DNA of 64,000 nt, from positions 4,030,001 through 4,094,000 of the forward strand of contig NZ_JAFBCN010000001.1 in NCBI RefSeq assembly GCF_016907755.1. The letters run 5' to 3'. Of the stretch, positions 1 to 64,000 are shown in pieces. Both the position numbers and the translations under genes were made by a program. Position 1 is the first letter of the stretch. Each line of letters opens with the position of its first letter. A model generated the notes under the pieces. That model was given only the letters and a program-made list of their open reading frames with translations. It was not told where the DNA came from and did not search any database. This stretch comes from Cellulosimicrobium cellulans. Lineage in GTDB: Bacteria; Actinomycetota; Actinomycetes; Actinomycetales; Cellulomonadaceae.

Positions 1-311
1 TCGGGTTCGAGGCCACCGTCACCGAGTACAGCGGCGCCCTGTTCGCGTCTGCCGGCGGGTACCACCACCACGTCGCGATGAACGTCTGGAACAGCGCGGG
101 CGCCGGCCCGCGCGCCGCGAGCCTCGGGCTCGGCGACGTCGCCGTCACCGTCCCGGGCCGCGACGACCTCGACGCCCTGGTCGCCCGCCTGAAGGCCCGC
201 GGCCTGCAGCACGCCGACGACGGCCGCTCCGTCGTCGTGCACGACCCGTGGGGCACGCGCGTCACGCTCGCGGTGCCCGGAACGACGACCGACGAGCTGC
301 TCGCGCGATGA
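1..311 (+). CDS. VOC-family (glyoxalase/dioxygenase-fold) protein, C-terminal part
   Basis: The gene enters from the left edge; its frame is open from base 3, so the start lies outside. The visible ~100 residues include YHHHVAMNVWNS, typical of the second metal-binding half of CatE-like extradiol-dioxygenase/VOC proteins, and end in a VHDPWGTRVTLAV strand with the usual DPxG turn. VOC proteins bind a metal between paired beta-alpha-beta-beta-beta units; the substrate cannot be told from this fragment. Its TGA overlaps the ATG of the next hydrolase gene (ATGA), so the two are probably co-translated. A shorter reading from ATG 78 is possible but would cut the fold. Confidence 0.8.
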   Translation, partial: GFEATVTEYSGALFASAGGYHHHVAMNVWNSAGAGPRAASLGLGDVAVTVPGRDDLDALVARLKARGLQHADDGRSVVVHDPWGTRVTLAVPGTTTDELLAR

Positions 312-952
312 GCGCTCCCGCCGCCCTCGTCGCCGTCCGCTCCGACGCCGACCCGGCGGGTCCGCCCGCCGCGGGGCCCGCCGTCGTGCTGCTGCACGGG
401 TTCGGCTCGCACGAGCACGACCTCGCGGGCCTCGGCCCGCACCTCGGCCCGCCCTGGGTCTCGCTCCGGGCCCCGCTCGCCCTCCCCCACGGCGGCTTCG
501 CGTGGTTCCCGATCGTCACCCCCGGCGACCCCGAGCCGGAGCCCGTGGCGCGCGCGACCGAGGCCGTCTGGGCCTGGGTCGACGCCGAGCTCGGGCCCGA
601 GCGGCAGGTCGCGCCCGTTGGGTTCTCCCAGGGCGGGCTCATGGCGACGCAGCTCCTGCGCACGCGACCCGAGCGCGTGGCGGCGACCGTCGTCCTCGGC
701 GGGTTCGTCCAGGCCGCGGAGCAGCCCGCGGACGCCGTGCTCGCCGCGTCCCGGCCGCCCGTGTTCTGGGGCCGCGGGGCCGACGACCGCGTCATCGCGC
801 CGCACGCGATCGACCGGACGGCCGCGTGGCTGCCGGGCCGCTCGACGCTCGTCGAGCGCGTCTACCCCGGCCTCGCGCACGGCATCGACGCGCGCGAGCT
901 CGCCGACGTCCGGGCGTTCCTCGGCGACGCTCTGGGGCAGACCGCGGCCTGA
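308..952 (+). CDS. Alpha/beta hydrolase (phospholipase/carboxylesterase family)
   Basis: A 214-residue serine hydrolase. Visible are an oxyanion-hole segment LLHGFGS (about residue 29), the nucleophile elbow VGFSQGG (about 107), an acid candidate in GADDRVI and the histidine in LAHGID near the C-terminus, in the order expected of the family. The size and the GFSQGG motif fit the carboxylesterase/phospholipase group that hydrolyses short esters in the cytosol; no signal peptide is seen. The start ATG at 308 overlaps the stop of the VOC gene, which is preferred over the upstream in-frame start at 248. Substrate unknown. Confidence 0.85.
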   Translation: MSAPAALVAVRSDADPAGPPAAGPAVVLLHGFGSHEHDLAGLGPHLGPPWVSLRAPLALPHGGFAWFPIVTPGDPEPEPVARATEAVWAWVDAELGPERQVAPVGFSQGGLMATQLLRTRPERVAATVVLGGFVQAAEQPADAVLAASRPPVFWGRGADDRVIAPHAIDRTAAWLPGRSTLVERVYPGLAHGIDARELADVRAFLGDALGQTAA

Positions 953-1070
953 CCGCGGGTGCGGGCGGGCGACCCCGATGGCGGGGCGGGACCCGGCCCG
1001 GAGCGCGCACCCGGCGTCGGGCGCGCACGATGGGAGCACACCCAGCCGTGCGCACCGAGGAGCCAGGCCG

Positions 1071-1472
1071 ATGTTCCGCAGCCTCTTCCCGATCCTCTCC
1101 GTGGCCGACGTGGAGCGGTCGCTCGTCTTCTACCGCGACCTGCTGCGCGGGACCGTCACGTACGCGTTCCCCGACGACGGCCCGCCCGTGTACGTGAGCG
1201 TGCACGTCGGCGGGTCGCCGCTCGGGATCGGTCTCGACGACGGCACGATGCCCGCGGGCGTCGCGCGCACCGTGCTGTGGGTGTACGTCGACGACTGCGA
1301 CCGGGCCGTCGAGCACCTCGCCGCGGCGGGCGTCCCGGTGCTCCAGCCGCCCACGGACCAGCCGTGGGGCGAGCGCGTCGCGCGCGTGCAGGACCCGGAC
1401 GGCACCGTCGTGATCCTCGGTCAGGAAGCAGCGCCGCCGCCCGAGCCCGACGGCCCGACCGGGCTCTCCTGA
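1071..1472 (+). CDS. VOC-family protein (glyoxalase/bleomycin-resistance fold)
   Basis: A 133-residue single-domain VOC protein. It begins MFRSLFPILSVADVERSLVFYRDLL, the usual first strand and helix, and ends with the strand RVQDPDGTVVILGQ, typical of glyoxalase/bleomycin-resistance relatives. A good Shine-Dalgarno (AGGAG, 1058-1062) lies 8 nt before the ATG. It stands 118 nt after the hydrolase gene with no clear terminator between, so it could be read in the same transcript. The enzyme's substrate, or whether it only binds a ligand, cannot be decided from sequence. Confidence 0.85.
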   Translation: MFRSLFPILSVADVERSLVFYRDLLRGTVTYAFPDDGPPVYVSVHVGGSPLGIGLDDGTMPAGVARTVLWVYVDDCDRAVEHLAAAGVPVLQPPTDQPWGERVARVQDPDGTVVILGQEAAPPPEPDGPTGLS

Positions 1473-1478
1473 CCTGAG

Positions 1479-1552
1479 TGCCCCCACCGGGACTCGAACC
1501 CGGAACACGCCGGGTTTAAGCCGGCCGCCTCTGCCAGTTGGGCCATGGGGGC
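1479..1552 (-). tRNA. tRNA with anticodon UAA (Leu) but short variable arm
   Basis: A 74-nt cloverleaf reads on the minus strand. The acceptor stem is GCCCCCA paired with TGGGGGC, the D-arm is GCC/GGC with a GG in the loop, the anticodon stem is GCCGG/CCGGC around loop CTTAAAC (anticodon TAA), and the T-arm is CCGGG-TTCGAGT-CCCGG. The discriminator is A and CCA is not encoded. By anticodon it reads UUA, a very rare codon here. The variable region is only 5 nt (GTGTT), a class I layout, whereas canonical leucine tRNAs are class II with a long extra arm. Amino-acid identity is therefore less certain than that it is a tRNA. Confidence 0.9.
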
Positions 1553-1628
1553 GCGGCCCGAATCTACCGCGCCCACCTGCCCGTGGGCGCCGATGCGGCC
1601 TGGACCGGGCCGCAGAGTCACGGGACGC

Positions 1629-1664
1629 GACGAGGGGCGAGCCGCGCGCGGCTCGCCCCTCGTC
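1629..1664 (-). terminator. Terminator hairpin downstream of ndh
   Basis: A perfect 36-nt palindrome with 18-nt arms (1629-1646 and 1647-1664) begins 38 nt after the NADH dehydrogenase stop and lies before the tRNA. No T-run follows, as is common in high-GC actinobacteria. Confidence 0.7.
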
Positions 1665-1702
1665 GTCGGGCCTGGTCCGGGGTCGCCGACCCCGGACTCC
1701 GG

Positions 1703-3187
1703 TCAGGAGGCCTTGGCCGGGACCTTCGCGTCGGCGTCGGCGGAGACGCCCGCCTCGGCCGCGGCGGCGGAGCCCTGCGCGGTCTGCTTGATCGGCTCGC
1801 CGTCCTTCTTGGGCGGCACCGACGCGGCGCGGAACTCCGCGCGCGGGTCGTGCAGGGAGCCGAGCGACACGAGCTCGCGGCCCAGGAGGAACTGCCCGAT
1901 CCAGCCGATGAAGATGCGGATCTTGCGGTTGCCCGTGGGCATCGCCATGACGTGGTAGCTGCGGTGCATGAGCCACGCCAGCACACCGCGGAGCTTGAAG
2001 ACGCCGAACAGCTCCGCGACGCCCTTGTACAGGCCGAGGGACGCGACCGTACCGACGCTCTTGTGGCGGTACTCGACCGGCTTCTCGCTGTGCAGCTCGA
2101 GGGCGAGGTTGTCGGCCAGGCGCGTGGCCTCGCGGATCGCGTGCTGCGCGTTCGGCGGGCAGAACTTGCCCGGGTTGAGCACGTCCGGGACGGCGGCGCA
2201 GTCGCCCGCGGCCCACGCGTTCGGCACGACGGTGCCGTCGGCGTCAGCGACCTGGAGCGTCGGGAGCACCGTGACGCGGCCCATCTTGTCCACGGGGAGG
2301 TCCGACGCCTCCTTGATGACCGGGTTCGCCTTGACGCCCGCGGTCCACACGATCGTGTCGGAGTCGAACTCCACGCCCGTCGACGTGACGACGTGACCGT
2401 CCACGCACGACGACAGGAACGTGTTGAGGTGGAACTCGATGCCGCGCTTCTTCAGCTCCTCGAGCGCGTAGCCCGCCATGGGCTCGCTGAGCTCGGGCAG
2501 GATGCGCCCGGCGCCCTCGATCATGACGAAGCGGAGGTCCTTCTCCTCGATCGTCGCGTAGTTGCGGGTCGCGTAGCGCGCCATGTCCTCGATCTCGGCG
2601 ATCGCCTCGACGCCCGCGAACCCGCCGCCGACGAACGTGAACGTCAGCATGCGGCGGCGCAGCTGCTCGTCCCACGTGGACGACGCGACGTCCATGCGGT
2701 TGAGCACGTGGTTGCGGACCGCGATGGCCTCCTCCACGTTCTTGAAGCCGATCGCGTTCTCCGCGAGACCGGGGATGGGGAGCGTGCGCGACACCGAGCC
2801 GAGGCCGACGATCAGGTGGTCGTACGTGACCGAGTAGTCGTCGCCCTCCTCCGGGTGGATCGTCACGCGGCGCGCGCCGTGGTCGATCGCGACGACCTTG
2901 CCCTGGAGCACGTCGACGCCCTTGAGGGCGCGGCGGTGCGGCGCGACGACGTCGCGACCGTCGATCGAGCCCGCGGCCGCCTCGGGGAGGAAGGGCGCGT
3001 ACGTCATGTACGGGCGCGGGTCGACGACGACGATCGCCGCCTCGCGGCGACCGAGCTTCTTGCGCAGTCGGCGCGCGGCGTACAGACCCACGGAGCCGCC
3101 GCCGAGGACGACGACGCGGGGCACCTTGCGGGGCCGCGGCGAAGCGGTCTGGGCACGGCTGACCGAGGTCAGGTCATTCTGAGGCAT
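1703..3187 (-). CDS. ndh: Type II NADH dehydrogenase (NDH-2)
   Basis: A 494-residue FAD-dependent single-subunit NADH:quinone oxidoreductase, passing electrons to menaquinone at the inner face of the membrane without pumping protons. The N-terminal Rossmann segment VVVLGGGSVGLYAARRLRKKL binds FAD; a second nucleotide-binding stretch FTFVGGGFAGVEAIAEIED (about residue 180) is the NADH site; WAAGDCAAVPD (about 330) is the C-terminal FAD contact. The C-terminal third contains the amphipathic/hydrophobic segment GVLAWLMHRSYHVMAMP used for membrane attachment. Length matches the family. It has its own promoter-like sequence just upstream and a hairpin downstream, so it is probably monocistronic. 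Confidence 0.93.
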   Translation of the reverse strand: MPQNDLTSVSRAQTASPRPRKVPRVVVLGGGSVGLYAARRLRKKLGRREAAIVVVDPRPYMTYAPFLPEAAAGSIDGRDVVAPHRRALKGVDVLQGKVVAIDHGARRVTIHPEEGDDYSVTYDHLIVGLGSVSRTLPIPGLAENAIGFKNVEEAIAVRNHVLNRMDVASSTWDEQLRRRMLTFTFVGGGFAGVEAIAEIEDMARYATRNYATIEEKDLRFVMIEGAGRILPELSEPMAGYALEELKKRGIEFHLNTFLSSCVDGHVVTSTGVEFDSDTIVWTAGVKANPVIKEASDLPVDKMGRVTVLPTLQVADADGTVVPNAWAAGDCAAVPDVLNPGKFCPPNAQHAIREATRLADNLALELHSEKPVEYRHKSVGTVASLGLYKGVAELFGVFKLRGVLAWLMHRSYHVMAMPTGNRKIRIFIGWIGQFLLGRELVSLGSLHDPRAEFRAASVPPKKDGEPIKQTAQGSAAAAEAGVSADADAKVPAKAS

Positions 3188-3202
3188 GGTTCCAGAGTAT
3201 TA
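3188..3202 (-). promoter_or_regulatory. Putative ndh promoter -10 and very short leader
   Basis: Reading leftwards, TAATACT (3202-3196) lies 8-9 nt before the ndh ATG, so the transcript would start at or just before the start codon. No good -35 hexamer or Shine-Dalgarno is visible. Confidence 0.35.
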
Positions 3203-3306
3203 CCGGTTGCGGCACAGGCGAGCCGGAGCGTCCGCCAGACGGGCGTGACGCGCCCCACGCTCGCCCCGCGGAGTGGGCAGACCCGACATTCCGCGCGGCC
3301 AGACGG

Positions 3307-3368
3307 CGCCGAACCCGGGCCTGCGCGTCACCGACACTCCCTGGTGACGGCGAACCCCGGGTTCGGCG
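3307..3368 (-). terminator. Nested hairpin downstream of the PadR-linked membrane gene
   Basis: Outer 13-bp arms (3307-3319 and 3356-3368, CGCCGAACCCGGG and its complement) enclose inner arms GTCACC/GGTGAC (3327-3332 and 3342-3347). It starts 8 nt after the stop of the gene to its right and fits a leftward terminator. Confidence 0.6.
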
Positions 3369-3376
3369 TCGGACCG

Positions 3377-4789
3377 TCAGCCGATCGCGCCCAGGACCGG
3401 CGTCGGGCCGGTCTGCTGCGGCTGCGTCCCACCCGCCGGCGGGGTCGGCACAGGTTCGGGCGCCGTGCCGTCGGCGGGGTCCGGCGCGTCGTCCGACGGC
3501 GCGTGGTCACCCTCGTCGCCGGAGTCGCCGGTGCCCGGCTCGTCCGTGCCCGACGTCGCGTCGCCGGAGCCCACGCTCGACGGCACGGCGGTGGGTGCCT
3601 TGAGGAACGGCCACGGCATCTCGCGGGTGCGCGTGCCCGTGGCGGGGACCGGCCGGCCCTCGCCGTCCGCGTACTCGACGTCCTCCTCCGCGACCGCGCG
3701 CAGCGGGTAGACGTTCCAGCGCTCGCGGCCGTCCGTCGAGAGCGCGGGCTGGAAGTACCACGCGCCGTCCACGTCGGGCACCGACCACGGCCCGTACGCG
3801 CCCTCCTCGGTCACCGTGCGCACCTGGCGGCCGCGGTCGTCGAAGACCTGGACGTCGCGCAGCGGGTCGCCCGCCGCGTCGTAGACGAACAGGTTCGAGA
3901 CCTGCACCCCGTCGACCCACACGCCGTCGCCGTCGGACCCGGCCCCGCCGAACGACACCGGCTGGGCACCGCCGTTCGCGTCCGCCACACCCTGCTGGTA
4001 GCCGCTCTCCCAGCCCGAGACGGAGGTGGACGCCCCGGCCGCCGCGGCGTGGAGGACGAGAGGCGCCGCGATGACCGCCGCCGCGACGGACAGGGGGCGC
4101 ACGACCTTCGGCAGCCACGTCGTGGGCAGCCACCGCCCCCTCCCCCACTGCACGCTCACCACGACGGCCGCGAGCACGACGACCCGCGCCGAGAGGTCCG
4201 GCGGCAGCATCGCGATCTCGTACCCGCCGAACATCCAGAGCAGGAGCGTCGCCACGACCCAGCCGCGCAGGATCCACCACGCGGGCGTCAGGGTCCGGAG
4301 GAACTCCATGACGGAGGCCCACTGGGGCGTCGAGGTGACGGGTCGCCACAGGGACCGCCACCCGGACGAGAGGATCCCGCCGAGCACGAGCAGCCGCCCG
4401 CGCAGCCCGATGCGGGGGCGTCGTGCGGCGCCCGGCGCGACGGCGGGCGGCAGCCCCGCCGCGGCGCGCAGCTCGGCGGCGTACTCCGCGGGCGGGCCGA
4501 AGAACGCGACGAGGTCGAGGCCCGTGTCGTCGGCGACGGCACCGCCCGGGTCGGCCGGGCCGCCGTCGGGCAGCGGAGAGGAGCTGCCGCGACGCGGCAG
4601 CGCGCCCGGCGCGTCGACGACCGCCTCGGCGAGGTCGGCCTCGAGCCCGTCGGTGAGCTCCTCGACCTGCTCCGGCCGCAGGTCGGCGAGGTGCGCGCGC
4701 ACCTGCTGCGCGTACGCGTGGACGTGCCCGTAGAAGGCCAGGCCCACGGGTGCCCCGGCGGGCTGCGGCGCGGGCGTCGTCGTGCTCAT
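3377..4789 (-). CDS. Membrane protein with N-terminal HAAS/DUF1700-like domain, PadR partner
   Basis: 470 residues. Residues 15-115 form a charged helical domain (VRAHLADLRPEQVEELTDGLEADLAEA ... FFGPPAEYAAELRAAAG) resembling the HAAS/DUF1700 modules encoded next to PadR regulators. About four hydrophobic segments follow (residues ~130-265), then a soluble part rich in Asp and Gly (VWVDGVQVSNLFVYD...), and a low-complexity Pro/Thr/Asp tail of about 80 residues. The ATG overlaps the padR stop by 1 nt (TGATG), so the pair is translationally coupled; the upstream in-frame reading into 5.5 kb is only open frame. Function unknown: HAAS proteins are thought to act in signalling at the membrane with their PadR partner. 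The tail may be extracytoplasmic. Confidence 0.75.
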   Translation of the reverse strand: MSTTTPAPQPAGAPVGLAFYGHVHAYAQQVRAHLADLRPEQVEELTDGLEADLAEAVVDAPGALPRRGSSSPLPDGGPADPGGAVADDTGLDLVAFFGPPAEYAAELRAAAGLPPAVAPGAARRPRIGLRGRLLVLGGILSSGWRSLWRPVTSTPQWASVMEFLRTLTPAWWILRGWVVATLLLWMFGGYEIAMLPPDLSARVVVLAAVVVSVQWGRGRWLPTTWLPKVVRPLSVAAAVIAAPLVLHAAAAGASTSVSGWESGYQQGVADANGGAQPVSFGGAGSDGDGVWVDGVQVSNLFVYDAAGDPLRDVQVFDDRGRQVRTVTEEGAYGPWSVPDVDGAWYFQPALSTDGRERWNVYPLRAVAEEDVEYADGEGRPVPATGTRTREMPWPFLKAPTAVPSSVGSGDATSGTDEPGTGDSGDEGDHAPSDDAPDPADGTAPEPVPTPPAGGTQPQQTGPTPVLGAIG

Positions 4790-5121
4790 CAGGCGGCCAC
4801 CTCTCCGGTCCGCAGCAGCGCGGACACGGTGCCCGCGAACGTCTGCCACTCCTTGCGGTGCAGGTCGAGCATCGCCCGCCCCTGCGCGTTGATCCCGTAG
4901 TACTTGCGGTGCGGCCCGGCGTCGGACGGCACGACGTACGTGGTCAGCGCCCCGCTCGCATACAGGCGCCGCAGCGTCCCGTACACCGACGCGTCCCCGA
5001 CGTCGTCCAGCCCCGCGGCGCGCAGGCGTCGCACGACGTCGTACCCGTACCCGTCCTCGGCCTCGACCGCCGCGAGGACCGCGGCGTCGAGCACCCCCTT
5101 GAGCAGCTGCGTGGTGTCCAT
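4789..5121 (-). CDS. PadR-family transcriptional regulator
   Basis: 110 residues, the length of a minimal PadR winged-helix protein. It has the classic helix-turn-helix/wing order: QLLKGVLDAAVLAAVEAEDGYGYDVVRRL, then DASVYGTLRRLYASGALTTYVV and RKYYGINAQGRAML. PadR proteins usually repress their own operon and the adjacent membrane gene until a ligand or signal releases them. The coupled HAAS-like gene follows directly. A pair of near-identical repeats upstream (5176-5207) overlaps a likely -10 box and may be its operator. The inducer is not predictable. Confidence 0.9.
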   Translation of the reverse strand: MDTTQLLKGVLDAAVLAAVEAEDGYGYDVVRRLRAAGLDDVGDASVYGTLRRLYASGALTTYVVPSDAGPHRKYYGINAQGRAMLDLHRKEWQTFAGTVSALLRTGEVAA

Positions 5122-5175
5122 CCGACCCTCCGTCGGGCGTGGCCCTGGTCCGGCCCGCCGGACGTGGCGGGCTCA

Positions 5176-5207
5176 CGCGATGCACACTACCGCGCGATGC
5201 GCAGTAC
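5176..5207 (-). promoter_or_regulatory. Repeat pair upstream of padR, possible PadR operator
   Basis: Two 15-nt direct repeats (5176-5190 and 5193-5207, 13 of 15 identical, 17-nt period) of the form CGCGATGCNCASTAC. The proximal copy includes TAGTGT read leftwards (5189-5184), a plausible -10 hexamer. The repeat spacing and overlap with the promoter suggest autoregulation. Confidence 0.4.
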
Positions 5208-5245
5208 CGTGCACGGCGACACGCCGCACCGTGTCCCCGAGACGG

Positions 5246-5301
5246 CGAACCCGGGGCCTCTCCCCACCCCGGGCTTCGGGTGGGGAGAGACCCCGGGTTC
5301 G
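5246..5301 (-). terminator. Terminator hairpin downstream of ppx
   Basis: Long stem with 24-nt arms (5246-5269 and 5278-5301) and a single mismatch around an 8-nt loop. It begins 9 nt after the Ppx/GppA stop codon and separates that operon from padR. Confidence 0.7.
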
Positions 5302-5310
5302 GCGGGCGCG

Positions 5311-6330
5311 TCAGGCGATGGACCAGGCGATCCCGTCGAGGATGTCGTGCTCGCTCGTGACGACCTCGGTGAGCGAACCGCCCGCAGCGGCGACGTCGTC
5401 GCGCACGCGACGCACGACCTCCGACCACACGAGCGCGCCCGCGCCGATGACGTCCACGCGGCCCGGGTGCATGAAGCCGAGCGCGGTGCGCTCGGCGCGC
5501 GAGCGGTGGAGCAGGTCGTCGCACGCCGCGAGGACCGCGTCGACGGACAGCACGGCACCGTTGATGCGGTCCCGGTCGTACCGCGCGAGGCCCAGCGCGT
5601 GCGCCGTCACCGTCGTGACCGATCCCGCGAGGCCCACGAGCGTCGCCGCCTTCCCCAGCGGGACGACGGCGGCCGCCTCGTCGAGCGCGGAGCGCACGTC
5701 CGCGCGGGCCGCGGCCTCCTCGTCGGCGGTCGGCGGGTCGGAGCGCAGGTGCCGCTCGGTGAGGCGCACGCAGCCGACGTCCATCGAGAACGCCGCGTCC
5801 GGCGTCGCCGTGCCGAGGACGAGCTCGGTCGACCCGCCGCCGAGGTCCACGACCGCGTAGGGGCCCGGGCGCAGCGCCGCGACCGTCGACGTCGCGCCGC
5901 GGAACGACAGCGCCGCCTCCTCCTCGCCCGAGACGACCTCGGGCTCGACGCCGAGCGCGGCCAGGACCCCCGCGACGAACTCGTCGCGGTTCTCGGCGTC
6001 CCGCGTCGCCGACGTCGCGACGAACCGCGTGCGCGACGCGCCGAGCTCGCCGATCACGTCGGCGTAGCGGCGCGCCGCGTCGAGCGTGCGCGCCAGCGCC
6101 TCCGGCGCGAGGCGGCCGGTGCGGTCGACCCCCTGGCCGAGCCGGACGACCTCCATGCGCCGGTCGACGTCGACGAGCGTGCCCGACACGGGGTCGACGT
6201 CCGCGACGAGCAGCCGGATCGAGTTGGTGCCGCAGTCGATCGCGGCCACGCGCGAGGCGCCGGGCGGGAGCACCGGCGGGGCGAGCGCGCCGGGGTCACG
6301 GGTGAGCGGAGAGGTGGAGCCTGAGGTCAT
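5311..6330 (-). CDS. ppx: Ppx/GppA-family exopolyphosphatase
   Basis: 339 residues of the ASKHA-fold Ppx/GppA phosphatase family, which release phosphate from polyphosphate or convert pppGpp to ppGpp. Visible are the phosphate-1 motif IDCGTNSIRLLVADVD (about residue 31), the segment RFVATSATRDAENRDEFV, a phosphate-2 motif PYAVVDLGGGSTELVLG (about 150) and VGLAGSVTTVTA (about 230). The length is that of the short actinobacterial Ppx form without a C-terminal HD domain. It is the last gene of a leftward set after ftsB-like and DUF501 genes, 21 nt behind DUF501, a widely conserved order. Which substrate dominates is not decided by sequence. Confidence 0.92.
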   Translation of the reverse strand: MTSGSTSPLTRDPGALAPPVLPPGASRVAAIDCGTNSIRLLVADVDPVSGTLVDVDRRMEVVRLGQGVDRTGRLAPEALARTLDAARRYADVIGELGASRTRFVATSATRDAENRDEFVAGVLAALGVEPEVVSGEEEAALSFRGATSTVAALRPGPYAVVDLGGGSTELVLGTATPDAAFSMDVGCVRLTERHLRSDPPTADEEAAARADVRSALDEAAAVVPLGKAATLVGLAGSVTTVTAHALGLARYDRDRINGAVLSVDAVLAACDDLLHRSRAERTALGFMHPGRVDVIGAGALVWSEVVRRVRDDVAAAGGSLTEVVTSEHDILDGIAWSIA

Positions 6331-6351
6331 GCGACCAAGCGTGCCACGGCG

Positions 6352-6879
6352 TCAGCAGGTGCAGCGGTCGGGGCGCCAGACGTCGCGCACGCGCTCGAGC
6401 GCCTCGTCGCCCAGCGGGTTCACGCCGGGGCCGGCGGCCAGGGCGTGCCCGACGAGGACGTGCAGGCACTTGACGCGCGTCGGCATGCCGCCGGCGGAGA
6501 TCCCGGCGATCTCCTCGACGTGCCCGAGCGCCTCCCGCTGCGCGAGGTAGTGCTCGTGCGCGCGCCGGTACGCCGCGGCGAGCTCGTCGTCCTCGGTGAG
6601 GCGCTCGGACATCTCCTTCATGACGCCGTTCGCCTCCAGCGTCGAGGCGGCCGCCACGGCGCCGGGGTGCGTGAGGTAGAAGGTCGTGGGGAACGGCGTG
6701 CCGTTCTCGAGCCGCGGTGCGGTGCGGACCACGAGCGGCCGGCCGCACGCGCACCGCGCGGCGATGCCGACGACCCCGCGCGGGGTGCGCCCGAGCTGCT
6801 CCGCGAGGGTCTCGAGGTCGCGCTCGGTGACGACGGCGTCCGGGTCGTCGGCGGGGATGGCCAGGCGGGCGTCGGGCAC
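6352..6879 (-). CDS. DUF501 family protein
   Basis: 175 residues of the DUF501 family, found next to ftsB-like and ppx genes across actinobacteria; the biochemical role is not known. The conserved C-terminal part AGGMPTRVKCLHVLVGHALAAGPGVNPLGD is present, as is the N-terminal segment RTPRGVVGIAARCACGRPLVVRT and a closing RPDRCTC. Cysteines in CACG, KCLH and CTC could bind a metal (inference). The GTG at 6879 is chosen because AGGAAG lies just upstream; earlier in-frame codons run into the preceding gene. It sits 41 nt after the ftsB-like gene and 21 nt before ppx. Confidence 0.85.
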   Translation of the reverse strand: MPDARLAIPADDPDAVVTERDLETLAEQLGRTPRGVVGIAARCACGRPLVVRTAPRLENGTPFPTTFYLTHPGAVAAASTLEANGVMKEMSERLTEDDELAAAYRRAHEHYLAQREALGHVEEIAGISAGGMPTRVKCLHVLVGHALAAGPGVNPLGDEALERVRDVWRPDRCTC

Positions 6880-6920
6880 GGGACTTCCTTCGGGTCGGTC
6901 GGGCGCGTCGGGACGACGCG

Positions 6921-7790
6921 TCACCCATTCTCCCCGTTCGACGGCGCCGAGCCGTCGCCGGCCGGTTCCTCGCCCGTGGGCGGGGCCTCCTCGCCGGCCC
7001 CGTCGTCGGCCGGTCCGCCGCCCTCGCCCGCGCCCGACGGCACCGGCTGCTCGCCCGCGACCTGCACCGACGCCCAGATCGCCTCGTACCAGGGTGTGCC
7101 GTCCTCGTAGCCCTGCACCGGGCCGTCGGTGATCGTCCGCCCGGTCTGCGGGTCGATGTCGTCGACCACGGTGTCCGGGTCGAGCACGCGCCACGGCCGC
7201 TCGCCCGGCATGACGAAGTTGAGGCGGTCCCGCGCCTCGCGCTCGACGTACGCCTGGTCGTCCCAGCGGTCCAGCTCGGACTGGAGGTCGTCGTGCTGGG
7301 TCTGCGCCTGCGCGAGGTCGTTGCGCAGCTCGCGCAGCTCGCCCGTCTGGTTGACGTACGCCCGCAGGGTGGGCAGCAGCAGCACGACGGCGAGCAGGAC
7401 GACGACGGACAGCACCAGGGTCCGGACCGTCACCACCTCGGGCAGCAGGAAGCCGTACCGGCTCCGGCGCCGGTCCTCGGGGGCGGGCCCCGCGGCGCGG
7501 CGCGACGGTGCCGACCGCGGCGCGCGCGTGGCGGGCCGGCGGGCGCCCGACGACGTGGCCTTCGCCCCGGCCCCCCGGCCCGTCGTGGTGCTCTTCCCGG
7601 TCGTCGGTCGCGCACCCTTCGGTGCGGGCGGGGGCGCGGCGGGCTTGGCCGCCGAGGGGCGGGACGCACCGGCCGCCGTCGACCCGGACCGGGGCGCCGG
7701 CTTCGGCTTCGACCCGGACGCGCCGCGCGCAGGTCCGGCCCCCGGTCGCGCGGGGGCACCGGGGCGCGGAGGGCGGCGCGAGGACGGCAT
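6921..7790 (-). CDS. FtsB/DivIC-like septum formation protein
   Basis: 289 residues. A long basic, Pro/Ala/Lys-rich cytoplasmic N-terminus (about 120 residues) precedes one membrane segment TLVLSVVVLLAVVLLLPTL and a periplasmic-side coiled coil (LRELRNDLAQAQTQHDDLQSELDRWDD) ending in the family signature YVEREARDRLNFVMPGE. A disordered Gly/Glu/Pro tail follows. This is the actinobacterial FtsB/DivIC architecture; such proteins join FtsL and FtsQ in the divisome. The start MPSSRR (7790) is preferred; an in-frame start at 7832 would add 14 residues. Position between eno and DUF501 is the conserved one. Confidence 0.85.
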   Translation of the reverse strand: MPSSRRPPRPGAPARPGAGPARGASGSKPKPAPRSGSTAAGASRPSAAKPAAPPPAPKGARPTTGKSTTTGRGAGAKATSSGARRPATRAPRSAPSRRAAGPAPEDRRRSRYGFLLPEVVTVRTLVLSVVVLLAVVLLLPTLRAYVNQTGELRELRNDLAQAQTQHDDLQSELDRWDDQAYVEREARDRLNFVMPGERPWRVLDPDTVVDDIDPQTGRTITDGPVQGYEDGTPWYEAIWASVQVAGEQPVPSGAGEGGGPADDGAGEEAPPTGEEPAGDGSAPSNGENG

Positions 7791-7938
7791 GCCCCGATTG
7801 TGCTGCCGCGACAGCCACGGCCCCGGGAGCACGCGCGGTGCGCCCGCGAACGTGAGCCGATCGACACGACATCTTCACCCGCGACCGTGACCTGCGGCGC
7901 CACCCCGGTGCTCGCCGCACGCCCCGGTCCCGGACGCG

Positions 7939-7979
7939 CCGGAGCCCGGCGGGCCGACGAGCGGCCCACCGGGCTCCGG
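7939..7979 (-). terminator. Terminator hairpin downstream of eno
   Basis: Arms 7939-7955 and 7963-7979 pair over 17 nt with one mismatch around a 7-nt loop, starting 40 nt after the enolase stop. It separates eno from the ftsB-like gene. Confidence 0.65.
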
Positions 7980-8019
7980 GCGCCGGGTCACCCCGGCGGC
8001 GTGCTGCGCGACCCGAGGG

Positions 8020-9513
<1,494 letters not shown>

Positions 9514-10254
9514 TCAGACCGGTCCCTCCTCGCGCCCCGTCTCGGCCGCGACGATCTGGCCCTCGACGCGCCGCAGCTCGCCGCGCAGCGCGGCCTCGGC
9601 GTCCAGCCCGTCCGCCTCGGCGCGCGCGACGAGGGCGAGCAGCTCGCGCCCCAGCCGCTCGTCCGCCGACGCGCCCTCGCCGTCCCCGACGACCTCGCCC
9701 GGAGCGCCGCCCGGCGGCGTCGCGAGCGCCTCCCCGACGACGTCCCCGAGGCCGCCGCGACCGGCCCGGGAGAGGACCTTCTGGGCGCGGGCGAGCGCGC
9801 CCTGGGTGTGCGAGATCCCCTCGAGCACGGATGTGCGCTGCTTCTCGGCCTTCTTGATCGCGTCCCACTGCTCGTGGAGGTCGGTCGCGTCGGCGTCGGC
9901 GAACACGTGGGGATGGCGTCGCACGAGCTTCGCCGTGAGGTCGGCGGCGACGTCGTCGACCGTGAACGACTCCGGCTCCTCGCTCGCGATGCGCGCGTGG
10001 AAGAGGACCTGGAGCAGCAGGTCGCCGAGCTCCTCGCGCATCCCCGCGCGGTCGCCGGTCTCGATGGCGTCGGCGAGCTCGTGCGCCTCCTCGAGCAGGT
10101 ACCGCACGAGCGACTCGTGCGTCTGCTCGCGGTCCCAGGGGCACCCGCCCGGGGAGTACAGCCGGTCCATGACGGCGACGACGTCGCGCAGCGGGTCGGT
10201 CGCGGGGTCGTGCGCGGGCGCGGGCTGAGGGGCCGAGGGCTCGGGTGCGGTCAC
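9514..10254 (-). CDS. mazG: MazG nucleoside triphosphate pyrophosphohydrolase
   Basis: 246 residues. MazG enzymes hydrolyse (d)NTPs to monophosphate and pyrophosphate, housecleaning the nucleotide pool. The hallmark DRLYSPGGCPWDREQTHESLVRYLLEEAHELADAI carries the EExxE part of the metal site; the second half, EELGDLLLQVLFHARIASE, supplies ExxD. The region HPHVFADADATDLHEQWDAIKKAEK is also typical. The GTG at 10254 starts VTAPEPS and is preferred, because the upstream in-frame extension runs through the hairpin at 10316-10354. The C-terminal domain is long and acidic, as in many actinobacteria. It lies between eno and the xylanase terminator. Confidence 0.93.
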   Translation of the reverse strand: MTAPEPSAPQPAPAHDPATDPLRDVVAVMDRLYSPGGCPWDREQTHESLVRYLLEEAHELADAIETGDRAGMREELGDLLLQVLFHARIASEEPESFTVDDVAADLTAKLVRRHPHVFADADATDLHEQWDAIKKAEKQRTSVLEGISHTQGALARAQKVLSRAGRGGLGDVVGEALATPPGGAPGEVVGDGEGASADERLGRELLALVARAEADGLDAEAALRGELRRVEGQIVAAETGREEGPV

Positions 10255-10315
10255 CGGTTCATCGTAGGTTCGGCGAAGCCCGTGATTCCCGTCTGTCGCC
10301 CCCGTTCGACCATGC

Positions 10316-10354
10316 GGTCGTGGCCCGTCCGGACGTCCCGGACGGGCCACGACC
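10316..10354 (-). terminator. Terminator hairpin downstream of the xylanase gene
   Basis: A perfect 17-bp stem (10316-10332 with 10338-10354, 5-nt loop) starts 14 nt after the xylanase stop. With its left flank it shares the run CATGCGGTCGTGGCCCGTCC with the hairpin at 17511-17570, 7 kb away. Confidence 0.75.
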
Positions 10355-10368
10355 ACTCGCTCCGCGGG

Positions 10369-13300
10369 TCAGCAGGTGCGTGCCTCCACGGCGACGTCGC
10401 GCGTCGAGGTGACCTGGCCGCCGTCGAGCACGGCCGTGACCGTCGCCGTGCCGGCCGGGACCGACGTCGCGCGGGCCGCGAACGACTGGTACGCGTTCGC
10501 TCCCGGCGCCACGGCGGCGAACGTCCGCGACCCGTACGGGGTCGTGAGCGTCACGTCGACGGGCACGTCCTCGCGGTTCGTGGCCCGGACCGCGACGTAG
10601 GCCTTGCCCGCGAGGCAGCGCGCCGACGCCTCGACGTCGAGTGCGACCTCGGGCGCGGCGCCCGCGCCGACGAGCCGTGCGACGCCCCAGCGGGCCGTCG
10701 ACTGGTAGCCGGCCCCGGACGGGTCGGCCCAGTTGCGGATCGCCGTGCGGGTGCCGTCCGACGCGTCGTTGACCTGCAGGTCGAGCCCGTGGAACGTCCC
10801 CTCGCCGCCCTGGTCGGCGAGGTCGACCGCGAGCTCGACGACGTACCCGTCGGCAGTCCGTGCGGTCGCGCTCGTGACGCGGGCGCGCTGCGCCGCCTCG
10901 TCGCCCGTGCCGAACGACACCGCGTTCTCGGCGCTCACCCGGATCTGCGTGTCGAGGTCGCGGTAGGCGCCGTTCTTGGCGTTGCCCGCGTCGACGTAGA
11001 CCTCGACGGAGTCCTGCACCCAGGGGTCGGAGCCGCTGACGTCCACCACGGGGTCCGCGACCTCGGCGAGCACGTAGAGCGTCCGGTCGCGCCACAGGGT
11101 GCGGACGGTCGCGACCGCGCCGCCGCTCCCCTGGACCTCCTTCGCGGTCGTCACGGGCGCGCTCGCCTCCGCCCACACGGCGTCGACCTCGCCGTCGACC
11201 GCGGGCGCGGCCGACGCGCGCGCGACCTCGAGGTACGACAGCTCCTCGAGCAGGCGCAGCGTGCCCGTCGCGCCGGGCGTGTTCCACGCGGACGTGGCGT
11301 CGGTCCCGCCGTCCGTGACGCGCACGTCGAGCGCGAGCGTGTCGCCCGCGGCGGCGGCGTCGAGCGGGAGGTGCGCGACGACGTCGTACCCGCCCGCGCG
11401 CTCGGTCACCTCCGCGGAGACCTCCGCGCTCGTCGCGCCGCCGCGGCGGACGACGAACTCCGCGCCGTCGAGCGCGAGCGTCACGGCGTCGGCGGCATCG
11501 GCGGTCGCGTCGTCGACGCTCGCGAACGCCGTGAGGTGGTCGGGCGACCAGCGGAGCTGGAACCCGACCTCTCCCCCGGCGGCCCCGCCCGGCGCGGCGA
11601 ACGTGTGCAGCGGGAGCCGCTGCCAGTCCGGGGCCGCCGCGGCGTCGCCGTCGAGCGCGACGTCCCCGGCGAACACGTCGGCCGTGCGCAGGAGGGCGGG
11701 CAGCTCGCCGTCGACCACGCCGTGGTAGGCGGGCTTGGCCTTCAGGCCGTTGTCGAAGACGAGGGGAGCGCCGCTGTCGACTCGCCAGCTCCGGCCGTCG
11801 GTGAGTCCCCACACGGTGACGGAGTACAGGTCGTCGGCGTGCGCGCGGAACACGCGGAACGCGTCGCGGTAGTAGTACCCCTGCTCGACGAGCGACGCCT
11901 GGGTGACCGGGGTCCCGGTCGTGACGTCGAGCTCGGTGACGGCCTGCGTCACGGGCAGGTCGGCGAACCGCTCGATCGCGCCCTCGAGCGCGGAGACCGG
12001 CATCGCGAGGCTCACGTGGAACTGGTGCCCCACGCCGTCGACGGGCACCCCGCGCGCGAGGAGCCGCTCGACGAGCGCGTGGTACCGGTCCTGCTTGCCG
12101 CCCTGCTCGGTGTTGTAGTCGTTGATGAACAGCGCGACCGGCCGCTCCCCGCGCTCCTTCGCCGCCGGGTCCGCGTAGACGTCGTTGAACGCCTCGTCGG
12201 CGTACGCGAACGCGAGGTCCAGGTACTCCTCGCCGAGGATCCGGAACCACTCCGAGCGGCGCAGACCGTCGGGGTTCTCCCCGCCGTCCGACACGACCTC
12301 GTTCACCACGTCGAACGCCGTGAGCGGGTTGTCGCCGCCGAACGGGCCGTAGGCGTCCGCGAGCGCCTGCGCGACGGAGAAGACGTGCGTCCGCAGGCGG
12401 TCGCGCAGCACCTGCCGGTCCGCCTCCGACGTCGTCAGGGGCGCGCCGTCGGCGCCCTCGAAGAACCAGGCCGGCGTCTGCGAGTGCCACACGAGCACGT
12501 GGCCGTAGACGCGCAGGTCGTGCGCGGCCGCGTAGTCCATGAGCGCGGTGGCCTCGGGGTGCGTCCGGAACGTGCGGTCCTCGTCGTACCAGGCCTCGGG
12601 CTTCATGTGGTTCTCGGCCGTGACCTGGTCGAAGTGACGCAGGAGCAGCTCGGACGCCGCGCCCGAGGTCTCCCGGCTGTCGATCGCGACGCCGACCGGG
12701 ACGTCGACGGTCTCCTTGATGCCCGTGAGGTCCTCGACCGCGGGCGGCGGCGGCACGCGCAGCACGACGTCGTCGACGAGCAGGTCGCTCGTGTTGTCGC
12801 CGTTGTAGTCCGTCTCCAGGTAGAGCAGCGCCTCGTCCGCGGCGGCACCCGGGAACGTCGCGGTGATCTGCGTCCACCCCGTGCTCGTGATCCCCGAGAG
12901 CTGGGCGAGCGTCGAGTACGACGTCGCGCCGTCGACCGTGCGCGCGATGCTGAGCCACACGTCGTCCGCGGGCTGGCCCTCGGCGAAGCGCACCCACGCG
13001 CTGAGCTCGTACGTCGTGCCGGCGGCGAGCAGCCCGGTCACGTCGTGCCCGATGCCGTCGCCCTGACCGTCGCGACCGGAGACGACCGCGGCCTGCGTGC
13101 CGCCGTGCGCCACGTCCGTGAGGTCGAGCGACGGCGTCGTCGCGTCGCCCGCGCGCGGGACCCAGCCGCCGAGGCCGTCCTCGAAGCCGGTCTCCAGCAG
13201 GACGTCGCCCCCGCGCGGAGGAGTCCCGGCCGGGAACGTGAACCGCCAGCCGGCCGCGAGCCGCTCGGCGACGACCGTCTCGACCGCCGCGAGCGTGCCC

Positions 13301-14460
13301 GCGCGGTCGCCGCCGCCGTCGTGCGCGAGCACGACCTCGCCGGGCCTCATCGCGGCCCGCAGGTTCGCGGTGAGCGTCTCGACGTCCTGGGTCTCCCAGT
13401 CGGAGATCGTGTTGACGACGGCGAGCGGCTGCATGCCGAGCGCGACGGCGACCTCGGGGGTCGCGCCCCACGAGCCGTTCGGCGCGCGGAAGAACGGGAC
13501 CGGGTACTCCGGGTCGCCGAGCGCGTCGCGCAGGATGCCGAGGTTCTCGACGAGGTCGGCGCGCACCTGGTCGGCCGACCACGCGCCCATGTCGGCGTAG
13601 CCGGTCGAGTGGTTGCACAGCACGTGCCCCTCGTCGACGATGCGGCGCAGGAGCTCGGCACCACCCGGCGCCTCGACGTTCTGGCCGATGACGCAGAACA
13701 CCGCGTGCAGGTCGTGCTCCGCGAGGAAGTCCAGCAGCGCGGGCGTCGTGCCGGGGTTGGGGCCGTCGTCGAACGTCAGGGCCGCGACGTCGCCGGTCCC
13801 CTCGGCGAGGCGCACCGGCGTCGGGACGGGGTTCACCGCTCCCCCGGGCACGACGTCGTCGCCGGGGCCGGTCGCGACGGTCGTCACGCGGACGTCGTCG
13901 AGCAGGAACGACGGGTGCGCGCCGGCGACCGGGGCGGCCTCGACGTAGAGCGACGCCGCGGTGAGGCCGGCGGGCAGGGTGTACGTCCCGCCGATCTCCA
14001 CCCAGCCGCCGGCCGTCGTCGCGACGGCCCCGCCGACCCAGGTGTACGCGTCGCCCGCCGCGCCGGTCTCCTGCACGGTGAAGTGGACCCCCGACGACCC
14101 GGTCGTGCCCGCAGGGAGCTTGACCCACGCCTCGACGTCGTACGCGACGCCGGGCTCGAGCAGCGCGAGCGCGTCGGTCGCGACGCCGTGCCAGTCCGCC
14201 GCCCGGCCCATCACCGCGAGACTCGAGGCCCCGCCGTGCGACTCGGCGTCGGTCAGCGCGACGGTGACCGGCCCGCGCGCCGCCCACGGTGCGCTCGTCC
14301 CGGATTCGAAATCGTTCTCCACAACGATGTCGATATCGTTATCGACTTGGGCGGACGTCGTCGCCGCCATCGCATCGACCCCCGTCGCCGCGCTCGCTCC
14401 CCCGCCCGCCACCAGGGTGGCGAGCACCCCCGCCACGGCGGTCCTCCACGTGCGTCTCAT
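10369..14460 (-). CDS. Secreted CBM22-CE4-CBM22-GH10-CBM9-like xylanase/deacetylase
   Basis: 1363 residues. Order: Sec signal peptide (MRRTWRTAVAGVLATLVAGG...), CBM22-like module (~55-195), NodB/CE4 deacetylase (~220-400: ALTFDDGPNPGTTPA, HSTGYADMG, FFRAPNG), second CBM22-like module (~410-570), GH10 catalytic domain (~575-905) with acid/base Glu in AFDVVNEVVSD and nucleophile Glu in QAVTELDV, two CBM9/DOMON-like regions (~915-1250) and a Cys-bounded C-terminal domain. GH10 cuts xylan backbones and CE4 would remove acetyl groups, so one chain handles acetylated xylan outside the cell. ATG 14460 has AAGGGAG upstream and gives the signal peptide. A likely promoter with palindromic operator lies upstream and a hairpin follows the stop. 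Confidence 0.93.
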   Translation of the reverse strand: MRRTWRTAVAGVLATLVAGGGASAATGVDAMAATTSAQVDNDIDIVVENDFESGTSAPWAARGPVTVALTDAESHGGASSLAVMGRAADWHGVATDALALLEPGVAYDVEAWVKLPAGTTGSSGVHFTVQETGAAGDAYTWVGGAVATTAGGWVEIGGTYTLPAGLTAASLYVEAAPVAGAHPSFLLDDVRVTTVATGPGDDVVPGGAVNPVPTPVRLAEGTGDVAALTFDDGPNPGTTPALLDFLAEHDLHAVFCVIGQNVEAPGGAELLRRIVDEGHVLCNHSTGYADMGAWSADQVRADLVENLGILRDALGDPEYPVPFFRAPNGSWGATPEVAVALGMQPLAVVNTISDWETQDVETLTANLRAAMRPGEVVLAHDGGGDRAGTLAAVETVVAERLAAGWRFTFPAGTPPRGGDVLLETGFEDGLGGWVPRAGDATTPSLDLTDVAHGGTQAAVVSGRDGQGDGIGHDVTGLLAAGTTYELSAWVRFAEGQPADDVWLSIARTVDGATSYSTLAQLSGITSTGWTQITATFPGAAADEALLYLETDYNGDNTSDLLVDDVVLRVPPPPAVEDLTGIKETVDVPVGVAIDSRETSGAASELLLRHFDQVTAENHMKPEAWYDEDRTFRTHPEATALMDYAAAHDLRVYGHVLVWHSQTPAWFFEGADGAPLTTSEADRQVLRDRLRTHVFSVAQALADAYGPFGGDNPLTAFDVVNEVVSDGGENPDGLRRSEWFRILGEEYLDLAFAYADEAFNDVYADPAAKERGERPVALFINDYNTEQGGKQDRYHALVERLLARGVPVDGVGHQFHVSLAMPVSALEGAIERFADLPVTQAVTELDVTTGTPVTQASLVEQGYYYRDAFRVFRAHADDLYSVTVWGLTDGRSWRVDSGAPLVFDNGLKAKPAYHGVVDGELPALLRTADVFAGDVALDGDAAAAPDWQRLPLHTFAAPGGAAGGEVGFQLRWSPDHLTAFASVDDATADAADAVTLALDGAEFVVRRGGATSAEVSAEVTERAGGYDVVAHLPLDAAAAGDTLALDVRVTDGGTDATSAWNTPGATGTLRLLEELSYLEVARASAAPAVDGEVDAVWAEASAPVTTAKEVQGSGGAVATVRTLWRDRTLYVLAEVADPVVDVSGSDPWVQDSVEVYVDAGNAKNGAYRDLDTQIRVSAENAVSFGTGDEAAQRARVTSATARTADGYVVELAVDLADQGGEGTFHGLDLQVNDASDGTRTAIRNWADPSGAGYQSTARWGVARLVGAGAAPEVALDVEASARCLAGKAYVAVRATNREDVPVDVTLTTPYGSRTFAAVAPGANAYQSFAARATSVPAGTATVTAVLDGGQVTSTRDVAVEARTC
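14311..14340 (-). promoter_or_regulatory. Alternating ATCGTT/AACGAT repeats inside the xylanase 5' coding region
   Basis: ATCGTT (14311-14316), AACGAT (14323-14328) and ATCGTT (14335-14340) alternate in orientation with an exact 12-nt period, just behind the signal-peptide codons. The codons here (VDNDIDIVVEND) are unusually AT-rich for this genome. An intragenic operator is possible. Confidence 0.35.
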
Positions 14461-14530
14461 CGTCGTCGCTCCCTTGCGATCGGCTGCGCGGGGCACGTCG
14501 CCCCCGGGCGCACCGGCGCGCCCGGGCCAC

Positions 14531-14569
14531 ACCCTAGGGGTACCCACCAGGTTCAGACAATGGTTGAAC
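14531..14569 (-). promoter_or_regulatory. Xylanase promoter with palindromic operator over the -35
   Basis: Leftwards, TTGTCT (14560-14555), an 18-nt spacer and TAGGGT (14536-14531) form a plausible promoter. The imperfect palindrome GTTCAGACAATGGTTGAAC (14551-14569) covers the -35, as expected for a repressor site. The regulator is not identified. Confidence 0.5.
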
Positions 14570-14600
14570 TATTTCCCGCAACCCCTCTGACCACGCCGAA

Positions 14601-14631
14601 CCCGCCCCGGTCTGGGTGAGACCGGGGCGGG
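14601..14631 (-). terminator. Terminator hairpin downstream of the amylase gene
   Basis: A perfect 13-bp GC stem (14601-14613 with 14619-14631) and a 5-nt loop, 16 nt after the amylase stop and upstream of the xylanase promoter. Confidence 0.75.
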
Positions 14632-14646
14632 GCCGAGGATGCGAGG

Positions 14647-16854
14647 TCACGACCTCCAGGTGTCCGACAGCGTCACAGAGCCGTCCTGGCCGACCGTCGC
14701 CGTGCGGTTGCCGCCGCTCTCCCAGACGACGTTCCCGCCGCCGTCGCGCTTGACGTACTTGTACGCGAACGTCGTCCCGGCCGGCAGGTCGAGGGTCGCG
14801 GTCCAGACGGGGTAGCCCGCGGCGGAGAGCGCGACGCCGTTCGCGGGCGCCCAGGACCCCAGCGCGGGGATGCTCCCGACGACGAGCACGCTCTGCCCCC
14901 ACGTCGTCGTCGCCGTCACGGAGAACGACGCGTCACCCTGACCCTCGACGGGACCGGGGCCCTCGCCGCCGCCCTCGCACGGATCGCCCGCCGTGACGGT
15001 CCCACCCGAGACCGCGACGGCCCCGCCGGCCAGGGAGTAGTCCTTGCCGCCGTTGTTGTCCCAGGAGCCGGAGCCGTTGGTGAACGCTGCCGTGACCGTC
15101 GCGGCGGCGCCGGTCGCGCCGTCCGGCAGGGCGACCTCCTTCGCGACCCAGCCGGTGCAGGCCGCGGTCATCGCGACGCCGGGCACGGCGGTCCAGGCAC
15201 CCGTGCCGACGCGGTAGTGGACGTTGTACGCGTTCCAGCCCTTGTCGGTCGCGTAGTAGACGGTCGTCGTGCCGCTCGGGTCGACGGGACCGGGGCCGCC
15301 GGTGCCGCCGTCGTCCACGGCGCCGACGTGCAGGGCGAGCGCCCCGTAGGCGGGGACCGTCGCGGTGAAGGCGCCGGAGCCGGAGACCGTGACCGTCTTG
15401 GCGCAGTCCTTCGACGCGACGACGTCGCAGTACGTGCCCGCCGGGAGCGACGTCTGATAGGTGCGCGTGACGGCGTTCGCGGTGTTGTTGATCGTCACGT
15501 ACCCCTTGCTGCCGCGGCCGTACGCGACGTGGTTGTTCCCGTCGTCCCACCAGTTCGTCACCGCGGTCCCGGCGACGGCGTTGTGGAAGCCGACCATGCC
15601 CGCGATCTCGGTCCAGCGCTGCGTGCAGACCCACGCGCTGTTCGAGCAGCTCGCGTCCGGCACGGACGTCGCGGACGCGCCGGGGGCACCGGCGTCCTTG
15701 TCGTTCCACGTGTAGCCCGAGTAGACGCTCGGCGCGCCGTAGGGCCACGAGAGCATGAACGCGTTCGCGAGCTTGTACTTGGCACCCCACGTGTAGTTCA
15801 TGGTCTCGCCGTTGCGCTCGGTGTCGTGGTTGTCGACGAACACGCCCGCGCGGTCCGAGGGGAGCTTGTTGTCGCCGATGGTGCGCAGGTCCTTGATCTG
15901 GCCGTCGAACCGGGACTTGAGGTCGCGTGCGTAGAAGAACTCGTGCGAGTCCCCGGAGCCGAGGTACTCCGAGGGCTGGATCGGCTCACCGCTCGCGCCG
16001 ATGACCTCGTGCACCCAGAAGACGTTCGGGTTCGTGAGCTTCCCCTTGATCGCCGCGAGGTCGGCGGCCGGGATGTGCTTCGCGGCGTCGATGCGGAACC
16101 CGGCGACGCCGAGGGAGAGCAGGTCGTTGAGGTAGCCCGCGATCTTGCCGCGCACGTACTCCGAGCCCGTCCGCAGGTCCTGGAGCGAGACGAGGCGGCA
16201 GTTCTGCACCACGTACCGGTCTCCGTACCGGTTGCCGATGTTCTCCCTGCAGTCGTTGAAGTCGTTCGGCCCGTAGAGCCCGGGGTAGTTCTCGACGCCG
16301 TAGGACGAGCCCGCGACCCCCGTCCCGCCGCCCTGGTCCGCCCCCGCCATGTGGTTGAGGACCGCGTCGGCGACGACGCCGACGCCGGCAGCGCGGCAGG
16401 TGTCGACCATGTTCTTGAACTCCGCCCGGGTGCCGAGCTTCGACTCGATCCGGTAGCTCACGGGCTGGTAGGAGGTCCACCACGCGGTGCCCTGGATGGT
16501 CTCCTGCGGCGGTGAGACCTGGACGTAGCCGAACCCGGCCGGGCCGATGGTGCTGGTGCACTCGGCCGCCACGGAGTCCCATGTCCACTGGAAGAGGTTG
16601 AGGATCACGTCGCCCCGGCCGTTCGGGGAGTCGACGACGGGCGTCGGCACGGGCGGTGCCGCCGCGACGGGCGCGGCGACCGGGACCGTGGCGGCGAGCG
16701 CCGCCCCGAGCGCGAGGGCGGCCGACGCCGCGGCGGCGACGACGCGCCGCAGGCGACCGTCGCGCCGGACCGTGCGCCCGAGAGCGCGACGGGCGCCGGG
16801 CGCCGCTGCGGGGGTAGGTGCCGGCGGACCGGCGGGGTCGGTGGTGCGCGTCAT
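14647..16854 (-). CDS. Secreted GH13 alpha-amylase with CBM25- and CBM20-type starch-binding modules
   Basis: 735 residues. A long basic signal sequence (RRVVAAAASAALALGAALAATVPVAAPVAA) precedes a GH13 barrel (~75-440). The conserved regions are visible: VVADAVLNHM, GFRIDAAKH with the nucleophile Asp, VHEVIG with the acid/base Glu and FVDNHDTER. A CBM25-like module follows (YYATDKGWNAYNVHYRVG...) and the C-terminus is a CBM20 (FSVTATTTWGQSVLVVGSIPALGSW). It hydrolyses alpha-1,4 bonds of starch outside the cell. ATG 16854 is chosen for AAGGAG 7 nt upstream; the frame extends further without coding character. Operator-like repeats lie 110-140 nt upstream and a hairpin follows the stop. Confidence 0.95.
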   Translation of the reverse strand: MTRTTDPAGPPAPTPAAAPGARRALGRTVRRDGRLRRVVAAAASAALALGAALAATVPVAAPVAAAPPVPTPVVDSPNGRGDVILNLFQWTWDSVAAECTSTIGPAGFGYVQVSPPQETIQGTAWWTSYQPVSYRIESKLGTRAEFKNMVDTCRAAGVGVVADAVLNHMAGADQGGGTGVAGSSYGVENYPGLYGPNDFNDCRENIGNRYGDRYVVQNCRLVSLQDLRTGSEYVRGKIAGYLNDLLSLGVAGFRIDAAKHIPAADLAAIKGKLTNPNVFWVHEVIGASGEPIQPSEYLGSGDSHEFFYARDLKSRFDGQIKDLRTIGDNKLPSDRAGVFVDNHDTERNGETMNYTWGAKYKLANAFMLSWPYGAPSVYSGYTWNDKDAGAPGASATSVPDASCSNSAWVCTQRWTEIAGMVGFHNAVAGTAVTNWWDDGNNHVAYGRGSKGYVTINNTANAVTRTYQTSLPAGTYCDVVASKDCAKTVTVSGSGAFTATVPAYGALALHVGAVDDGGTGGPGPVDPSGTTTVYYATDKGWNAYNVHYRVGTGAWTAVPGVAMTAACTGWVAKEVALPDGATGAAATVTAAFTNGSGSWDNNGGKDYSLAGGAVAVSGGTVTAGDPCEGGGEGPGPVEGQGDASFSVTATTTWGQSVLVVGSIPALGSWAPANGVALSAAGYPVWTATLDLPAGTTFAYKYVKRDGGGNVVWESGGNRTATVGQDGSVTLSDTWRS

Positions 16855-16964
16855 TGCTGCTCCTTCGAGGTGCTGCGGCCGACGGCGCGCTCGGCATCGA
16901 GCGCGTGCGGCCACGCGGTGCTGACTGCGCCCCGGGGTGTCGGGCGCGTCCGGGACTCGGCAGC

Positions 16965-16995
16965 GTTGCAGAGAGTTTCCGGATATTGCTGCAAC
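16965..16995 (-). promoter_or_regulatory. Operator-like inverted repeat upstream of amylase
   Basis: GTTGCAG (16965-16971) and CTGCAAC (16989-16995) are perfect inverted 7-mers 17 nt apart, about 110 nt before the ATG. TTGCAG/CTGCAA elements near amylase genes in related actinomycetes are commonly sites for LacI-family sugar repressors; that assignment here is inference. Confidence 0.45.
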
Positions 16996-17279
16996 CTTAC
17001 AGATCCGCGGACGCGCTGTCACGACCCTCGTGTGCGCCACCGGTGGCGTCGCGCGGTCGGTCGACGCGCCCGCGCCGAGCGATGCGCTCGCGGCCGGGTG
17101 ACGCACGTCGGGGTGCGTCGCTCGGCCGAGAGTGCAGCGCTCGCCCGGGGGCGCGGGTTCTCCACCAGGGCGCCGACCGTCTGACACCGAGCACTCCCGG
17201 CTCGCGGCATCCCGCGGGCCGTGCACCGTGCGCCCGGACGGCATAGCGTCGAGCGGTACGCACCACGGGAGGAGACGAC
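16996..17279. other. Non-coding gap between amylase and the small membrane gene
   Basis: Apart from the inverted repeat next to it and the Shine-Dalgarno GGGAGGAG (17267-17274) of the rightward gene, this stretch shows no convincing gene or hairpin. It must hold the start regions of two divergent genes. Confidence 0.4.
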
Positions 17280-17498
17280 ATGGGGACCAAGCGCCGCTGG
17301 AAGGACCTGACCCGGGGTCAGAAGATCGCCGTCGGGGTCGTGGGCGCAGCACAGGTCACGCTCACCGCCGCGGCGTACCGCGACCTGCTGCGCCGCCCGG
17401 CGGAGCAGGTCAACGGCACCAAGCTCGCGTGGGGGCTCGCGCTGCTCGTCAACTGGGTCGGGCCCATCGCCTACTTCCTCGACGGCCGCAAGCCCTGA
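17280..17498 (+). CDS. Small PLDc_N-type membrane protein
   Basis: 72 residues with a basic N-terminus (MGTKRRWKDLTRGQK) and two hydrophobic segments (IAVGVVGAAQVTLTAAAY and LAWGLALLVNWVGPIAYFL) ending in DGRKP. The WxxxLLVNWVGPIAYFLxGR pattern is that of the PLDc_N (phospholipase D nuclease N-terminal) small membrane family, found alone in many actinobacteria without a nuclease domain. No function is established. A strong Shine-Dalgarno GGGAGGAG precedes the ATG. It converges on mfd, and the two share the bidirectional hairpin at 17511-17570. Confidence 0.8.
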   Translation: MGTKRRWKDLTRGQKIAVGVVGAAQVTLTAAAYRDLLRRPAEQVNGTKLAWGLALLVNWVGPIAYFLDGRKP

Positions 17499-17510
17499 CA
17501 CCGGGCCGAC

Positions 17511-17570
17511 CCCGAGCATGCGGTCGTGGCCCGTCCCGGCGTCGGGACGGGCCACGACCGCATGCTCGGC
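17511..17570. terminator. Bidirectional terminator between the small membrane gene and mfd
   Basis: A near-perfect palindrome of 26-nt arms (17512-17537 and 17544-17569), with one further G-C pair inside a tight loop. It sits 13 nt after the rightward stop and 16 nt after the mfd stop. The core sequence matches the hairpin at 10311-10354. Confidence 0.85.
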
Positions 17571-17585
17571 GGGGGTAGCGGGTCC

Positions 17586-20500
17586 TCAGCGGGAGGATGT
17601 TCCTACCGTCGCCGCCGCGCTCACCTCGCCGAGGACCACGGCGTCGATGAGCTGGCGCGCCCACGTGAGCACCTCGGCACCGCGCAGCGGGCGGCCGCCG
17701 ATGCGCGCCGTCGTCGGGTACGGGACGAGGAACGCGCGGATCGCGGGCTTGAGCAGCGTGCCCGGGTACAGGCGCTTGAGCCGGAGCTGCGCCGACTCCG
17801 CGAGGTCGACCGGCGCGAACCGGATGAACTTGCCCTGCGCCGTGACGTCCGTGAGCCCCGCGCGGCGCGCGTGGTTGCGGAAGTCCGCGACGTCGAACAA
17901 CGCCGACGCGACGTCGGGCAGCGCGCCGTACCGGTCCACGAGCTCGGCCCGCACCTCGGCGAGCTCGGGCGCGTCGGTCGCGGCGGCGATCTTCTTGTAC
18001 GCCTCGAGCCGCAGCCGCTCGGTCGCGATGTACGACTCGGGCAGGTGCGCGTCGACCGGGAGCTCGATGGAGATCTCCGGCTGCTCCTCGGGGCCGTCGC
18101 CCCGGTAGTTCGCGACGGCCTCCCCCACCATGCGCACGTAGAGGTCGAACCCGACGCCCGCGATGTGCCCGGACTGCTCGCCCCCGAGCAGGTTGCCCGC
18201 GCCGCGGATCTCGAGGTCCTTCATCGCGACCTGCATGCCGGCGCCGAGGTCGGTGTGCGCGGCGATGGTCGCGAGGCGGTCGTGCGCCGTCTCGGTGAGC
18301 GGCCGCTCCGGCGGGTAGAGGAAGTACGCGTACGCGCGCTCCCGGCCACGGCCCACGCGGCCGCGGAGCTGGTGGAGCTGCGAGAGCCCCAGCATGTCCG
18401 CGCGCTCGAGGATGAGCGTGTTCGCGTTGGAGATGTCGAGTCCGGTCTCGATGATCGTCGTGCAGACGAGGACGTCGAGCTCCTTCTCCCAGAACGCCCG
18501 GATCACCTGGTCGAGCTGGTGCTCGTTCATCTTGCCGTGGGCCACGCCCACGCGGGCCTCGGGCACGAGCTCGCGCAGCCGTGACGCGGTGCGGTCGATC
18601 GTCTCGACCTTGTTGTGCACGTAGAACACCTGGCCCTCGCGCAGGAGCTCGCGGCGCAGCGCCGCCGCGATCTGCTTCTCCTCGTACGCACCCACGTAGG
18701 TGAGCACGGGGTGGCGCTCCTCGGGCGGCGTCGCGAGCGTCGACATCTCCCGGATGCCCGTGACGGCCATCTCGAGCGTGCGCGGGATCGGGGTCGCGGA
18801 CATGGCGAGCACGTCCACGTTGGTGCGCAGCTGCTTGAGCGTCTCCTTGTGCTCGACGCCGAACCGCTGCTCCTCGTCGATGATGACGAGCCCGAGATCC
18901 TTGAACCGGATGCTGCCCGTGATGAGCCGGTGGGTGCCGATGACGACGTCGACCTTCCCCAGCCGCAGCCCCTCGATCGTCTCCTCGGACTCCTTGGCCG
19001 TCTGGAAGCGCGAGAGCGCCTTCACCGTGACGGGGAAGCCCGCGTACCGCTCCGAGAACGTCTCGAGGTGCTGCTGGACCAGGAGCGTCGTCGGGACGAG
19101 CACCGCGACCTGCTTGCCGTCCTGGACGGCCTTGAACGCCGCGCGGATCGCGATCTCGGTCTTGCCGTAGCCGACGTCGCCGCACACGAGCCGGTCCATG
19201 GGGACCGTCTTCTCCATGTCCGCCTTGACCTCGTCGATCGTCGCGAGCTGGTCCGGCGTCTCGACGTACGCGAACGCGTCCTCGAGCTCGCGCTGCCACG
19301 GCGTGTCGGCGCCGAAAGCGTGCCCCTGCGTCGCCATGCGCGCCGAGTACAGACGGATGAGCTCGCCCGCGATCTCCTTGACGTGCTTGCGCGCGCGGGT
19401 CTTCGTCTTCGCCCAGTCGGCCCCGCCCATCTTGTTGAGGCTCGGGGACTCGCCGCCCGTGTACTTGGTGACCTGGTCGAGCTGGTCCATCGGGACGAAC
19501 AGCCGGTCCCCGGGCTGGCCCCGCTTCGACGACGCGTACTCGATGACGAGGTACTCGCGCGTCGCCGCGTTGCCGCCCGTGCCGAGCGTGCGCTGCACGA
19601 GCTCGACGAACCGCCCCACGCCGTGCTGCTCGTGCACGACGAAGTCGCCCGCCTTGAGCTGCAGCGGGTCGACGACGTTGCGGCGCCGGCTCGGCATCTT
19701 GCGCATGTCGCGCGTGCTCGTGCCCGCCCGGCCCGTGAGGTCGGCCTCGGAGAAGACGGCGAGGCGCAGCTCCGGCGCGACGAAGCCCTTGCCGACCATG
19801 GCCGGGGTGACGAGGACGATGCCGCCCTCGGGCTCGTCGTCGAGGCGCGGCACGAGGCGCGCGGGCGTGTCCACCGCCCCGAGCTGCTCGACCATGCGCT
19901 TGGCGGGCCCGTGGCCCTCGGTCGTGAGCACTAGGCGCCAGCCCGCGTGCTGCAGCCCGCGCACGTCGTCCAGCGCGCGCGAGACGTCGCCGCGGTACGA
20001 CTCGACGTCGCGCGCGCCGAGCGTGAAGGTCGGGACGCCGTCCGCGCTCTCGCCCACGTGCGCGGCGGTGGTGCCCGACGACGCGCCCGCGCCGTCCGCG
20101 GCCCGCGCACCGGGGTCGGCGGCCGCGTCCGTCGGCAGGTCGAGGTCCGGGTTGTCGAGCGCGAACGACGAGAGCGTCCACCAGCCCAGGCCGCGGCGCT
20201 GGGCGACCGCACGGACCTCCGCGAAGGTCTCGAACGACGCCGCCGACAGGTCGAGCGGCGACGCCCCGCCCGCGACCGCGCCCGTCCAGGCGGCCGCGAG
20301 GAACTCCTCCGTGGTCGCGACGAGGTCGTGCGCGCGACGGCGGACCCGCTCGGCGTCGTCCAGCACGAGCAGCGCGTCGTCGGGCACGAGCTCGAGGACG
20401 GGGACCATCCGGTCGACGAGCACCGGCGCCAGCGACTCCATGCCCTCGACCGCGACGCCCGCGGCCAGCTTGTCGAGCATCTCGACCGCGCCCGGCAGCT

Positions 20501-21329
20501 GCTCGACGAGCGCCGCCGCGCGCGCCCGCACGGACTCGGTGAGCAGGATCTCGCGGCACGGCGGCGCCCACAGCCCGTGCTCCGCGATCTCGAGGCTGCG
20601 CTGGTCCGCGACCGCGAACCAGCGGATCTCCGACACCTCGTCGCCCCAGAACTCCACGCGCAGCGGGTGGTCCTCGGTGGGCGGGAACACGTCGAGGATG
20701 CCGCCGCGCACGGCGAACTCGCCGCGGCGCTCGACCATGTCCACGCGCGTGTACGCCGCCGCGACGAGCCGCTCCGCGACGTCGGTCAGGTCTGCCGTCG
20801 ACCCGGCGTGCAGCTCGACCGGCTCGAGCTCGCCCAGCCCGTCGACGACGGGCTGCAGGAGCGCGCGCACCGGCATGACGAGCACGCGGACGGGGCCCGA
20901 CGGCCCGACCTCCGGGTCCGGGTGCGCCAGGCGACGGAACACGGCGATGCGCTTGGCGACGGTGTCCGCGCGCGGGCTCAGCCGCTCGTGCGGCAGCGTC
21001 TCCCAGCTCGGCAGGACCGCGACCAGGTCCGCCAGCTCGTCCGGCAGGTAGGCGCGCACGCTCGCCGCGAGCTCGTCGGCGTCGCGCCCGGTCGCCGTCA
21101 CCACGACGAGCGGGCGCGACCCGGGCGCCCACACCGTGCCGGACGACGCCCGGTCGCCTGCCCCGTCGACCGGCCCCGTCGCCCGCGCCCCCGCCATCGC
21201 GGCGAGCAACGGCGGGCGCGCGCCAGCCGGGCCGACCACGTCCGCCTCGCCACGGGCGCGCACGTGCTCGACCGCCGCCGTCGCGGCGGGGTCGGCGAGC
21301 AGCGCGGGCAGGATGCCGGTGAGGTTCAT
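17586..21329 (-). CDS. mfd: Transcription-repair coupling factor Mfd
   Basis: 1247 residues. Mfd is a DNA translocase that removes stalled RNA polymerase from lesions and recruits UvrA. The N-terminal UvrB-homology part includes RGGILDVFPPTEDHPLRVEFWGDEV; the RNA-polymerase interaction domain carries LKAGDFVVHEQHGVGRFVEL; the RecG-like motor has Walker A CGDVGYGKTE (about residue 716), LVIIDEEQRFGVEHKE (about 816), MSATPIPRTLEMA and the QVIRAFWEKELDVLVCTTIIETGLDISNANT motifs. The C-terminal TRCF domain follows. ATG 21329 (MNLTGILP) is chosen; GGAGGGA lies about 10 nt upstream. An Ala/Gly-rich insert (~400-440) is extra to the family. Confidence 0.97.
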   Translation of the reverse strand: MNLTGILPALLADPAATAAVEHVRARGEADVVGPAGARPPLLAAMAGARATGPVDGAGDRASSGTVWAPGSRPLVVVTATGRDADELAASVRAYLPDELADLVAVLPSWETLPHERLSPRADTVAKRIAVFRRLAHPDPEVGPSGPVRVLVMPVRALLQPVVDGLGELEPVELHAGSTADLTDVAERLVAAAYTRVDMVERRGEFAVRGGILDVFPPTEDHPLRVEFWGDEVSEIRWFAVADQRSLEIAEHGLWAPPCREILLTESVRARAAALVEQLPGAVEMLDKLAAGVAVEGMESLAPVLVDRMVPVLELVPDDALLVLDDAERVRRRAHDLVATTEEFLAAAWTGAVAGGASPLDLSAASFETFAEVRAVAQRRGLGWWTLSSFALDNPDLDLPTDAAADPGARAADGAGASSGTTAAHVGESADGVPTFTLGARDVESYRGDVSRALDDVRGLQHAGWRLVLTTEGHGPAKRMVEQLGAVDTPARLVPRLDDEPEGGIVLVTPAMVGKGFVAPELRLAVFSEADLTGRAGTSTRDMRKMPSRRRNVVDPLQLKAGDFVVHEQHGVGRFVELVQRTLGTGGNAATREYLVIEYASSKRGQPGDRLFVPMDQLDQVTKYTGGESPSLNKMGGADWAKTKTRARKHVKEIAGELIRLYSARMATQGHAFGADTPWQRELEDAFAYVETPDQLATIDEVKADMEKTVPMDRLVCGDVGYGKTEIAIRAAFKAVQDGKQVAVLVPTTLLVQQHLETFSERYAGFPVTVKALSRFQTAKESEETIEGLRLGKVDVVIGTHRLITGSIRFKDLGLVIIDEEQRFGVEHKETLKQLRTNVDVLAMSATPIPRTLEMAVTGIREMSTLATPPEERHPVLTYVGAYEEKQIAAALRRELLREGQVFYVHNKVETIDRTASRLRELVPEARVGVAHGKMNEHQLDQVIRAFWEKELDVLVCTTIIETGLDISNANTLILERADMLGLSQLHQLRGRVGRGRERAYAYFLYPPERPLTETAHDRLATIAAHTDLGAGMQVAMKDLEIRGAGNLLGGEQSGHIAGVGFDLYVRMVGEAVANYRGDGPEEQPEISIELPVDAHLPESYIATERLRLEAYKKIAAATDAPELAEVRAELVDRYGALPDVASALFDVADFRNHARRAGLTDVTAQGKFIRFAPVDLAESAQLRLKRLYPGTLLKPAIRAFLVPYPTTARIGGRPLRGAEVLTWARQLIDAVVLGEVSAAATVGTSSR

Positions 21330-21568
21330 GCGGTGGGGTCCCTCCGAGGACGGTGGTCGGTGGCGTCGGCGGCCACGCGCGGGGCGGGCCCGGGTCGAGG
21401 ACGGTTCCGGACGGCTGAGGACACGACAGGGCAGCACGAACGGCCCGGACCGAGGCTCTCCGAGGGCGGTGAGCGGGTCCGGGCTGGGGCCGTGCAGGAC
21501 GACGGCTCCCAGCGTACGCCTCGGCGCCCACACGGCGACCGGCGGCGGTCGACCGGGGAGGCGACGTT

Positions 21569-21632
21569 TTCACCCGGCGTCACCCTCCCGCGACCGGTGA
21601 CACGGTCCCCACCGCTCCGTCATGCTCGGGGC
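21569..21632 (+). promoter_or_regulatory. PAP2 promoter region with TTCACCC-type repeats
   Basis: TTCACCC (21569-21575) and GTCACCC (21579-21585) lie upstream of a weak -10, CATGCT (21621-21626), 6 nt before the GTG start, which would make a leaderless mRNA. The spacing (42 nt from the second copy) is slightly off the 40 nt of the other sites. Confidence 0.4.
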
Positions 21633-22349
21633 GTGCCCACCTCCGCGGCGCCGGACCGTGTGCCGGCCCGGTCTCGCTCGTCCGTACCGCTCGTGCTGCT
21701 CGCGCTGCTCGTCGCGGTCTTCGTCGCGCTCTGGGCCGCCTCCCACCTCACCGTCGCCGGGCAGCAGGCCGACGCCGGGGCGTTCCGGACCCTCGCTCCC
21801 CTGCACGACGCCGGGCGCGACGTCGCCGGGGCGCTGCGCCGGGGCCTCCCGGTGGCGTGCGCGGCCGCCGTCGCCGTCCTGGGCGTGGTCGCGCTCGTGC
21901 GCCGCGCGTGGCGCGACCTCCTCGCCGCCGTCCTCGTGGTGCTCGGGACGGTCGGGATCGCGCTCGGGCTCCGCGAGGTCCTCGTGCGGCCCGACCTCGG
22001 GGAGCACGGCTACGCCTACCAGACCTTCCCGAGCGGTCACGTCGCGGTGGTCGGCGGCCTGTGCGTCGCGATCTGGCTCCTGTGGCCGTGGCCGGCGTCG
22101 CGCGCGGTCGCGGGCTGGGCCGGGCTCGGCGTGACGGCGGCCGCCGCCCTCGCCTCCGTCGTGACGTACGCGCACCGGCCGAGCGACGTCGTCGGCTCGC
22201 TGCTCGTCGCGGCGGCCGTCACGGTCGCCGTCGTGTGGCTGCTCGACGTCCCGCGGGGAGCCCGCGCGGCGGGCGAGCGCCCGGCGGCGCCTCCCACCGT
22301 CACCGACGGGACGCCCGATCCTCCCCGGGTCGGCGACCCCGCGGCCTGA
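21633..22349 (+). CDS. PAP2-family membrane phosphatase
   Basis: 238 residues, six predicted membrane segments. The acid-phosphatase signature is visible: LREVLVRP (motif 1 Arg), TFPSGHVAVVGG (PSGH, motif 2) and VVTYAHRPSDVVGS (motif 3 His and Asp). Such proteins dephosphorylate lipid phosphates, for example undecaprenyl pyrophosphate, on the outer leaflet, which fits its place at the edge of a polysaccharide locus (inference). GTG 21633 is taken as start because the coding pattern begins there and a -10-like box ends 6 nt before it. Its last 50 nt overlap the 3' end of the opposing glycosyltransferase gene. Confidence 0.85.
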   Translation: MPTSAAPDRVPARSRSSVPLVLLALLVAVFVALWAASHLTVAGQQADAGAFRTLAPLHDAGRDVAGALRRGLPVACAAAVAVLGVVALVRRAWRDLLAAVLVVLGTVGIALGLREVLVRPDLGEHGYAYQTFPSGHVAVVGGLCVAIWLLWPWPASRAVAGWAGLGVTAAAALASVVTYAHRPSDVVGSLLVAAAVTVAVVWLLDVPRGARAAGERPAAPPTVTDGTPDPPRVGDPAA

Positions 22350-23553
22350 CCGCGGCGAGCCCCGCGTAGAGGTCCTCGTACCGGTCGACGACGCGCTCCC
22401 AGGTGAAGTCCTCGACCCGCCGGCGGCCGGCGGCCCCGATCCGCTCCGCCCGCTCCGGGTCGTCGAGCAGGCCGAGCACGGCGGCGGCGAGCGCCTGCGT
22501 GTCCTGGGGATCCACGAGCACGCCGTCGACGCCGTCGGTGACGATCTCCGGAGGCCCGCCGCGCACGGTCGCCACGAGCGGCCGCCCGGACCGCCACGCC
22601 TCGAGGACGACGAGCGGGGCGGCGTCCGCACGGCTCGGCACGACGACCACGTCCGCGCCCGCGAGGCGGGCCGCCACCTCGGCCGGGTCCAGCCGCCCAG
22701 GGAGCTCGACGCGGTCGGTCAGCCCCGCCGACGCGACCCGGCGGCGCAGCGCGGCCGCCTCGCTCCCGTCGCCGACGACGACGAGCCGCGCCCGGTCGCG
22801 CAGCGCCGACGACGCGAAGGCGTCCACGAGCAGGTCGAACCCCTTGACGTGCTCGATCCGTCCCACCGCGACGACCACGGGCTCGCGCACCGGCGACCGC
22901 GCGGGCTCCCCCGCCGCGGCGTCGTCCTCCGGACGGTGCTCGGCCAGGTCGTGCCCGGCGACGTCGTGCCCGGCGACGTCGTGCCCGGCCAGGTCGACGC
23001 CGTTCGGGACGACCACGGCGTCCGGCGCGCCGAAGCGGACCAGGTCGTCCGCGACGACGCGCGAGCATCCCGTCACCGCGCCCGCGACGCCGATCGAGCG
23101 CTCGAGCGCCGCGCGCAGCAGCCGCGAGTGCTCGAACACCGCGTGGTCGTCCGCGAAGGTCTCCCCGTGCGAGCTGACCACGAGCGGCGTGCGGGTGAGC
23201 GTGCGCAGGCCGAGCGCGTACGCGCCGTTGGGGCCGAAGCACTGCACGTGCAGCACGTCCGGCCGGAACGACCGGAACGCCCAGCCCCAGGCCAGCGCCG
23301 CCCCGGGCGCCGAGAGGGCGAACCGGGCGACGTCGCCAGGCCTGCTCGACGGCTGCGGGGTCGGCAGGTACCGCACGAGGACGCCGTCGACGCGGCGCGT
23401 GCCGAGGCGCTCGCCGCGGTCGACGGTCCAGACCTCCACCGCGCTCCCGCGCGCCGCCAGCACGCGCGCGACGTGGCGCACGTGCGACTCGACACCCCCG
23501 GTGTGCGGGTCGAACGAGCTCGCGACCAGCGCCACCCGGCGACGCCCTGCCAT
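22300..23553 (-). CDS. Glycosyltransferase family 4 (GT-B)
   Basis: 417 residues. The N-terminal half shows VALVASSFDPHTGGVESHVRHVARVLAARG, the glycine-rich acceptor-side loop of GT4 enzymes; the C-terminal half has VVAVGRIEHVKGFDLLVDAF and the nucleotide-sugar site VVPSRADAAPLVVLEAWRSGRPLVAT with the E-x7-E pattern mostly kept. No membrane segments. It should add a sugar to a lipid-linked glycan on the cytosolic face. The linker between the lobes carries a pentapeptide repeat (AGHDV three times) encoded by a 15-bp tandem repeat. ATG 23553 has GAGGGA upstream. Its 3' end overlaps PAP2 by 50 nt tail to tail. Confidence 0.9.
   Translation of the reverse strand: MAGRRRVALVASSFDPHTGGVESHVRHVARVLAARGSAVEVWTVDRGERLGTRRVDGVLVRYLPTPQPSSRPGDVARFALSAPGAALAWGWAFRSFRPDVLHVQCFGPNGAYALGLRTLTRTPLVVSSHGETFADDHAVFEHSRLLRAALERSIGVAGAVTGCSRVVADDLVRFGAPDAVVVPNGVDLAGHDVAGHDVAGHDLAEHRPEDDAAAGEPARSPVREPVVVAVGRIEHVKGFDLLVDAFASSALRDRARLVVVGDGSEAAALRRRVASAGLTDRVELPGRLDPAEVAARLAGADVVVVPSRADAAPLVVLEAWRSGRPLVATVRGGPPEIVTDGVDGVLVDPQDTQALAAAVLGLLDDPERAERIGAAGRRRVEDFTWERVVDRYEDLYAGLAAVRPRGRRPGEDRASRR
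22941..23000. repeat. 15-bp in-frame tandem repeat in GT4 gene
   Basis: Four 15-nt units (22941-22955, 22956-22970, 22971-22985, 22986-23000); the middle two are identical (CGGCGACGTCGTGCC) and the outer two differ at a few positions. Unit length is a multiple of three, so copy-number change keeps the frame. Confidence 0.85.
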
Positions 23554-23596
23554 GCGTCCCTCACCCTCTCGCGGGACGGCCCGCGCCCGGTCCACG

Positions 23597-23664
23597 ATCA
23601 CCCGCTCATCACCCGCTCCCGCAGGTCCGGCGGGGCGTCCGCGCCACTAGAGTGGGCCACTCTA
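23597..23664 (+). promoter_or_regulatory. Promoter of GT4 gene: ATCACCC pair, -10 and overlapping palindrome
   Basis: Two ATCACCC copies (23597-23603 and 23608-23614) are 11 nt apart; the second starts exactly 40 nt before TAGAGT (23648-23653), the likely -10. The -10 forms the left end of a 17-nt palindrome TAGAGTGGGCCACTCTA (23648-23664). Confidence 0.55.
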
Positions 23665-23732
23665 CCGACCGCTCCGGTCGTCCCGACCGTGCCGCACCCG
23701 CCGCGCACCACGCCCCGAGGGGGACCTGCCCG

Positions 23733-24806
23733 ATGCCGCAGCTCGTCGTCGCGACCGTCGCGGTCGAGGTCCCGATGGGGGCCCAGGTGTACCAGGAGGA
23801 GGTCGCGGCGCGCGCGGCGGAGGCGCTCGCGGACGGACGTGCCGGAGCGAGCGCCTGGTCCGTCGACCGCGCCGTCTTCCGCTCGCTCCGCTCCCCGCTC
23901 GCCGGTACCCACCGGCTCCCTCTCGGTCGGCTCGGCTCCGCGAGCCCCGCGGTGCGCCGGGCCGTCGGCCGCGCGGTCTACCCGCGCGGCGCCGTCGTGC
24001 ACCGCGTGGGGCTCGACCTGCCGCCGCACCCGACGCGCGACGTCGTCGCCGTGCAGGACGTCGTGTCGTGGCGCTACGACGACGAGTCCGCGCCGGTGCG
24101 TGCGGCCGCCGAGGAGGTCCGCCGCGCGGCGGCCGTCGTGTGCGTGTCGGAGTTCAGCGCGGACGAGGCGGCCGACGTCCTCGGGCTCGCCGAACGACCC
24201 TCCGTGGCCTACAACGGCGTCGACCCGGTCTACTTCTCCGCCGCGCCGCTCCCCCGCGAGCGCCTCGCCGCGCTCGGCGTGGACGGCCCGTACGTGCTGC
24301 ACGCGGGGGGCGCGTCGCGGCGCAAGAACCTCGAGGAGCTCGCGGTGGCGTGGACCGCCGTCCGTTCCGCGCGCCCCGACCTCACGCTCGTCATGAGCGG
24401 GCCGCCGCACCCGCGCCGCACCGCGCTGTTCGCGGACCTCCCTGGCACGCGGCTCGTCGGTCGCCTGCCGGGCGAGCTCATGCCGGGGCTCGTCGCGGGC
24501 GCCGCGGCCGTCGTCGTGCCGTCGCGCTACGAGGGCTTCGGGCTCCCCGCCCTGGAGGCGATGGCCGCGGGCGTCCCCGTGGTCGCGGCCCGCACGAGCT
24601 CGCTGCCCGAGGTCGTGGGCGACGGCGGCGTGCTCGCCGAGCCGGACGGCGCGAGCCTCGCGGAGGCCCTGCTGTGGGTGACGACGCGCGACGCCGAGGT
24701 CGAGGCGCTCGTCGGGCGCGGGCGCGAGCGCGCCGCCACGTTCACGTGGGAGCGCAGCGCCGCGCAGCACGCCGCGATCTGGCGCGCGGTCGCCGCACGC
24801 GGCTGA
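23733..24806 (+). CDS. Glycosyltransferase family 4 (mannosyltransferase-like)
   Basis: 357 residues. It resembles GT4 enzymes of the type seen in D-rhamnan/mannan clusters: VVCVSEFSADEAADVLGL, VAYNGVDPVYF, YVLHAGGASRRKNLEELAVAW and the donor site VVPSRYEGFGLPALEAMAAGVPVVAARTSSLPEVVGDGG with EGFGLPALE (E-x7-E). Soluble GT-B fold, cytosolic. The ATG at 23733 follows a CGAGGGGG Shine-Dalgarno. It is divergent from the other GT4 gene and has its own promoter with the locus motif; it ends 26 nt from the convergent glycosidase-like gene. The sugar donor is not predictable. Confidence 0.9.
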   Translation: MPQLVVATVAVEVPMGAQVYQEEVAARAAEALADGRAGASAWSVDRAVFRSLRSPLAGTHRLPLGRLGSASPAVRRAVGRAVYPRGAVVHRVGLDLPPHPTRDVVAVQDVVSWRYDDESAPVRAAAEEVRRAAAVVCVSEFSADEAADVLGLAERPSVAYNGVDPVYFSAAPLPRERLAALGVDGPYVLHAGGASRRKNLEELAVAWTAVRSARPDLTLVMSGPPHPRRTALFADLPGTRLVGRLPGELMPGLVAGAAAVVVPSRYEGFGLPALEAMAAGVPVVAARTSSLPEVVGDGGVLAEPDGASLAEALLWVTTRDAEVEALVGRGRERAATFTWERSAAQHAAIWRAVAARG

Positions 24807-24832
24807 CGGCGCCCGCGCCCCGGTGACGGCGC

Positions 24833-27800
24833 TCACCCTGCCGGCTCCCACGCCTGGACCGCACTGATCGTCGCGATCCACTCGCTCTCCGTCGCGAGCG
24901 GGATGAAGTCGGGGTGCAGCCCGCCGACGATCCCGGTGTAGTTCGCCGCGAGCACGGGAACGTCGCGCTCGGTCGTCATCGGGAGCGTCACTCGCACCGC
25001 CGTGACCTCGACGGGCTCGAACGTGAAGAGCGCGACGCGGTCGAGGAACTGGTCGGTCTGCTGCGCCACGTCCCGCCACGCGCCGTCGGGCGTGCGGACC
25101 GAGACGGTGTAGTCGCGCAGGCCCGACGTGCAGCACCGGATGCCGGCCGTCGCGACGGCGACGCGGTCGATCGTGCGCGGGCCGTCGGTCGTGACCTCGA
25201 CGCCGGGCGCCTCGTCGACGGACCCGTCGGCCAGGCGCCCCGACCGCCAGGGCTCGCGCACGGCGAAGGTGCCGGACGTGACGACGTCGGGGTCGCTCGC
25301 GTCCTCGTGCGTCGACGTCGCGGTCACGGGCCGACCCTCGAGGACGTCGTCGCCGAACTCCTCGACGGGGGCGACCTCGAGCGCCGTGCCCGCGGGCGCG
25401 ACGAGCAGGACGGGCGCGCCGTTCACCGGGACCTCGACGCCCCCGGAGGGGACCTCCAGGCCGCGCTCGGCGCCGTACGGGTCGCGCGCGGTCACGGTGA
25501 CCGCGCCGCCCGGCGCCGTGAGCCGCACGGTGGTGGACAGGTCCTCGCTCCACAGGGCGAGCAGCTCGGCGCCCTCGACCTCGCCCGTCCCGGGCGCGCG
25601 CACGGCGTGCACCCCGGGTGTCCCGGTCGCCACCGCCTCGGGCGGCCCGAACCCGTCGAGGAACGCCGCGCTCGCCGCGAACGCCGCCCCGGCGGGCTTC
25701 ACGTACTGCCCGTACTGGAGCAGCGACCAGGAGTTCCCCTCTTCGCCGAACCCGCCCTCGGAGAAGAAGTACGTCCACTCGTCGACGTCCTCCAGCCCGT
25801 ACCAGAGGAGCTTGCGCACGACGTCGGACCCGCCCGCCCAGAAGTTCGCGACGCCGTCGGACCACCAGCCGGTCTCGGTGTCCCACACGGGGACGTCGCC
25901 GCACGCGGCGACCGCGTCGCGCAGCCGGTCCACCTCGGCGCCGTCCGCGGAGAACCCCTCCTCCTCCCACGACCGGTTGAACCCGGTGTAGGGGTGGATG
26001 CCGACGACGTCGAGCGAGTCGCACCCGCCCGCGGCGACCAGGTCGGCCCACCACGCGGGCTCGATCCCGAGCGTGTTCCCACCGACCACCACGACGTCCG
26101 CGGACGCGGCGCGCGCGCCCGCGGCGAACGGCGCACCCACCTCCTCCTCGTAGGCGGCCGCGTCCTCGTACCCGGTGTTGTTGGGCTCGTTCCACGGCTG
26201 CCAGTAGCGGATCTGCGGCGCGTGCTCGTGCACCGCCGCGACGATCTCGCGCGCCCAGCCCTCCCACGTCCCGGCCTCCGCCGCCGCCCGCTCCGCCTCC
26301 CCGCCCGAGCCGAGCTGCAGCGTGAGGATCACGCCCGACTCGTCCGCGAGCTCCGCGGCGGCGGCGAGCTCGGCGAACGGGTCGACGGCGGCGGGCTCCT
26401 CGCCCTCCTCCGCGTCGGGCGCGAACGCCGCGTTCGGCAGCGAGTCCCAGACGAGCGCGTCGGCGTCCGGCTCGGCCGTCGGGTCCGGCACGATCGCCCC
26501 GAAGTCGAGCTGCGTGCGGTGGCTGCCCACGCCGAGCTGGTCCGCGAGCTGCACGCCGCGCAGCGGCCCCGCGCCGCCCCAGTCCGCGCCGTCCGCGAGC
26601 GCCGCCGGGTCGAGGCCGCTGCCCGGCGCGGCCACGGTGTAGCGCAGGCACGTCCCCGAGACGGGCTCGCCCGTCGCGGTGTCGACCAGCGCGGCGTCGA
26701 CCTCGTACACCCCCGGCCGCGTCGGCGGCAGGTCGAGCGGGAGGTCGCCGCCGTCCGCGGGGAGGTCGACGAGGGTCTCCTCGCCGACCACCGGGTCCCA
26801 CACGCGCGGGTCGCCGCGCACCTGGTAGCGCAGGCGGTACGTCCCGGCGGCGGCGCCCCACGCGTCGTCGAACGCGGCGACCACGCGCGGCGCGGTCCCG
26901 TCGGGGAAGACGCCGTAGGGCGCGTCCACGAGCAGCCCGGCGCCGAGCCCGAGCCCGCCGAACAGCTCCTCGTTCGCCGCGTTGTACTTCACCGGCGCGC
27001 CGAGCTGGTACGCCATGCGGTCGGCCGAGATCTCCGTGATCGCGAACCCGCCCTCGTCTCCGTGCGTGAGCACGTAGTACGGCGCGTCCCCGGCGGTGCC
27101 GTCGCGCAGCACCGGCGTGCTCTCCCACAGCGCGAACGGCTGCTCGAGGTCCTTGTGCGTGTCCGGCCACACGCCGCGGAACACGCCGTCGCTCCCCCAC
27201 CACCGGAACCCGAGGTTCTCGTCGGCGACGACGAGGCCGTCCCCCTCGGGCCCGGACGAGGGCCCGGTGGTCACGCCCGTCGTGTCGTCGAGCCACGGCA
27301 CGCGCGGCACGCCGAACGGTCGCCCGCGCTCCCACGAGGCGCCCAGGTGGAAGGCCGGGTCGTCGCCGCCCGGCCCGACGGCGCGCAGGTCGAGCGTGCG
27401 GCGCTCGTCGTCGCGCACGTCGGTCTGGACCAGGGCCGTGCCGTCCGGGAGCTGCGCGAGGACGGCGCCCTCGAACGGGGTGTCCGTGAGGAGCTCTCCG
27501 TCGCCCGACACCTCGTGCAGGACCTCGCCCGCCTCCTGGACGCCGACGACGGTGCCGCCGTCGGCCGTCCAGCGCACCGTCCCGTACAGGTCGAGCAGGT
27601 CGCCCGCCGTGTGCTCCCCCTCGGGGATCGTCGTCGACCAGGTCGTGGTCCCCTCGGGCGCGACCTTGAGCAGGTCGCGGCGGTGCATGAGCGTGTCGAG
27701 GAGGTACACGCTCCCGTCCGGGTCGACCTCGAAGGAGTCCGTGCGGAACGTCTCGCTCGCGCCGTCCCAGTCGAGCTCGACCGGCGTCGTCGCCTCCGCG

Positions 27801-28210
27801 TCCCCGGTCGCGAGGTCGTAGCGCGTCACGGTGTACGTCGCCTCGCGGTCCCACTCCAGCACGTACGCCGCGCCGTCGAGCACGCGGAACGTGACGAGCT
27901 CGCCGTCGTCGAGCGTCACGACGTCGTCGACGACCGTGCGGATCCCGTCCAGCGACTCGGGGTCGACGCCGTCGTCGGTCACCTGCTCGAGGCGGGGGAA
28001 CCCGCACAGGGGCAGCGCGCCCGTCTGCGTGACGGGCGCCGCCGCGGGGACCGGGGACGCGGTGAACGGCGGCGCGTCCGACGTGCTCCCCGTCCCAGTG
28101 CCGCCGATCGCGACGGCCGCGACCACCCCGAGGACCGCGGCGACGACACCGCCGACCACCGTGGGGTCCGCGCCGCCCTGGGCCGCCCTGCCGTCCTCGT
28201 TCGAAGCCAT
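24833..28210 (-). CDS. Membrane-anchored clan GH-A glycoside-hydrolase-like protein with discoidin-like C-terminus
   Basis: 1125 residues. After a short polar N-terminus comes one hydrophobic anchor (VVGGVVAAVLGVVAAVAIGG). Residues ~75-480 read as beta-strand repeats of a propeller or WD/PQQ kind. Residues ~590-900 look like a clan GH-A barrel: RYWQPWNEPNNTGYED carries the acid/base Glu (about 670) and VPVWDTETGWWSDG the nucleophile Glu (about 775). The last ~170 residues resemble a discoidin (F5/8C) galactose-binding fold. PslG, a GH39-type enzyme encoded in the Pseudomonas Psl cluster, is a possible analogue (inference). Start ATG 28210 has AGGGCGACGAG upstream. Its promoter carries the locus motif. 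Confidence 0.75.
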   Translation of the reverse strand: MASNEDGRAAQGGADPTVVGGVVAAVLGVVAAVAIGGTGTGSTSDAPPFTASPVPAAAPVTQTGALPLCGFPRLEQVTDDGVDPESLDGIRTVVDDVVTLDDGELVTFRVLDGAAYVLEWDREATYTVTRYDLATGDAEATTPVELDWDGASETFRTDSFEVDPDGSVYLLDTLMHRRDLLKVAPEGTTTWSTTIPEGEHTAGDLLDLYGTVRWTADGGTVVGVQEAGEVLHEVSGDGELLTDTPFEGAVLAQLPDGTALVQTDVRDDERRTLDLRAVGPGGDDPAFHLGASWERGRPFGVPRVPWLDDTTGVTTGPSSGPEGDGLVVADENLGFRWWGSDGVFRGVWPDTHKDLEQPFALWESTPVLRDGTAGDAPYYVLTHGDEGGFAITEISADRMAYQLGAPVKYNAANEELFGGLGLGAGLLVDAPYGVFPDGTAPRVVAAFDDAWGAAAGTYRLRYQVRGDPRVWDPVVGEETLVDLPADGGDLPLDLPPTRPGVYEVDAALVDTATGEPVSGTCLRYTVAAPGSGLDPAALADGADWGGAGPLRGVQLADQLGVGSHRTQLDFGAIVPDPTAEPDADALVWDSLPNAAFAPDAEEGEEPAAVDPFAELAAAAELADESGVILTLQLGSGGEAERAAAEAGTWEGWAREIVAAVHEHAPQIRYWQPWNEPNNTGYEDAAAYEEEVGAPFAAGARAASADVVVVGGNTLGIEPAWWADLVAAGGCDSLDVVGIHPYTGFNRSWEEEGFSADGAEVDRLRDAVAACGDVPVWDTETGWWSDGVANFWAGGSDVVRKLLWYGLEDVDEWTYFFSEGGFGEEGNSWSLLQYGQYVKPAGAAFAASAAFLDGFGPPEAVATGTPGVHAVRAPGTGEVEGAELLALWSEDLSTTVRLTAPGGAVTVTARDPYGAERGLEVPSGGVEVPVNGAPVLLVAPAGTALEVAPVEEFGDDVLEGRPVTATSTHEDASDPDVVTSGTFAVREPWRSGRLADGSVDEAPGVEVTTDGPRTIDRVAVATAGIRCCTSGLRDYTVSVRTPDGAWRDVAQQTDQFLDRVALFTFEPVEVTAVRVTLPMTTERDVPVLAANYTGIVGGLHPDFIPLATESEWIATISAVQAWEPAG

Positions 28211-28256
28211 CTCGTCGCCCTGCCGTCGTCGGCCCGGCACAGGTGCCGCTCCCGCG

Positions 28257-28308
28257 ATCGTAGGCCCGCTGGACGTCGGCGCCGAGGGCCCGAGGGGTAC
28301 TTTCACCC
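28257..28308 (-). promoter_or_regulatory. Promoter of the GH-like gene with GGGTGAA element
   Basis: Leftwards, GGGTGAA (28308-28302) starts 46 nt before TACGAT (28262-28257), the likely -10. A second GGGTGAA copy lies 31 nt further upstream (28339-28333) and is shared with the divergent wzt promoter. Confidence 0.5.
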
Positions 28309-28332
28309 GCGTTCGTCCGGTTCTGGGCTCGA

Positions 28333-28378
28333 TTCACCCGATCGACCCGGCCGCTGGCAGGGGCAGGGCGACTATCTT
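28333..28378 (+). promoter_or_regulatory. Promoter of wzt operon with TTCACCC element; leaderless start
   Basis: TTCACCC (28333-28339) starts exactly 40 nt before TATCTT (28373-28378). The GTG start of wzt is 6 nt behind the -10 and has no Shine-Dalgarno, so the mRNA probably starts at the GTG. Confidence 0.6.
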
Positions 28379-28384
28379 TCATCT

Positions 28385-29599
28385 GTGCAGGCGACCACGG
28401 AACCCGCGATCCGCGTCGCCGGGCTGGGCAAGACCTACCGGCTCGGGGCGTTCGGCGAGCGACCGTCGACGGCGGCGTCCGCCGCGATCCAGTGGATCCG
28501 GTCGACCGGCAAGCAGAAGTACACGCTGTTCGACGCCCTCGACGACGTCTCCTTCGAGGTCCCGCAGGGCGAGGCGCTCGGGATCGTCGGGCGCAACGGT
28601 GCTGGCAAGTCCACGCTGCTCAAGATCCTCACGCGCGTCACGGCCCCCACGCGCGGACGCATCGAGCTCACCGGGCGCGTCGGGTCGCTCCTGGAGGTCG
28701 GCACGGGGTTCCACCCCGAGCTCACCGGCAAGGAGAACATCTTCCTCAACGGCGCGATCCTCGGGATGACGCGCAAGGAGATCACCAAGCGCTACGACGA
28801 GATCGTCGCGTTCTCCGGCATCGAGAAGTTCCTCGCGACCCCGGTCAAGCGCTACTCGTCCGGCATGTACGTCCGGCTCGCGTTCTCCGTCGCGGCCCAC
28901 CTCGACACCGAGATCCTCGCGATCGACGAGGTGCTCGCCGTCGGCGACGCCGAGTTCCAGCGCCGCTCGATCCAGAAGATGCGCGAGGCTGCCCAGGGCG
29001 GCCGCACGGTGCTCTACGTGAGCCACCAGCTCCAGACGGTCCAGGCGCTGTGCACGTCCGCGGTCCTCCTCGACCGCGGGACCCTGAAGTACTCGGGCAC
29101 GGTCGAGGGCACGCTCCAGGCGTACCGCGACAGCTTCGAGAGCTTCGCCGCGGCGCAGTCCGACCCCAAGAAGCGCCCCGGCAACGGCAAGGTCCGGCTC
29201 TCCTCGGTCCACATGGAGGACGAGTTCGTCAAGTCGTCCCAGGACATCGTCGTCGACTTCGAGGCACCCGCGAGCAAGAAGCTCGTCGGGACCTACTTCG
29301 TCTCGATGCACATCAACAACGACCAGGGGACCGTCATCGCGCAGTGCGACTCGCGGCTCGTCGGGAAGTGGTTCGACCCGGAGCAGCCCCAGAAGGGCCG
29401 CCTCGTGGTCCGCGACCTGTGGCTCAAGCCGGGCCAGTACACGGTCGACGTCTACGCGTGCCAGGCCGGCGTGCTCGACGCCTGGGAGGGCGCATGGCGC
29501 TTCGAGGTGCTGCCCGACCTCCCCTACCCGGAGTTCACGGAGGCGTCCAGCACCGAGAAGGGCATGGTCTTCGTGAACTTCGAGTACGAGGGGGCCTGA
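28385..29599 (+). CDS. wzt: Polysaccharide ABC transporter ATP-binding protein (Wzt type)
   Basis: 404 residues. The ATPase half has Walker A GIVGRNGAGKSTLLKIL, the Q-loop region ELTGKENIFLNGAILGM, signature KRYSSGMYVRLAFSV, Walker B EILAIDEVLAVGD and the switch His in LYVSHQ. The extra ~150 residues after about position 255 form a beta-rich domain like the C-terminal carbohydrate-binding domain of Wzt, which in the E. coli O8/O9a systems recognises the capped end of the glycan. It pairs with Wzm directly downstream (1-nt gap) to export a lipid-linked polysaccharide. GTG 28385 is chosen from the -10 position; no Shine-Dalgarno is present. Confidence 0.93.
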   Translation: MQATTEPAIRVAGLGKTYRLGAFGERPSTAASAAIQWIRSTGKQKYTLFDALDDVSFEVPQGEALGIVGRNGAGKSTLLKILTRVTAPTRGRIELTGRVGSLLEVGTGFHPELTGKENIFLNGAILGMTRKEITKRYDEIVAFSGIEKFLATPVKRYSSGMYVRLAFSVAAHLDTEILAIDEVLAVGDAEFQRRSIQKMREAAQGGRTVLYVSHQLQTVQALCTSAVLLDRGTLKYSGTVEGTLQAYRDSFESFAAAQSDPKKRPGNGKVRLSSVHMEDEFVKSSQDIVVDFEAPASKKLVGTYFVSMHINNDQGTVIAQCDSRLVGKWFDPEQPQKGRLVVRDLWLKPGQYTVDVYACQAGVLDAWEGAWRFEVLPDLPYPEFTEASSTEKGMVFVNFEYEGA

Positions 29600-29600
29600 C

Positions 29601-30431
29601 ATGGAGCAGACCGTGCAGCGCACCGTCATCACGCCGCCGGGGCGCCTCAACCTGCCGGCCTGGCGCGAGCTGTGGAACGCGCGCGAGGTCGCCGTCCGCC
29701 TCGCGCTGCGGGACATCATCGTGCGATACCGGCAGACGATCTTCGGCATCACGTGGGTCGTCGCGCAGCCGCTGGTCAGCGCCGGCATCTTCACGATCGT
29801 CTTCGGGGAGATCGCGGGGCTGTCGACGGGGAAGATCCCCACCTTCCTCTTCACGCTCGCGGGCATGCTCGCGTGGAACCTGTTCAACGGCTCCCTCGGC
29901 CGGGCCTCCGGCTCGATGGTCGGGAACCAGTCGCTCGTCCAGAAGGTGTTCTTCCCGCGCCTCCTGGTCCCGATCTCGAGCCTCGCCTCCGTCGTGCTCG
30001 ACTTCCTCGTCGCGCTCGCGCTCGCGGTCGTGCTGCTCTTCGTCTACGGGATCAACCCCGGCTGGGCGGTCCTGCTGCTGCCCGTCTGGGTGCTGCTCAT
30101 CCTCCTGATCGGCACGGGCATCGGCCTCGCCGCGGCCGCCTACATGGTCAAGTACCGCGACGTCGGCTACGTGCTCCCGTGGCTCATCCAGATCCTCCTG
30201 TACGCGAGCCCGGTCGCCTACGCACTCTCCTCCGTCCCGGAGAACCTGCGCTGGCTCTTCGACATCAACCCGGTGACGTGGTTCCTCGAGGGCTTCCGCT
30301 GGTCGCTGCTCGGCACCGACTTCCCGCCGACGTGGCAGGTCGTGGCGCTCGTGGTGGCCGCTCCCCTGATCTTCCTCGGCGGGACGCTCGTGTTCCAGAA
30401 GAACGAGCGCGAGTTCGCGGACTTCATCTGA
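29601..30431 (+). CDS. wzm: Polysaccharide ABC transporter permease (Wzm type)
   Basis: 276 residues with about six hydrophobic segments and the ABC-2 permease pattern: an N-terminal amphipathic part (WRELWNAREVAVRLALRDIIVRYRQTIFGITWVVAQPLV), VFFPRLLVPISSLASVVLDFLVAL, and YVLPWLIQILLYASPVAYALSSVPENLRWLFDINPVTWFLEGFRW. These match O-antigen/teichoic acid exporters (Wzm/TagG). With Wzt it forms the channel for undecaprenyl-linked polymer across the membrane. The ATG lies 1 nt after the wzt stop, and its stop overlaps the next ATG, so the operon continues. Confidence 0.94.
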   Translation: MEQTVQRTVITPPGRLNLPAWRELWNAREVAVRLALRDIIVRYRQTIFGITWVVAQPLVSAGIFTIVFGEIAGLSTGKIPTFLFTLAGMLAWNLFNGSLGRASGSMVGNQSLVQKVFFPRLLVPISSLASVVLDFLVALALAVVLLFVYGINPGWAVLLLPVWVLLILLIGTGIGLAAAAYMVKYRDVGYVLPWLIQILLYASPVAYALSSVPENLRWLFDINPVTWFLEGFRWSLLGTDFPPTWQVVALVVAAPLIFLGGTLVFQKNEREFADFI

Positions 30432-31273
30432 TGCGCGTCGCCGCGTACGTCCTCCTCGCCGACCCGAGCTTCCTGCGCGCGAGCCTGCTCGCGTACTACC
30501 ACCTCGTCGACCGGGTCGTGCTGTCCTACGACGAGACGAGCACCTCCTGGACGGGCACCCCGCTGCCGGTCGAGGAGTGCCTCGCGATCGTCGAGGAGGT
30601 CGACACCGACGGGAAGTGCGTGCGCGCCCCCGGGCGCTTCGCCCGGCTCGACGAGCACCCCCTCGACAACGACACGTACCAGCGCCAGACCGCCCTCGAC
30701 GCGGCGTCGGAGGGGGCCGACTGGGTGCTGCAGCTCGACACGGACGAGGTCATGCTCGACCCCGCGGCGTTCCGGGCCTCCCTGGACGCCGCCGAGCGGA
30801 CGGGCGCGGGCGGGCTCCACTACCCCGCACGCTGGCTCTACTCGCGCGTCGCGCCGGGGCGCTACCTGGAGTCGAGCACGCGCCTCGGCAGGCCTGCGGC
30901 GTCGTACCCCGGGCCGCTGGCGGTGCGCGCCGGCACGACCCTCGCGCACGCCCGCCAGGCCGACGTGCCGCTCTACCGCGTCGACCTGCGGCCCTGGAAC
31001 ACCGACCCGAGCCACCCGCACGACACCGTCGTCCACGAGGTCGTGCGCCCCGACCAGGCCGTGCTCCACTTCTCCTGGGTCCGCCGCCCGGAGGCCATGC
31101 GACAGAAGTTCGGGTGGTCCGGGCACACCGCCCACTACTCGCGCCCGGGCGTCTACGAGTCGTGGGTCGCGCGGTCGCGGCACCCGCGCCGCACCGTGCT
31201 GACGTCGCCCCTGCGCCGCGAGGACTGGTTCCGCCTCGTGACCGTCCCCGAGCCGCCGGGAGGCGCGCCGTGA
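30431..31273 (+). CDS. Putative glycosyltransferase (GT2/GT92-like)
   Basis: 280 residues. It begins VAAYVLLADPSFLRASLLAYYHLVDRVVLSYDE, a GT-A start as in GT2/GT92-like enzymes that take a simple acceptor, and carries ADWVLQLDTDEVMLD, where DTD is the DxD metal/nucleotide-sugar motif. The later HFSWVRRPEAMRQKFGWSGH is typical of the same group. No membrane segment. The ATG overlaps the wzm stop by 1 nt (TGATG). It probably adds one of the repeat-unit or side-chain sugars; specificity unknown. Confidence 0.75.
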   Translation: MRVAAYVLLADPSFLRASLLAYYHLVDRVVLSYDETSTSWTGTPLPVEECLAIVEEVDTDGKCVRAPGRFARLDEHPLDNDTYQRQTALDAASEGADWVLQLDTDEVMLDPAAFRASLDAAERTGAGGLHYPARWLYSRVAPGRYLESSTRLGRPAASYPGPLAVRAGTTLAHARQADVPLYRVDLRPWNTDPSHPHDTVVHEVVRPDQAVLHFSWVRRPEAMRQKFGWSGHTAHYSRPGVYESWVARSRHPRRTVLTSPLRREDWFRLVTVPEPPGGAP

Positions 31274-32256
31274 GCCCGACCGTGAGCGTCGTCGTCGTGA
31301 CGTACGGCCGCCCCGAGAGCGTGCGCGAGTGCCTCGAGCACCTGCAGCGGCTCGACACCCCGCCGCTCGAGGTGGTCGTCGTCGACTCGACCCCCGCGGA
31401 CACGACGCGGCGGCTCGTCCGCGAGGAGTTCCCCGACGTGCGCCTCCTGCACAGCACGCTCGGGCGCGGCACGACGCCGGAGTCGCGGCAGATGGGCTTC
31501 GCCGTCACCCGCGGCGACGTCGTGGCGTTCGTCGACGACGACGCCTACGCGGCGCCGGACTGGCTCGACGAGCTCGTCGCGCCCTACGCCGACCCGGCCG
31601 TCGTCGCCGTCGGTGGGCGCGCGGACAACGGCATCCCCGGCGAGGAGCACGAGGGGCTGGACCGCATCGGCCGGCTGCTCCCCGACGGCCGCCTCACCGG
31701 GAGCTTCGCCGCCGACCCCGGCCGTGTCGTCGAGGTCGACCACCTGCTCGGGGCGAACATGTCGTTCCGCCGCAGCGCCCTGGCGGCGATCGGCGGCATC
31801 CGCGGCAGCTACCCCGGCACGTGCCTGTGCGAGGAGTCCGACATCTCGCTGCGCCTGCGCGCGACGGGCGGGCGCCTGGTCTACACGCCGCGCGCGGTCG
31901 TACGGCACATGGCCGCGCCGTACGGGATCGGCGGCAAGCGGTTCGACCGGCGCTACCTGTACTACGCCCGCCGCAACCACCTCGTCATGCTCGTGCGGAA
32001 CTTCGGGTGGCGGGACCCGATCGTGCGCCGGTACGCCCGCACGACCGTCCGCGACCAGCGCGACTACCTGCGCACCACCGCGCGGCGCCTCGGGCCGACC
32101 AAGTCGGACGGGACGCGCCGTCCCCTGCGCAAGCGGGTCACGGCCCCGGTCGTCCTCACGCGGGCCGTGGCGGAGCTGGTCGGACTGGCCGCCGGCGTCC
32201 CCGCCGCCGTGCGCGCGACGCGGCAGGACCGCGCGGACGGGCTCGCGACGCCATGA
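31270..32256 (+). CDS. Glycosyltransferase family 2
   Basis: 328 residues. Standard GT2 features: TVSVVVVTYGRPESVRECLEHL, the nucleotide-binding Asp in LEVVVVDSTP, DVVAFVDDDAYAAPDWLDELV with the DDD metal motif, and LGANMSFRRSALAAIGGI plus EESDISLRLRATGGRLVYTP for acceptor and catalytic parts. The basic C-terminal region (FDRRYLYYARRNHLVMLVRNF) and a weakly hydrophobic end may touch the membrane. GTG 31270 overlaps the previous stop (GTGA). Third glycosyl-transfer or export step of the Wzt/Wzm operon. Confidence 0.9.
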   Translation: MSPTVSVVVVTYGRPESVRECLEHLQRLDTPPLEVVVVDSTPADTTRRLVREEFPDVRLLHSTLGRGTTPESRQMGFAVTRGDVVAFVDDDAYAAPDWLDELVAPYADPAVVAVGGRADNGIPGEEHEGLDRIGRLLPDGRLTGSFAADPGRVVEVDHLLGANMSFRRSALAAIGGIRGSYPGTCLCEESDISLRLRATGGRLVYTPRAVVRHMAAPYGIGGKRFDRRYLYYARRNHLVMLVRNFGWRDPIVRRYARTTVRDQRDYLRTTARRLGPTKSDGTRRPLRKRVTAPVVLTRAVAELVGLAAGVPAAVRATRQDRADGLATP

Positions 32257-33401
32257 CCCCGGGGGCGGGCAGGCCGCTCGTCCACGCGATCACGCCGGGC
32301 GACCACTTCTCCCCGCGGACGGGCAGCGCCGTCCCGACGGTGGTCGACGGGCTGGCCCGGCACCGGTCCCAGGGCAGCCCGCGGCCCACGGTCCTCGTCG
32401 CGCGCGGGACGTACCCGGACCGCTACCCGAGCGCCGACGTCGTCGAGTACACGCAGCGGCGCTCGCGTCGGTCCGACCGGTACCTCGACTCGGCGCTCGC
32501 CCGTGTCGGCGCTCCCCGGGTGGGGGCACGCCGCGCGTTCGCCGCCGTCGTCGGCGACCAGGACGAGTGGGCGCCGTCGTTCGTGCTCGCCCACAACGCC
32601 CCGGCCCTGGTGCCGCTGGTCGGGCCGCGGCACGTCCCCGTGCTCTACGCGCACAACCAGGTGCTGCGGACGTACACGACCCGCGACGCGGGCCGGACGC
32701 TCGCGCACGCCCCGGTGGTGGTGTGCGTGAGCGACTTCCTCGCGGAGCAGGTCCGGGCGCGGCTCCCCCGGGAGCTCGCCGACCGGGTCCGCACCGTCCG
32801 CAACGGCGTGGACCCGTCGCTCCTCGACGTCGAGCGCGCGGACCCCGCCGACGACGGCCTGCACGTCGTGTACGTCGGCCGCGTCATCCCCGACAAGGGC
32901 GTCCACGTGCTCCTGGCGGCGGTGGGCGCGCTGGACCGCGCCGACGTCCGCCTGACGGTCGTCGGACGGCCGGGCTTCGACGCCCGGGACCCCCTGACGC
33001 CCTACGAGCAGGAGCTCCGCCGGACGGCGGACGGCCTGCGGTCCCCGGTCCGGTTCGCGTCGTTCCTCGCGCGCGACGCGCTGCCCGCCGTCCTCGCGAC
33101 CGCCTCGGTCGTCGTCGTCCCCTCGACCTGGCCCGAGCCGTTCGGGCTCACCGCGCTCGAGGGCATGGCCGCCGGCGCCGCCGTCGTCGCGTCCGACGTC
33201 GGCGGGCTGCCCGAGGCCGTCGGCGACGGCGGGCTCCTGGTCCCGCCGGGCGACGTCGACCGGCTCGCCGAGGCGCTGGACGGCCTGCGCGACGCGCAGA
33301 CCCTCGGCCAGGCTCAGGCGAGGGCGCGCGCGACCGCGCGGACACGCACCTGGGCGGTGTCCGCAACCCGGCTCGACGAGGTGCTGGAGGAATACCGATG
33401 A
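32253..33401 (+). CDS. Glycosyltransferase family 4
   Basis: 382 residues. GT-B signatures: PLVHAITPGDHFSPRTGSAVPTVVDGLA at the acceptor side, VVCVSDFLAEQVRARL, TVRNGVDPSLLD, VYVGRVIPDKGVHVLLAAV and the donor site WPEPFGLTALEGMAAGAAVVASDVGGLPEAVGDGG with E-x7-E. No signal or membrane segment. ATG 32253 overlaps the upstream stop by 4 nt (ATGA), continuing the chain of coupled genes from wzt. The sugar is unknown. Confidence 0.92.
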   Translation: MTPGAGRPLVHAITPGDHFSPRTGSAVPTVVDGLARHRSQGSPRPTVLVARGTYPDRYPSADVVEYTQRRSRRSDRYLDSALARVGAPRVGARRAFAAVVGDQDEWAPSFVLAHNAPALVPLVGPRHVPVLYAHNQVLRTYTTRDAGRTLAHAPVVVCVSDFLAEQVRARLPRELADRVRTVRNGVDPSLLDVERADPADDGLHVVYVGRVIPDKGVHVLLAAVGALDRADVRLTVVGRPGFDARDPLTPYEQELRRTADGLRSPVRFASFLARDALPAVLATASVVVVPSTWPEPFGLTALEGMAAGAAVVASDVGGLPEAVGDGGLLVPPGDVDRLAEALDGLRDAQTLGQAQARARATARTRTWAVSATRLDEVLEEYR

Positions 33402-34555
33402 CGGTCACCGTGCGGGTCGTCGCCCTCGACGACCTCTCGCCCGCCGAGATCGAGGGGTGGTCCGACCTCGCCGCGCGCGCGGCCGAGCCCAACGCGTTCC
33501 TCGACCCGGGCTGGCTCCTGCCCGCGACGCACTGGTTCCCGGCGGCGCGCGAGCTGCGCGTCCTGCTCGCCGAGGACGCCGGCCGCGTGCGCCTGGTCCT
33601 CCCGCTCGGCCTGGCGCGGGGGTTCCACCGGCTCCCGGTGTCGTACGCGACGACCGCGACCCCGTACCTCGCGCGGAACGCCTCCGTCTGCGCCCCGCTC
33701 GTGGACCGCGACGACGCGCGCGGGACCCTCGAGGCCGTGCTCGACGCCGTGGGCCGCCGCCGCAGCGGCCTGCCCGGGCTCCTCGAGCTGACGCTGTTCC
33801 CGGACGGCCCGCTGCTGGCCACGCTCCTCGACGTCGCCGCGGACCGCCGGCTCCCCGTCCTCGAGCGCTACCGCCTGGAGCGCGCGTGCCTCCGGGTCCC
33901 CGGCGAGGACCCCGTCGCGCACCTGAGCCGGCGCCGGCGCCGGCACGTCCGGCAGGACGCGGCCGCGCTGGCCGAGCGCCTCGGCGGTGAGCTCACGGTC
34001 GTCGACAACGGCGCCGACCCGGCCGCGACCGAGCGTCTGCTGGATCTCGAGGCGTCCGGGTGGAAGGGCGACCGGTCGCGCAAGGGGGCCGCGCAGCGCA
34101 ACAAGCCGGACCAGCTCGGCTGGTTCCAGGAGGCGACGGACGAGATGCGGCGGCGCGGGCGGCTGCACGTCTTCGAGCTCGTGGGCGGCGGGACCACGGT
34201 CTACGCGAGCGCGGTGATCCGGTCCGGAAGCGGGCTCTTCGGCTACCTCGACACGTACGACGAGACCTACGCGGACCTCGGCCCCGGGGTGATCGGCCGG
34301 GTCCTGACGCAGGAGCACGTCGCCGCCCGCGGCGACGTCTCCCTCTTCGACCCGTGCATCCATCCCAAGTTCACGGTCCCGTCCACCCTCTACCCCGGCC
34401 GCCGGGACCTCGTCGGGCTCCTGGTCGCCGCCCGCGGACCCGTCGCACGCACCTGTGTCAGGACGGCGCCCCGGGTCTCTTCCGCCCTCCGGCGCCTGCG
34501 GCGTCCGCGTCCCACGACGCACGACGCCGAGGGCTCGCCGCCAGGGGGTGGGTGA
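33398..34555 (+). CDS. GNAT/FemAB-like acyltransferase (CelD/BioF2-like)
   Basis: 385 residues. The middle part (about 130-330) has the double-GNAT look of FemAB/CelD-like proteins: VAHLSRRRRRHVRQDAAALAERLGGELTVV, LLDLEASGWKGDRSRKGAAQRNKPDQLGWFQEATDEM, YASAVIRSGSGLFGYLDTYDETYADLGPGVIGRVL and FDPCIHPKFTVPSTLYPGRRDLVGLL. The segment LEASGWKG...FF/LGWFQE is characteristic of the BioF2-like/CelD group found in exopolysaccharide loci. It may acylate or aminoacylate the sugar or a precursor; substrate not predictable. The ATG overlaps the preceding stop (ATGA). Confidence 0.8.
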   Translation: MTVTVRVVALDDLSPAEIEGWSDLAARAAEPNAFLDPGWLLPATHWFPAARELRVLLAEDAGRVRLVLPLGLARGFHRLPVSYATTATPYLARNASVCAPLVDRDDARGTLEAVLDAVGRRRSGLPGLLELTLFPDGPLLATLLDVAADRRLPVLERYRLERACLRVPGEDPVAHLSRRRRRHVRQDAAALAERLGGELTVVDNGADPAATERLLDLEASGWKGDRSRKGAAQRNKPDQLGWFQEATDEMRRRGRLHVFELVGGGTTVYASAVIRSGSGLFGYLDTYDETYADLGPGVIGRVLTQEHVAARGDVSLFDPCIHPKFTVPSTLYPGRRDLVGLLVAARGPVARTCVRTAPRVSSALRRLRRPRPTTHDAEGSPPGGG

Positions 34556-35541
34556 TGGCCGGGGGTGCGGTGCCGGAGCTGAGCGTGGTCATCGCCGCGT
34601 TCGACGCGCAGGACACGCTGGACGAGCAGCTGGACGCGCTCGCCGGGCAGGACGTCGGGTTCGCGTTCGAGGTCCTGGTGTGCGACAACGGCTCGCGCGA
34701 CGCCACGCCCGACCTGGTGCGCGGCCGTCAGGAGCACGAGCCGTGGCTGCGGCTCGTGGACGCCTCGGCGCGGCGCGGCCCGTCCGCGGCGCGCAACATC
34801 GGCGCCGGGCAGGCACGAGGCCGGTACCTCGCGTTCTGCGACGCGGACGACGTGGTGGGCCAGGGCTGGCTCGCCGGGATGCACGACGCCCTCCAGCACG
34901 ACGAGTTCGTCACCGGCAGCTGGGAGGGCGACCGCCTCAACAGCGGCGACGGCACGACGGTGTCGTGGATGGTGGAGAGCGTCTACCGCATGGACTTCCT
35001 GCCGTGGCTGCCCGCCACGGGTGCGGGAACCATGGGGATCCGTCGCTCCGTCTTCGAGGAGGCGGGCGGCTTCGACGAGCGACTGGCCACCAACGAGGAC
35101 ACGGACCTGTCGTGGCGGGTGCAGCTCGCCGGGCACCCCCTGGTGCACCACCCCGAGATCGTGCTGCACGTGCGCAAGCGCGACGGGCTGCGCGCGATCT
35201 TCCGCCAGGCCTACGCCTACGGCGCGGGCGACCGGACGCTGCGCCACCGCTACACGGACGTCGTCGCCGCGTACCAGCGCCGGGAGGACCAGCCCTCCAG
35301 GACGGCGGCACCTGTCCCGGAGCAGCGGTCCGCTGACGGTCCGGAGGCCACGGCCGGGCGTGCCGCGCGGGCGATCGGCTCGGCGCGGCGCGTGCTCGGC
35401 AAGGTCGCGCAGGTCCGGAGCCGGAGGGACCTCGCCGACCGGGTGCAGCGCGTCGGGCACGACCTGGGCTTCCGGTTCGGGCGGACCGACACGACCGTCG
35501 AGCGCGTCCCCGTGCCCCCGGTCCTGCCCGACCCGTCGTAG
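34555..35541 (+). CDS. Glycosyltransferase family 2, left copy of the inverted-repeat pair
   Basis: 328 residues. GT2 motifs: ELSVVIAAFDAQDTLDEQLDAL, FEVLVCDNGSRD, RYLAFCDADDVVGQGWLAGM (DAD metal motif) and EEAGGFDERLATNEDTDLSWRVQLAG. Residues about 4-131 are encoded by the perfect 383-bp inverted repeat shared with the minus-strand gene at 35606-36589. Beyond it the two proteins are related but different (DGTTVSWMVESVYRM here). The C-terminal ~80 residues are basic and variable. ATG 34555 shares its A with the upstream stop (TGATG); GTG 34552 is an alternative. Last gene of the wzt operon. Confidence 0.92.
   Translation: MAGGAVPELSVVIAAFDAQDTLDEQLDALAGQDVGFAFEVLVCDNGSRDATPDLVRGRQEHEPWLRLVDASARRGPSAARNIGAGQARGRYLAFCDADDVVGQGWLAGMHDALQHDEFVTGSWEGDRLNSGDGTTVSWMVESVYRMDFLPWLPATGAGTMGIRRSVFEEAGGFDERLATNEDTDLSWRVQLAGHPLVHHPEIVLHVRKRDGLRAIFRQAYAYGAGDRTLRHRYTDVVAAYQRREDQPSRTAAPVPEQRSADGPEATAGRAARAIGSARRVLGKVAQVRSRRDLADRVQRVGHDLGFRFGRTDTTVERVPVPPVLPDPS
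34565..34947 (+). repeat. 383-bp perfect inverted repeat, left arm
   Basis: Every base pairs with 36570-36188 in opposite orientation (position x pairs with 71135 minus x). It covers codons ~4-131 of the glycosyltransferase gene on the plus strand. Compared by eye line by line with no mismatch; identity stops abruptly at both ends. Confidence 0.97.
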
Positions 35542-35605
35542 CCCGGGCCGAGCCGCGCTCGGGCAGGGACGACGGGCACCGCTCACGCCGGTGCGGTGGC
35601 GCCGC

Positions 35606-36589
35606 TCAGACCGGTGGCGGGAGGACGGCGGGTGCCGGGACCCGCGGTGCGGCGGGGTCGACGCGACCCCACCGGTATCCCGCTCGCTCGCCCACGCGCC
35701 AGACCGTCTCGGCGAGACCCGCCCGGCCGCGCGACAGCTTGTTCCGGACCGTGCGCACCACGCGACGGACGACCGCGAGCCCACCGGGTCCGGCGCCGCC
35801 GGCACCAGCGGGCGCGTCCGGGGCGGTGGCGACCGAACCCGGCGACGCGGCACCGGCCGTGAAGGCGGCGGCCACGTCGGCGTAGCGGTGCCGCAGGAGC
35901 CGGTCGCCCGCGCCGTAGGCATAGGCCTGGCGGAAGATGGCGCGCAGACCGTCGCGCTTGCGGACGTGGAGCACGATCTCGGGGTGGTGGACGAGGCGGT
36001 GCCCGGCGAGCTGGACCCGCCACGACAGGTCGACGTCCTCACCCGTCACGAGCGACTCGTCGAAGCCGTCGGCCTCCTCGAAGACGGCACGACGGATCCC
36101 CATGGTCCCCGCGCCGGTGCCGGGGAGCCACGGGAAGAAGGGCTTCGTGACGATCGGGTCGGTCGTCCAGGAGACGGAGGCCCGGTTGCCGCTGTTGAGG
36201 CGGTCGCCCTCCCAGCTGCCGGTGACGAACTCGTCGTGCTGGAGGGCGTCGTGCATCCCGGCGAGCCAGCCCTGGCCCACCACGTCGTCCGCGTCGCAGA
36301 ACGCGAGGTACCGGCCTCGTGCCTGCCCGGCGCCGATGTTGCGCGCCGCGGACGGGCCGCGCCGCGCCGAGGCGTCCACGAGCCGCAGCCACGGCTCGTG
36401 CTCCTGACGGCCGCGCACCAGGTCGGGCGTGGCGTCGCGCGAGCCGTTGTCGCACACCAGGACCTCGAACGCGAACCCGACGTCCTGCCCGGCGAGCGCG
36501 TCCAGCTGCTCGTCCAGCGTGTCCTGCGCGTCGAACGCCGCGATGACCACGCTCAGCTCCGGCACCGCACGCCCTCCCGCAGCCGTCAC
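35606..36589 (-). CDS. Glycosyltransferase family 2, right copy of the inverted-repeat pair
   Basis: 327 residues, GT2 fold, the same N-terminal 128 residues as the plus-strand gene at 34555 (ELSVVIAAFDAQDTLDEQ to DRLNSG) and a diverged C-terminal part (NRASVSWTTDPIVTKPFF, EEADGFDESLVTGEDVDLSWRVQLAG, a different basic tail). GTG 36589 overlaps the deacetylase stop (GTGA), so it is translated from the leftward two-gene operon. It converges on its twin, leaving 64 nt between the stops. The identical N-terminal half probably fixes donor binding and the C-terminal half acceptor choice (inference from GT2 structure). Confidence 0.92.
   Translation of the reverse strand: MTAAGGRAVPELSVVIAAFDAQDTLDEQLDALAGQDVGFAFEVLVCDNGSRDATPDLVRGRQEHEPWLRLVDASARRGPSAARNIGAGQARGRYLAFCDADDVVGQGWLAGMHDALQHDEFVTGSWEGDRLNSGNRASVSWTTDPIVTKPFFPWLPGTGAGTMGIRRAVFEEADGFDESLVTGEDVDLSWRVQLAGHRLVHHPEIVLHVRKRDGLRAIFRQAYAYGAGDRLLRHRYADVAAAFTAGAASPGSVATAPDAPAGAGGAGPGGLAVVRRVVRTVRNKLSRGRAGLAETVWRVGERAGYRWGRVDPAAPRVPAPAVLPPPV
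36188..36570 (-). repeat. 383-bp perfect inverted repeat, right arm
   Basis: Mirror copy of 34565-34947. It covers codons ~7-134 of the minus-strand glycosyltransferase gene in the same reading phase, so recombination between arms keeps both frames open. Confidence 0.97.
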
Positions 36590-37392
36590 GGGGCCGGCCG
36601 CTCGGAGCGCGACCGGCTGCGCACCGGACGGTGCTCGCGGAGGAGGCCGCCCACCGTGGACGTGCGGTAGCCCTGCGCCGTCAGGCCGTCGAGCAGCGTG
36701 ACGAGCACCCGCGCGCGGTCGAAGCGCGGCAGCTCCTGCCCCGGCTCCAGCGTCTCGGGGTCGGCCCGGTCGTCGTGGAGCAGCACGATCCCGCCGGGGA
36801 ACACGTCGTGGAGGGCACGTGCCGCGATGCGGTCCTCGTCGTCGTGCAGCCAGTCGTGCGCGTCGCCCGACCAGATGACCAGCTCGAGCCCCAGCCCACG
36901 GATCCCCCGCGCCTGCGCCACGGTGTGCCGCCCGTACGGTGGCCGGTAGAGCCGCAGCGGCACGCCGGTCACGTCCTCGACGCGCCGCCTGGCGTCGCCG
37001 ACCACGCGGACCGCCTCCTCGTCGCCGAGGGTGAGCAGCGACCGGTGGTCCTCGCCGTGCAGCGCGACCTCGTGCCCCTCCGCGACGACGCGCCGCGTCA
37101 CCTCCGGGTAGCGGTCGACGTGCTGCCCGAGCACGAAGAAGGTGGCGGTCGCTCCCGCCCGCGCCAGGACGTCGAGGAGGCGGGGGGTGTGCTCGGGGTG
37201 CGGGCCGTCGTCGTACGTGAGGGCGACGACGCGCTCGGTCGTGTCGACGCAGAACACCCCGAACTCGCGCGCGAGCGCGGGCGGCACGGGGAAGGGCGGG
37301 ACGGCCTGGGAGCGGAACGTCCCCCCGGGGGGCCGCGGGTCACGGTCGAGGGCACCCCGCCGGACGAGGACGGGCCACCGGGCGCGGCTCAC
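36586..37392 (-). CDS. Polysaccharide deacetylase (NodB/CE4 fold)
   Basis: 268 residues. NodB motifs: VALTYDDGPHPEHTPRLLDVL (TYDDGP, motif 1), EVALHGEDHRSLLTL (motif 2 variant with GEDH instead of HSxxH), RLYRPPYGRHT (motif 3), VIWSGDAHDWLHD (motif 4) and GIVLLHDDR (motif 5). CE4 enzymes remove N- or O-acetyl groups from sugar polymers. No signal peptide is evident, so it may act in the cytosol on a lipid-linked unit, or its N-terminus is misplaced. Start GTG 37392 overlaps the stop of an 11-codon leader ORF (GTGA). First gene of the leftward operon with the right-hand GT2. Confidence 0.85.
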   Translation of the reverse strand: MSRARWPVLVRRGALDRDPRPPGGTFRSQAVPPFPVPPALAREFGVFCVDTTERVVALTYDDGPHPEHTPRLLDVLARAGATATFFVLGQHVDRYPEVTRRVVAEGHEVALHGEDHRSLLTLGDEEAVRVVGDARRRVEDVTGVPLRLYRPPYGRHTVAQARGIRGLGLELVIWSGDAHDWLHDDEDRIAARALHDVFPGGIVLLHDDRADPETLEPGQELPRFDRARVLVTLLDGLTAQGYRTSTVGGLLREHRPVRSRSRSERPAP

Positions 37393-37424
37393 CGCGCACC
37401 CCCGGCGTCGCGGCGAGCGCTCAC
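37389..37424 (-). CDS. Possible 11-codon leader peptide before the deacetylase
   Basis: GTG AGC GCT ... CGG TGA encodes MSARRDAGGAR and ends in a GTGA overlap with the deacetylase start. It has a better Shine-Dalgarno (GAGAGGGG, 37439-37432) than the deacetylase itself, suggesting translational coupling. Chance cannot be excluded at this length. Confidence 0.3.
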   Translation of the reverse strand: MSARRDAGGAR

Positions 37425-37456
37425 GCCACCACCCCTCTCAGCCGGACGTCGAAGCG

Positions 37457-37462
37457 AGCATA
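37457..37462 (-). promoter_or_regulatory. Possible -10 of the deacetylase-GT2 operon
   Basis: TATGCT (37462-37457, leftward) would start transcription about 25 nt before the leader ORF. The TTCACCC element in this intergenic region is 61 nt upstream, outside the spacing seen at the other operons, so this promoter may not share the regulation. Confidence 0.35.
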
Positions 37463-37516
37463 TCGACGCCGACGGCGCCGGGCCGGGGCGACGGGTCCTC
37501 AGGGGTCGCCCGTCCC

Positions 37517-37566
37517 GGGTGAATTCGGCGCGAACCTGCGGTGACGGCCGGTGGCTGACCTAGGGT
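37517..37566 (+). promoter_or_regulatory. Promoter of the methyltransferase-kinase operon with GGGTGAA element
   Basis: GGGTGAA (37517-37523), followed by TTCGGCG, starts 44 nt before TAGGGT (37561-37566). The GTG start at 37573 follows after 6 nt without Shine-Dalgarno: leaderless. The 16 nt around the motif closely match the promoter at 43549. Confidence 0.6.
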
Positions 37567-37572
37567 TTGGCT

Positions 37573-39870
37573 GTGGAGCCGACGCCTGCGCTGCCCCGGG
37601 GGACGCGCGTCCTCGATCTCGGCGCGCGCGACGGCGCCGTCGCCGCCGACCTTCGCGCCGTCGGTCTCGACCGCTACCTCGGGCTCGTCGATCCCGGGCA
37701 CCTGGCCGCGGCACGTCGCGCGGCCGGCGACCTCGCGGACCGCCTCCACCCCGTGCCGTCGGCCGACGTGGCGACGCGCTGCTCGACGGACCTGCTGATC
37801 CTGCGCGCCGACCACGCGCGCGTCCTGTGGACGGTGCGCGACCTCGGCCACCTGCGCTACCTCGCGGTCGAGCGCGGCGCCGGGGTGACGACCCTGGAGG
37901 CGCGCCTCGCCGTCCTCGTCGGCCGGGCGGGTGGTCGCCTCTCCCCGCTCGGCCGGTTCGTCTGGGGCGGGCGCGCCTTCGACCTGTTCCGCCTGCCGCC
38001 GCCGCACGGCCCGGCCCCGCGGACCTACTTCTCCCCCGTCTGGGGTGCCTCCGGCCTCGCGACCCGGCTCAAGGAGGCGGGCCTGCGGTACGCGGTCCTG
38101 CGGTGGTTCGACACGCTCCCGGTGATCGAGCCCGGTGAGGACCTCGACGTCCTCGTCGCGGACGACGACGTCGACGCGCTGCGCGGGCTCCTCGAGTCGG
38201 AGCCGGGGACGATGCCCGTGGACCTCTACAGCGTGTCCGGGCTCGCGGCGTCGGACTACCAGGGGGCGGCCTACTACCCCCCGGCCCTCGCCGAGCAGGT
38301 CCTCGACCGGGCCGTGGTGCACGAGAGCGGGTTCCTCGTGCCGTCGCCGCAGGACCACCTGCACTCGCTCGCGTACCACGCGGTCTACCACAAGGGCCGC
38401 CGCTCGGGCCTGCCCTCGCACGGCCTCGGACCTGCCGAGCCGGAGCCCGAGCACGACTACCCCGCGGAGCTCCGACGGCTCGCCCAGGCGCAGGGGGTCG
38501 CGCTCGACCCCTGGTACGAGGACGTGGACGCGTACCTCGGGTCCGTCGGGTGGCGGCCGCCGACCGACGCGCTGCGGCGGCTGTCCGCCGGGAACGCGTG
38601 GGCGCGGGGTCTGCTCGCGACCGACCACGACGCCCGGCTCGGCGACGCGGAGCTCGCCGTCTTCCTCGTGCGCGAGGCCACGCTCGCCGTCGTCCCCGCC
38701 GGCCAGGTCGAGGCGGTGCTCGACCGCTTCGGGTTCGACGTGCTCCTGGCGAGCGACCTCGACCCCGTGGCCCGGGAGCGTGCGGCGACGGCGCTGCGCG
38801 GCGGCAACTGGGGGCGCGGCCCGTTCCCCCGCAGCGGGGGCGACCCCGTGCGCATGGTCGTCGCGCTCCACTACGCGCCGGAGGAGCCCTACGACTGGCT
38901 GCGCGAGCGCTACCCGCACCTGACCAACGCCGAGACGTTCGAGGCGAAGTCGGAGGTCCGCGCGCTCGTCGAGCAGCGCGTGCCCGCGCACCTCCGGTTC
39001 AACCCGCTGCACTCCTCGGACAGCACGGCGGAGGCGTGGGAGTACCTCGACGTGATCGTGCCCGACGCCGTGGAGACCGTGCGGGCCGAGGCCGAGCGAC
39101 GTGCCGCGCAGCACGTCGCGCCACCCGGCACGGTCCGCACGCTCAGCGTCGGCCGGCGCGCGCGCGTCGACGTCGTCGCCGACGCGGACGGCCGCCTCGT
39201 CGTGCGCAAGACGTTCGCCCCGCCGTTCGCCCGGTTCCTCGACCGCGAGCTCACCGCGCTCCGTGAGCTCGGGGGCCGCGTCGCCGCGGTCCCCCCGCTC
39301 GTCGCCGCCGGCCCCGACTGGTTCGCGTGCCCCTGCTACGAGGACTCCCTCGGCACGACCCGGTCGAGGACGGGCCTGCTCCCGCTCGCGGTCGTGCGCG
39401 AGATGGTCGAGGTCCTGCGCGAGCTGCACGGCCTCGGCTACGACCTGGTGGACGCGAAGCCCGGCAACTTCGTCCTCGACCCCGTGCACGGGCTCAAGGT
39501 CGTCGACTTCGAGTTCCTCCACCGGTACGACGACGAGCCGCCTCCCTTCGCGCGCGCCGTGGGGCTCGTCGGCCCGGGTCCCGAGTTCCCCGGTGACGTC
39601 CCGGTGGGCGACATGGGCTACGACGCGCGGTGGCTCGCCGCGACGGGCCTGCCGCTCGACGTGCTCGTCGACGGGTCCGTCGCCGCCCAGCACCTGGCCC
39701 GGGCGCGGTACCGCCTGCGGCTGCTGACCGTCCTCCCCGGCGCGCCGCCGCGGCGCGTCGTGCGCCGGGCGCGCGCGACCGCGCGGCACGCACGGTGGCT
39801 CGCCACGTCCCGGTACACCGAGTGGGCCCGACGTCGTGCCGCGTCCGGGCGTGAGACAGGAGCACGATGA
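37573..39870 (+). CDS. Multidomain protein: methyltransferase-like, nucleotidyltransferase-like and kinase-like regions
   Basis: 765 residues, soluble. Residues ~8-130 start with RVLDLGARDGAVAADLRAVGL, a class I methyltransferase motif I. Around 165-260, YAVLRWFDTLPVIEPGEDLDVLVADDD resembles the GxxxDxDV core of nucleotidyltransferase-fold proteins. Residues ~540-690 look like a protein-kinase/LPS-kinase fold: VRKTFAPPFARFLDREL (Lys), LHGLGYDLVDAKPGNFVLDPVHG (catalytic D-x-K-P-x-N) and LKVVDFEFLHRYDD (metal Asp). Methyltransferase-kinase fusion suggests capping of glycan ends as in WbdD (inference). GTG 37573 fits the leaderless promoter. It is first in a three-gene coupled operon. Confidence 0.65.
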   Translation: MEPTPALPRGTRVLDLGARDGAVAADLRAVGLDRYLGLVDPGHLAAARRAAGDLADRLHPVPSADVATRCSTDLLILRADHARVLWTVRDLGHLRYLAVERGAGVTTLEARLAVLVGRAGGRLSPLGRFVWGGRAFDLFRLPPPHGPAPRTYFSPVWGASGLATRLKEAGLRYAVLRWFDTLPVIEPGEDLDVLVADDDVDALRGLLESEPGTMPVDLYSVSGLAASDYQGAAYYPPALAEQVLDRAVVHESGFLVPSPQDHLHSLAYHAVYHKGRRSGLPSHGLGPAEPEPEHDYPAELRRLAQAQGVALDPWYEDVDAYLGSVGWRPPTDALRRLSAGNAWARGLLATDHDARLGDAELAVFLVREATLAVVPAGQVEAVLDRFGFDVLLASDLDPVARERAATALRGGNWGRGPFPRSGGDPVRMVVALHYAPEEPYDWLRERYPHLTNAETFEAKSEVRALVEQRVPAHLRFNPLHSSDSTAEAWEYLDVIVPDAVETVRAEAERRAAQHVAPPGTVRTLSVGRRARVDVVADADGRLVVRKTFAPPFARFLDRELTALRELGGRVAAVPPLVAAGPDWFACPCYEDSLGTTRSRTGLLPLAVVREMVEVLRELHGLGYDLVDAKPGNFVLDPVHGLKVVDFEFLHRYDDEPPPFARAVGLVGPGPEFPGDVPVGDMGYDARWLAATGLPLDVLVDGSVAAQHLARARYRLRLLTVLPGAPPRRVVRRARATARHARWLATSRYTEWARRRAASGRETGAR

Positions 39871-40808
39871 CCCTCCCCGAGCCCGCCGCGGGCACCCCGC
39901 GCCCCACCGTCACCGTGGTCGTGCCGGTGTACAACGACGTCGCGCGCCTGCGGACCTGCCTCGCGGCCCTCGCGGCCCAGGACTACCCGGCCGACCGGTT
40001 CGACGTCGTCGTGGCGGACAACGCCTCGACCGAGGACCTGCGGCCCGCGCTCCCCGCCGGGGACGACCGCTTCGCCGTCGTCCTCGAGCCGCGGCGCGGG
40101 TCGTACGTCGCGCGCAACACGGCGGCGCGACGCGCGACGGGCGAGGTGCTCGCGTTCACCGACGGGGACTGCATCCCGCGCCCGGACTGGCTCTCGCGCG
40201 CGGTCGCCGCGCTCACCGCCGACGACCCGCCCGACGCCGTCGGCGGCGACATCAACATCCTCTTCCGCGACGGGTCGCGCCCGACGACCGGTCCCGAGCT
40301 GTACGAGACGGTCGAGGGCTTCGACCAGGAGCGCTTCGTGACCGTGACGCACTTCGCGGCGACCGCGAACCTCGTCGTGCCGCGAGCGACGTTCGAGCGC
40401 GTCGGCGACTTCAACGCGGCGCTGAAGTCGGGCGGCGACCTCGAGTGGGGCCGCCGGCTGCAGGAGATCGGCGGCCGGCTCGACTTCGCGGCCGACGCGG
40501 TCGTCGACCACCCGTCGCGGCCGTCCTGGCGCGACCTCACGCACAAGACGGTCCGGATCACGCACGGCCTCGTCGACCTCACCGAGAACCCGGAGACCGC
40601 GGGCTTCGCGCGCGACAGCTGGCACAACACGAAGCAGACGTTCACGGTGTGGGTCCGCATCTGGCAGGCGCCCTGGCCCGAGGAGCGCGGCGCGAAGCTG
40701 CGGTTCGCCGCGGCGCGCAGCTACGCGGGCCTGCTGGAGCTGGGCGTCCGGGCACGACGGCGCGTCACCGACCGGGCGCGGGCCCGGCGCGCCGGGGCGA
40801 GCGGGTGA
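39867..40808 (+). CDS. Glycosyltransferase family 2
   Basis: 313 residues. GT2 start TVTVVVPVYNDVARLRTCLAALAAQDYP, FDVVVADNASTED, RRGSYVARNTAARRATGEVLAFTDGDCIPRPDWLSRAV with the DGD metal motif, ATANLVVPRATFERVGDFNAALKSGGDLEWGRRL for the acceptor side. Soluble; C-terminus basic. ATG 39867 overlaps the preceding stop (ATGA), and its own stop overlaps the following GTG. It sits between the two methyltransferase-kinase-like genes, so it may act near chain initiation or termination. Confidence 0.9.
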   Translation: MTLPEPAAGTPRPTVTVVVPVYNDVARLRTCLAALAAQDYPADRFDVVVADNASTEDLRPALPAGDDRFAVVLEPRRGSYVARNTAARRATGEVLAFTDGDCIPRPDWLSRAVAALTADDPPDAVGGDINILFRDGSRPTTGPELYETVEGFDQERFVTVTHFAATANLVVPRATFERVGDFNAALKSGGDLEWGRRLQEIGGRLDFAADAVVDHPSRPSWRDLTHKTVRITHGLVDLTENPETAGFARDSWHNTKQTFTVWVRIWQAPWPEERGAKLRFAAARSYAGLLELGVRARRRVTDRARARRAGASG

Positions 40809-42508
40809 CGGACGGCGTCGGCAGCGCCCGACGCGCGGCCGCGGACCGCCCCTGGCTCACGGTGCCGGAGCACGTGCGGCGCACGGTGCGGTCCGCGACG
40901 AGCGTCGAGCAGGTCATCGACGCGATGACCGACGCCGCGTCGCCCTGGCCGGTCGACCTCCAGCGCCGGCTCCTCCACCCCGCGTCGGGCGGCCCCGCCG
41001 TCCTCGTGCCGCGCGCCGGTGGGCGGGGCCTCGTCCTGGGGGGCGAGCGGCACGCCCTGGCGCCCGCGCTGCGCTTCCTGGGTCTCGACGTCGCACGGGC
41101 GGACTGGGTCGGCGACCGGCTGCGCTTCCAGCAGCTCGCCCACCCGGTGACCGACGCGACCGCCGTGCACCTCGACCTCCCCGCCCGCCTCCCGTTCCCC
41201 GACGCGACCTTCGACGTCGTCTGGGTCGACCTGGACGAGGTGCTCGCGCTCCTCGGGGTCCGCGCGTCCGGGGGCTTCCTGGGCGAGGTCGAGCGGGTCC
41301 TGGCACCCGGCGGGACGGTCGTCGCCGACGTCCGGCACCGCGGGCGGCGCGCCGTCGACGCGGCTCGACGACGCACGGCCCCGTCCGCGGGCGTGGCCGC
41401 GGACGTCGTGCCCGTGCGGCTCCTCCTCGCGCGTGCCGGGCTCGTCCCGGCCGGACGGCACGCCCTCCTGCCGCACCGCGACGACTGGTCCCGCCTCGTC
41501 CCCGCTGCGCGGGTGCGGGACGAGCTCGCCGGCACCGACCTCAGGACGGGGGCACGCCGGGCGACGGCCCGCACGCTCCGGGCCCTGGGCGGGTCGGGCG
41601 TCCTGGCGCCGGACGCCGTCGTGCTCGCGCGGCGCCGTCGCGATGCCGCTCACGACGTCACCCCCGGCACGACGACGCTGGCCGAACGGGTGGCGGGATC
41701 CGACCAACCCGTCGTCGGGGCGCTGTCCGACGCGCGGGTCTCCGTGCGCGGCGACCGGTTCGTCAAGGTCCCGCTGTCCGCTGACCAGCAGGAGGCCCTC
41801 GGGCGGGAGGTCGCGGCGACCCACGAGGCGGCCACGACGGGGTTCGGTCCTCTCGTGCTCGACGAGGTCGCGACGTCGTCGCACGACGGCGTCCGCGTCG
41901 CCGAGGCGCCGCTGCTCAGCGGTCGGCCCGTCTCCCTCGACGAGGCCGAGAACGTCCTGGTCCGGGCGCTGCGGGGCGTCACGGTGCCGGACGAGCACCG
42001 CCCGCTCCGGACGACGGCGGCCTGGCGGCGTCTCGCGTCCGCGCGGGGCGAGCGGGACTGCGCCGAGATCGGCGCCGCGGACCTGCGGGACCGTGTCCTG
42101 CGGACCCACGGCGAGCTGCTCGTCCCCGTCGGACCGACCCACGGCGACCTCCACCCGGACAACGTGCTCGTGACCGCCGAGGGCTCGGCGCACCTCGTCG
42201 ACTGGAACCGGTTCGAGCCCGACAACCCGCTCGTGCTCGACGCGGCGTACGCGGCGTGCCAGGTCCACCTGGCCCGGACGGGGTCGGGACTGGCCGAGGC
42301 GGTCCGACGGCTCGCGCACGACGAGCTGGACGGCCCGCTCGCGACGGTCGCGGCCTCCCGGCGCGGCGAGCTCACGCCCGCCCAGGTCGCGGTCCTCGTC
42401 GTGCTGGACCGGGTCGTCTCCTACAGCCTCCCGCGCCGCCGGCACAAGCCGTGGACGCTGCCCGGCGTGCGCGCGGCGGTCGTCGCGGTCGGGGCGCTCT
42501 CGGGCTGA
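40805..42508 (+). CDS. Methyltransferase-like plus aminoglycoside-phosphotransferase-like kinase fusion
   Basis: 567 residues. The N-terminal ~280 residues include ATAVHLDLPARLPFPDATFDVVWVDLDEVLALLG...GFLGEVERVLAPGGTVVADVR, the latter half of a SAM-dependent methyltransferase fold; motif I is weak. The C-terminal ~260 residues are APH/choline-kinase-like: VPVGPTHGDLHPDNVLVTAEGSAHLVDWNRFEPDNP has the catalytic HGDLHPDN and the metal Asp in VDWNRF. It is the second methyltransferase-kinase-type fusion in this operon. A role in phosphorylating or methylating glycan ends is plausible (inference). GTG 40805 overlaps the upstream stop (GTGA). Converges on the next GT2 gene with a 13-nt gap. Confidence 0.7.
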   Translation: MTDGVGSARRAAADRPWLTVPEHVRRTVRSATSVEQVIDAMTDAASPWPVDLQRRLLHPASGGPAVLVPRAGGRGLVLGGERHALAPALRFLGLDVARADWVGDRLRFQQLAHPVTDATAVHLDLPARLPFPDATFDVVWVDLDEVLALLGVRASGGFLGEVERVLAPGGTVVADVRHRGRRAVDAARRRTAPSAGVAADVVPVRLLLARAGLVPAGRHALLPHRDDWSRLVPAARVRDELAGTDLRTGARRATARTLRALGGSGVLAPDAVVLARRRRDAAHDVTPGTTTLAERVAGSDQPVVGALSDARVSVRGDRFVKVPLSADQQEALGREVAATHEAATTGFGPLVLDEVATSSHDGVRVAEAPLLSGRPVSLDEAENVLVRALRGVTVPDEHRPLRTTAAWRRLASARGERDCAEIGAADLRDRVLRTHGELLVPVGPTHGDLHPDNVLVTAEGSAHLVDWNRFEPDNPLVLDAAYAACQVHLARTGSGLAEAVRRLAHDELDGPLATVAASRRGELTPAQVAVLVVLDRVVSYSLPRRRHKPWTLPGVRAAVVAVGALSG

Positions 42509-42521
42509 CCCCCGGCGCCGG

Positions 42522-43475
42522 CTAGGCGCGCGGCGCCCGGCGCAGGCCGGCCCAGGCGCGGCGGGCGGGCGCACCGGGAGCGAACCGGACCGCCCACACC
42601 ACCTCCCCGAGAGCCGCGGCGGGCCGCCGCTCGCGGACCGCGTCGCGCGCGGCACGCCCGGCGCTCCACCACGCGAACCGCTCGTTCGCGGCGAGCCGGT
42701 CGTCGTACGCGACGACGAGGTCGCGGCGGCCCGCCGCGAGCGCGGCGGCCCGGTGCCGGCGCAGGATCGTGCGCAGGCTCGTCGCGAGGTCGCGGTGGGA
42801 GCGGGTCGTGTTCGTCGCGTGGTGGCGGTAGTCCACGAGGACGTCGTCCACGAACGCGAACGGCCCCCGCGCGGCGGCCCGGAGGACGAGGTCCATGTCC
42901 TCGCCCTGCCGGTACTCCGGGTCGAACCCGCCGACGGCGTCGAAGGCGTCACGACGGATCACCAGGTTGGGCAGCATGACGCCCGGTCCGCGGATCACCG
43001 CGCGCCGGTCGTCCGCGGCGCGCTGGTCCGCGGCGACGAGCTCCGCGCCGTCGGCGTCGATCGTGCGCATCCCGCAGTAGCTCACCACGACGTCCGGTCG
43101 CGCGGCCATGACCTCGGCGTGCCGGCGCAGCCGGTCGGGGTGCCAGCGGTCGTCGTCGTCGAGGAAGACGACGAGGTCGCCGGACGTCTGCGCGACGCCG
43201 GCGTTGCGGGCGGCGGACACGCCCGCGGGCGCTCGTCGCACCACGCGGGGTCGAGGGGACGCGACGCCCTGCGCCACGTCCTCGACGATCCGGAGCAGGG
43301 CGTCCGGGTCGGGCGAGCCGTCGTCGACGACCACGAGCTCGGCGGCCGGGTACGACTGCGCGAGGACGGACGCGAGCGCCTCCGCGAAGAACGGGCCGCC
43401 GCGGTTCGTCGCGACGACGACGCTCACGCTCGGGAGGACGGCGCCGTCCCCGACCGTCTGCCGGACCTCGCCCAC
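42522..43475 (-). CDS. Glycosyltransferase family 2
   Basis: 317 residues. GT2 motifs: SVSVVVATNRGGPFFAEALASVLAQSYPAAELVVVDDGSPD, VSAARNAGVAQTSGDLVVFLDDDDRWHPDRL (DDDD metal region), VMLPNLVIRRDAFDAVGGFDPEYRQGEDMDLVLRAAARG. Soluble. GTG 43475 is chosen for the excellent GGAGGAGGAG just upstream; a longer in-frame reading to 43607 lacks coding character. It is divergent from the 43606 operon, sharing the intergenic region, but no motif-spaced -10 is seen on its side. Confidence 0.9.
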   Translation of the reverse strand: MGEVRQTVGDGAVLPSVSVVVATNRGGPFFAEALASVLAQSYPAAELVVVDDGSPDPDALLRIVEDVAQGVASPRPRVVRRAPAGVSAARNAGVAQTSGDLVVFLDDDDRWHPDRLRRHAEVMAARPDVVVSYCGMRTIDADGAELVAADQRAADDRRAVIRGPGVMLPNLVIRRDAFDAVGGFDPEYRQGEDMDLVLRAAARGPFAFVDDVLVDYRHHATNTTRSHRDLATSLRTILRRHRAAALAAGRRDLVVAYDDRLAANERFAWWSAGRAARDAVRERRPAAALGEVVWAVRFAPGAPARRAWAGLRRAPRA

Positions 43476-43548
43476 GTCGCTCCTCCTCCGGTGTCTCCTC
43501 CGCGTCCCGTCCTGGCCGGCCGTGCGCCACCACCCCGACGGACGGATG

Positions 43549-43598
43549 GGGTGAAATCGGCGGATTCCCGCGGGATCCGTGGCCTGCTGGGGGACAAT
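43549..43598 (+). promoter_or_regulatory. Promoter of the polymerase operon with GGGTGAA element
   Basis: GGGTGAA (43549-43555), followed by ATCGGCG, starts 44 nt before GACAAT (43593-43598). The ATG start at 43606 is 7 nt behind the -10 without Shine-Dalgarno, so probably leaderless. Confidence 0.6.
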
Positions 43599-43605
43599 CT
43601 CCCAC

Positions 43606-45639
43606 ATGAGGGTCCTCCGCGTCTCGCACAGCGCCGTGGTCGACGCCTGGCGTGAGCGCGAGCGAGAGCTGCGCGCGCGGGGGGTCGACGTCCGGCTGCT
43701 CTCGGCGCGCGCGTGGGACGAGGGCGGCGCGACCGTCCGGCTCGTTCCCCGCCCGGGCGAGCCGGTGCGGGGCGTACGGACGCTCGGGTCGCACCCGGCG
43801 CTCTTCGTCTACGACCCGCTCCCCCTGTGGCGCGCGCTGGGACAGGGATGGGACGTGCTGGACGTGCACGAGGAGCCCTTCGCGCTCGCGACGGCGGAGA
43901 TCCTCCTGCTGCGCCGCCTGCGCGCGGTCGTGTCGCGTCGCCCCGCCCCGCAGTACCTCCTCTACTCGGCGCAGAACCTCGACAAGCACTACCCGTGGCC
44001 CTTCCGGTGGTTCGAGGCGCGCGCGCTGCGCGGCGCGGCGGCGGTGTCGGTCTGCAACGACGAGGCCGGCCGGATCGTCCGCGCCAAGGGCGCCCGGGGG
44101 CGTGTCGAGACGGTCCCGCTGGGGGTCGACCCGGCGGTCTTCGCGCCCGTGCCCGACGCCGTGCCCGGCCGTCCGTCCGACGCCGCGGACCAGGGGCTCG
44201 ACGCGGCTCGCCTCCGCGTGGGGTTCGCAGGGCGGCTGGCGCACCACAAGGGCGTCGACGTGCTCCTCGCGGCGGTCGCGGGCGACGACCGGCTCGACCT
44301 CGTCGTCGCGGGCGACGGTCCGGAGCGCGCGGCGCTCGAGGAGGCCGCGCGACCGCTCGGCGGCCGGGTCCGGTTCGTCGGCGCGCTCGGGGGCGACGAC
44401 CTCGTCGCGTTCTACCGCTCGCTCGACGCGCTCGCCGTGCCGTCACGCGAGACGCCGGGCTGGGTCGAACAGTTCGGGCGGGTCGCCGTCGAGGCCATGG
44501 CGTGCGGCGTCCCGGTCGTGGCGAGCAGCACGGGCGCGCTGCCCGACGTCGTCGGCGGCGCGGGCCTGCTCGTGGCCCCCGAGGACCCCGCCGCCCTGCG
44601 TGCCGCGCTCGCGCGCGTCCGCGACGAGGACGGCCTGGCCGACCGCCTGCGCGCCGCGGGCACCGAGCGCGCGGCCTCGTGCTCGTGGGCCGAGGTCGCC
44701 CGCCGCTACGAGGAGCTCTACCGCACGGCGGTCGGCGCCCGGCCGGGCCCGGCACGCGCGCGGGCGGGCGACGGGGGCGACCCGTCCGCGACCGTTCCGC
44801 CCGAGGTCGTCGTCGTCGCCTACGGCTCCCCCGCGATGGTGCGCGACGCGCTCGCCCCGCTCGCCGGGAAGTACCCGATCACGGTCGTCGACAACTCGTC
44901 CCTGCCCGAGATCCGGGAGATCACGGAGCTCGCGGGCGGGCGCTACCTCGACCCCGGCCGCAACGGCGGGTTCGCGGCAGGGGTCAACCACGCGCTCGCC
45001 CACCGCCAGGCGCCCGGCGCCGACGTCCTGCTGCTCAACCCGGACGCCGTGGTGACGCCCGAGGACGTCCAGACCCTCCACCGGTCGCTGCACGCCGCCC
45101 CGGGGCTCGCGAGCGTGGGGCCGCAGCAGGTCGACGACGACGGCGTCCGGGCGCGCGTGGTGTGGCCGTTCCCGTCCCCGGCGGCCACGTGGGTCGAGGC
45201 CGTCGGGCTCGCGGGGCTGCGCCGGACCCCGGCGGAGCGCTCGTTCGTCATCGGCTCGGTGCTGCTGCTCAACGCCGCTGCGGTGGACGACGTGGGCGGC
45301 TTCGACGAGCGCTTCTTCCTCTACGCGGAGGAGACCGACTGGGCGTACCGCGCCGTGCGGTCGGGGTGGCGGCACGCCGTCGTGCCCGACGCGCACGCGC
45401 TGCACCTCGGCGGTGCGACCAGCAGCGACCCGACCCGTCGGGAGACGCACTTCCACGCGTCGCAGGAGCGCTACCTGCGCAAGCACCACGGCCGCGCCGG
45501 CTGGGCGCTCGCGCGCGTCGGCGCCGTGCTCGGGGCGGCGGCACGTTCCGTCGCGCTGCGCGGGGACGGGCGCGAGTCGGCGCGGCGGCGGCTCCGGCTC
45601 TACCTCGTGGGGCCCGTGCGCGCGGAGTCGGCACTGTGA
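43606..45639 (+). CDS. Bifunctional GT4-GT2 glycosyltransferase
   Basis: 677 residues. The N-terminal ~390 residues are a GT4 enzyme (MRVLRVSHSAVVDAWRERERELRARG; VGFAGRLAHHKGVDVLLAAVAG; ETPGWVEQFGRVAVEAMACGVPVVASSTGALPDVVGG). The C-terminal ~280 residues are a GT2 of the rhamnosyltransferase kind (VVVVAYGSPAMVRDALAPL; YPITVVDNSSLPE; LDPGRNGGFAAGVNHAL; DVLLLNPDAVVTPEDV; GSVLLLNAAAVDDVGGFDERFFLYAEETDWAYRAVRSGW). Two consecutive sugar transfers from one chain are likely. ATG 43606 is chosen from the leaderless promoter. First of five coupled genes. Confidence 0.9.
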   Translation: MRVLRVSHSAVVDAWRERERELRARGVDVRLLSARAWDEGGATVRLVPRPGEPVRGVRTLGSHPALFVYDPLPLWRALGQGWDVLDVHEEPFALATAEILLLRRLRAVVSRRPAPQYLLYSAQNLDKHYPWPFRWFEARALRGAAAVSVCNDEAGRIVRAKGARGRVETVPLGVDPAVFAPVPDAVPGRPSDAADQGLDAARLRVGFAGRLAHHKGVDVLLAAVAGDDRLDLVVAGDGPERAALEEAARPLGGRVRFVGALGGDDLVAFYRSLDALAVPSRETPGWVEQFGRVAVEAMACGVPVVASSTGALPDVVGGAGLLVAPEDPAALRAALARVRDEDGLADRLRAAGTERAASCSWAEVARRYEELYRTAVGARPGPARARAGDGGDPSATVPPEVVVVAYGSPAMVRDALAPLAGKYPITVVDNSSLPEIREITELAGGRYLDPGRNGGFAAGVNHALAHRQAPGADVLLLNPDAVVTPEDVQTLHRSLHAAPGLASVGPQQVDDDGVRARVVWPFPSPAATWVEAVGLAGLRRTPAERSFVIGSVLLLNAAAVDDVGGFDERFFLYAEETDWAYRAVRSGWRHAVVPDAHALHLGGATSSDPTRRETHFHASQERYLRKHHGRAGWALARVGAVLGAAARSVALRGDGRESARRRLRLYLVGPVRAESAL

Positions 45640-47045
45640 CGCAGCGCGCGCCGCTCCTGCGCCGCCGGCCCGTGCTCTACCGCGCGCCGCGCGTCCCGGG
45701 CACCCTCGTCGCACGCGGCCGGACAGCCGCCACCTGGGTCGCGGGCGGGGCCGTGGTCGTCGCGCTCCTCGCCGTCCTCGGGTTCGTCGTGCCCGAGCTC
45801 CAGATGGCCGCCGTCGGCGGCGCGCTCGTGGTGCTCGTCGTCGGGCTCACGGCGTACGAGCCGGTGGCCCTGCCGATCCTCGCCATGCCCGCGCTCGTGA
45901 TCGTCCAGCGCGTCGGCGGGGGCGGGGTCGACCTCTCGCTCAGCGACTTCGCGCTGTTCGGCGCGTTCTGGTTCGCGCTCTTCTTCTCGCCGCGGCCGTT
46001 CTCGCGGCCGATGCGGGCGATGCTCTGGCTGTCGCTCGTCTACCAGGTCGCGACGCTCTTCACCGTGCTCGTCAACCCGTTCAGCGCGAACGTCGTCGAG
46101 TGGTTCCACGCCTGGCTCTCCGTCGCGGGCGCCCTCGTCCTGGGCTGGGCCGTCGGCCGCTCGGGTCGCGCCCGGCTCGGCCTGACCCTCTTCCTGCTGC
46201 CCTGCCTCGCGATCGCGGCGCAGACCTGCCTCGTCGCGCTCCAGCAGCTCGCGGCGGGCAACACGGGGCCCGTGTACATCGACTCGCCCCTCGCGATGCA
46301 CAAGAACTTCATCGGGTGCGTGCTCGCGTTCGCCGCCCTCGTCGCCTACGCGCGTCCCTGGTGGGTCGGCTGGCCGCGCTGGTTCTCGCTCGGCGCCTTC
46401 TGGCTGTGCTCTCTCGGCGTGCTCGCCGCGCAGGCACGCCAGGCCCTCATCGGCCTCGCGATCGGCATCATGCTCATCACCCTGCGCGGCGACCCCGACC
46501 GCAAGCGCTCGAAGCTCATCCTGCTCGCCGCGGTCCCGGCGATCTACTTCGTCGTGCTCGCGGTGCAGGAGCAGCTCGAGTCCGGGAACGAGTTCAACTC
46601 CGCCAACCAGCGGCTCACCTGGTACGCGGACTCGATCGAGGTGTGGCAGCGCAGCCCCTGGGTCGGGATGGGGCTGCGGTGGTGGACCGCCGGCGTCACG
46701 GAGTTCGTCTTCCAGCCGCCCAACGTCGAGCTCGAGGTGCTGACGTCCGCCGGGATCGTCGGGCTCGTCGGGTTCCTCGTGCTGTTCCTCGGCGGGATGG
46801 GGGTGCTCTGGCGCATCAACCCGCGCTTCGGGACCCTCGCGTTCTCGATGCTCATGATGCGCTTCGTCCAGGGGCAGTTCGACCTCTTCTGGGTGTCCGT
46901 CCAGGTGACCGTCCCCTTCGTCATCGTCGGCGTGTGCCTGGGCGCCGAGTCCTACGCCGAGTCGCGGCAGCACGCCCGCGACGTGACCGGTCGGGAGCTC
47001 CCTCTCGACGAGCTGCGGTCCGTGCGGGAGATGGCCGAGCGATGA
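45636..47045 (+). CDS. O-antigen ligase/polymerase-like membrane protein
   Basis: 469 residues with about ten hydrophobic segments and a large external loop, the topology of Wzy/WaaL (PF04932-type) proteins. The loop region QEQLESGNEFNSANQRLTWYADSIEVWQRSPWVGMGLRWW contains the RxxxW...P..G.G pattern of that family. It would polymerise or ligate lipid-linked repeat units outside the membrane. GTG 45636 overlaps the preceding stop (GTGA). Its presence beside an ABC-2 exporter means two assembly modes may coexist in the locus. Which reaction it performs cannot be read from sequence. Confidence 0.85.
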   Translation: MTQRAPLLRRRPVLYRAPRVPGTLVARGRTAATWVAGGAVVVALLAVLGFVVPELQMAAVGGALVVLVVGLTAYEPVALPILAMPALVIVQRVGGGGVDLSLSDFALFGAFWFALFFSPRPFSRPMRAMLWLSLVYQVATLFTVLVNPFSANVVEWFHAWLSVAGALVLGWAVGRSGRARLGLTLFLLPCLAIAAQTCLVALQQLAAGNTGPVYIDSPLAMHKNFIGCVLAFAALVAYARPWWVGWPRWFSLGAFWLCSLGVLAAQARQALIGLAIGIMLITLRGDPDRKRSKLILLAAVPAIYFVVLAVQEQLESGNEFNSANQRLTWYADSIEVWQRSPWVGMGLRWWTAGVTEFVFQPPNVELEVLTSAGIVGLVGFLVLFLGGMGVLWRINPRFGTLAFSMLMMRFVQGQFDLFWVSVQVTVPFVIVGVCLGAESYAESRQHARDVTGRELPLDELRSVREMAER

Positions 47046-48214
47046 CCGACCTGCGGATCCTGCAGATCGCCCCGGAGATCGCCCCGGGCAGCGGCGTCGG
47101 GGGCGTCGCGCACCATCTGGAGGATGCCTTCGAGCGTGCCGGGGTACCGACCGCGCGCTTCACGCTCGCCGACGCGCGCGGCACGTGGCTCCCCGAGCCG
47201 GGACCGGGCGTCCGGGGCCGGCTCGTGCTCCTCGCGCGGGTCGTGTGGTTCTCCACGGTGGGCACGCTCCTCGCGCGACGCCGGGTCGCTCGCGAGCGCC
47301 GCGCGGGCCGCGGGTCCGGGCACGCGGTCGTCTCGATCTGCCACAACGACGTCCTCGCCGGCGACGTGTACGTCAACCACGGCATCCTGCGCGTCGCCAT
47401 GCGCGCGCGCGGCGGGTACGCGTGGCGCATGGCCCGCAACCCGCTGCACCTCTTCACCGCCGCCCGCGACGCGCTCCGGTACCGCGGACGCTCCCACCGC
47501 GTCGTCGTCAACCTCACGCGGTCCGAGCGCGACGCGCTGCGCAGCACGTACCCGCGGCTGCGCGCCCGCGCGGTCGTGATCGGCAACGGCGTGGACGTCG
47601 AGCGCTTCACGCCGCCCACGCCCGCCGAGCGCGTCGCCGCGCGTGCCGCGGCCGACGTGCCCGAGGGCGCCGTCCACGTGGTGTTCGTCGGGCACGAGTT
47701 CGACCGCAAGGGCCTCGACCTCGTGCTCGCCGCGGCCGCGGACCTGCCCGACGTCCACGTGAGCGTCGTCGGGGGGACGCCCGACATGCTCGCCGACGTC
47801 CGGGCGCGGGTCGCCCGCCTCGGGACGACCGACCGCGTGCACCTCGCCGGCCGCGTGCCCGACCCGCGGCCCTGGCTCCACGCGGCCGACGCCCTCGCCC
47901 TGCCGAGCGCCTACGAGGCGAACGCGCTCGTCGTCCTCGAGGCGCTCGCGTGCGGGGTCCCGGTCGTCGGGACACCGGTCGGCTACGCGCCCGACGTGAT
48001 CGAGGACGGGGTCACCGGGTGGCTGGTGGACCGGACGGTCGAGGGTGTCCGCACCGGTCTCGCGGCCGTCGCGGCCCTGGACGACGGCGCGCGCCGCGAG
48101 GTCTCCGCGAGGTCCCGGGCGACCGCCGAGCGGCACGACTGGGACGCCGTCGCACGTCGTTACCTCGAGCTCGCGGCGGCGCTCGCCGCCGCACGATCGG
48201 AGCACCGCCCGTGA
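47042..48214 (+). CDS. Glycosyltransferase family 4
   Basis: 390 residues. GT-B: LRILQIAPEIAPGSGVGGVAHHLEDAFERAG at the start, DVYVNHGILRVAMRARGG, VVIGNGVDVERFTP, VVFVGHEFDRKGLDLVLAAA and the donor site LPSAYEANALVVLEALACGVPVVGTPVGYAPDVIEDGVTGWL. No membrane segment. ATG 47042 overlaps the polymerase stop (ATGA) and its stop overlaps the next GTG. Donor and acceptor not predictable. Confidence 0.92.
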   Translation: MTDLRILQIAPEIAPGSGVGGVAHHLEDAFERAGVPTARFTLADARGTWLPEPGPGVRGRLVLLARVVWFSTVGTLLARRRVARERRAGRGSGHAVVSICHNDVLAGDVYVNHGILRVAMRARGGYAWRMARNPLHLFTAARDALRYRGRSHRVVVNLTRSERDALRSTYPRLRARAVVIGNGVDVERFTPPTPAERVAARAAADVPEGAVHVVFVGHEFDRKGLDLVLAAAADLPDVHVSVVGGTPDMLADVRARVARLGTTDRVHLAGRVPDPRPWLHAADALALPSAYEANALVVLEALACGVPVVGTPVGYAPDVIEDGVTGWLVDRTVEGVRTGLAAVAALDDGARREVSARSRATAERHDWDAVARRYLELAAALAAARSEHRP

Positions 48215-49242
48215 GGATCCTCCACGCCGTCCGGTCCGACGGCTTCGCCGGCGTCGAGCGGCACGTGGCGCGGCTCGCGCGCGCGCAGTCCGCGGCGGGC
48301 CACGAGGTCGCCGTCGTCGGCGGGGCGCCCGACGGCATGCGCGCGACGGTGGACGACCCGACGGTGCCCCTCCTCCCGGCGGCCTCGACCGGCGACGTCG
48401 TGCGGGCGCTGCGCCAGTGCGCCGCCGCGGCGGACGTCGTGCACGTGCACATGACGGCGGCCGAGGTCGCCGCCGCGGTCGCGGCCCGCACGACGCGCGG
48501 GTTCCCGCCGGTCGTGTCGACGCGCCACTTCGCCCGACGGCGCGGTACCGGGGCCCGCGGCCGGATCGTCGCGGTCGTCGCCGCGTCCCCGGTCCGGGCG
48601 CAGATCGCCATCAGCCGGTACGTCGCGGACCACGTGGAGGGCGACAGCGTCGTGGTGCACCCCGGCGTGGCGGACCGTCCCGACGGGCGCGCCGCCGCCG
48701 AGCGGGACGACGTCGTGCTGGTCGTCCAGCGGCTCGAGGCCGAGAAGCGCACCGACCTCGCGCTCGAGGCGTTCGCGGCGTCGGGGCTCGCGGGCCGCGG
48801 CTGGCGACTCGAGGTCGCGGGCGACGGCGCGCAGCGGACGGCGCTCGAGGACCTCTCCCGGTCGCTCGGCATCGACGGCGCCACGTCGTTCCTCGGGGCG
48901 CGCGACGACGTCGACGCCCTCCTGGGGCGCGCGGGCCTGCTCGTCGCTCCGTGCCCCGTGGAGGGGCTGGGGCTGAGCGTCCTCGAGGCGATGGCGAGCG
49001 GCCTGCCTGTCGTCGCCGCCGCGGCGGGCGGGCACCGCGAGACCCTCGACGGGATCGACCCGCTGACGCTCTACCCCCCGCTCGACCCGGACGCCGCCGG
49101 CCGCTCCCTGGCGGTCCTCGCCGCCGACCCCGCGCGCCGCGACGACTGCGCCGCCGCCGGGCGCGCCGCCCAGCGCGAGCGCTTCACCCCCGCGGCGCAG
49201 GTCGCCGGGACGGACGCCGTCTACCGCGCGGTGCTCGCGTGA
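48211..49242 (+). CDS. Glycosyltransferase family 4
   Basis: 343 residues, GT-B fold: VRILHAVRSDGFAGVERHVARLARAQSAAGHEVAVVGG, ISRYVADHVEGDSVVVHPGV, VVQRLEAEKRTDLALEAFAASGL and the donor pocket VAPCPVEGLGLSVLEAMASGLPVVAAAAGGHRETL with E-x7-E. Soluble. GTG 48211 overlaps the upstream stop (GTGA). Fourth gene of the operon led by the GT4-GT2 fusion. Confidence 0.9.
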   Translation: MRILHAVRSDGFAGVERHVARLARAQSAAGHEVAVVGGAPDGMRATVDDPTVPLLPAASTGDVVRALRQCAAAADVVHVHMTAAEVAAAVAARTTRGFPPVVSTRHFARRRGTGARGRIVAVVAASPVRAQIAISRYVADHVEGDSVVVHPGVADRPDGRAAAERDDVVLVVQRLEAEKRTDLALEAFAASGLAGRGWRLEVAGDGAQRTALEDLSRSLGIDGATSFLGARDDVDALLGRAGLLVAPCPVEGLGLSVLEAMASGLPVVAAAAGGHRETLDGIDPLTLYPPLDPDAAGRSLAVLAADPARRDDCAAAGRAAQRERFTPAAQVAGTDAVYRAVLA

Positions 49243-50408
49243 CGGCCGCCGCGGGCGCTGCGGGCGACGTCGTCGTCCTGTCGCTCGAGCGCTGGGACGA
49301 CGTGTGGCGCCGCAACCAGTACCTCGTCGCGGAGCTGTGCCGCGCCGACCCGACGGCCCGGGTGCTGTTCGTCGAGCCGGCGGCCGACCCGCTGCACCGG
49401 CTCAGCCGGCGCGGTGTCCCCCGCGCCGGTCGCGGGCTGCGCGCCGCGCCCGACCTGGACGGGATCGCGCCGGGGCGCGTGCTCCTCCACGAGCCGACCA
49501 AGTGGCTCCCCCGCAAGGTCGACCCGCGCGTGGACGTCCGGCTCGCGCGGTCGGTCGAGCGTGCCGCGGCCCGCGCGGGGCTGCGCCGCCCGGTGCTGTG
49601 GGTCAACGACCCGTCCGGCGCCGCCGTCGTGCGGCGCACGGGCTGGCCCTCGCTCTACGACGTCACCGACGACTGGCTGGCCGCCGACCGCTCGCCCGCC
49701 GAGCACGCGCGCCTCGTCGAGGACGAGGCGACGCTGCTGGACCGGTGCGCCGAGGTCACGGTGTGCTCCACCGGCCTGGTCGCCCGCAAGGGGACTGCCC
49801 GCGACGTGACGCTCCTGACGAACGGCGTCGACCTCGACCGCTACCGCCGCGCGTACGCCCGCCCGGCCGACCTCCCGGCGGGCCGGGTCGCGCTCTACGT
49901 CGGGACCGTGCACCCCGACCGGTTCGACGTGCCGCTCCTGCTCGCCACCGCCCGCGCGCTCGACGGGCACGCCCGGGTGGTGCTCGTCGGGCCGGTGGTG
50001 GACCTGTCCGCCGCCGAGCACGCGGACCTCGCGCGCGCCGGGGTCGTGCTCCTCGGACCGCGTCCCTGGACCGCGGTGCCGGCCTACCTGCGCCACGCCG
50101 ACGTCCTGCTCGTCCCGCACCTCGTGGACGCGTTCACCGACAGCCTCGACCCCATCAAGCTCTACGAGTACCGGGCCGTCGAGCGCCCCGTCGTGTCGAC
50201 GCCGGTGGCCGGGTTCCGGGACGAGCCCGGGGTGCGGGTCGCCGCCGGCGACGAGTTCCCGACGGCGGTCCTCGCCGTTCTCGGCGGCGCGACTCCCCCG
50301 CACGCCGGTGAGCTCTCCAGCGACCCGCCCGACGTCCCGACCTGGCGCGGTCAGGCCGCGCTCATGCGCGCCGCGCTGGTCCGGACACGGACGTCCAGAC
50401 GTCCGTGA
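49239..50408 (+). CDS. TuaH-like glycosyltransferase
   Basis: 389 residues. The beginning DVVVLSLERWDDVWRRNQYLVAELCRADPTARVLFVEPAADPLH and VLWVNDPSGAAVVRRTGWPSLYDVTDDW resemble the TuaH/teichuronic-acid type of GT4 relatives. The C-terminal half has VTLLTNGVDLDRYRRAY, ALYVGTVHPDRFDVPLLLATARAL, VLLGPRPWTAVPAYLRHADVLLVPHLVDAFTDSLDPIKLYEYRAVERPVVSTPVAGF. Soluble. GTG 49239 overlaps the upstream stop (GTGA). Its last 47 nt overlap the 3' end of the opposing GT4 gene. Assignment to TuaH is by motif memory only. Confidence 0.85.
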   Translation: MTAAAGAAGDVVVLSLERWDDVWRRNQYLVAELCRADPTARVLFVEPAADPLHRLSRRGVPRAGRGLRAAPDLDGIAPGRVLLHEPTKWLPRKVDPRVDVRLARSVERAAARAGLRRPVLWVNDPSGAAVVRRTGWPSLYDVTDDWLAADRSPAEHARLVEDEATLLDRCAEVTVCSTGLVARKGTARDVTLLTNGVDLDRYRRAYARPADLPAGRVALYVGTVHPDRFDVPLLLATARALDGHARVVLVGPVVDLSAAEHADLARAGVVLLGPRPWTAVPAYLRHADVLLVPHLVDAFTDSLDPIKLYEYRAVERPVVSTPVAGFRDEPGVRVAAGDEFPTAVLAVLGGATPPHAGELSSDPPDVPTWRGQAALMRAALVRTRTSRRP

Positions 50409-51564
50409 GCACCCGCGCCGTGCGCTCCACGGGGAACCGGCGGAGCGCCGACGTGCGTGCCCGGAGCGCGCGCTCGCGGGCCGCGGCCGGGTCGCGCAGC
50501 ACGTCGAGGAGCGCCGCCGCGAGCGCGTCGACGTCACCGGGCGGCACGAGGAGCCCGAGCGTCGGGGGCCCCTCCTCGGGGTCGTCGAGGATCTCCTCGA
50601 CACCGCCCGCCCGTGTCGCGACGACCGGGACGCCGCGGACCATCGCCTCGACGACGACCTGCCCGAACGGCTCCGGCACGGGCGACGCGTGCACGCACAC
50701 CGCCGCCCGGTCGAGCTCCGCGCGCGGGTCGGCGACGAACCCGACGTGCTCGACGTGGTCGTCGAGCCCGAGCCGGGTCACCTCGGCCCGGACCTGCGCC
50801 GCGTAGCCCTCGGCGCCGAACGCCGGCTCCCCGACCACCCGCAGCCGCGCCGTCGGCACCGCGTCCACGACCGCGCGCAGCGCGCGCACCACCTCGAGCT
50901 GGCCCTTGGTCGGGCTGACCCGCCCGACCATCACGACCAGGGGATCGGGCTCGGCCGCGCGACCGACGAGCGCCGCCTCGGTCCCCTCCGCCTGCTCCGG
51001 GGCGAAGCCCGGGTAGGCGACCGCCGTCGTCACGGGCAGCGTCGCAGCCGTCGCACGCGAGTTCGCGACCACCGCCGCCGGGACCCGGCGCGCCAGCCCC
51101 CGGACGACCCGGACGAGCGGACCGGGCAGGTAGTCGGGGGCGATGCGGTCGTGGACGTGCCACACGAGCGGTCGGCGCGCGAGCGTCGCCGGCACGACCC
51201 CCAGGAGGTCCGCCTTGAGCGACGTCGTGTGCACGACGTCGGGCCGCAGCGCCCGGACGCGCCGCGCGAGCCGCCAGAGGAAGGGGACGGTCCGCAGGGC
51301 GCCCGTGAGCGTCGCCGCCGACAGCCGCCCGGCACGCCCGCGGTCGGCTGTCGCGACAGCGGGCGCGAGCGGGACGACGTCGACCCGCACCCCGAGCTCC
51401 TCGAGGCGTGCGCGCAGGGGTCCGTCGGCGAAGAGCAGCGCCCGGACGTCCACCCCGGGCCCGAGCGCCGCGCACGTGCGCACGAGCGCCAGCTCGGCGC
51501 CACCGAGCTCCGCCGTGTGGTCGAGGACGAGGACCCGGAGCGGCGGACCGCCCGGGGCGGTCAC
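50362..51564 (-). CDS. Glycosyltransferase family 4
   Basis: 400 residues, GT-B: LRVLVLDHTAELGGAELALVRTCAAL (GGAE loop), VVANSRATAATLPV, VVMVGRVSPTKGQLEVVRALRAVV and the donor site SPVPEPFGQVVVEAMVRGVPVVATRAGGVEEILDD. Soluble. GTG 51564 gives a GTGA overlap with the stop of the Wzz/kinase-like gene, in keeping with the rest of the locus; the adjacent GTG 51567 is also possible. Third gene of the leftward operon led by the GT4 at 54601. Tail-to-tail overlap of 47 nt with the TuaH-like gene. Confidence 0.92.
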   Translation of the reverse strand: MTAPGGPPLRVLVLDHTAELGGAELALVRTCAALGPGVDVRALLFADGPLRARLEELGVRVDVVPLAPAVATADRGRAGRLSAATLTGALRTVPFLWRLARRVRALRPDVVHTTSLKADLLGVVPATLARRPLVWHVHDRIAPDYLPGPLVRVVRGLARRVPAAVVANSRATAATLPVTTAVAYPGFAPEQAEGTEAALVGRAAEPDPLVVMVGRVSPTKGQLEVVRALRAVVDAVPTARLRVVGEPAFGAEGYAAQVRAEVTRLGLDDHVEHVGFVADPRAELDRAAVCVHASPVPEPFGQVVVEAMVRGVPVVATRAGGVEEILDDPEEGPPTLGLLVPPGDVDALAAALLDVLRDPAAARERALRARTSALRRFPVERTARVLTDVWTSVSGPARRA

Positions 51565-53435
51565 CACCGGAAGGGACGCTTGCGCTCGTCGGGCCCGGCC
51601 TCGTCACCGGTCTCGTCCGGCGCTGCCGGTTCGACCTTGCTCCACGCCGGGGCGAGAACGGGGTGCCGCTTGCCCGGACCCTGGGACCCGCGGGGCGCCG
51701 GGGCGCCGTCGGCCGTGGGCGTGCCGCCGACGGGCACCGAGGGCGGCGCGGGGCGCCCCGACGCGCTGTCCACCGCGACCGCGGCGGCGGCCACCGACGC
51801 ACGTCGCGTGCCGACCGCGCGCTCGGTGCCGTCCGCGGTGGTCCCACCCTCCGGCTGGCCGGACCGCGCCGGCTCGGACTGCTCGGCAGGGGCGTCGGGA
51901 CGCTCGGGCGCCGCGGGCGCGACGGAGGGCGCGGGTACCGCCGCCCGGGCGTCACCGGCCTCCTGCGTCGTGTCGTCGCCGTACGTCGAGGCATAGAGCA
52001 TGCGGCGGTCGCCCGTGACCCCGGTCAGCGCGATGCCGAGCAGCGGGACGTTGCTGACGCGCAGCCGCTCCACCGCCTCCGCGAGCACCGCACGGTCGGT
52101 GCGCCCGGCGGACGCGATGAGCACGACGCCGTTGGCGTAGCCCCCGAGGATCGTCGCGTCGGCGGCCGCCAGGACGGGAGGCGCGTCCACCACCACGACC
52201 TCCGCGTGGTCGCGCAGGCTCCGGACGAGCCCTCGCGCCCTCTCCGTGGCGAGGAAGTCCGCCGGGTCCATCTCCTCCTCGGGCACCGGCATGACCCGCA
52301 GGTTGGGTACCGACGTCAGGCGCAGCTCCTGCTCCTGACCGTCCCAGTCGTCGGGGGCCGGGAGCATGCGGTCGAGCTGCGGGCGCCGCAGGTCGCCGGA
52401 CAGCGCCACCGTGCGGCGCCCGCTGAGCGCGAAGGACGCCGCGAGGTTCGCCGTGATGAACGAGCGGGGCGCCGACGGGTCGGCCGCGGTGACGACCACG
52501 ACCGCGTGCTTCATGCCGGCGGTGGACACCTGCACGGCGGTGCGCAGCTCGCGGATCGACTCCGTGAAGGGCGTCGCGACCTTGCTCGCGACGGGCAGGG
52601 CGTGCGTGTGGGTGAACTCCTTCTCCGCCGGCCGCGTGCCGTAGAGCTCGGCGAGGACCGGGGTCTCGGTGAGCCGCGTGGACTCGGCCGCGCTCCGGAC
52701 GCGGACGTCGAGCCCCCGCCGGGCGAACGCGAGCCCGACCCCTGCCACGAGGCCCACGAGGAGGGCCAGCGCCAGCACCGTGAGCCGCGAGAGCCCGAGA
52801 GGCTCGGCCCCCGTCGCCGGCGCGACGACCTCGCCCGGCACGGCGATGCCGCGCAGCGAGTTGATCTGCACCGTGAGCGCGGAGTAGTCGCCGACGATGA
52901 TGTCCTGCTCGGCGAGCGCCAGCGGGTCCTCAGGGTCGGCCCCCAGCCGCTGGCGGACGCCCGCGAGCTGGTCGGCGAGCGCCTGCCGGCGGCTCTCGAG
53001 CTCGGCGACCTGGTCGGCCTGGATCGTGACGAGCTGGTCCACGTACGCGTCGGCGAAGGCGTTCGCGACCTCGACGGACCGCGCCTCGTCGGGGGTCGTG
53101 GCCTCGACCGCGACCGTCTTGTTCTCGCCGTCGACGTCGCCGGAGACCTGGTCGGCCAGCTCGTCCGCCGCCTCCGGCTCGCCGAGCGCGGACGCCGCGG
53201 CGTCGGCGACCTCGGGCGAGGTGACGTCGTCGGCGTCGGTCGCGACCGTGACCTCGACGAGCGACTCCCCGCCCTGAGCGCTCTGCACGCCGTAGAGCTG
53301 GACCGTCGCGGTCGCGCGGTACATCGTCTCCTGGCGGTCGACGTAGAACAGCGCGGCGGCGACGACGACGAGGACGGCGGCGAGCACGTAGTACTTGCCC
53401 GCCCAGATCGTGCGGAGGAACTCCCTGATGGTCAT
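51561..53435 (-). CDS. Wzz/BY-kinase-like chain-length regulator with degenerate P-loop
   Basis: 624 residues. An N-terminal membrane segment (YYVLAAVLVVVAAALFYV) and a Wzz-type external domain with coiled coil (about 40-210) lead to a second membrane segment (LTVLALALLVGLVAGVGLAFA, about 230). The cytosolic part follows the BY-kinase layout (PFTESIRELRTAVQ, then a P-loop position, ALSGDLRRPQLDRM for Walker A', EVVVVDAPPVL for Walker B). But the P-loop reads AADPSAPRSFITANLA instead of GxGKS/T, and the ~130-residue Pro/Ala-rich tail has no tyrosine cluster. It is likely a non-catalytic regulator. ATG 53435 overlaps the preceding stop (ATGA). Confidence 0.88.
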   Translation of the reverse strand: MTIREFLRTIWAGKYYVLAAVLVVVAAALFYVDRQETMYRATATVQLYGVQSAQGGESLVEVTVATDADDVTSPEVADAAASALGEPEAADELADQVSGDVDGENKTVAVEATTPDEARSVEVANAFADAYVDQLVTIQADQVAELESRRQALADQLAGVRQRLGADPEDPLALAEQDIIVGDYSALTVQINSLRGIAVPGEVVAPATGAEPLGLSRLTVLALALLVGLVAGVGLAFARRGLDVRVRSAAESTRLTETPVLAELYGTRPAEKEFTHTHALPVASKVATPFTESIRELRTAVQVSTAGMKHAVVVVTAADPSAPRSFITANLAASFALSGRRTVALSGDLRRPQLDRMLPAPDDWDGQEQELRLTSVPNLRVMPVPEEEMDPADFLATERARGLVRSLRDHAEVVVVDAPPVLAAADATILGGYANGVVLIASAGRTDRAVLAEAVERLRVSNVPLLGIALTGVTGDRRMLYASTYGDDTTQEAGDARAAVPAPSVAPAAPERPDAPAEQSEPARSGQPEGGTTADGTERAVGTRRASVAAAAVAVDSASGRPAPPSVPVGGTPTADGAPAPRGSQGPGKRHPVLAPAWSKVEPAAPDETGDEAGPDERKRPFRW

Positions 53436-54601
53436 CGCTGTGCTCTCCCCCCACCCGGTCGGCCCGCGCCGACGGTGCGGTCCTGCTGCTGGGCGACGAC
53501 CCCCCGCAGCCGCTCGACGAACCGCTCACGGCCGAACGTCGCGACGTGCGCCGTGACGGCGCCATCATCCCACGTGCGCCCTGCCGCGGCCTCGATCGCC
53601 TCGGCGACGAGATCCGCGCGCGGCGCGTCGAAGAAGACGCCGTTGACGCCGTCCACGACCGTGTCGAGGTAGCCGCCGTCGCGCAGCACCACGCTCGGCC
53701 GCCCGAACGCGCCCGCCTCCAGGGGCGACAGCCCGTAGTCCTCGTACGACGCGGCGACGAGCGCCGACGCGTTCCGGTAGACCCAGCGCAGCGTCGCGTC
53801 GTCGACGCGGCCGAGCAGGTGGACGCGGCCGGTGCCCGCACGGGCCGCCTGCGCCTCCAGGCGCGCGCGGTCGGGGCCGTCCCCGACGACGACGAGCTCG
53901 CGGCCCGTCGCGAGCGCCGCGGCGACGACGACGTCGACGTTCTTGTACGGCAGGAGGCGCGCCACGCACAGGAGGAAGCCGGGCTCCACGCCGGGGAGCG
54001 CGCGCTCCTCGCCGTCCGGCAGCATCGCGGGCGGCGGGGCGAGCACCTCCGCCTCGATGCCGTACGCGTCGCGGATCGCGCGCTGCGTCACCGTCGAGTT
54101 GGCGAGGTAGACGTCGGCGCGCCGGGCCGCCGACCCGTCCCACCGGCGCAGCCCCGGGGAGAGGACGCCGAGCGCCGTCGCCGCGGCACGGCGTCGGGCA
54201 CGGTGCGCGGCCGAGCCCTCCGTGGGCCCGAGGTACCGGTCACGCTGGTAGAGCCACCGGGCGGGCGCGTGGCAGTAGACGACCGTGCGGCGCGCCCCGC
54301 GGTAGCCGTGGGCCCAGCCGGTGGAGGACGCGAGCAGGACGTCGGCCTCGACGCGCTGCCGGTCGACGGCGGGCGCGAGGAACGGGAGCGCGACCCGGTG
54401 GTGCCGCCGCAGGAGGGCGGCCCGGTCGAGGGCGGACGTGCGCAGGTCGAGGGAGCCGAACTCGGGGAACGTGCCGGCCGGGTCGTACAGGGTCGTGTAC
54501 ATCGGCGAGCCGGGGAACGCGTCCGCGAGCAGCAGCGCGACCCGCTCCGCGCCGCCACGCTGGGTCGCGTAGTCGTGCGCGAGCGCGACACCGTGGGTCA
54601 T
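53432..54601 (-). CDS. Glycosyltransferase family 4 (WbaZ-like)
   Basis: 389 residues. GT4 signatures: VALAHDYATQRGGAERVALLLADAFPG, YCHAPARWLYQRDRYLG, VYLANSTVTQRAIRDAYGI, LLCVARLLPYKNVDVVVAAAL, VVVGDGPDRARLEAQA and the donor site ASYEDYGLSPLEAGAFGRPSVVLRDGGYLDTVVDG. The YCHxPxRWLY motif is typical of WbaZ/mannosyltransferase-like members. First gene of a three-gene leftward operon whose promoter carries the locus motif. ATG 54601 has a GGGAGGA Shine-Dalgarno. Confidence 0.93.
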   Translation of the reverse strand: MTHGVALAHDYATQRGGAERVALLLADAFPGSPMYTTLYDPAGTFPEFGSLDLRTSALDRAALLRRHHRVALPFLAPAVDRQRVEADVLLASSTGWAHGYRGARRTVVYCHAPARWLYQRDRYLGPTEGSAAHRARRRAAATALGVLSPGLRRWDGSAARRADVYLANSTVTQRAIRDAYGIEAEVLAPPPAMLPDGEERALPGVEPGFLLCVARLLPYKNVDVVVAAALATGRELVVVGDGPDRARLEAQAARAGTGRVHLLGRVDDATLRWVYRNASALVAASYEDYGLSPLEAGAFGRPSVVLRDGGYLDTVVDGVNGVFFDAPRADLVAEAIEAAAGRTWDDGAVTAHVATFGRERFVERLRGVVAQQQDRTVGAGRPGGGRAQR

Positions 54602-54629
54602 CGGTCCTCCCTCGCGAACGCAGGCAACC

Positions 54630-54686
54630 AGCCTAGGTCGGAGAGACCTCCCGGGGAGGGGGACGAAGGGACCTCACCCGGGTGAA
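54630..54686 (-). promoter_or_regulatory. Promoter of the GT4-Wzz operon with palindromic TTCACCCGGGTGAG
   Basis: Leftwards, GGGTGAG (54679-54673) starts 44 nt before TAGGCT (54635-54630). Overlapping it is TTCACCC (54686-54680), so the site is a nearly perfect palindrome TTCACCCGGGTGAG, the most complete version in the window. Confidence 0.6.
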
Positions 54687-54716
54687 AACGGGCGTCCTGG
54701 CGCGCCCGGCCCGGCG

Positions 54717-55319
54717 CTACGCCTTCGTGTGGAACTTCCCCTGGGCGGCGAGCAGACCGTCGGTGAGCAGCATCTCGACGGCGTCCGCCGCGTCGTCGAG
54801 CAGGAACGGGAGCTCCTTGGCCTCGGGGCCCTTGAAGTCCTTGAGCACGAAGTCGGCGGTGTCCTGGCGGCCCGGCGGACGTCCGACGCCCGCGCGCACG
54901 CGCAGGTAGTCCTTGGTGCCGAGGGCCTTGGTGATGTCGCGCAGGCCGTTGTGCCCGCCCTCGCCGCCGCCGATCTTCAGCTTCACGGTGCCGAACGGGA
55001 TGTCGACCTCGTCGTGGACCACGACGACGTGGTCCGGCTCGATCCCGTAGTACTTCGCGAGCCCGGAGACCGGGCCTCCCGAGACGTTCATGTACGTCGT
55101 GGGCTTGGCCAGGACGACGCGCGGCCCGGGCCGCCCGCCGGGCAGCATCCCGATGCGGGCCTCGGCGACGGCGGCCTGCGCCCGCGGGTGCCGCGCGAAC
55201 CGGGCGGCGGCGCGCCCCGCGAGGACGTCGAGGACCATGTGGCCCACGTTGTGGCGGTTGCCCGCGTACGTCGGCCCGGGGTTGCCGAGCCCGACGACGA
55301 GCCACGGCTGGTCGGTCAT
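54717..55319 (-). CDS. pth: Peptidyl-tRNA hydrolase
   Basis: 200 residues. Pth releases peptides from prematurely dropped peptidyl-tRNA. Diagnostic segments: WLVVGLGNPGPTYAGNRHNVGHMVLDVLA with the catalytic His in RHNVG, KPTTYMNVSGGPVSGLAKYYG, VVVHDEVDIPFGTVKLKIGGGEGGHNGLRDI and DYLRVRAGVGRPPGRQDTADFVLKDF. Length is normal. It follows rplY leftwards with a hairpin between, the usual bacterial pairing. A housekeeping island inside the polysaccharide locus. Confidence 0.97.
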   Translation of the reverse strand: MTDQPWLVVGLGNPGPTYAGNRHNVGHMVLDVLAGRAAARFARHPRAQAAVAEARIGMLPGGRPGPRVVLAKPTTYMNVSGGPVSGLAKYYGIEPDHVVVVHDEVDIPFGTVKLKIGGGEGGHNGLRDITKALGTKDYLRVRAGVGRPPGRQDTADFVLKDFKGPEAKELPFLLDDAADAVEMLLTDGLLAAQGKFHTKA

Positions 55320-55410
55320 GTCGTCTCGTCCTTCGTCCGGGTCCCGCGTGGGGCGGCACGCTCGTCGTACGGGTGGGATACAGGTCGGTGCCTGGAGGGT
55401 GCGGGCGCAC

Positions 55411-55443
55411 GGACGCCCGGCACCGTCACGGTACCGGGCGTCC
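55411..55443 (-). terminator. Hairpin between rplY and pth
   Basis: Arms 55411-55425 and 55429-55443 pair over 15 nt with one mismatch and a 3-nt loop, starting 39 nt after the rplY stop. It may be a terminator or attenuator before pth. Confidence 0.6.
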
Positions 55444-55482
55444 GACGCGGGTCGTCGTGGCGTCAGCCGACGACGGGGAGGA

Positions 55483-56085
55483 TCACTCCGCGGCGGCCTC
55501 GGCGGGGGCCTCCTCGGCGGCCTCGGCAGCCTCGTCCTCGGTGGCCTCGGCCTGCGGCTCGGTGACCGACACGACGAGGAGCTCGGCGTCGGCGGTGAGC
55601 GTGGTGCCCTGCGGGAGCACCACGTCGCCGGCGAGGATCTGCGAGCCGGCCTCGAGACCCTCGATCGAGACCTCGATCGACTCGGGCAGGTGCGTCGCCT
55701 CGGCCTCGACCGCGAGGGTCTGCAGGTCGACGAGGTGGATGGTGCCGGGGGCGGACTCGCCGGTCACGACGACGGGGACGTCGACGGCGACCTTCTCGCC
55801 CTTCTTCACGATGAGCAGGTCGACGTGCTCGATGACGTTGCGGACCGGCTCGCGCTGGACGTCCTTGGTGATGGCGAGCTGGGCCTTGCCGTCGAGCTCG
55901 ATCGAGAACAGCGCGTTCGAGTGCTTGAGCGCCATCATCGTCTCGTGACCCGGGAGGGTCACGTGCAGCGGGTCGCTGCCGTGGCCGTAGAGGACCGCGG
56001 GAATCTTGCCGGCGCGGCGGACGCGGCGGGCGGCACCCTTGCCGAACTCGGTGCGGGCCTCGGCGACGAGCTTGATCTCGGACAC
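55483..56085 (-). CDS. rplY: Ribosomal protein bL25 (Ctc form)
   Basis: 200 residues. The N-terminal 5S-rRNA-binding domain shows KLVAEARTEFGKGAARRVRRAGKIPAVLYGHGSDPLHVTLPGHE and QLAITKDVQREPVRNVIEHVDLLIVKKGEK; the C-terminal Ctc/TL5 domain follows (GTIHLVDLQTLAVEAEATHLPESIEVSIEGLEAGSQILAGDVVLPQG) with an acidic Ala/Glu tail. It binds 5S rRNA in the large subunit. GTG 56085 is chosen: AGGAG lies 8-9 nt upstream and the conserved SEIKLVAE begins here. Pairs with pth downstream. Confidence 0.95.
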   Translation of the reverse strand: MSEIKLVAEARTEFGKGAARRVRRAGKIPAVLYGHGSDPLHVTLPGHETMMALKHSNALFSIELDGKAQLAITKDVQREPVRNVIEHVDLLIVKKGEKVAVDVPVVVTGESAPGTIHLVDLQTLAVEAEATHLPESIEVSIEGLEAGSQILAGDVVLPQGTTLTADAELLVVSVTEPQAEATEDEAAEAAEEAPAEAAAE

Positions 56086-56351
56086 GTGGATCACTCCTGG
56101 AAGAACGTTGCGGGCCGGCCACCAGTGGGGAGCGGTCGGCTGTCCGGACGGTTGAGAGGGCCACCCGGACGGGCGGCTGCGTCGGCGCGGGACGTGTGAC
56201 GGGCGCGCAGGAGGACGACCGCCCAGTCGATAACGGAGATCCAACAGGTCTGGCTGACACTCGCGGTCCCGCGCCGCCGGTGTGCTCACCGGTCCAGCGC
56301 TGCCGGCCGTCAGACGTCCCTCGCCGAGGCAACCTGACTACTGTACCCGGG
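56086..56351. other. Leader/intergenic region upstream of rplY
   Basis: Holds a possible leftward -10 TACAGT (56345-56340), which would give a leader of about 250 nt. No gene or clear riboswitch is seen. Confidence 0.3.
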
Positions 56352-56386
56352 CTCGGCCCCGCCGCGAAACCCGCGACGGAGCCGAG
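56352..56386 (-). terminator. Terminator hairpin downstream of the LamG gene
   Basis: On the leftward transcript, 56386-56372 and 56366-56352 form a 15-bp stem with two G-U pairs and a 5-nt loop, 29 nt after the LamG stop. The wobble pairs make it stable only in that direction. Confidence 0.6.
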
Positions 56387-56415
56387 GCGGCGCCGAGACC
56401 TGAGTGCTCGGCCGG

Positions 56416-59400
56416 CTACTTCCCGGGTGCGGCGTAGAGCTGCGCCACCTCCGCGGCGCTCAGCGCCCGGTCGTAGAGCCGCACGCCGTCGATGCGGCCC
56501 TTCAGCGGACGCGTCCCGTCCGGCTCGGCGCCGATGCCCAGACGGAGCGCGTTGGTGCCGACGGAGGCCGGCCCGGCCTTCGACGCCTGCTCGACGCCGT
56601 TCACGTAGATCCTCATCCGTGTGCCGTCGAAGGTGCCCACGAGGTGCACCCAGGTGCCGTCCGTCGGGTACGGCGTCGTGGTGTCGACGCGGTAGGTGTC
56701 CCCGGACGACGCGTGGTTGAACCGGAGGAACGCCGTCCCGCCGTTCGCGAGACCCAGCTCGTACCCGTCCGTCACGCCCTGGGCGGCCTTCTTGAGCACG
56801 TACTGGGTCGCCTTCTGCTCGGGACGCACCCAGGCGGAGACCGTCATCGGGCCGGCGAGGTCGAGGGCGGGCCGGTCGTCGACGCGCGCGAAGTCGTCGA
56901 CGCCGTCCAGCGCGAGCGCCGTGCCGCTCAGGCCCGTCGCCCACGTCGCGCCCGAGCGCAGCGTCGCCGTCGCGCCGTTCGTCGAGCCGTCCGCCGCCGT
57001 CGTCCCCTGCCCCTCGTCGAACGCCCACGTTCCGACGGCCCCCGCCGGGACGGTCGGTCCGGGGTCGGGCGTCGGGTCGGGCGTCGGCGTGGGATCCGGG
57101 GTCGGGTCGGGCGTCGGCGTGGGGTCCGGCGTCGGCGTGGGGTCCGGCGTCGGCGTGGGCTCGGGCGTCGGCGTCGGGTCCGGCGTCGGCGTGGGATCCG
57201 GGGTCGGCGTGGGATCCGGGGTCGGGTCCGGGGTCGGCGTCGGGTCCGGAGCGGGCGTGGAGGCGCTCGCACCGGAGTAGAGCGCCGAGACCTCGGCCGC
57301 CGTGAGGGCGCGGTCGTACAGCCTCACGGAGTCGACGGCGCCCTTGGTCGCGCGGGTGCCGTTGGACTCGGCCCCGATGCCCAGCGGGAGCGAGTTCGTC
57401 CCGATGCTCGCCGGACCGGCCTTCGAGGCCTGCTCGACGCCGTTCACGTAGATGCGCAGCCGCGAACCGTCGTACGTACCCACGAGGTGCACCCAGGTCC
57501 CGTCCGTCGGGTACGAGGAGGTCGCGTCGACCCGGTAGGTGTCGCCCGACGACGCGTGGTTGAGCCGCAGGAACGGCTTCCCCCCGCTCGCGAGCCCGAG
57601 CTCGTAGCCGTCCGTCGTCCCCTGCGCGGCCTTCTTCACCACGTACTGGGTCGCGAGCTGCTCCGGCCGCACCCACGCGGCCACCGTCATCCGCGTCGTG
57701 AGGTCGAGCGTCGAGGCGTCGGGGACGCGGACGTAGCCGGTCACGCCGTCGGACCGCACCGCGGTCCCGCTCCGGCCGGGGACCCAGGTGGCCGCACCGA
57801 CCAGCGAACCGCCGTTCGCCCAGCCCGAGGCGTCCGCCGTCGCGAGACCCTGACCCTCGTCGAGGTCCCACGCGCCGACGAGCCCGTCCGGGGACGTCAC
57901 CGCCACCCGGACCGTCGCCGGTGCGGACCACTGCCCGCCCGCGCCGACCCGGAAGGTGAAGGAGTCGGCACCGGCGGAGGCGCCCGGCGTGTAGGTGAAC
58001 GCACCGGTGGACGTGCCGGTCAGCGCGACCGTCCCCCGCGTCGGCGGGGTCACGACCTGGAACTGCGGCGTCGCGCCCTGCGGCACGGTGGCCGCGAGGA
58101 TGCCGGAGACCGGCTGGCCGAGCGTCGTCGTGACGGCGCCGTCCTGCGCGACGGGGGCGGGCGTGGGCTGCGTCGTCCCGCCCTGGAACAGCGTCGTCAC
58201 CTCGTTCGCCGTGAGGGCGCGGTCGTAGAGACGGACGCCGTCGACCGCACCCTTGACGGGCCGGTAGCCGTTGCCCTCCGCGCCGATGCCCAGCGGCGAC
58301 GCGTTCGTGCCGATGCTCGCCGGCCCGGCCTTCGAGGCCTGCTCGACGCCGTTGACGTAGATCCGCATGCGCGTCCCGTCGTACGTCCCGACGAGGTGCA
58401 CCCAGGTGCCGTTCGTGGGGTAGGAGGACGTCGCGTTCACCCGGTACGTGTCGCCCGAGCTGTCCTCGTTGAGGCGCAGGAAGGGCTTCCCGTTGCTCGC
58501 GAGCGCCAGCTCGAACCCGTCCGCGGCGTCGTTCGTGGCCTTCTTCACGACGTACTGCGTCGCGGCCTGCTCCGGGCGCACCCACGCGGCGACGGTGAGC
58601 CCGGTGCTGACGTCGAGGGCGGCCGAGTCCGGGACGCGGACGAGGCCCGTCGCGCCGTCCGAGCGCACGGCGGACCCGGCGACCCCGGGGACCCACGTCG
58701 AGCCGCCGACGAGCGTCCCGCCGTTGCCCCACCCGGAGGAGTCGGCGGTCAGGAGGCCCTGGCCCTCGTCGAGGTTCCAGGCACCGACCAGCCCGTCCGC
58801 GGAGGACACGCGCACGCCCACGGTGGCGGGGGCCGACCACAGCCCGCCGCTGCCGACACGGAACGTGAACGAGTCGAGCCCGCTCGCGGCCCCCGCGCGG
58901 TAGGTGAACGCGCCCGTGGCAGGGTCCATCGCCGTCAGGGTGCCCGCGGTCGGCGGCGTGACGACCTGGAACGTGAGCGGGTCGTCGGTCGTCGCCTGCG
59001 CGCCGAGCTTCCCGGCGACCGTGCCGCCGACCGTCGTGGCGACGGTCGAGTCCTGCGCCGTCGGAGCACCGGCGGGCGTCCAGGCGAGACGCGCCGCGCG
59101 CGCCGTCGTGGCCGAGGACGCCATCACCAGCACCTCGCCGGGGACGTTCGACTTCGTCGCGGTCGCGTTGTTCCACGTGCCGGCGAGCACCGTCTCGGGC
59201 GCGCCGGAGAAGTCGGGCGCGAGCCGGGAGGTCTCCTTCACGAGGATGTCGTCGAGGTTGGTGCTGCGCGTGTACACGACGCGCAGGCGGTCCGTGACGT
59301 CGTCGACGAGGACGATGCCGCGCGTGCCGATCCGGTCGACCTCGTGCAGCGGGTCCCAGGTGCCGTCGGGGTGACGGACCAGGAGCCCGATGACCGTGTT

Positions 59401-60717
59401 GTCCGTGGTGTTGTAGGAGGTCTTGACGGCCGCGTAGAAGGTGCCGTCGTCGGAGACCGCGACGTTGAGGTGGTCGTCGGCCATGCCCCCGCCGACCGGG
59501 AGCGCCGAGCCCGCGGCGGGGAGCTCGTCCGCCGTCCACGTCGAGGGGGACGCGCCGTCGGCGTGGGTCCGGAACCCGAACCTCTGGGTGTTCTGGTTGG
59601 ACCACAGGACGCCGATCTTGTTGCCCGGCATCGCGGTGACGACGGCGATGTCGTCGTCCGTGATCCCCGAGGCGACCGTGACCGGTGCCGAGAACGAGGA
59701 GTAGGGCGCGTCGCTCCAGCGCACCTGGACCTGGCTCGCGGTGTCCCAGGCGACCCACATGCGGCCGGCGGAGTCGATGTCGATCGTCGCGGTCTCGCTC
59801 CCCGGCAGGGAGACGGCCGTCGCGCCGGTGCGCGCGGTCCACGGGACGTACGTGTTCGACTGCGGCTCCCGCTGGATCGAGACGAGGGTCGTGGTCGGCC
59901 CGTGGAGCAGCACGTGCGCGACGTCGCCGACGGTCTTGACGTCCGCGCGCACGTCCGTGCGCTCGGAGATGCGGGTGACGTTCGTCCACGTCTTCGCGAC
60001 CGCGTCGTACCGCCAGACCCAGGTGCCCGCGGGCGACGTGCTGGCCGACGCGAGCACGGCCCACCACGTGCCGCCCGCGGACCAGAGCTTGGACTGGGGC
60101 TTCTCGCCCGTGTTCCCCGTGAGGGGGATGCCGGTGGAGGTGACCGCCGCCGCGGCCGGCTCCTCCGGGAGCGCCGTCGCGGCCGGCGCGGGCGGCTGCC
60201 AGGACAGCGTCAGCAGCCCCGGGTCGGGCGACTTGGCGGTGACCTCGACGAGGTACTCCTCGCCCGCGGTCGCGTCGAAGGTCACCGACGAGGTGCGGAC
60301 GTCGCCCTCGTCGTCGTTGGTCGCGACGGGGGTGCTCTTCGCCGAGCGCGGGTAGACCGTGAGCACGGTGTCGAGCTCGCTGCCGTGCGTCGAGAAGGTG
60401 ATGGGACCGCTCGTCGGGGCCGTCCACCGCCACCACATCGACGAGGCGGACGCGTCCGGACCCTCGGGACCGGACTGGTCGGGGGCGAAGTTCGCCGCGA
60501 CCTCCTGGCCGACGGCGCCGCCGATCGCGACGCTCTCGTCCGCCGCGTCGCCGACGACGTCGGTGAGCTGCGAGGTGCCGGCACCGCCGGGGACCCCCGG
60601 GAGCGCCGCCCCGATGCCCACGAGCGCGAGCGCGCCCGCGACCGCACCGGCGGTCGCGACGAACCATCGCCGACGCGTGACCCCGGACGGTCGAGGATCC
60701 TGTGTGGTGTGCGGCAT
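56416..60717 (-). CDS. Large secreted protein with three LamG domains
   Basis: 1433 residues. The N-terminus [23 protein letters not shown] has a twin-arginine-like signal. Residues ~60-170 form a prepeptidase-C-like beta domain, and ~190-560 a beta-propeller-like region. Two VVTPPTxGTL...[19 protein letters not shown] Ig/cadherin-like modules precede LamG domains 1 and 2 (~642-842 and ~947-1147, starting LVGAWxLDEGQG). A ~65-residue Pro/Thr/Asp repeat linker leads to LamG 3 (~1227-1433). LamG folds bind carbohydrate or protein, so a surface adhesin or polysaccharide-binding role is likely. No sortase motif or membrane anchor is seen at the end. ATG 60717 (MPHTTQ) is preferred over 60852. Confidence 0.85.
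57058..57255. repeat. Pro-Thr-Asp linker-coding repeats
   Basis: About 200 bp of imperfect tandem 12- and 18-nt units (GTCGGCGTGGGGTCCGGC-like) encode [10 protein letters not shown]-type linker. Copy number could vary in frame. Confidence 0.85.
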
Positions 60718-60802
60718 GTGGTGCGTCCTGCTTCTCGCGTGTGTCCGTCGAGACTGCGGCGACACCGCGTGACCGCCGCCCCCTGCACGCACCCTCAGGC
60801 GA

Positions 60803-60854
60803 ATCGAACCACTCGCGGAGCCCGCAGGGCGACCTCCTGACCGGAAGTTCACCC
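60803..60854 (-). promoter_or_regulatory. Possible LamG promoter with GGGTGAA element
   Basis: Leftwards, GGGTGAA (60854-60848) starts 46 nt before TTCGAT (60808-60803), a weaker -10. The spacing equals that at 28308-28257. Confidence 0.4.
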
Positions 60855-60899
60855 GCCGCGGGCGTCCCGCACGACCGGTTGGTGCCCCCTGTCCGTCAT

Positions 60900-60945
60900 T
60901 TCACCCCCACGGCCCGGCCGTCCGGCACGCCCGGCGGAGTAGCGT
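60900..60945 (+). promoter_or_regulatory. Promoter of ugd with TTCACCC element
   Basis: TTCACCC (60900-60906) starts exactly 40 nt before TAGCGT (60940-60945). The ATG follows 37 nt later with a good GGAGG, so this one is not leaderless. Confidence 0.6.
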
Positions 60946-60982
60946 GGGCCGACACCCAGACCGTCTCCTACGGAGGACCTCG

Positions 60983-62293
60983 ATGCGCATCTCGGTGGTC
61001 GGTTGCGGGTACCTCGGCGCCGTGCACGCGGCCAGCATGGCGTCCCTCGGGCACGACGTCGTGGGCGTGGACGTCGACGCCGACAAGGTCACGGCGCTCA
61101 CCGCGGGCCAGGCCCCGTTCTTCGAGCCCGGGCTGCCCCGCCTCCTCGAGCAGGAGGTCGGGGGCGGCCGGCTGTCCTTCACGACGGACGTGTCCCGGGC
61201 GGCCGGGGCGCGGGTCCACTTCGTCTGCGTCGGCACGCCGCAGCGACAGGGCGAGTACGCGGCGGACCTGCGCTACGTGGACGCCGCGGTCGAGTCCCTC
61301 CTGCCGCACCTGTCCCCCGGCGACGTCGTGGTCGGCAAGTCCACCGTGCCCGTGGGGACGGCCGCGCGCCTCGCCGCGCGCGTCCGCGAGGCCCAGCCCG
61401 CGGCGCGCCTCGTGTGGAACCCGGAGTTCCTCCGCGAGGGTCACGCCGTCCAGGACACGCTCCACCCGGACCGCCTCGTGTACGGCGTCGAGCCGGGCGA
61501 CGACGGCACCTCGGAGCGAGTCCTCGACGAGGTGTACGCGAGCGTGCTCGCGGACGGCACGCCGAAGGTCGTCACCGACTTCGCAACGGCCGAGCTCGTC
61601 AAGGTCGCGGCGAACTCGTTCCTCGCGACGAAGATCTCCTTCATCAACGCCATGGCCGAGCTGTGCGAGGCGACCGGGGGCGACGTCACGGTCCTCGCGG
61701 ACGCGATCGGGCACGACGCCCGCATCGGGCGCAGCTTCCTCAACGCCGGTCTCGGGTTCGGCGGCGGGTGCCTGCCCAAGGACATCCGCGCGTTCATGGC
61801 CCGGGCGGGCGAGCTGGGCGTCGACCAGGCGCTGTCGTTCCTGCGGGAGGTCGACTCCATCAACATGCGCCGACGCGTGCGCATGGTGGACCTCGCGCGC
61901 GAGGTGTGCGGGGGGTCGATCGTCGGTCGCAACGTCGCCGTCCTCGGCGCCGCGTTCAAGCCCGACAGCGACGACACGCGGGACTCCCCCGCGCTCAACG
62001 TCGCGATGCAGATGCACCTGCAGGGCGCGCACGTCGTCGTCACAGACCCCCGCGCGGTGGAGAACGCGCGGCGTACCGCGCCGGAGCTCAAGTTCGCGGC
62101 GACCGTCGAGGAGGCGGCGCAGGAGGCCGACGTCGTCGTCCTGCTCACGGAGTGGCGCGAGTACCGCGACCTCGACCCTCGCGCGCTGGGCGAGCACGTC
62201 GCGCACCGGCGCGTGCTGGACGGGCGCAACGCGCTCGACCCGTCGGTCTGGCGCGACGCGGGCTGGACGTACCGCGCGCTCGGCCGGCCCTGA
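60983..62293 (+). CDS. ugd: UDP-glucose 6-dehydrogenase
   Basis: 436 residues. Converts UDP-glucose to UDP-glucuronate with two NAD+. N-terminal Rossmann motif MRISVVGCGYLGAVHAASMASLGHDVVGVDVD; KSTVPVGTAARL; WNPEFLREGHAVQDTLHPDRLVYG; AELVKVAANSFLATKISFINAMAELCE; the catalytic Cys in GLGFGGGCLPKDIRAF; and GAAFKPDSDDTRDSPALNVA at the C-terminal domain. ATG 60983 follows GGAGG. It supplies an acidic sugar donor, as TuaD does for teichuronic acid, consistent with an acidic surface polymer. Converges with the GPP34 gene. Confidence 0.96.
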   Translation: MRISVVGCGYLGAVHAASMASLGHDVVGVDVDADKVTALTAGQAPFFEPGLPRLLEQEVGGGRLSFTTDVSRAAGARVHFVCVGTPQRQGEYAADLRYVDAAVESLLPHLSPGDVVVGKSTVPVGTAARLAARVREAQPAARLVWNPEFLREGHAVQDTLHPDRLVYGVEPGDDGTSERVLDEVYASVLADGTPKVVTDFATAELVKVAANSFLATKISFINAMAELCEATGGDVTVLADAIGHDARIGRSFLNAGLGFGGGCLPKDIRAFMARAGELGVDQALSFLREVDSINMRRRVRMVDLAREVCGGSIVGRNVAVLGAAFKPDSDDTRDSPALNVAMQMHLQGAHVVVTDPRAVENARRTAPELKFAATVEEAAQEADVVVLLTEWREYRDLDPRALGEHVAHRRVLDGRNALDPSVWRDAGWTYRALGRP

Positions 62294-62311
62294 CGCGGCG
62301 GGAGCCCCGGC

Positions 62312-62327
62312 GCGGTCGGCCGACCGC
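62312..62327. terminator. Short bidirectional hairpin between ugd and the GPP34 gene
   Basis: The 16-nt palindrome GCGGTCGGCCGACCGC lies in the 39-nt gap between convergent stops. Confidence 0.5.
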
Positions 62328-62332
62328 ACGCC

Positions 62333-63061
62333 TCAGCTCGTCGCCGCTGCCGTCGCCGCGACCGTGGCGCCGACGAGGATCGCCGCGGTGACCTCCTCGA
62401 CGTAGGCGCGCACCGCCTCGCTCGCCCAGCTCTGCCGCGCGATCTCCTTCGCGCGCGCGTCGACGTCCCGGCGGCGCGGTCCGGACAGGTCGGTCCCGCC
62501 GTCCACGACTGCCGGCGCGCCTCGACCACCACCCGCCGCGAGCACCCGGCCCGTCTGCCCGGTCGCGGCGAGGATCGCGACGAGGGCAGCCGTCCGCTGG
62601 TCCGGCGCGCCGCCGTCGACGAGGACGCGCCACAGGTCGGCGCGCACGCCGTCCTCGTGCCGGGTGTCGGCGGCCGGCCAGCGCGTGGTCGGGAAGATGC
62701 CGAGCACACGCCCGTCCTCGCGACGCAGGACCCCCCGCACGGCGAGCGACTCGATCGCGCGCGACGCGGGCCGGAGCTTCGCGAGGGGCGCGACGAGCGC
62801 CTTCGGCTTCGACCCCTCGCGCGACCGCACGACGGTCAGGGCCTCGTCGAGCAGCGCGTTGCCGGTCGGGGACGCGTCCCGCACGACGATGCGCCCGATC
62901 CTCCCGCCGTCGCCGTCGCCCGCGAGGTCCGCGCGCCCCAGGAGCGCGAGCTCGACCAGGAGCGCCCCGGCGGCGACCTGCTCTCGGTACGACGCGTCGA
63001 CGACGGCCTTCCCGGTCACGTCGTCGAGCGTGAGCAGCAGGTAGTCCTCGAGGATGAGCAT
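62333..63061 (-). CDS. GPP34/GOLPH3-family protein
   Basis: 242 residues. MLILEDYLLLTLDDVTGKAVVD...GALLVELALLGRADLAG is the conserved N-terminal segment of the GOLPH3/VPS74 (GPP34) fold, which in eukaryotes binds phosphatidylinositol-4-phosphate and Golgi glycosyltransferases. Actinobacteria have many such genes of unknown role. The C-terminus AILVGATVAATAAATS is weakly hydrophobic. Its place at the end of a glycosyltransferase locus could be chance. The gene converges on ugd. Confidence 0.85.
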   Translation of the reverse strand: MLILEDYLLLTLDDVTGKAVVDASYREQVAAGALLVELALLGRADLAGDGDGGRIGRIVVRDASPTGNALLDEALTVVRSREGSKPKALVAPLAKLRPASRAIESLAVRGVLRREDGRVLGIFPTTRWPAADTRHEDGVRADLWRVLVDGGAPDQRTAALVAILAATGQTGRVLAAGGGRGAPAVVDGGTDLSGPRRRDVDARAKEIARQSWASEAVRAYVEEVTAAILVGATVAATAAATS

Positions 63062-63135
63062 GTCCCCACGCTACGGCTGCCGCCGCAGAACGATCAGGTG
63101 CCGAATGTCATGTGCCGGCCGCGCGACCGGGCAAC

Positions 63136-64000
63136 CTACCGGTCGCGGAAGACGAGCACGGCGGACTCCTTCTCGAGATGAAGGATCGCGCGCTCACAAC
63201 CCTCCTCGGTGACCCGGACCACCCACGGTGGCGCCGCCGTGGTGGACACGAGCTCCCCTGAGACGACGCCGGGGCAGTCCTGGCCCAGGAGTGCTGTCGG
63301 GGCCGGGCTGACGGAGTCGAGGAACGTGAAGGTGACGGCGGCGCCCCGGTACTGCTGGGCCGTGACGTCCCGGACCGACGCCACGAGCCCGACGAGGCAG
63401 ACCGCCGCGACGAGCGCCGCGACGGCGCTCCACATCCGGAGGGTCGTGAACCGGCCCCAGGTCAGCGCGTAGAGGCCTGCGCTCTCCAGGCGGTAGGAGA
63501 CCCAGCCGAGGACCGTGAGGTCGCGTTCCACGGCTGCTCTCCGCGCGACGAACGCCTCCCGCTGGTCCGCGGGGACCGCAGGGTCCTTGAGCGTCTCCAT
63601 GACACGCCTCTGGTCGTCGAGGACCCGTTCCCGGCGCTCGAGCAGACCAGGGACGTCGGCCGCCCAGAGCCCGAGAAAGGTCGCCGGCTCCTTGGCGATC
63701 TCCGACCGCAGCTCCGCGAACCGCGCGTGGGTCGCGATCTCCCCCAGGCTGACGACCTGGGGCGCGAGCACCCGGCTCGCGAGCACGACCACCGCGCCGA
63801 GCGACACGAGGACTCCTGTCCCCCACACCAGCGCGACCGGTGTCAACGCCCCGGAGTCGGACACGACGCCCGCGACAGGGAAGGCGGCGGCCAGGAATGC
63901 GACCAGGGCCACCGTCGACGTCGCGAACCACTTCGCGACGTCCCGCAGACGTGCCGTGGAGGCGTCGAAGGAGGAGATGCGCGCGACGGTGAGCGCCGTC
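63136..64000 (-). CDS. Membrane protein of unknown function, N-terminus beyond the window
   Basis: At least 287 residues; the frame stays open to the right edge (ending ...ARISSFDASTARLRDVAKWFATSTV before VALVAFLAAAFP), so the start lies outside. Three hydrophobic segments are seen (VALVAFLAAAFPVAGVV, VALVWGTGVLVSLGAVVVLA, MWSAVAALVAAVCLVGLVAS) with a charged helical stretch between the second and third (LLERRERVLDDQRRVMETL...AFVARRAAVERDL). A soluble C-terminal part with two Cys (QDCPG, EEGCERA) follows. Not recognised. GTG 63912 would be a start only if the upstream frame is not translated. Confidence 0.6.
   Translation of the reverse strand, partial: TALTVARISSFDASTARLRDVAKWFATSTVALVAFLAAAFPVAGVVSDSGALTPVALVWGTGVLVSLGAVVVLASRVLAPQVVSLGEIATHARFAELRSEIAKEPATFLGLWAADVPGLLERRERVLDDQRRVMETLKDPAVPADQREAFVARRAAVERDLTVLGWVSYRLESAGLYALTWGRFTTLRMWSAVAALVAAVCLVGLVASVRDVTAQQYRGAAVTFTFLDSVSPAPTALLGQDCPGVVSGELVSTTAAPPWVVRVTEEGCERAILHLEKESAVLVFRDR

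Follow-up and report, generated by a model that had tools for sequence, protein, structure and literature searches.

A soil actinobacterium of the genus Cellulosimicrobium encodes, in a surface-sugar gene cluster within the 64,000-nucleotide stretch of DNA analysed here (the window), a four-domain protein, P0001, whose architecture is new and whose function we infer from its parts. Our best explanation, which taken as a whole we regard as an even call, places P0001 in a so far undescribed family of enzymes from glycan loci. The core of this family would be a nucleotidyltransferase (NTase) and a nucleoside diphosphate kinase (NDK)-related domain, working with a kinase that is either fused to this core or encoded by a neighbouring gene. 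The most probable role of the module is to phosphorylate a sugar of the exported glycan and to modify it further. The features of the locus are collected in Table 1.

Table 1 Genes and protein domains of the glycan locus, in window coordinates
Feature	Position	Strand	Evidence
Wzt, ABC transporter ATPase with Wzt_C	28385..29599 (NBD 28385-29170; Wzt_C 29171-29599)	+	Pfam ABC_tran and Wzt_C; best PDB match is ABC transporter entry 8dku
Wzm, ABC-2 membrane protein of glycan exporter	29601..30431	+	Pfam ABC2_membrane 1.7e-22
P0001, four domains (methyltransferase-like, NTase, NDK-like, kinase), 765 aa	37573..39870	+	AF2 model, pLDDT 87, pTM 0.75; 25 relatives in alignment A3
P0001 methyltransferase-like Rossmann domain	37573..37998	+	Strand/helix order in AF2 model
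P0001 NTase domain, NTP_transf_5-related, Asp190/192/217	38020..38607	+	hhalign to NTP_transf_5; Pfam
P0001 NDK-related domain, residues ~355-500	38635..39072	+	PDB profile, hhalign, Pfam NDK
P0001 protein-kinase-like domain, Lys546/Glu559/Asp627/Asn632/Asp645	39115..39672	+	hmmsearch and Foldseek
P0001 C-terminal Arg-rich helix, possibly membrane contact	39745..39852	+	Helix 725-760 in AF2 model, lower confidence
GT2 glycosyltransferase	39867..40808	+	Pfam Glycos_transf_2 4.7e-23; overlaps P0001 by 4 nt
P0003, methyltransferase (about 40922-41659) and APH-like kinase (about 41672-42424)	40805..42508	+	Pfam Methyltransf_11 and TCAD9; alignment A5
Wzy_C family protein, O-antigen ligase/polymerase-like	45636..47045	+	Pfam Wzy_C 7.4e-14
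Wzz/tyrosine autokinase (Wzc-like), alternative chain-length regulator	51561..53435	-	TIGR01007 2.8e-24, under curated cut-off; Pfam Wzz 0.003

Codon usage marks the reading frames of P0001 and P0003 as coding, and relatives conserve both. P0001, the GT2 glycosyltransferase and P0003 are consecutive, with start/stop overlaps of 4 nt each, and a GT2 gene is adjacent in at least 14 of the 25 P0001 relatives. The first-pass annotation had placed two fusion proteins in one operon beside a Wzt; the operon stands, but the Wzt lies 8 kb upstream of P0001, with two convergent genes on the minus strand in between, and thus belongs to the same locus but to a different operon. Its composition is that of a Wzt with a carbohydrate-binding domain, namely an ABC NBD followed by Wzt_C, with an adjoining ABC-2 permease. 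The extra C-terminal domain of ~150 residues that had been described is confirmed as Pfam Wzt_C of ~142 residues, which scores 31.0 bits when searched alone (cut-off 30.4) and matched no carbohydrate-binding domain of the PDB in phmmer.

Searches of Pfam, NCBIfam and the PDB with the single P0001 sequence returned almost no matches, so that domain-wise profiles were needed. The Foldseek match list of the whole model is dominated by kinases, and the assignment of the other domains therefore rests on profiles and model topology. Neither the family libraries nor the literature searched contained the four-module combination, no glycan enzyme joining an NDK to a nucleotidyltransferase was found in open-access papers, and no plasmid match was found for P0001.

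At the N-terminus, the AF2 model has the seven-strand topology of methyltransferases. Both fusion proteins had been proposed to begin with a methyltransferase-like region, which is correct for P0003 and holds for P0001 at the level of fold: its N-terminal profile matched no methyltransferase in the PDB, the alignment of 14 rows has only two invariant columns and no conserved SAM motif, and most rows lack the acid that follows strand 2. The domain is also missing from 11 of the 25 relatives. Judged from these alignments, it is probably a worn-out fold and not an active SAM enzyme.

The nucleotidyltransferase-like core noted in the first pass is borne out. The region aligns with NTP_transf_5 in hhalign with an E-value of 2.2e-6 (best of 100 shuffles, 0.0067), and the Pfam family is matched weakly by 12 of the 25 members, with 16.5 bits for the P0001 of the window against a cut-off of 31.2. 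The Asp triad is retained in 24 of 25 relatives, the exception being L051. PsmN, the nucleotidyltransferase of lasso-peptide clusters discussed below, is presumably also of NTP_transf_5 type.

The NDK-related domain, which the first-pass annotation had missed, is the most conserved part of P0001. In a PDB profile search, 17 of 20 matches are NDKs or chains with an NDK domain (best E 0.038), and hhalign against canonical NDKs gives an E-value of 5.7e-4 (best of 100 shuffles, 0.046), although the relation is remote, with an hhalign probability of 29% on its own. One family member reaches 5.2e-5 with Pfam NDK. Arg367, Arg409, Lys459, Arg463, Asn477, the catalytic His480 and Asp483 are present in all 25 relatives. 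With nucleoside diphosphate kinase (PF00334) the domain has in common the strand/helix order, the Asn/His/Asp block (N-x2-H-S-S-D) and equivalents of the phosphate-binding Arg residues, but it is very divergent, has its own RGGNWxxGPxPxSGGxP motif and is fused to the NTase and the kinase. These alignments suggest a remote homology of residues ~355-500 to the NDK fold family, with the catalytic His in N-x2-H-x-S-D, which is a statement about fold family and not about activity.

The kinase-like C-terminal regions that had been predicted in both proteins are indeed kinase folds with full catalytic motifs. That of P0001 matches protein kinases in hmmsearch at ~1e-7, and LanKC-type and protein kinases in Foldseek; its catalytic residues are retained in 22-23 of 23 relatives, with the motif lost in L037. 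The loss of the Asp triad in L051 and of the kinase motif in L037 indicates that some copies do without some of the steps. The catalytic residues of the NTase, NDK-like and kinase domains are otherwise intact in nearly all relatives that possess these domains, and the module occurs in Actinomycetota, Pseudomonadota, Planctomycetota, Verrucomicrobiota and Gemmatimonadota.

The same module occurs in fused and in split form. In sister species with a near-identical Wzt (C-terminal domains 85-94% identical) at the same locus, it is divided between two genes, one encoding the NDK and NTase domains in swapped order and the other the kinase. The split NDK region links significantly to that of P0001 in hhalign, and compared alone with canonical NDKs (five similar rows) it gives no significant match. 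Among 17 members of the genus, 11 have the module (6 fused, 5 split) and 6 lack it; it is present in 11 of 11 members with a Wzt_C at least 85% identical and in none of the 6 others. Since the genes move together as a single locus, this co-occurrence does not amount to independent evidence, and a more distant relative (G057) carries the module with a Wzt_C only 49% identical, which rules out that Wzt_C tracks the module strictly. Taken across these alignments, the constant core of P0001 is the nucleotidyltransferase together with the NDK-related domain.

In the scheme that we favour, the neighbouring GT2 would add a sugar to the lipid-linked glycan, and the kinase, as suggested by its fold and motifs, would phosphorylate this sugar. 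The NTase and the phosphohistidine-type NDK-like domain would then modify the phosphate, by nucleotidyl, second-phosphate or phosphodiester transfer, and the modified glycan would leave via Wzm/Wzt, where it may be recognised by Wzt_C. A precedent comes from lasso-peptide clusters, in which a kinase phosphorylates the peptide and a nucleotidyltransferase-family protein is needed for the addition of hexoses to the phosphate (PMC9266682). There, PsmN, annotated as a nucleotidyltransferase, follows the kinase PsmK on the phosphate as proposed for P0001, but the substrate is a peptide, the kinase is of an unrelated type and no NDK-like domain is described (PMC9266682). Spelled out in full, as a glycan-finishing machine in which the kinase phosphorylates the chain, the NTase and NDK-like phosphohistidine domain build on this an end group of nucleotidyl, pyrophosphate or phosphodiester type, and Wzt_C reads that group as export signal in these actinobacteria, the scheme becomes quite unlikely.

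A different role, in sugar activation and recycling, we consider rather unlikely. Here the kinase would make a sugar phosphate, the NTase an NDP-sugar, which the GT2 consumes, and the NDK-like domain would recharge the released NDP. The joining of kinase and NTase, the adjoining GT2 and the NDK-like domain would all fit, and HldE and FKP are kinase-nucleotidylyltransferase fusions that offer parallels. However, the NTase is probably of NTP_transf_5 type and not a Rossmann-type sugar nucleotidylyltransferase, and the P0001 kinase is protein-kinase-like and not a small sugar kinase. Moreover, planctomycete relatives without a kinase domain encode, within 3 kb, a fusion of a Kdo/WaaP-like kinase with a GT2, and Kdo/WaaP-like kinases phosphorylate sugars that are already in the glycan. 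These LPS kinases are likewise found in glycan loci, and the Kdo-type kinase-GT2 fusion takes the place of the kinase domain in the planctomycetes, in keeping with the scheme favoured above, whereas the P0001 kinase is nearer to LanKC and protein-kinase folds and is fused to the NTase-NDK core.

The first-pass annotation had instead proposed capping as by WbdD, in which methyltransferase-kinase fusions add a methyl-phosphate at the non-reducing end, elongation stops and Wzt_C reads the cap for export. What stands of this, apart from Wzt_C and the kinase folds of P0001 and P0003, is that P0003 is a genuine methyltransferase-kinase fusion (Methyltransf_11, 24.1 bits; cut-off 21.2), with the domain order of WbdD of E. 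coli O9a, whose locus also has Wzm/Wzt with Wzt_C (PMC3482155). The analogy fails where it is testable. The kinase of P0003 is not eukaryotic-type (Src/ROCK-like) as in WbdD; it has the fold and HGDxHxxN...D motif of the APH/choline kinase family, differing from these in its fusion to a methyltransferase-like domain, and its best Foldseek matches are homoserine kinase, APH and LicA (model of modest confidence, with a low-confidence methyltransferase half). Motif I is degraded in the window (LVLGGERHAL in Cellulosimicrobium, LDLGTGWSTL in Georgenia). WbdD has a C-terminal coiled-coil/WbdA-binding region of ~250 residues (PMC3482155), whereas P0003 extends ~30 residues past the kinase with no coiled coil, and P0001 ~65 residues with one helix in the model. 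P0001, whose kinase is protein-kinase-like, differs from WbdD in the NTase and NDK-like domains, which WbdD lacks and which lie between its methyltransferase-like domain and the kinase. No WbdD chain of the PDB was matched by the P0003 profile at E up to 1, and in the structural comparison that had been suggested WbdD is not among the 50 listed fold matches.

Of the 11 genus members whose Wzt_C is at least 85% identical, 4 have P0003 and 7 lack it; P0003 is an accessory gene of variable occurrence rather than a constant cap enzyme. (L033:5523-7157, at first aligned as a P0003 relative, was dropped as unrelated.) Elsewhere, P0001 relatives adjoin Wzx or MsbA-like exporters, so the module has no tie to Wzt capping, and the methyltransferase-like domain of P0001 is not conserved as an enzyme. 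In addition, the Wzz/BY-kinase and the Wzy_C protein of the locus itself could set chain length. WbdD-like capping is very unlikely; for P0001, an editing of phosphate groups on the exported chain of sugars is more probable than a repeat of the E. coli methyl-phosphate cap. A looser idea survives weakly, namely the synthesis of a phosphate-type end group for recognition by Wzt_C.

Least probable of all is a regulatory or scaffold protein, in which the kinase and non-catalytic methyltransferase-like, NTase-like and NDK-like modules control assembly while the Wzz/BY-kinase sets chain length: the apparently non-catalytic methyltransferase-like domain and the Wzz/tyrosine autokinase in the same locus would agree with it, but the catalytic residues of the other three domains are retained across phyla and the split form keeps NDK-NTase as a gene of its own.

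NDK folds are known chiefly as nucleotide housekeeping enzymes. That an NDK-related domain is the best-conserved part of P0001, tied to an NTase and a kinase across phyla, points to a phosphate chemistry not yet described for the surface glycans of bacteria. Since both arrangements of the module, fused and split, replace each other at one locus, they would also provide a clear-cut way of finding out what Wzt_C reads in Gram-positive bacteria.

The polysaccharide locus, delimited by codon-usage gene calls and Pfam, spans ~28 to 54.6 kb of the window, which belongs to a Cellulosimicrobium genome. Besides Wzt and Wzm, the locus encodes many glycosyltransferases along with a deacetylase, a GNAT protein, a Wzy_C protein and a Wzz/tyrosine autokinase; its named relatives are those of C. 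cellulans NBRC 15516, C. funkei U11 and Oerskovia flava. The first-pass annotation placed Wzt beside two methyltransferase-kinase fusion genes, P0001 and P0003, which indeed share the locus, but Wzt lies 8 kb upstream of their operon, with two minus-strand genes intervening. Its extra C-terminal domain was found by Pfam as Wzt_C. The conserved 280-aa protein encoded next to Wzm gave zero matches in Pfam and NCBIfam. The two convergent GT2 genes encode proteins with identical first ~131 residues and unlike C-terminal halves, and the inverted repeat common to both could permit inversion or gene conversion.

Coordinates of features in the window and in compared loci
Feature	Locus	Coordinates	Strand	Remark
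Conserved 280-aa protein	window	30431-31273		immediately 3' of Wzm
GT2, convergent pair	window	34555-35541	+	
GT2, convergent pair	window	35606-36565	-	
Inverted repeat	window	34561-34969 / 36166-36574		409 nt, 97%
P0001	window	37573-39870	+	four-base overlap with GT2
GT2	window	39867-40808		four-base overlap with P0003
P0003	window	40805-42508	+	
Large repeat protein	window	56416-60621		LamG, Ig or PKD
Large repeat protein	L138	7729-12204		LamG, Ig or PKD
Large repeat protein	L047	13115-19021		LamG, Ig or PKD
P0001-like copies/fragments	L037 (Gemmatimonadetes)	2-793 / 9806-12265		
P0001-like copies/fragments	L051 (Microvirga)	7103-7684 / 9959-11902		
P0001-like gene	L044 (Phyllobacteriaceae)	12593-14143		
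P0001-like gene	L045 (Phyllobacteriaceae)	12602-14182		

Both fusion genes encode real proteins, conserved in relatives. On profile and motif comparison, residues 355-500 of P0001 are assigned as a nucleoside diphosphate kinase (NDK)-related domain, which had been overlooked in the first reading. The region terminates in NPLHSSDS, the NDK active-site pattern, and its profile gave 20 matches at E up to 10 against all PDB chains, 17 of them being either nucleoside diphosphate kinases or chains with an NDK domain, the best at E 0.038. Alignment by hhalign to 20 canonical NDKs gave E 5.7e-4 over 122 columns, end to end and with the histidines paired, compared with 0.046 for the best of 100 column shuffles and 0.15 for the reversed profile; one P0001-family member matched Pfam NDK at 5.2e-5. 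This domain holds most invariant columns of the entire protein, including Arg367, Arg409, Lys459, Arg463, Asn477, His480 and Asp483 (25/25). The annotated kinase and nucleotidyltransferase core of P0001 also stand, with five kinase motif residues kept in 22-23 of the 23 relatives having the kinase, and the three nucleotidyltransferase Asp in 24 of 25. The methyltransferase assignment is not confirmed: a good AF2 model has the topology, but the N-terminal profile found zero methyltransferase matches in the PDB, just two columns are invariant across 14 aligned rows, where an acid is expected after strand 2, 4 rows have Asp and 6 have Pro, and the domain is missing from 11 of 25 relatives.

P0003 is, as annotated, a methyltransferase-family N-terminus joined to an APH-like kinase, the latter most like homoserine kinase, APH and LicA. 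It occurs in Cellulosimicrobium (4/17), Oerskovia, Actinotalea and Georgenia, with motif I intact in the last two and degraded in the window; in sister species its slot is taken by a P-loop protein or by a different kinase-like protein. The proposed WbdD-like capping fails against the WbdD features described in PMC3482155: P0003 shares the domain order, whereas the eukaryotic-type kinase, the coiled coil, a sequence match and co-distribution with Wzt_C were not found.

While the domains and residues of the P0001 module (NDK, nucleotidyltransferase and kinase) are established, its chemistry is inferred. A sugar kinase step would come first, followed by nucleotidyl or phosphate transfer onto the kinase-made phosphate, an order compatible with the active sites that are kept and with the precedent of lasso-peptide clusters, where a protein of the nucleotidyltransferase family works on the kinase product (PMC9266682). 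The main rival is nucleotide-sugar supply with NDP recycling.

Five genus members without P0001 (G003, G004, G009, G014 and G016) carry the module in split form, as a protein in which the NDK-like domain precedes the nucleotidyltransferase (domain-to-domain hhalign with P0001, E 5e-8 and 3e-10); a separate HGDLQPHN kinase gene overlaps or adjoins the split gene in G004, G009 and G016, the three loci read through there. The Wzt beside the split module is nearly identical to that of the window (C-terminal domain 85-94%). Wzt_C is at least 85% identical in 11 of the 17 genus members, six with the fused and five with the split form, and the remaining six have neither (Fisher p 8e-5, shared ancestry ignored). 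Two of these six were read (G008 and G015; loci L207 and L209) and have the same flanks, with Wzt_C 54% identical; in place of the module, their locus centre holds a cassette of deoxysugar, C-methyltransferase-like and FkbH/carrier-protein genes, identified by eye from sequence. The link between module and Wzt_C sequence is not strict, since in G057, a more distant relative, the Wzt_C that accompanies the split module is 49% identical.

Large LamG, Ig or PKD repeat proteins recur near P0001-like or split genes, and in split-type species a homologue lies within the locus. Second P0001-like copies or fragments stand near the first in L037 and L051. In Phyllobacteriaceae the genes that follow the P0001-like gene and its GT2 encode an HpcH/HpaI aldolase and a Sulfotransfer_5 protein, and no long glycan locus surrounds them.

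Relatives of P0001 are spread over five phyla, and at least 14 of 25 have a GT2 neighbour. They are adjoined by Wzx flippases at L039, L041 and L051, and by an MsbA-like exporter at L034 (Pfam) and at L035-L037 and L050 (BLAST and length). Both planctomycete relatives are without the kinase domain and have a Kdo/WaaP-like kinase-GT2 fusion within 3 kb. The nucleotidyltransferase-NDK core thus usually comes with a kinase, fused or close by. The glycan settings and the several exporter kinds therefore argue for a module that modifies glycans independently of Wzt.
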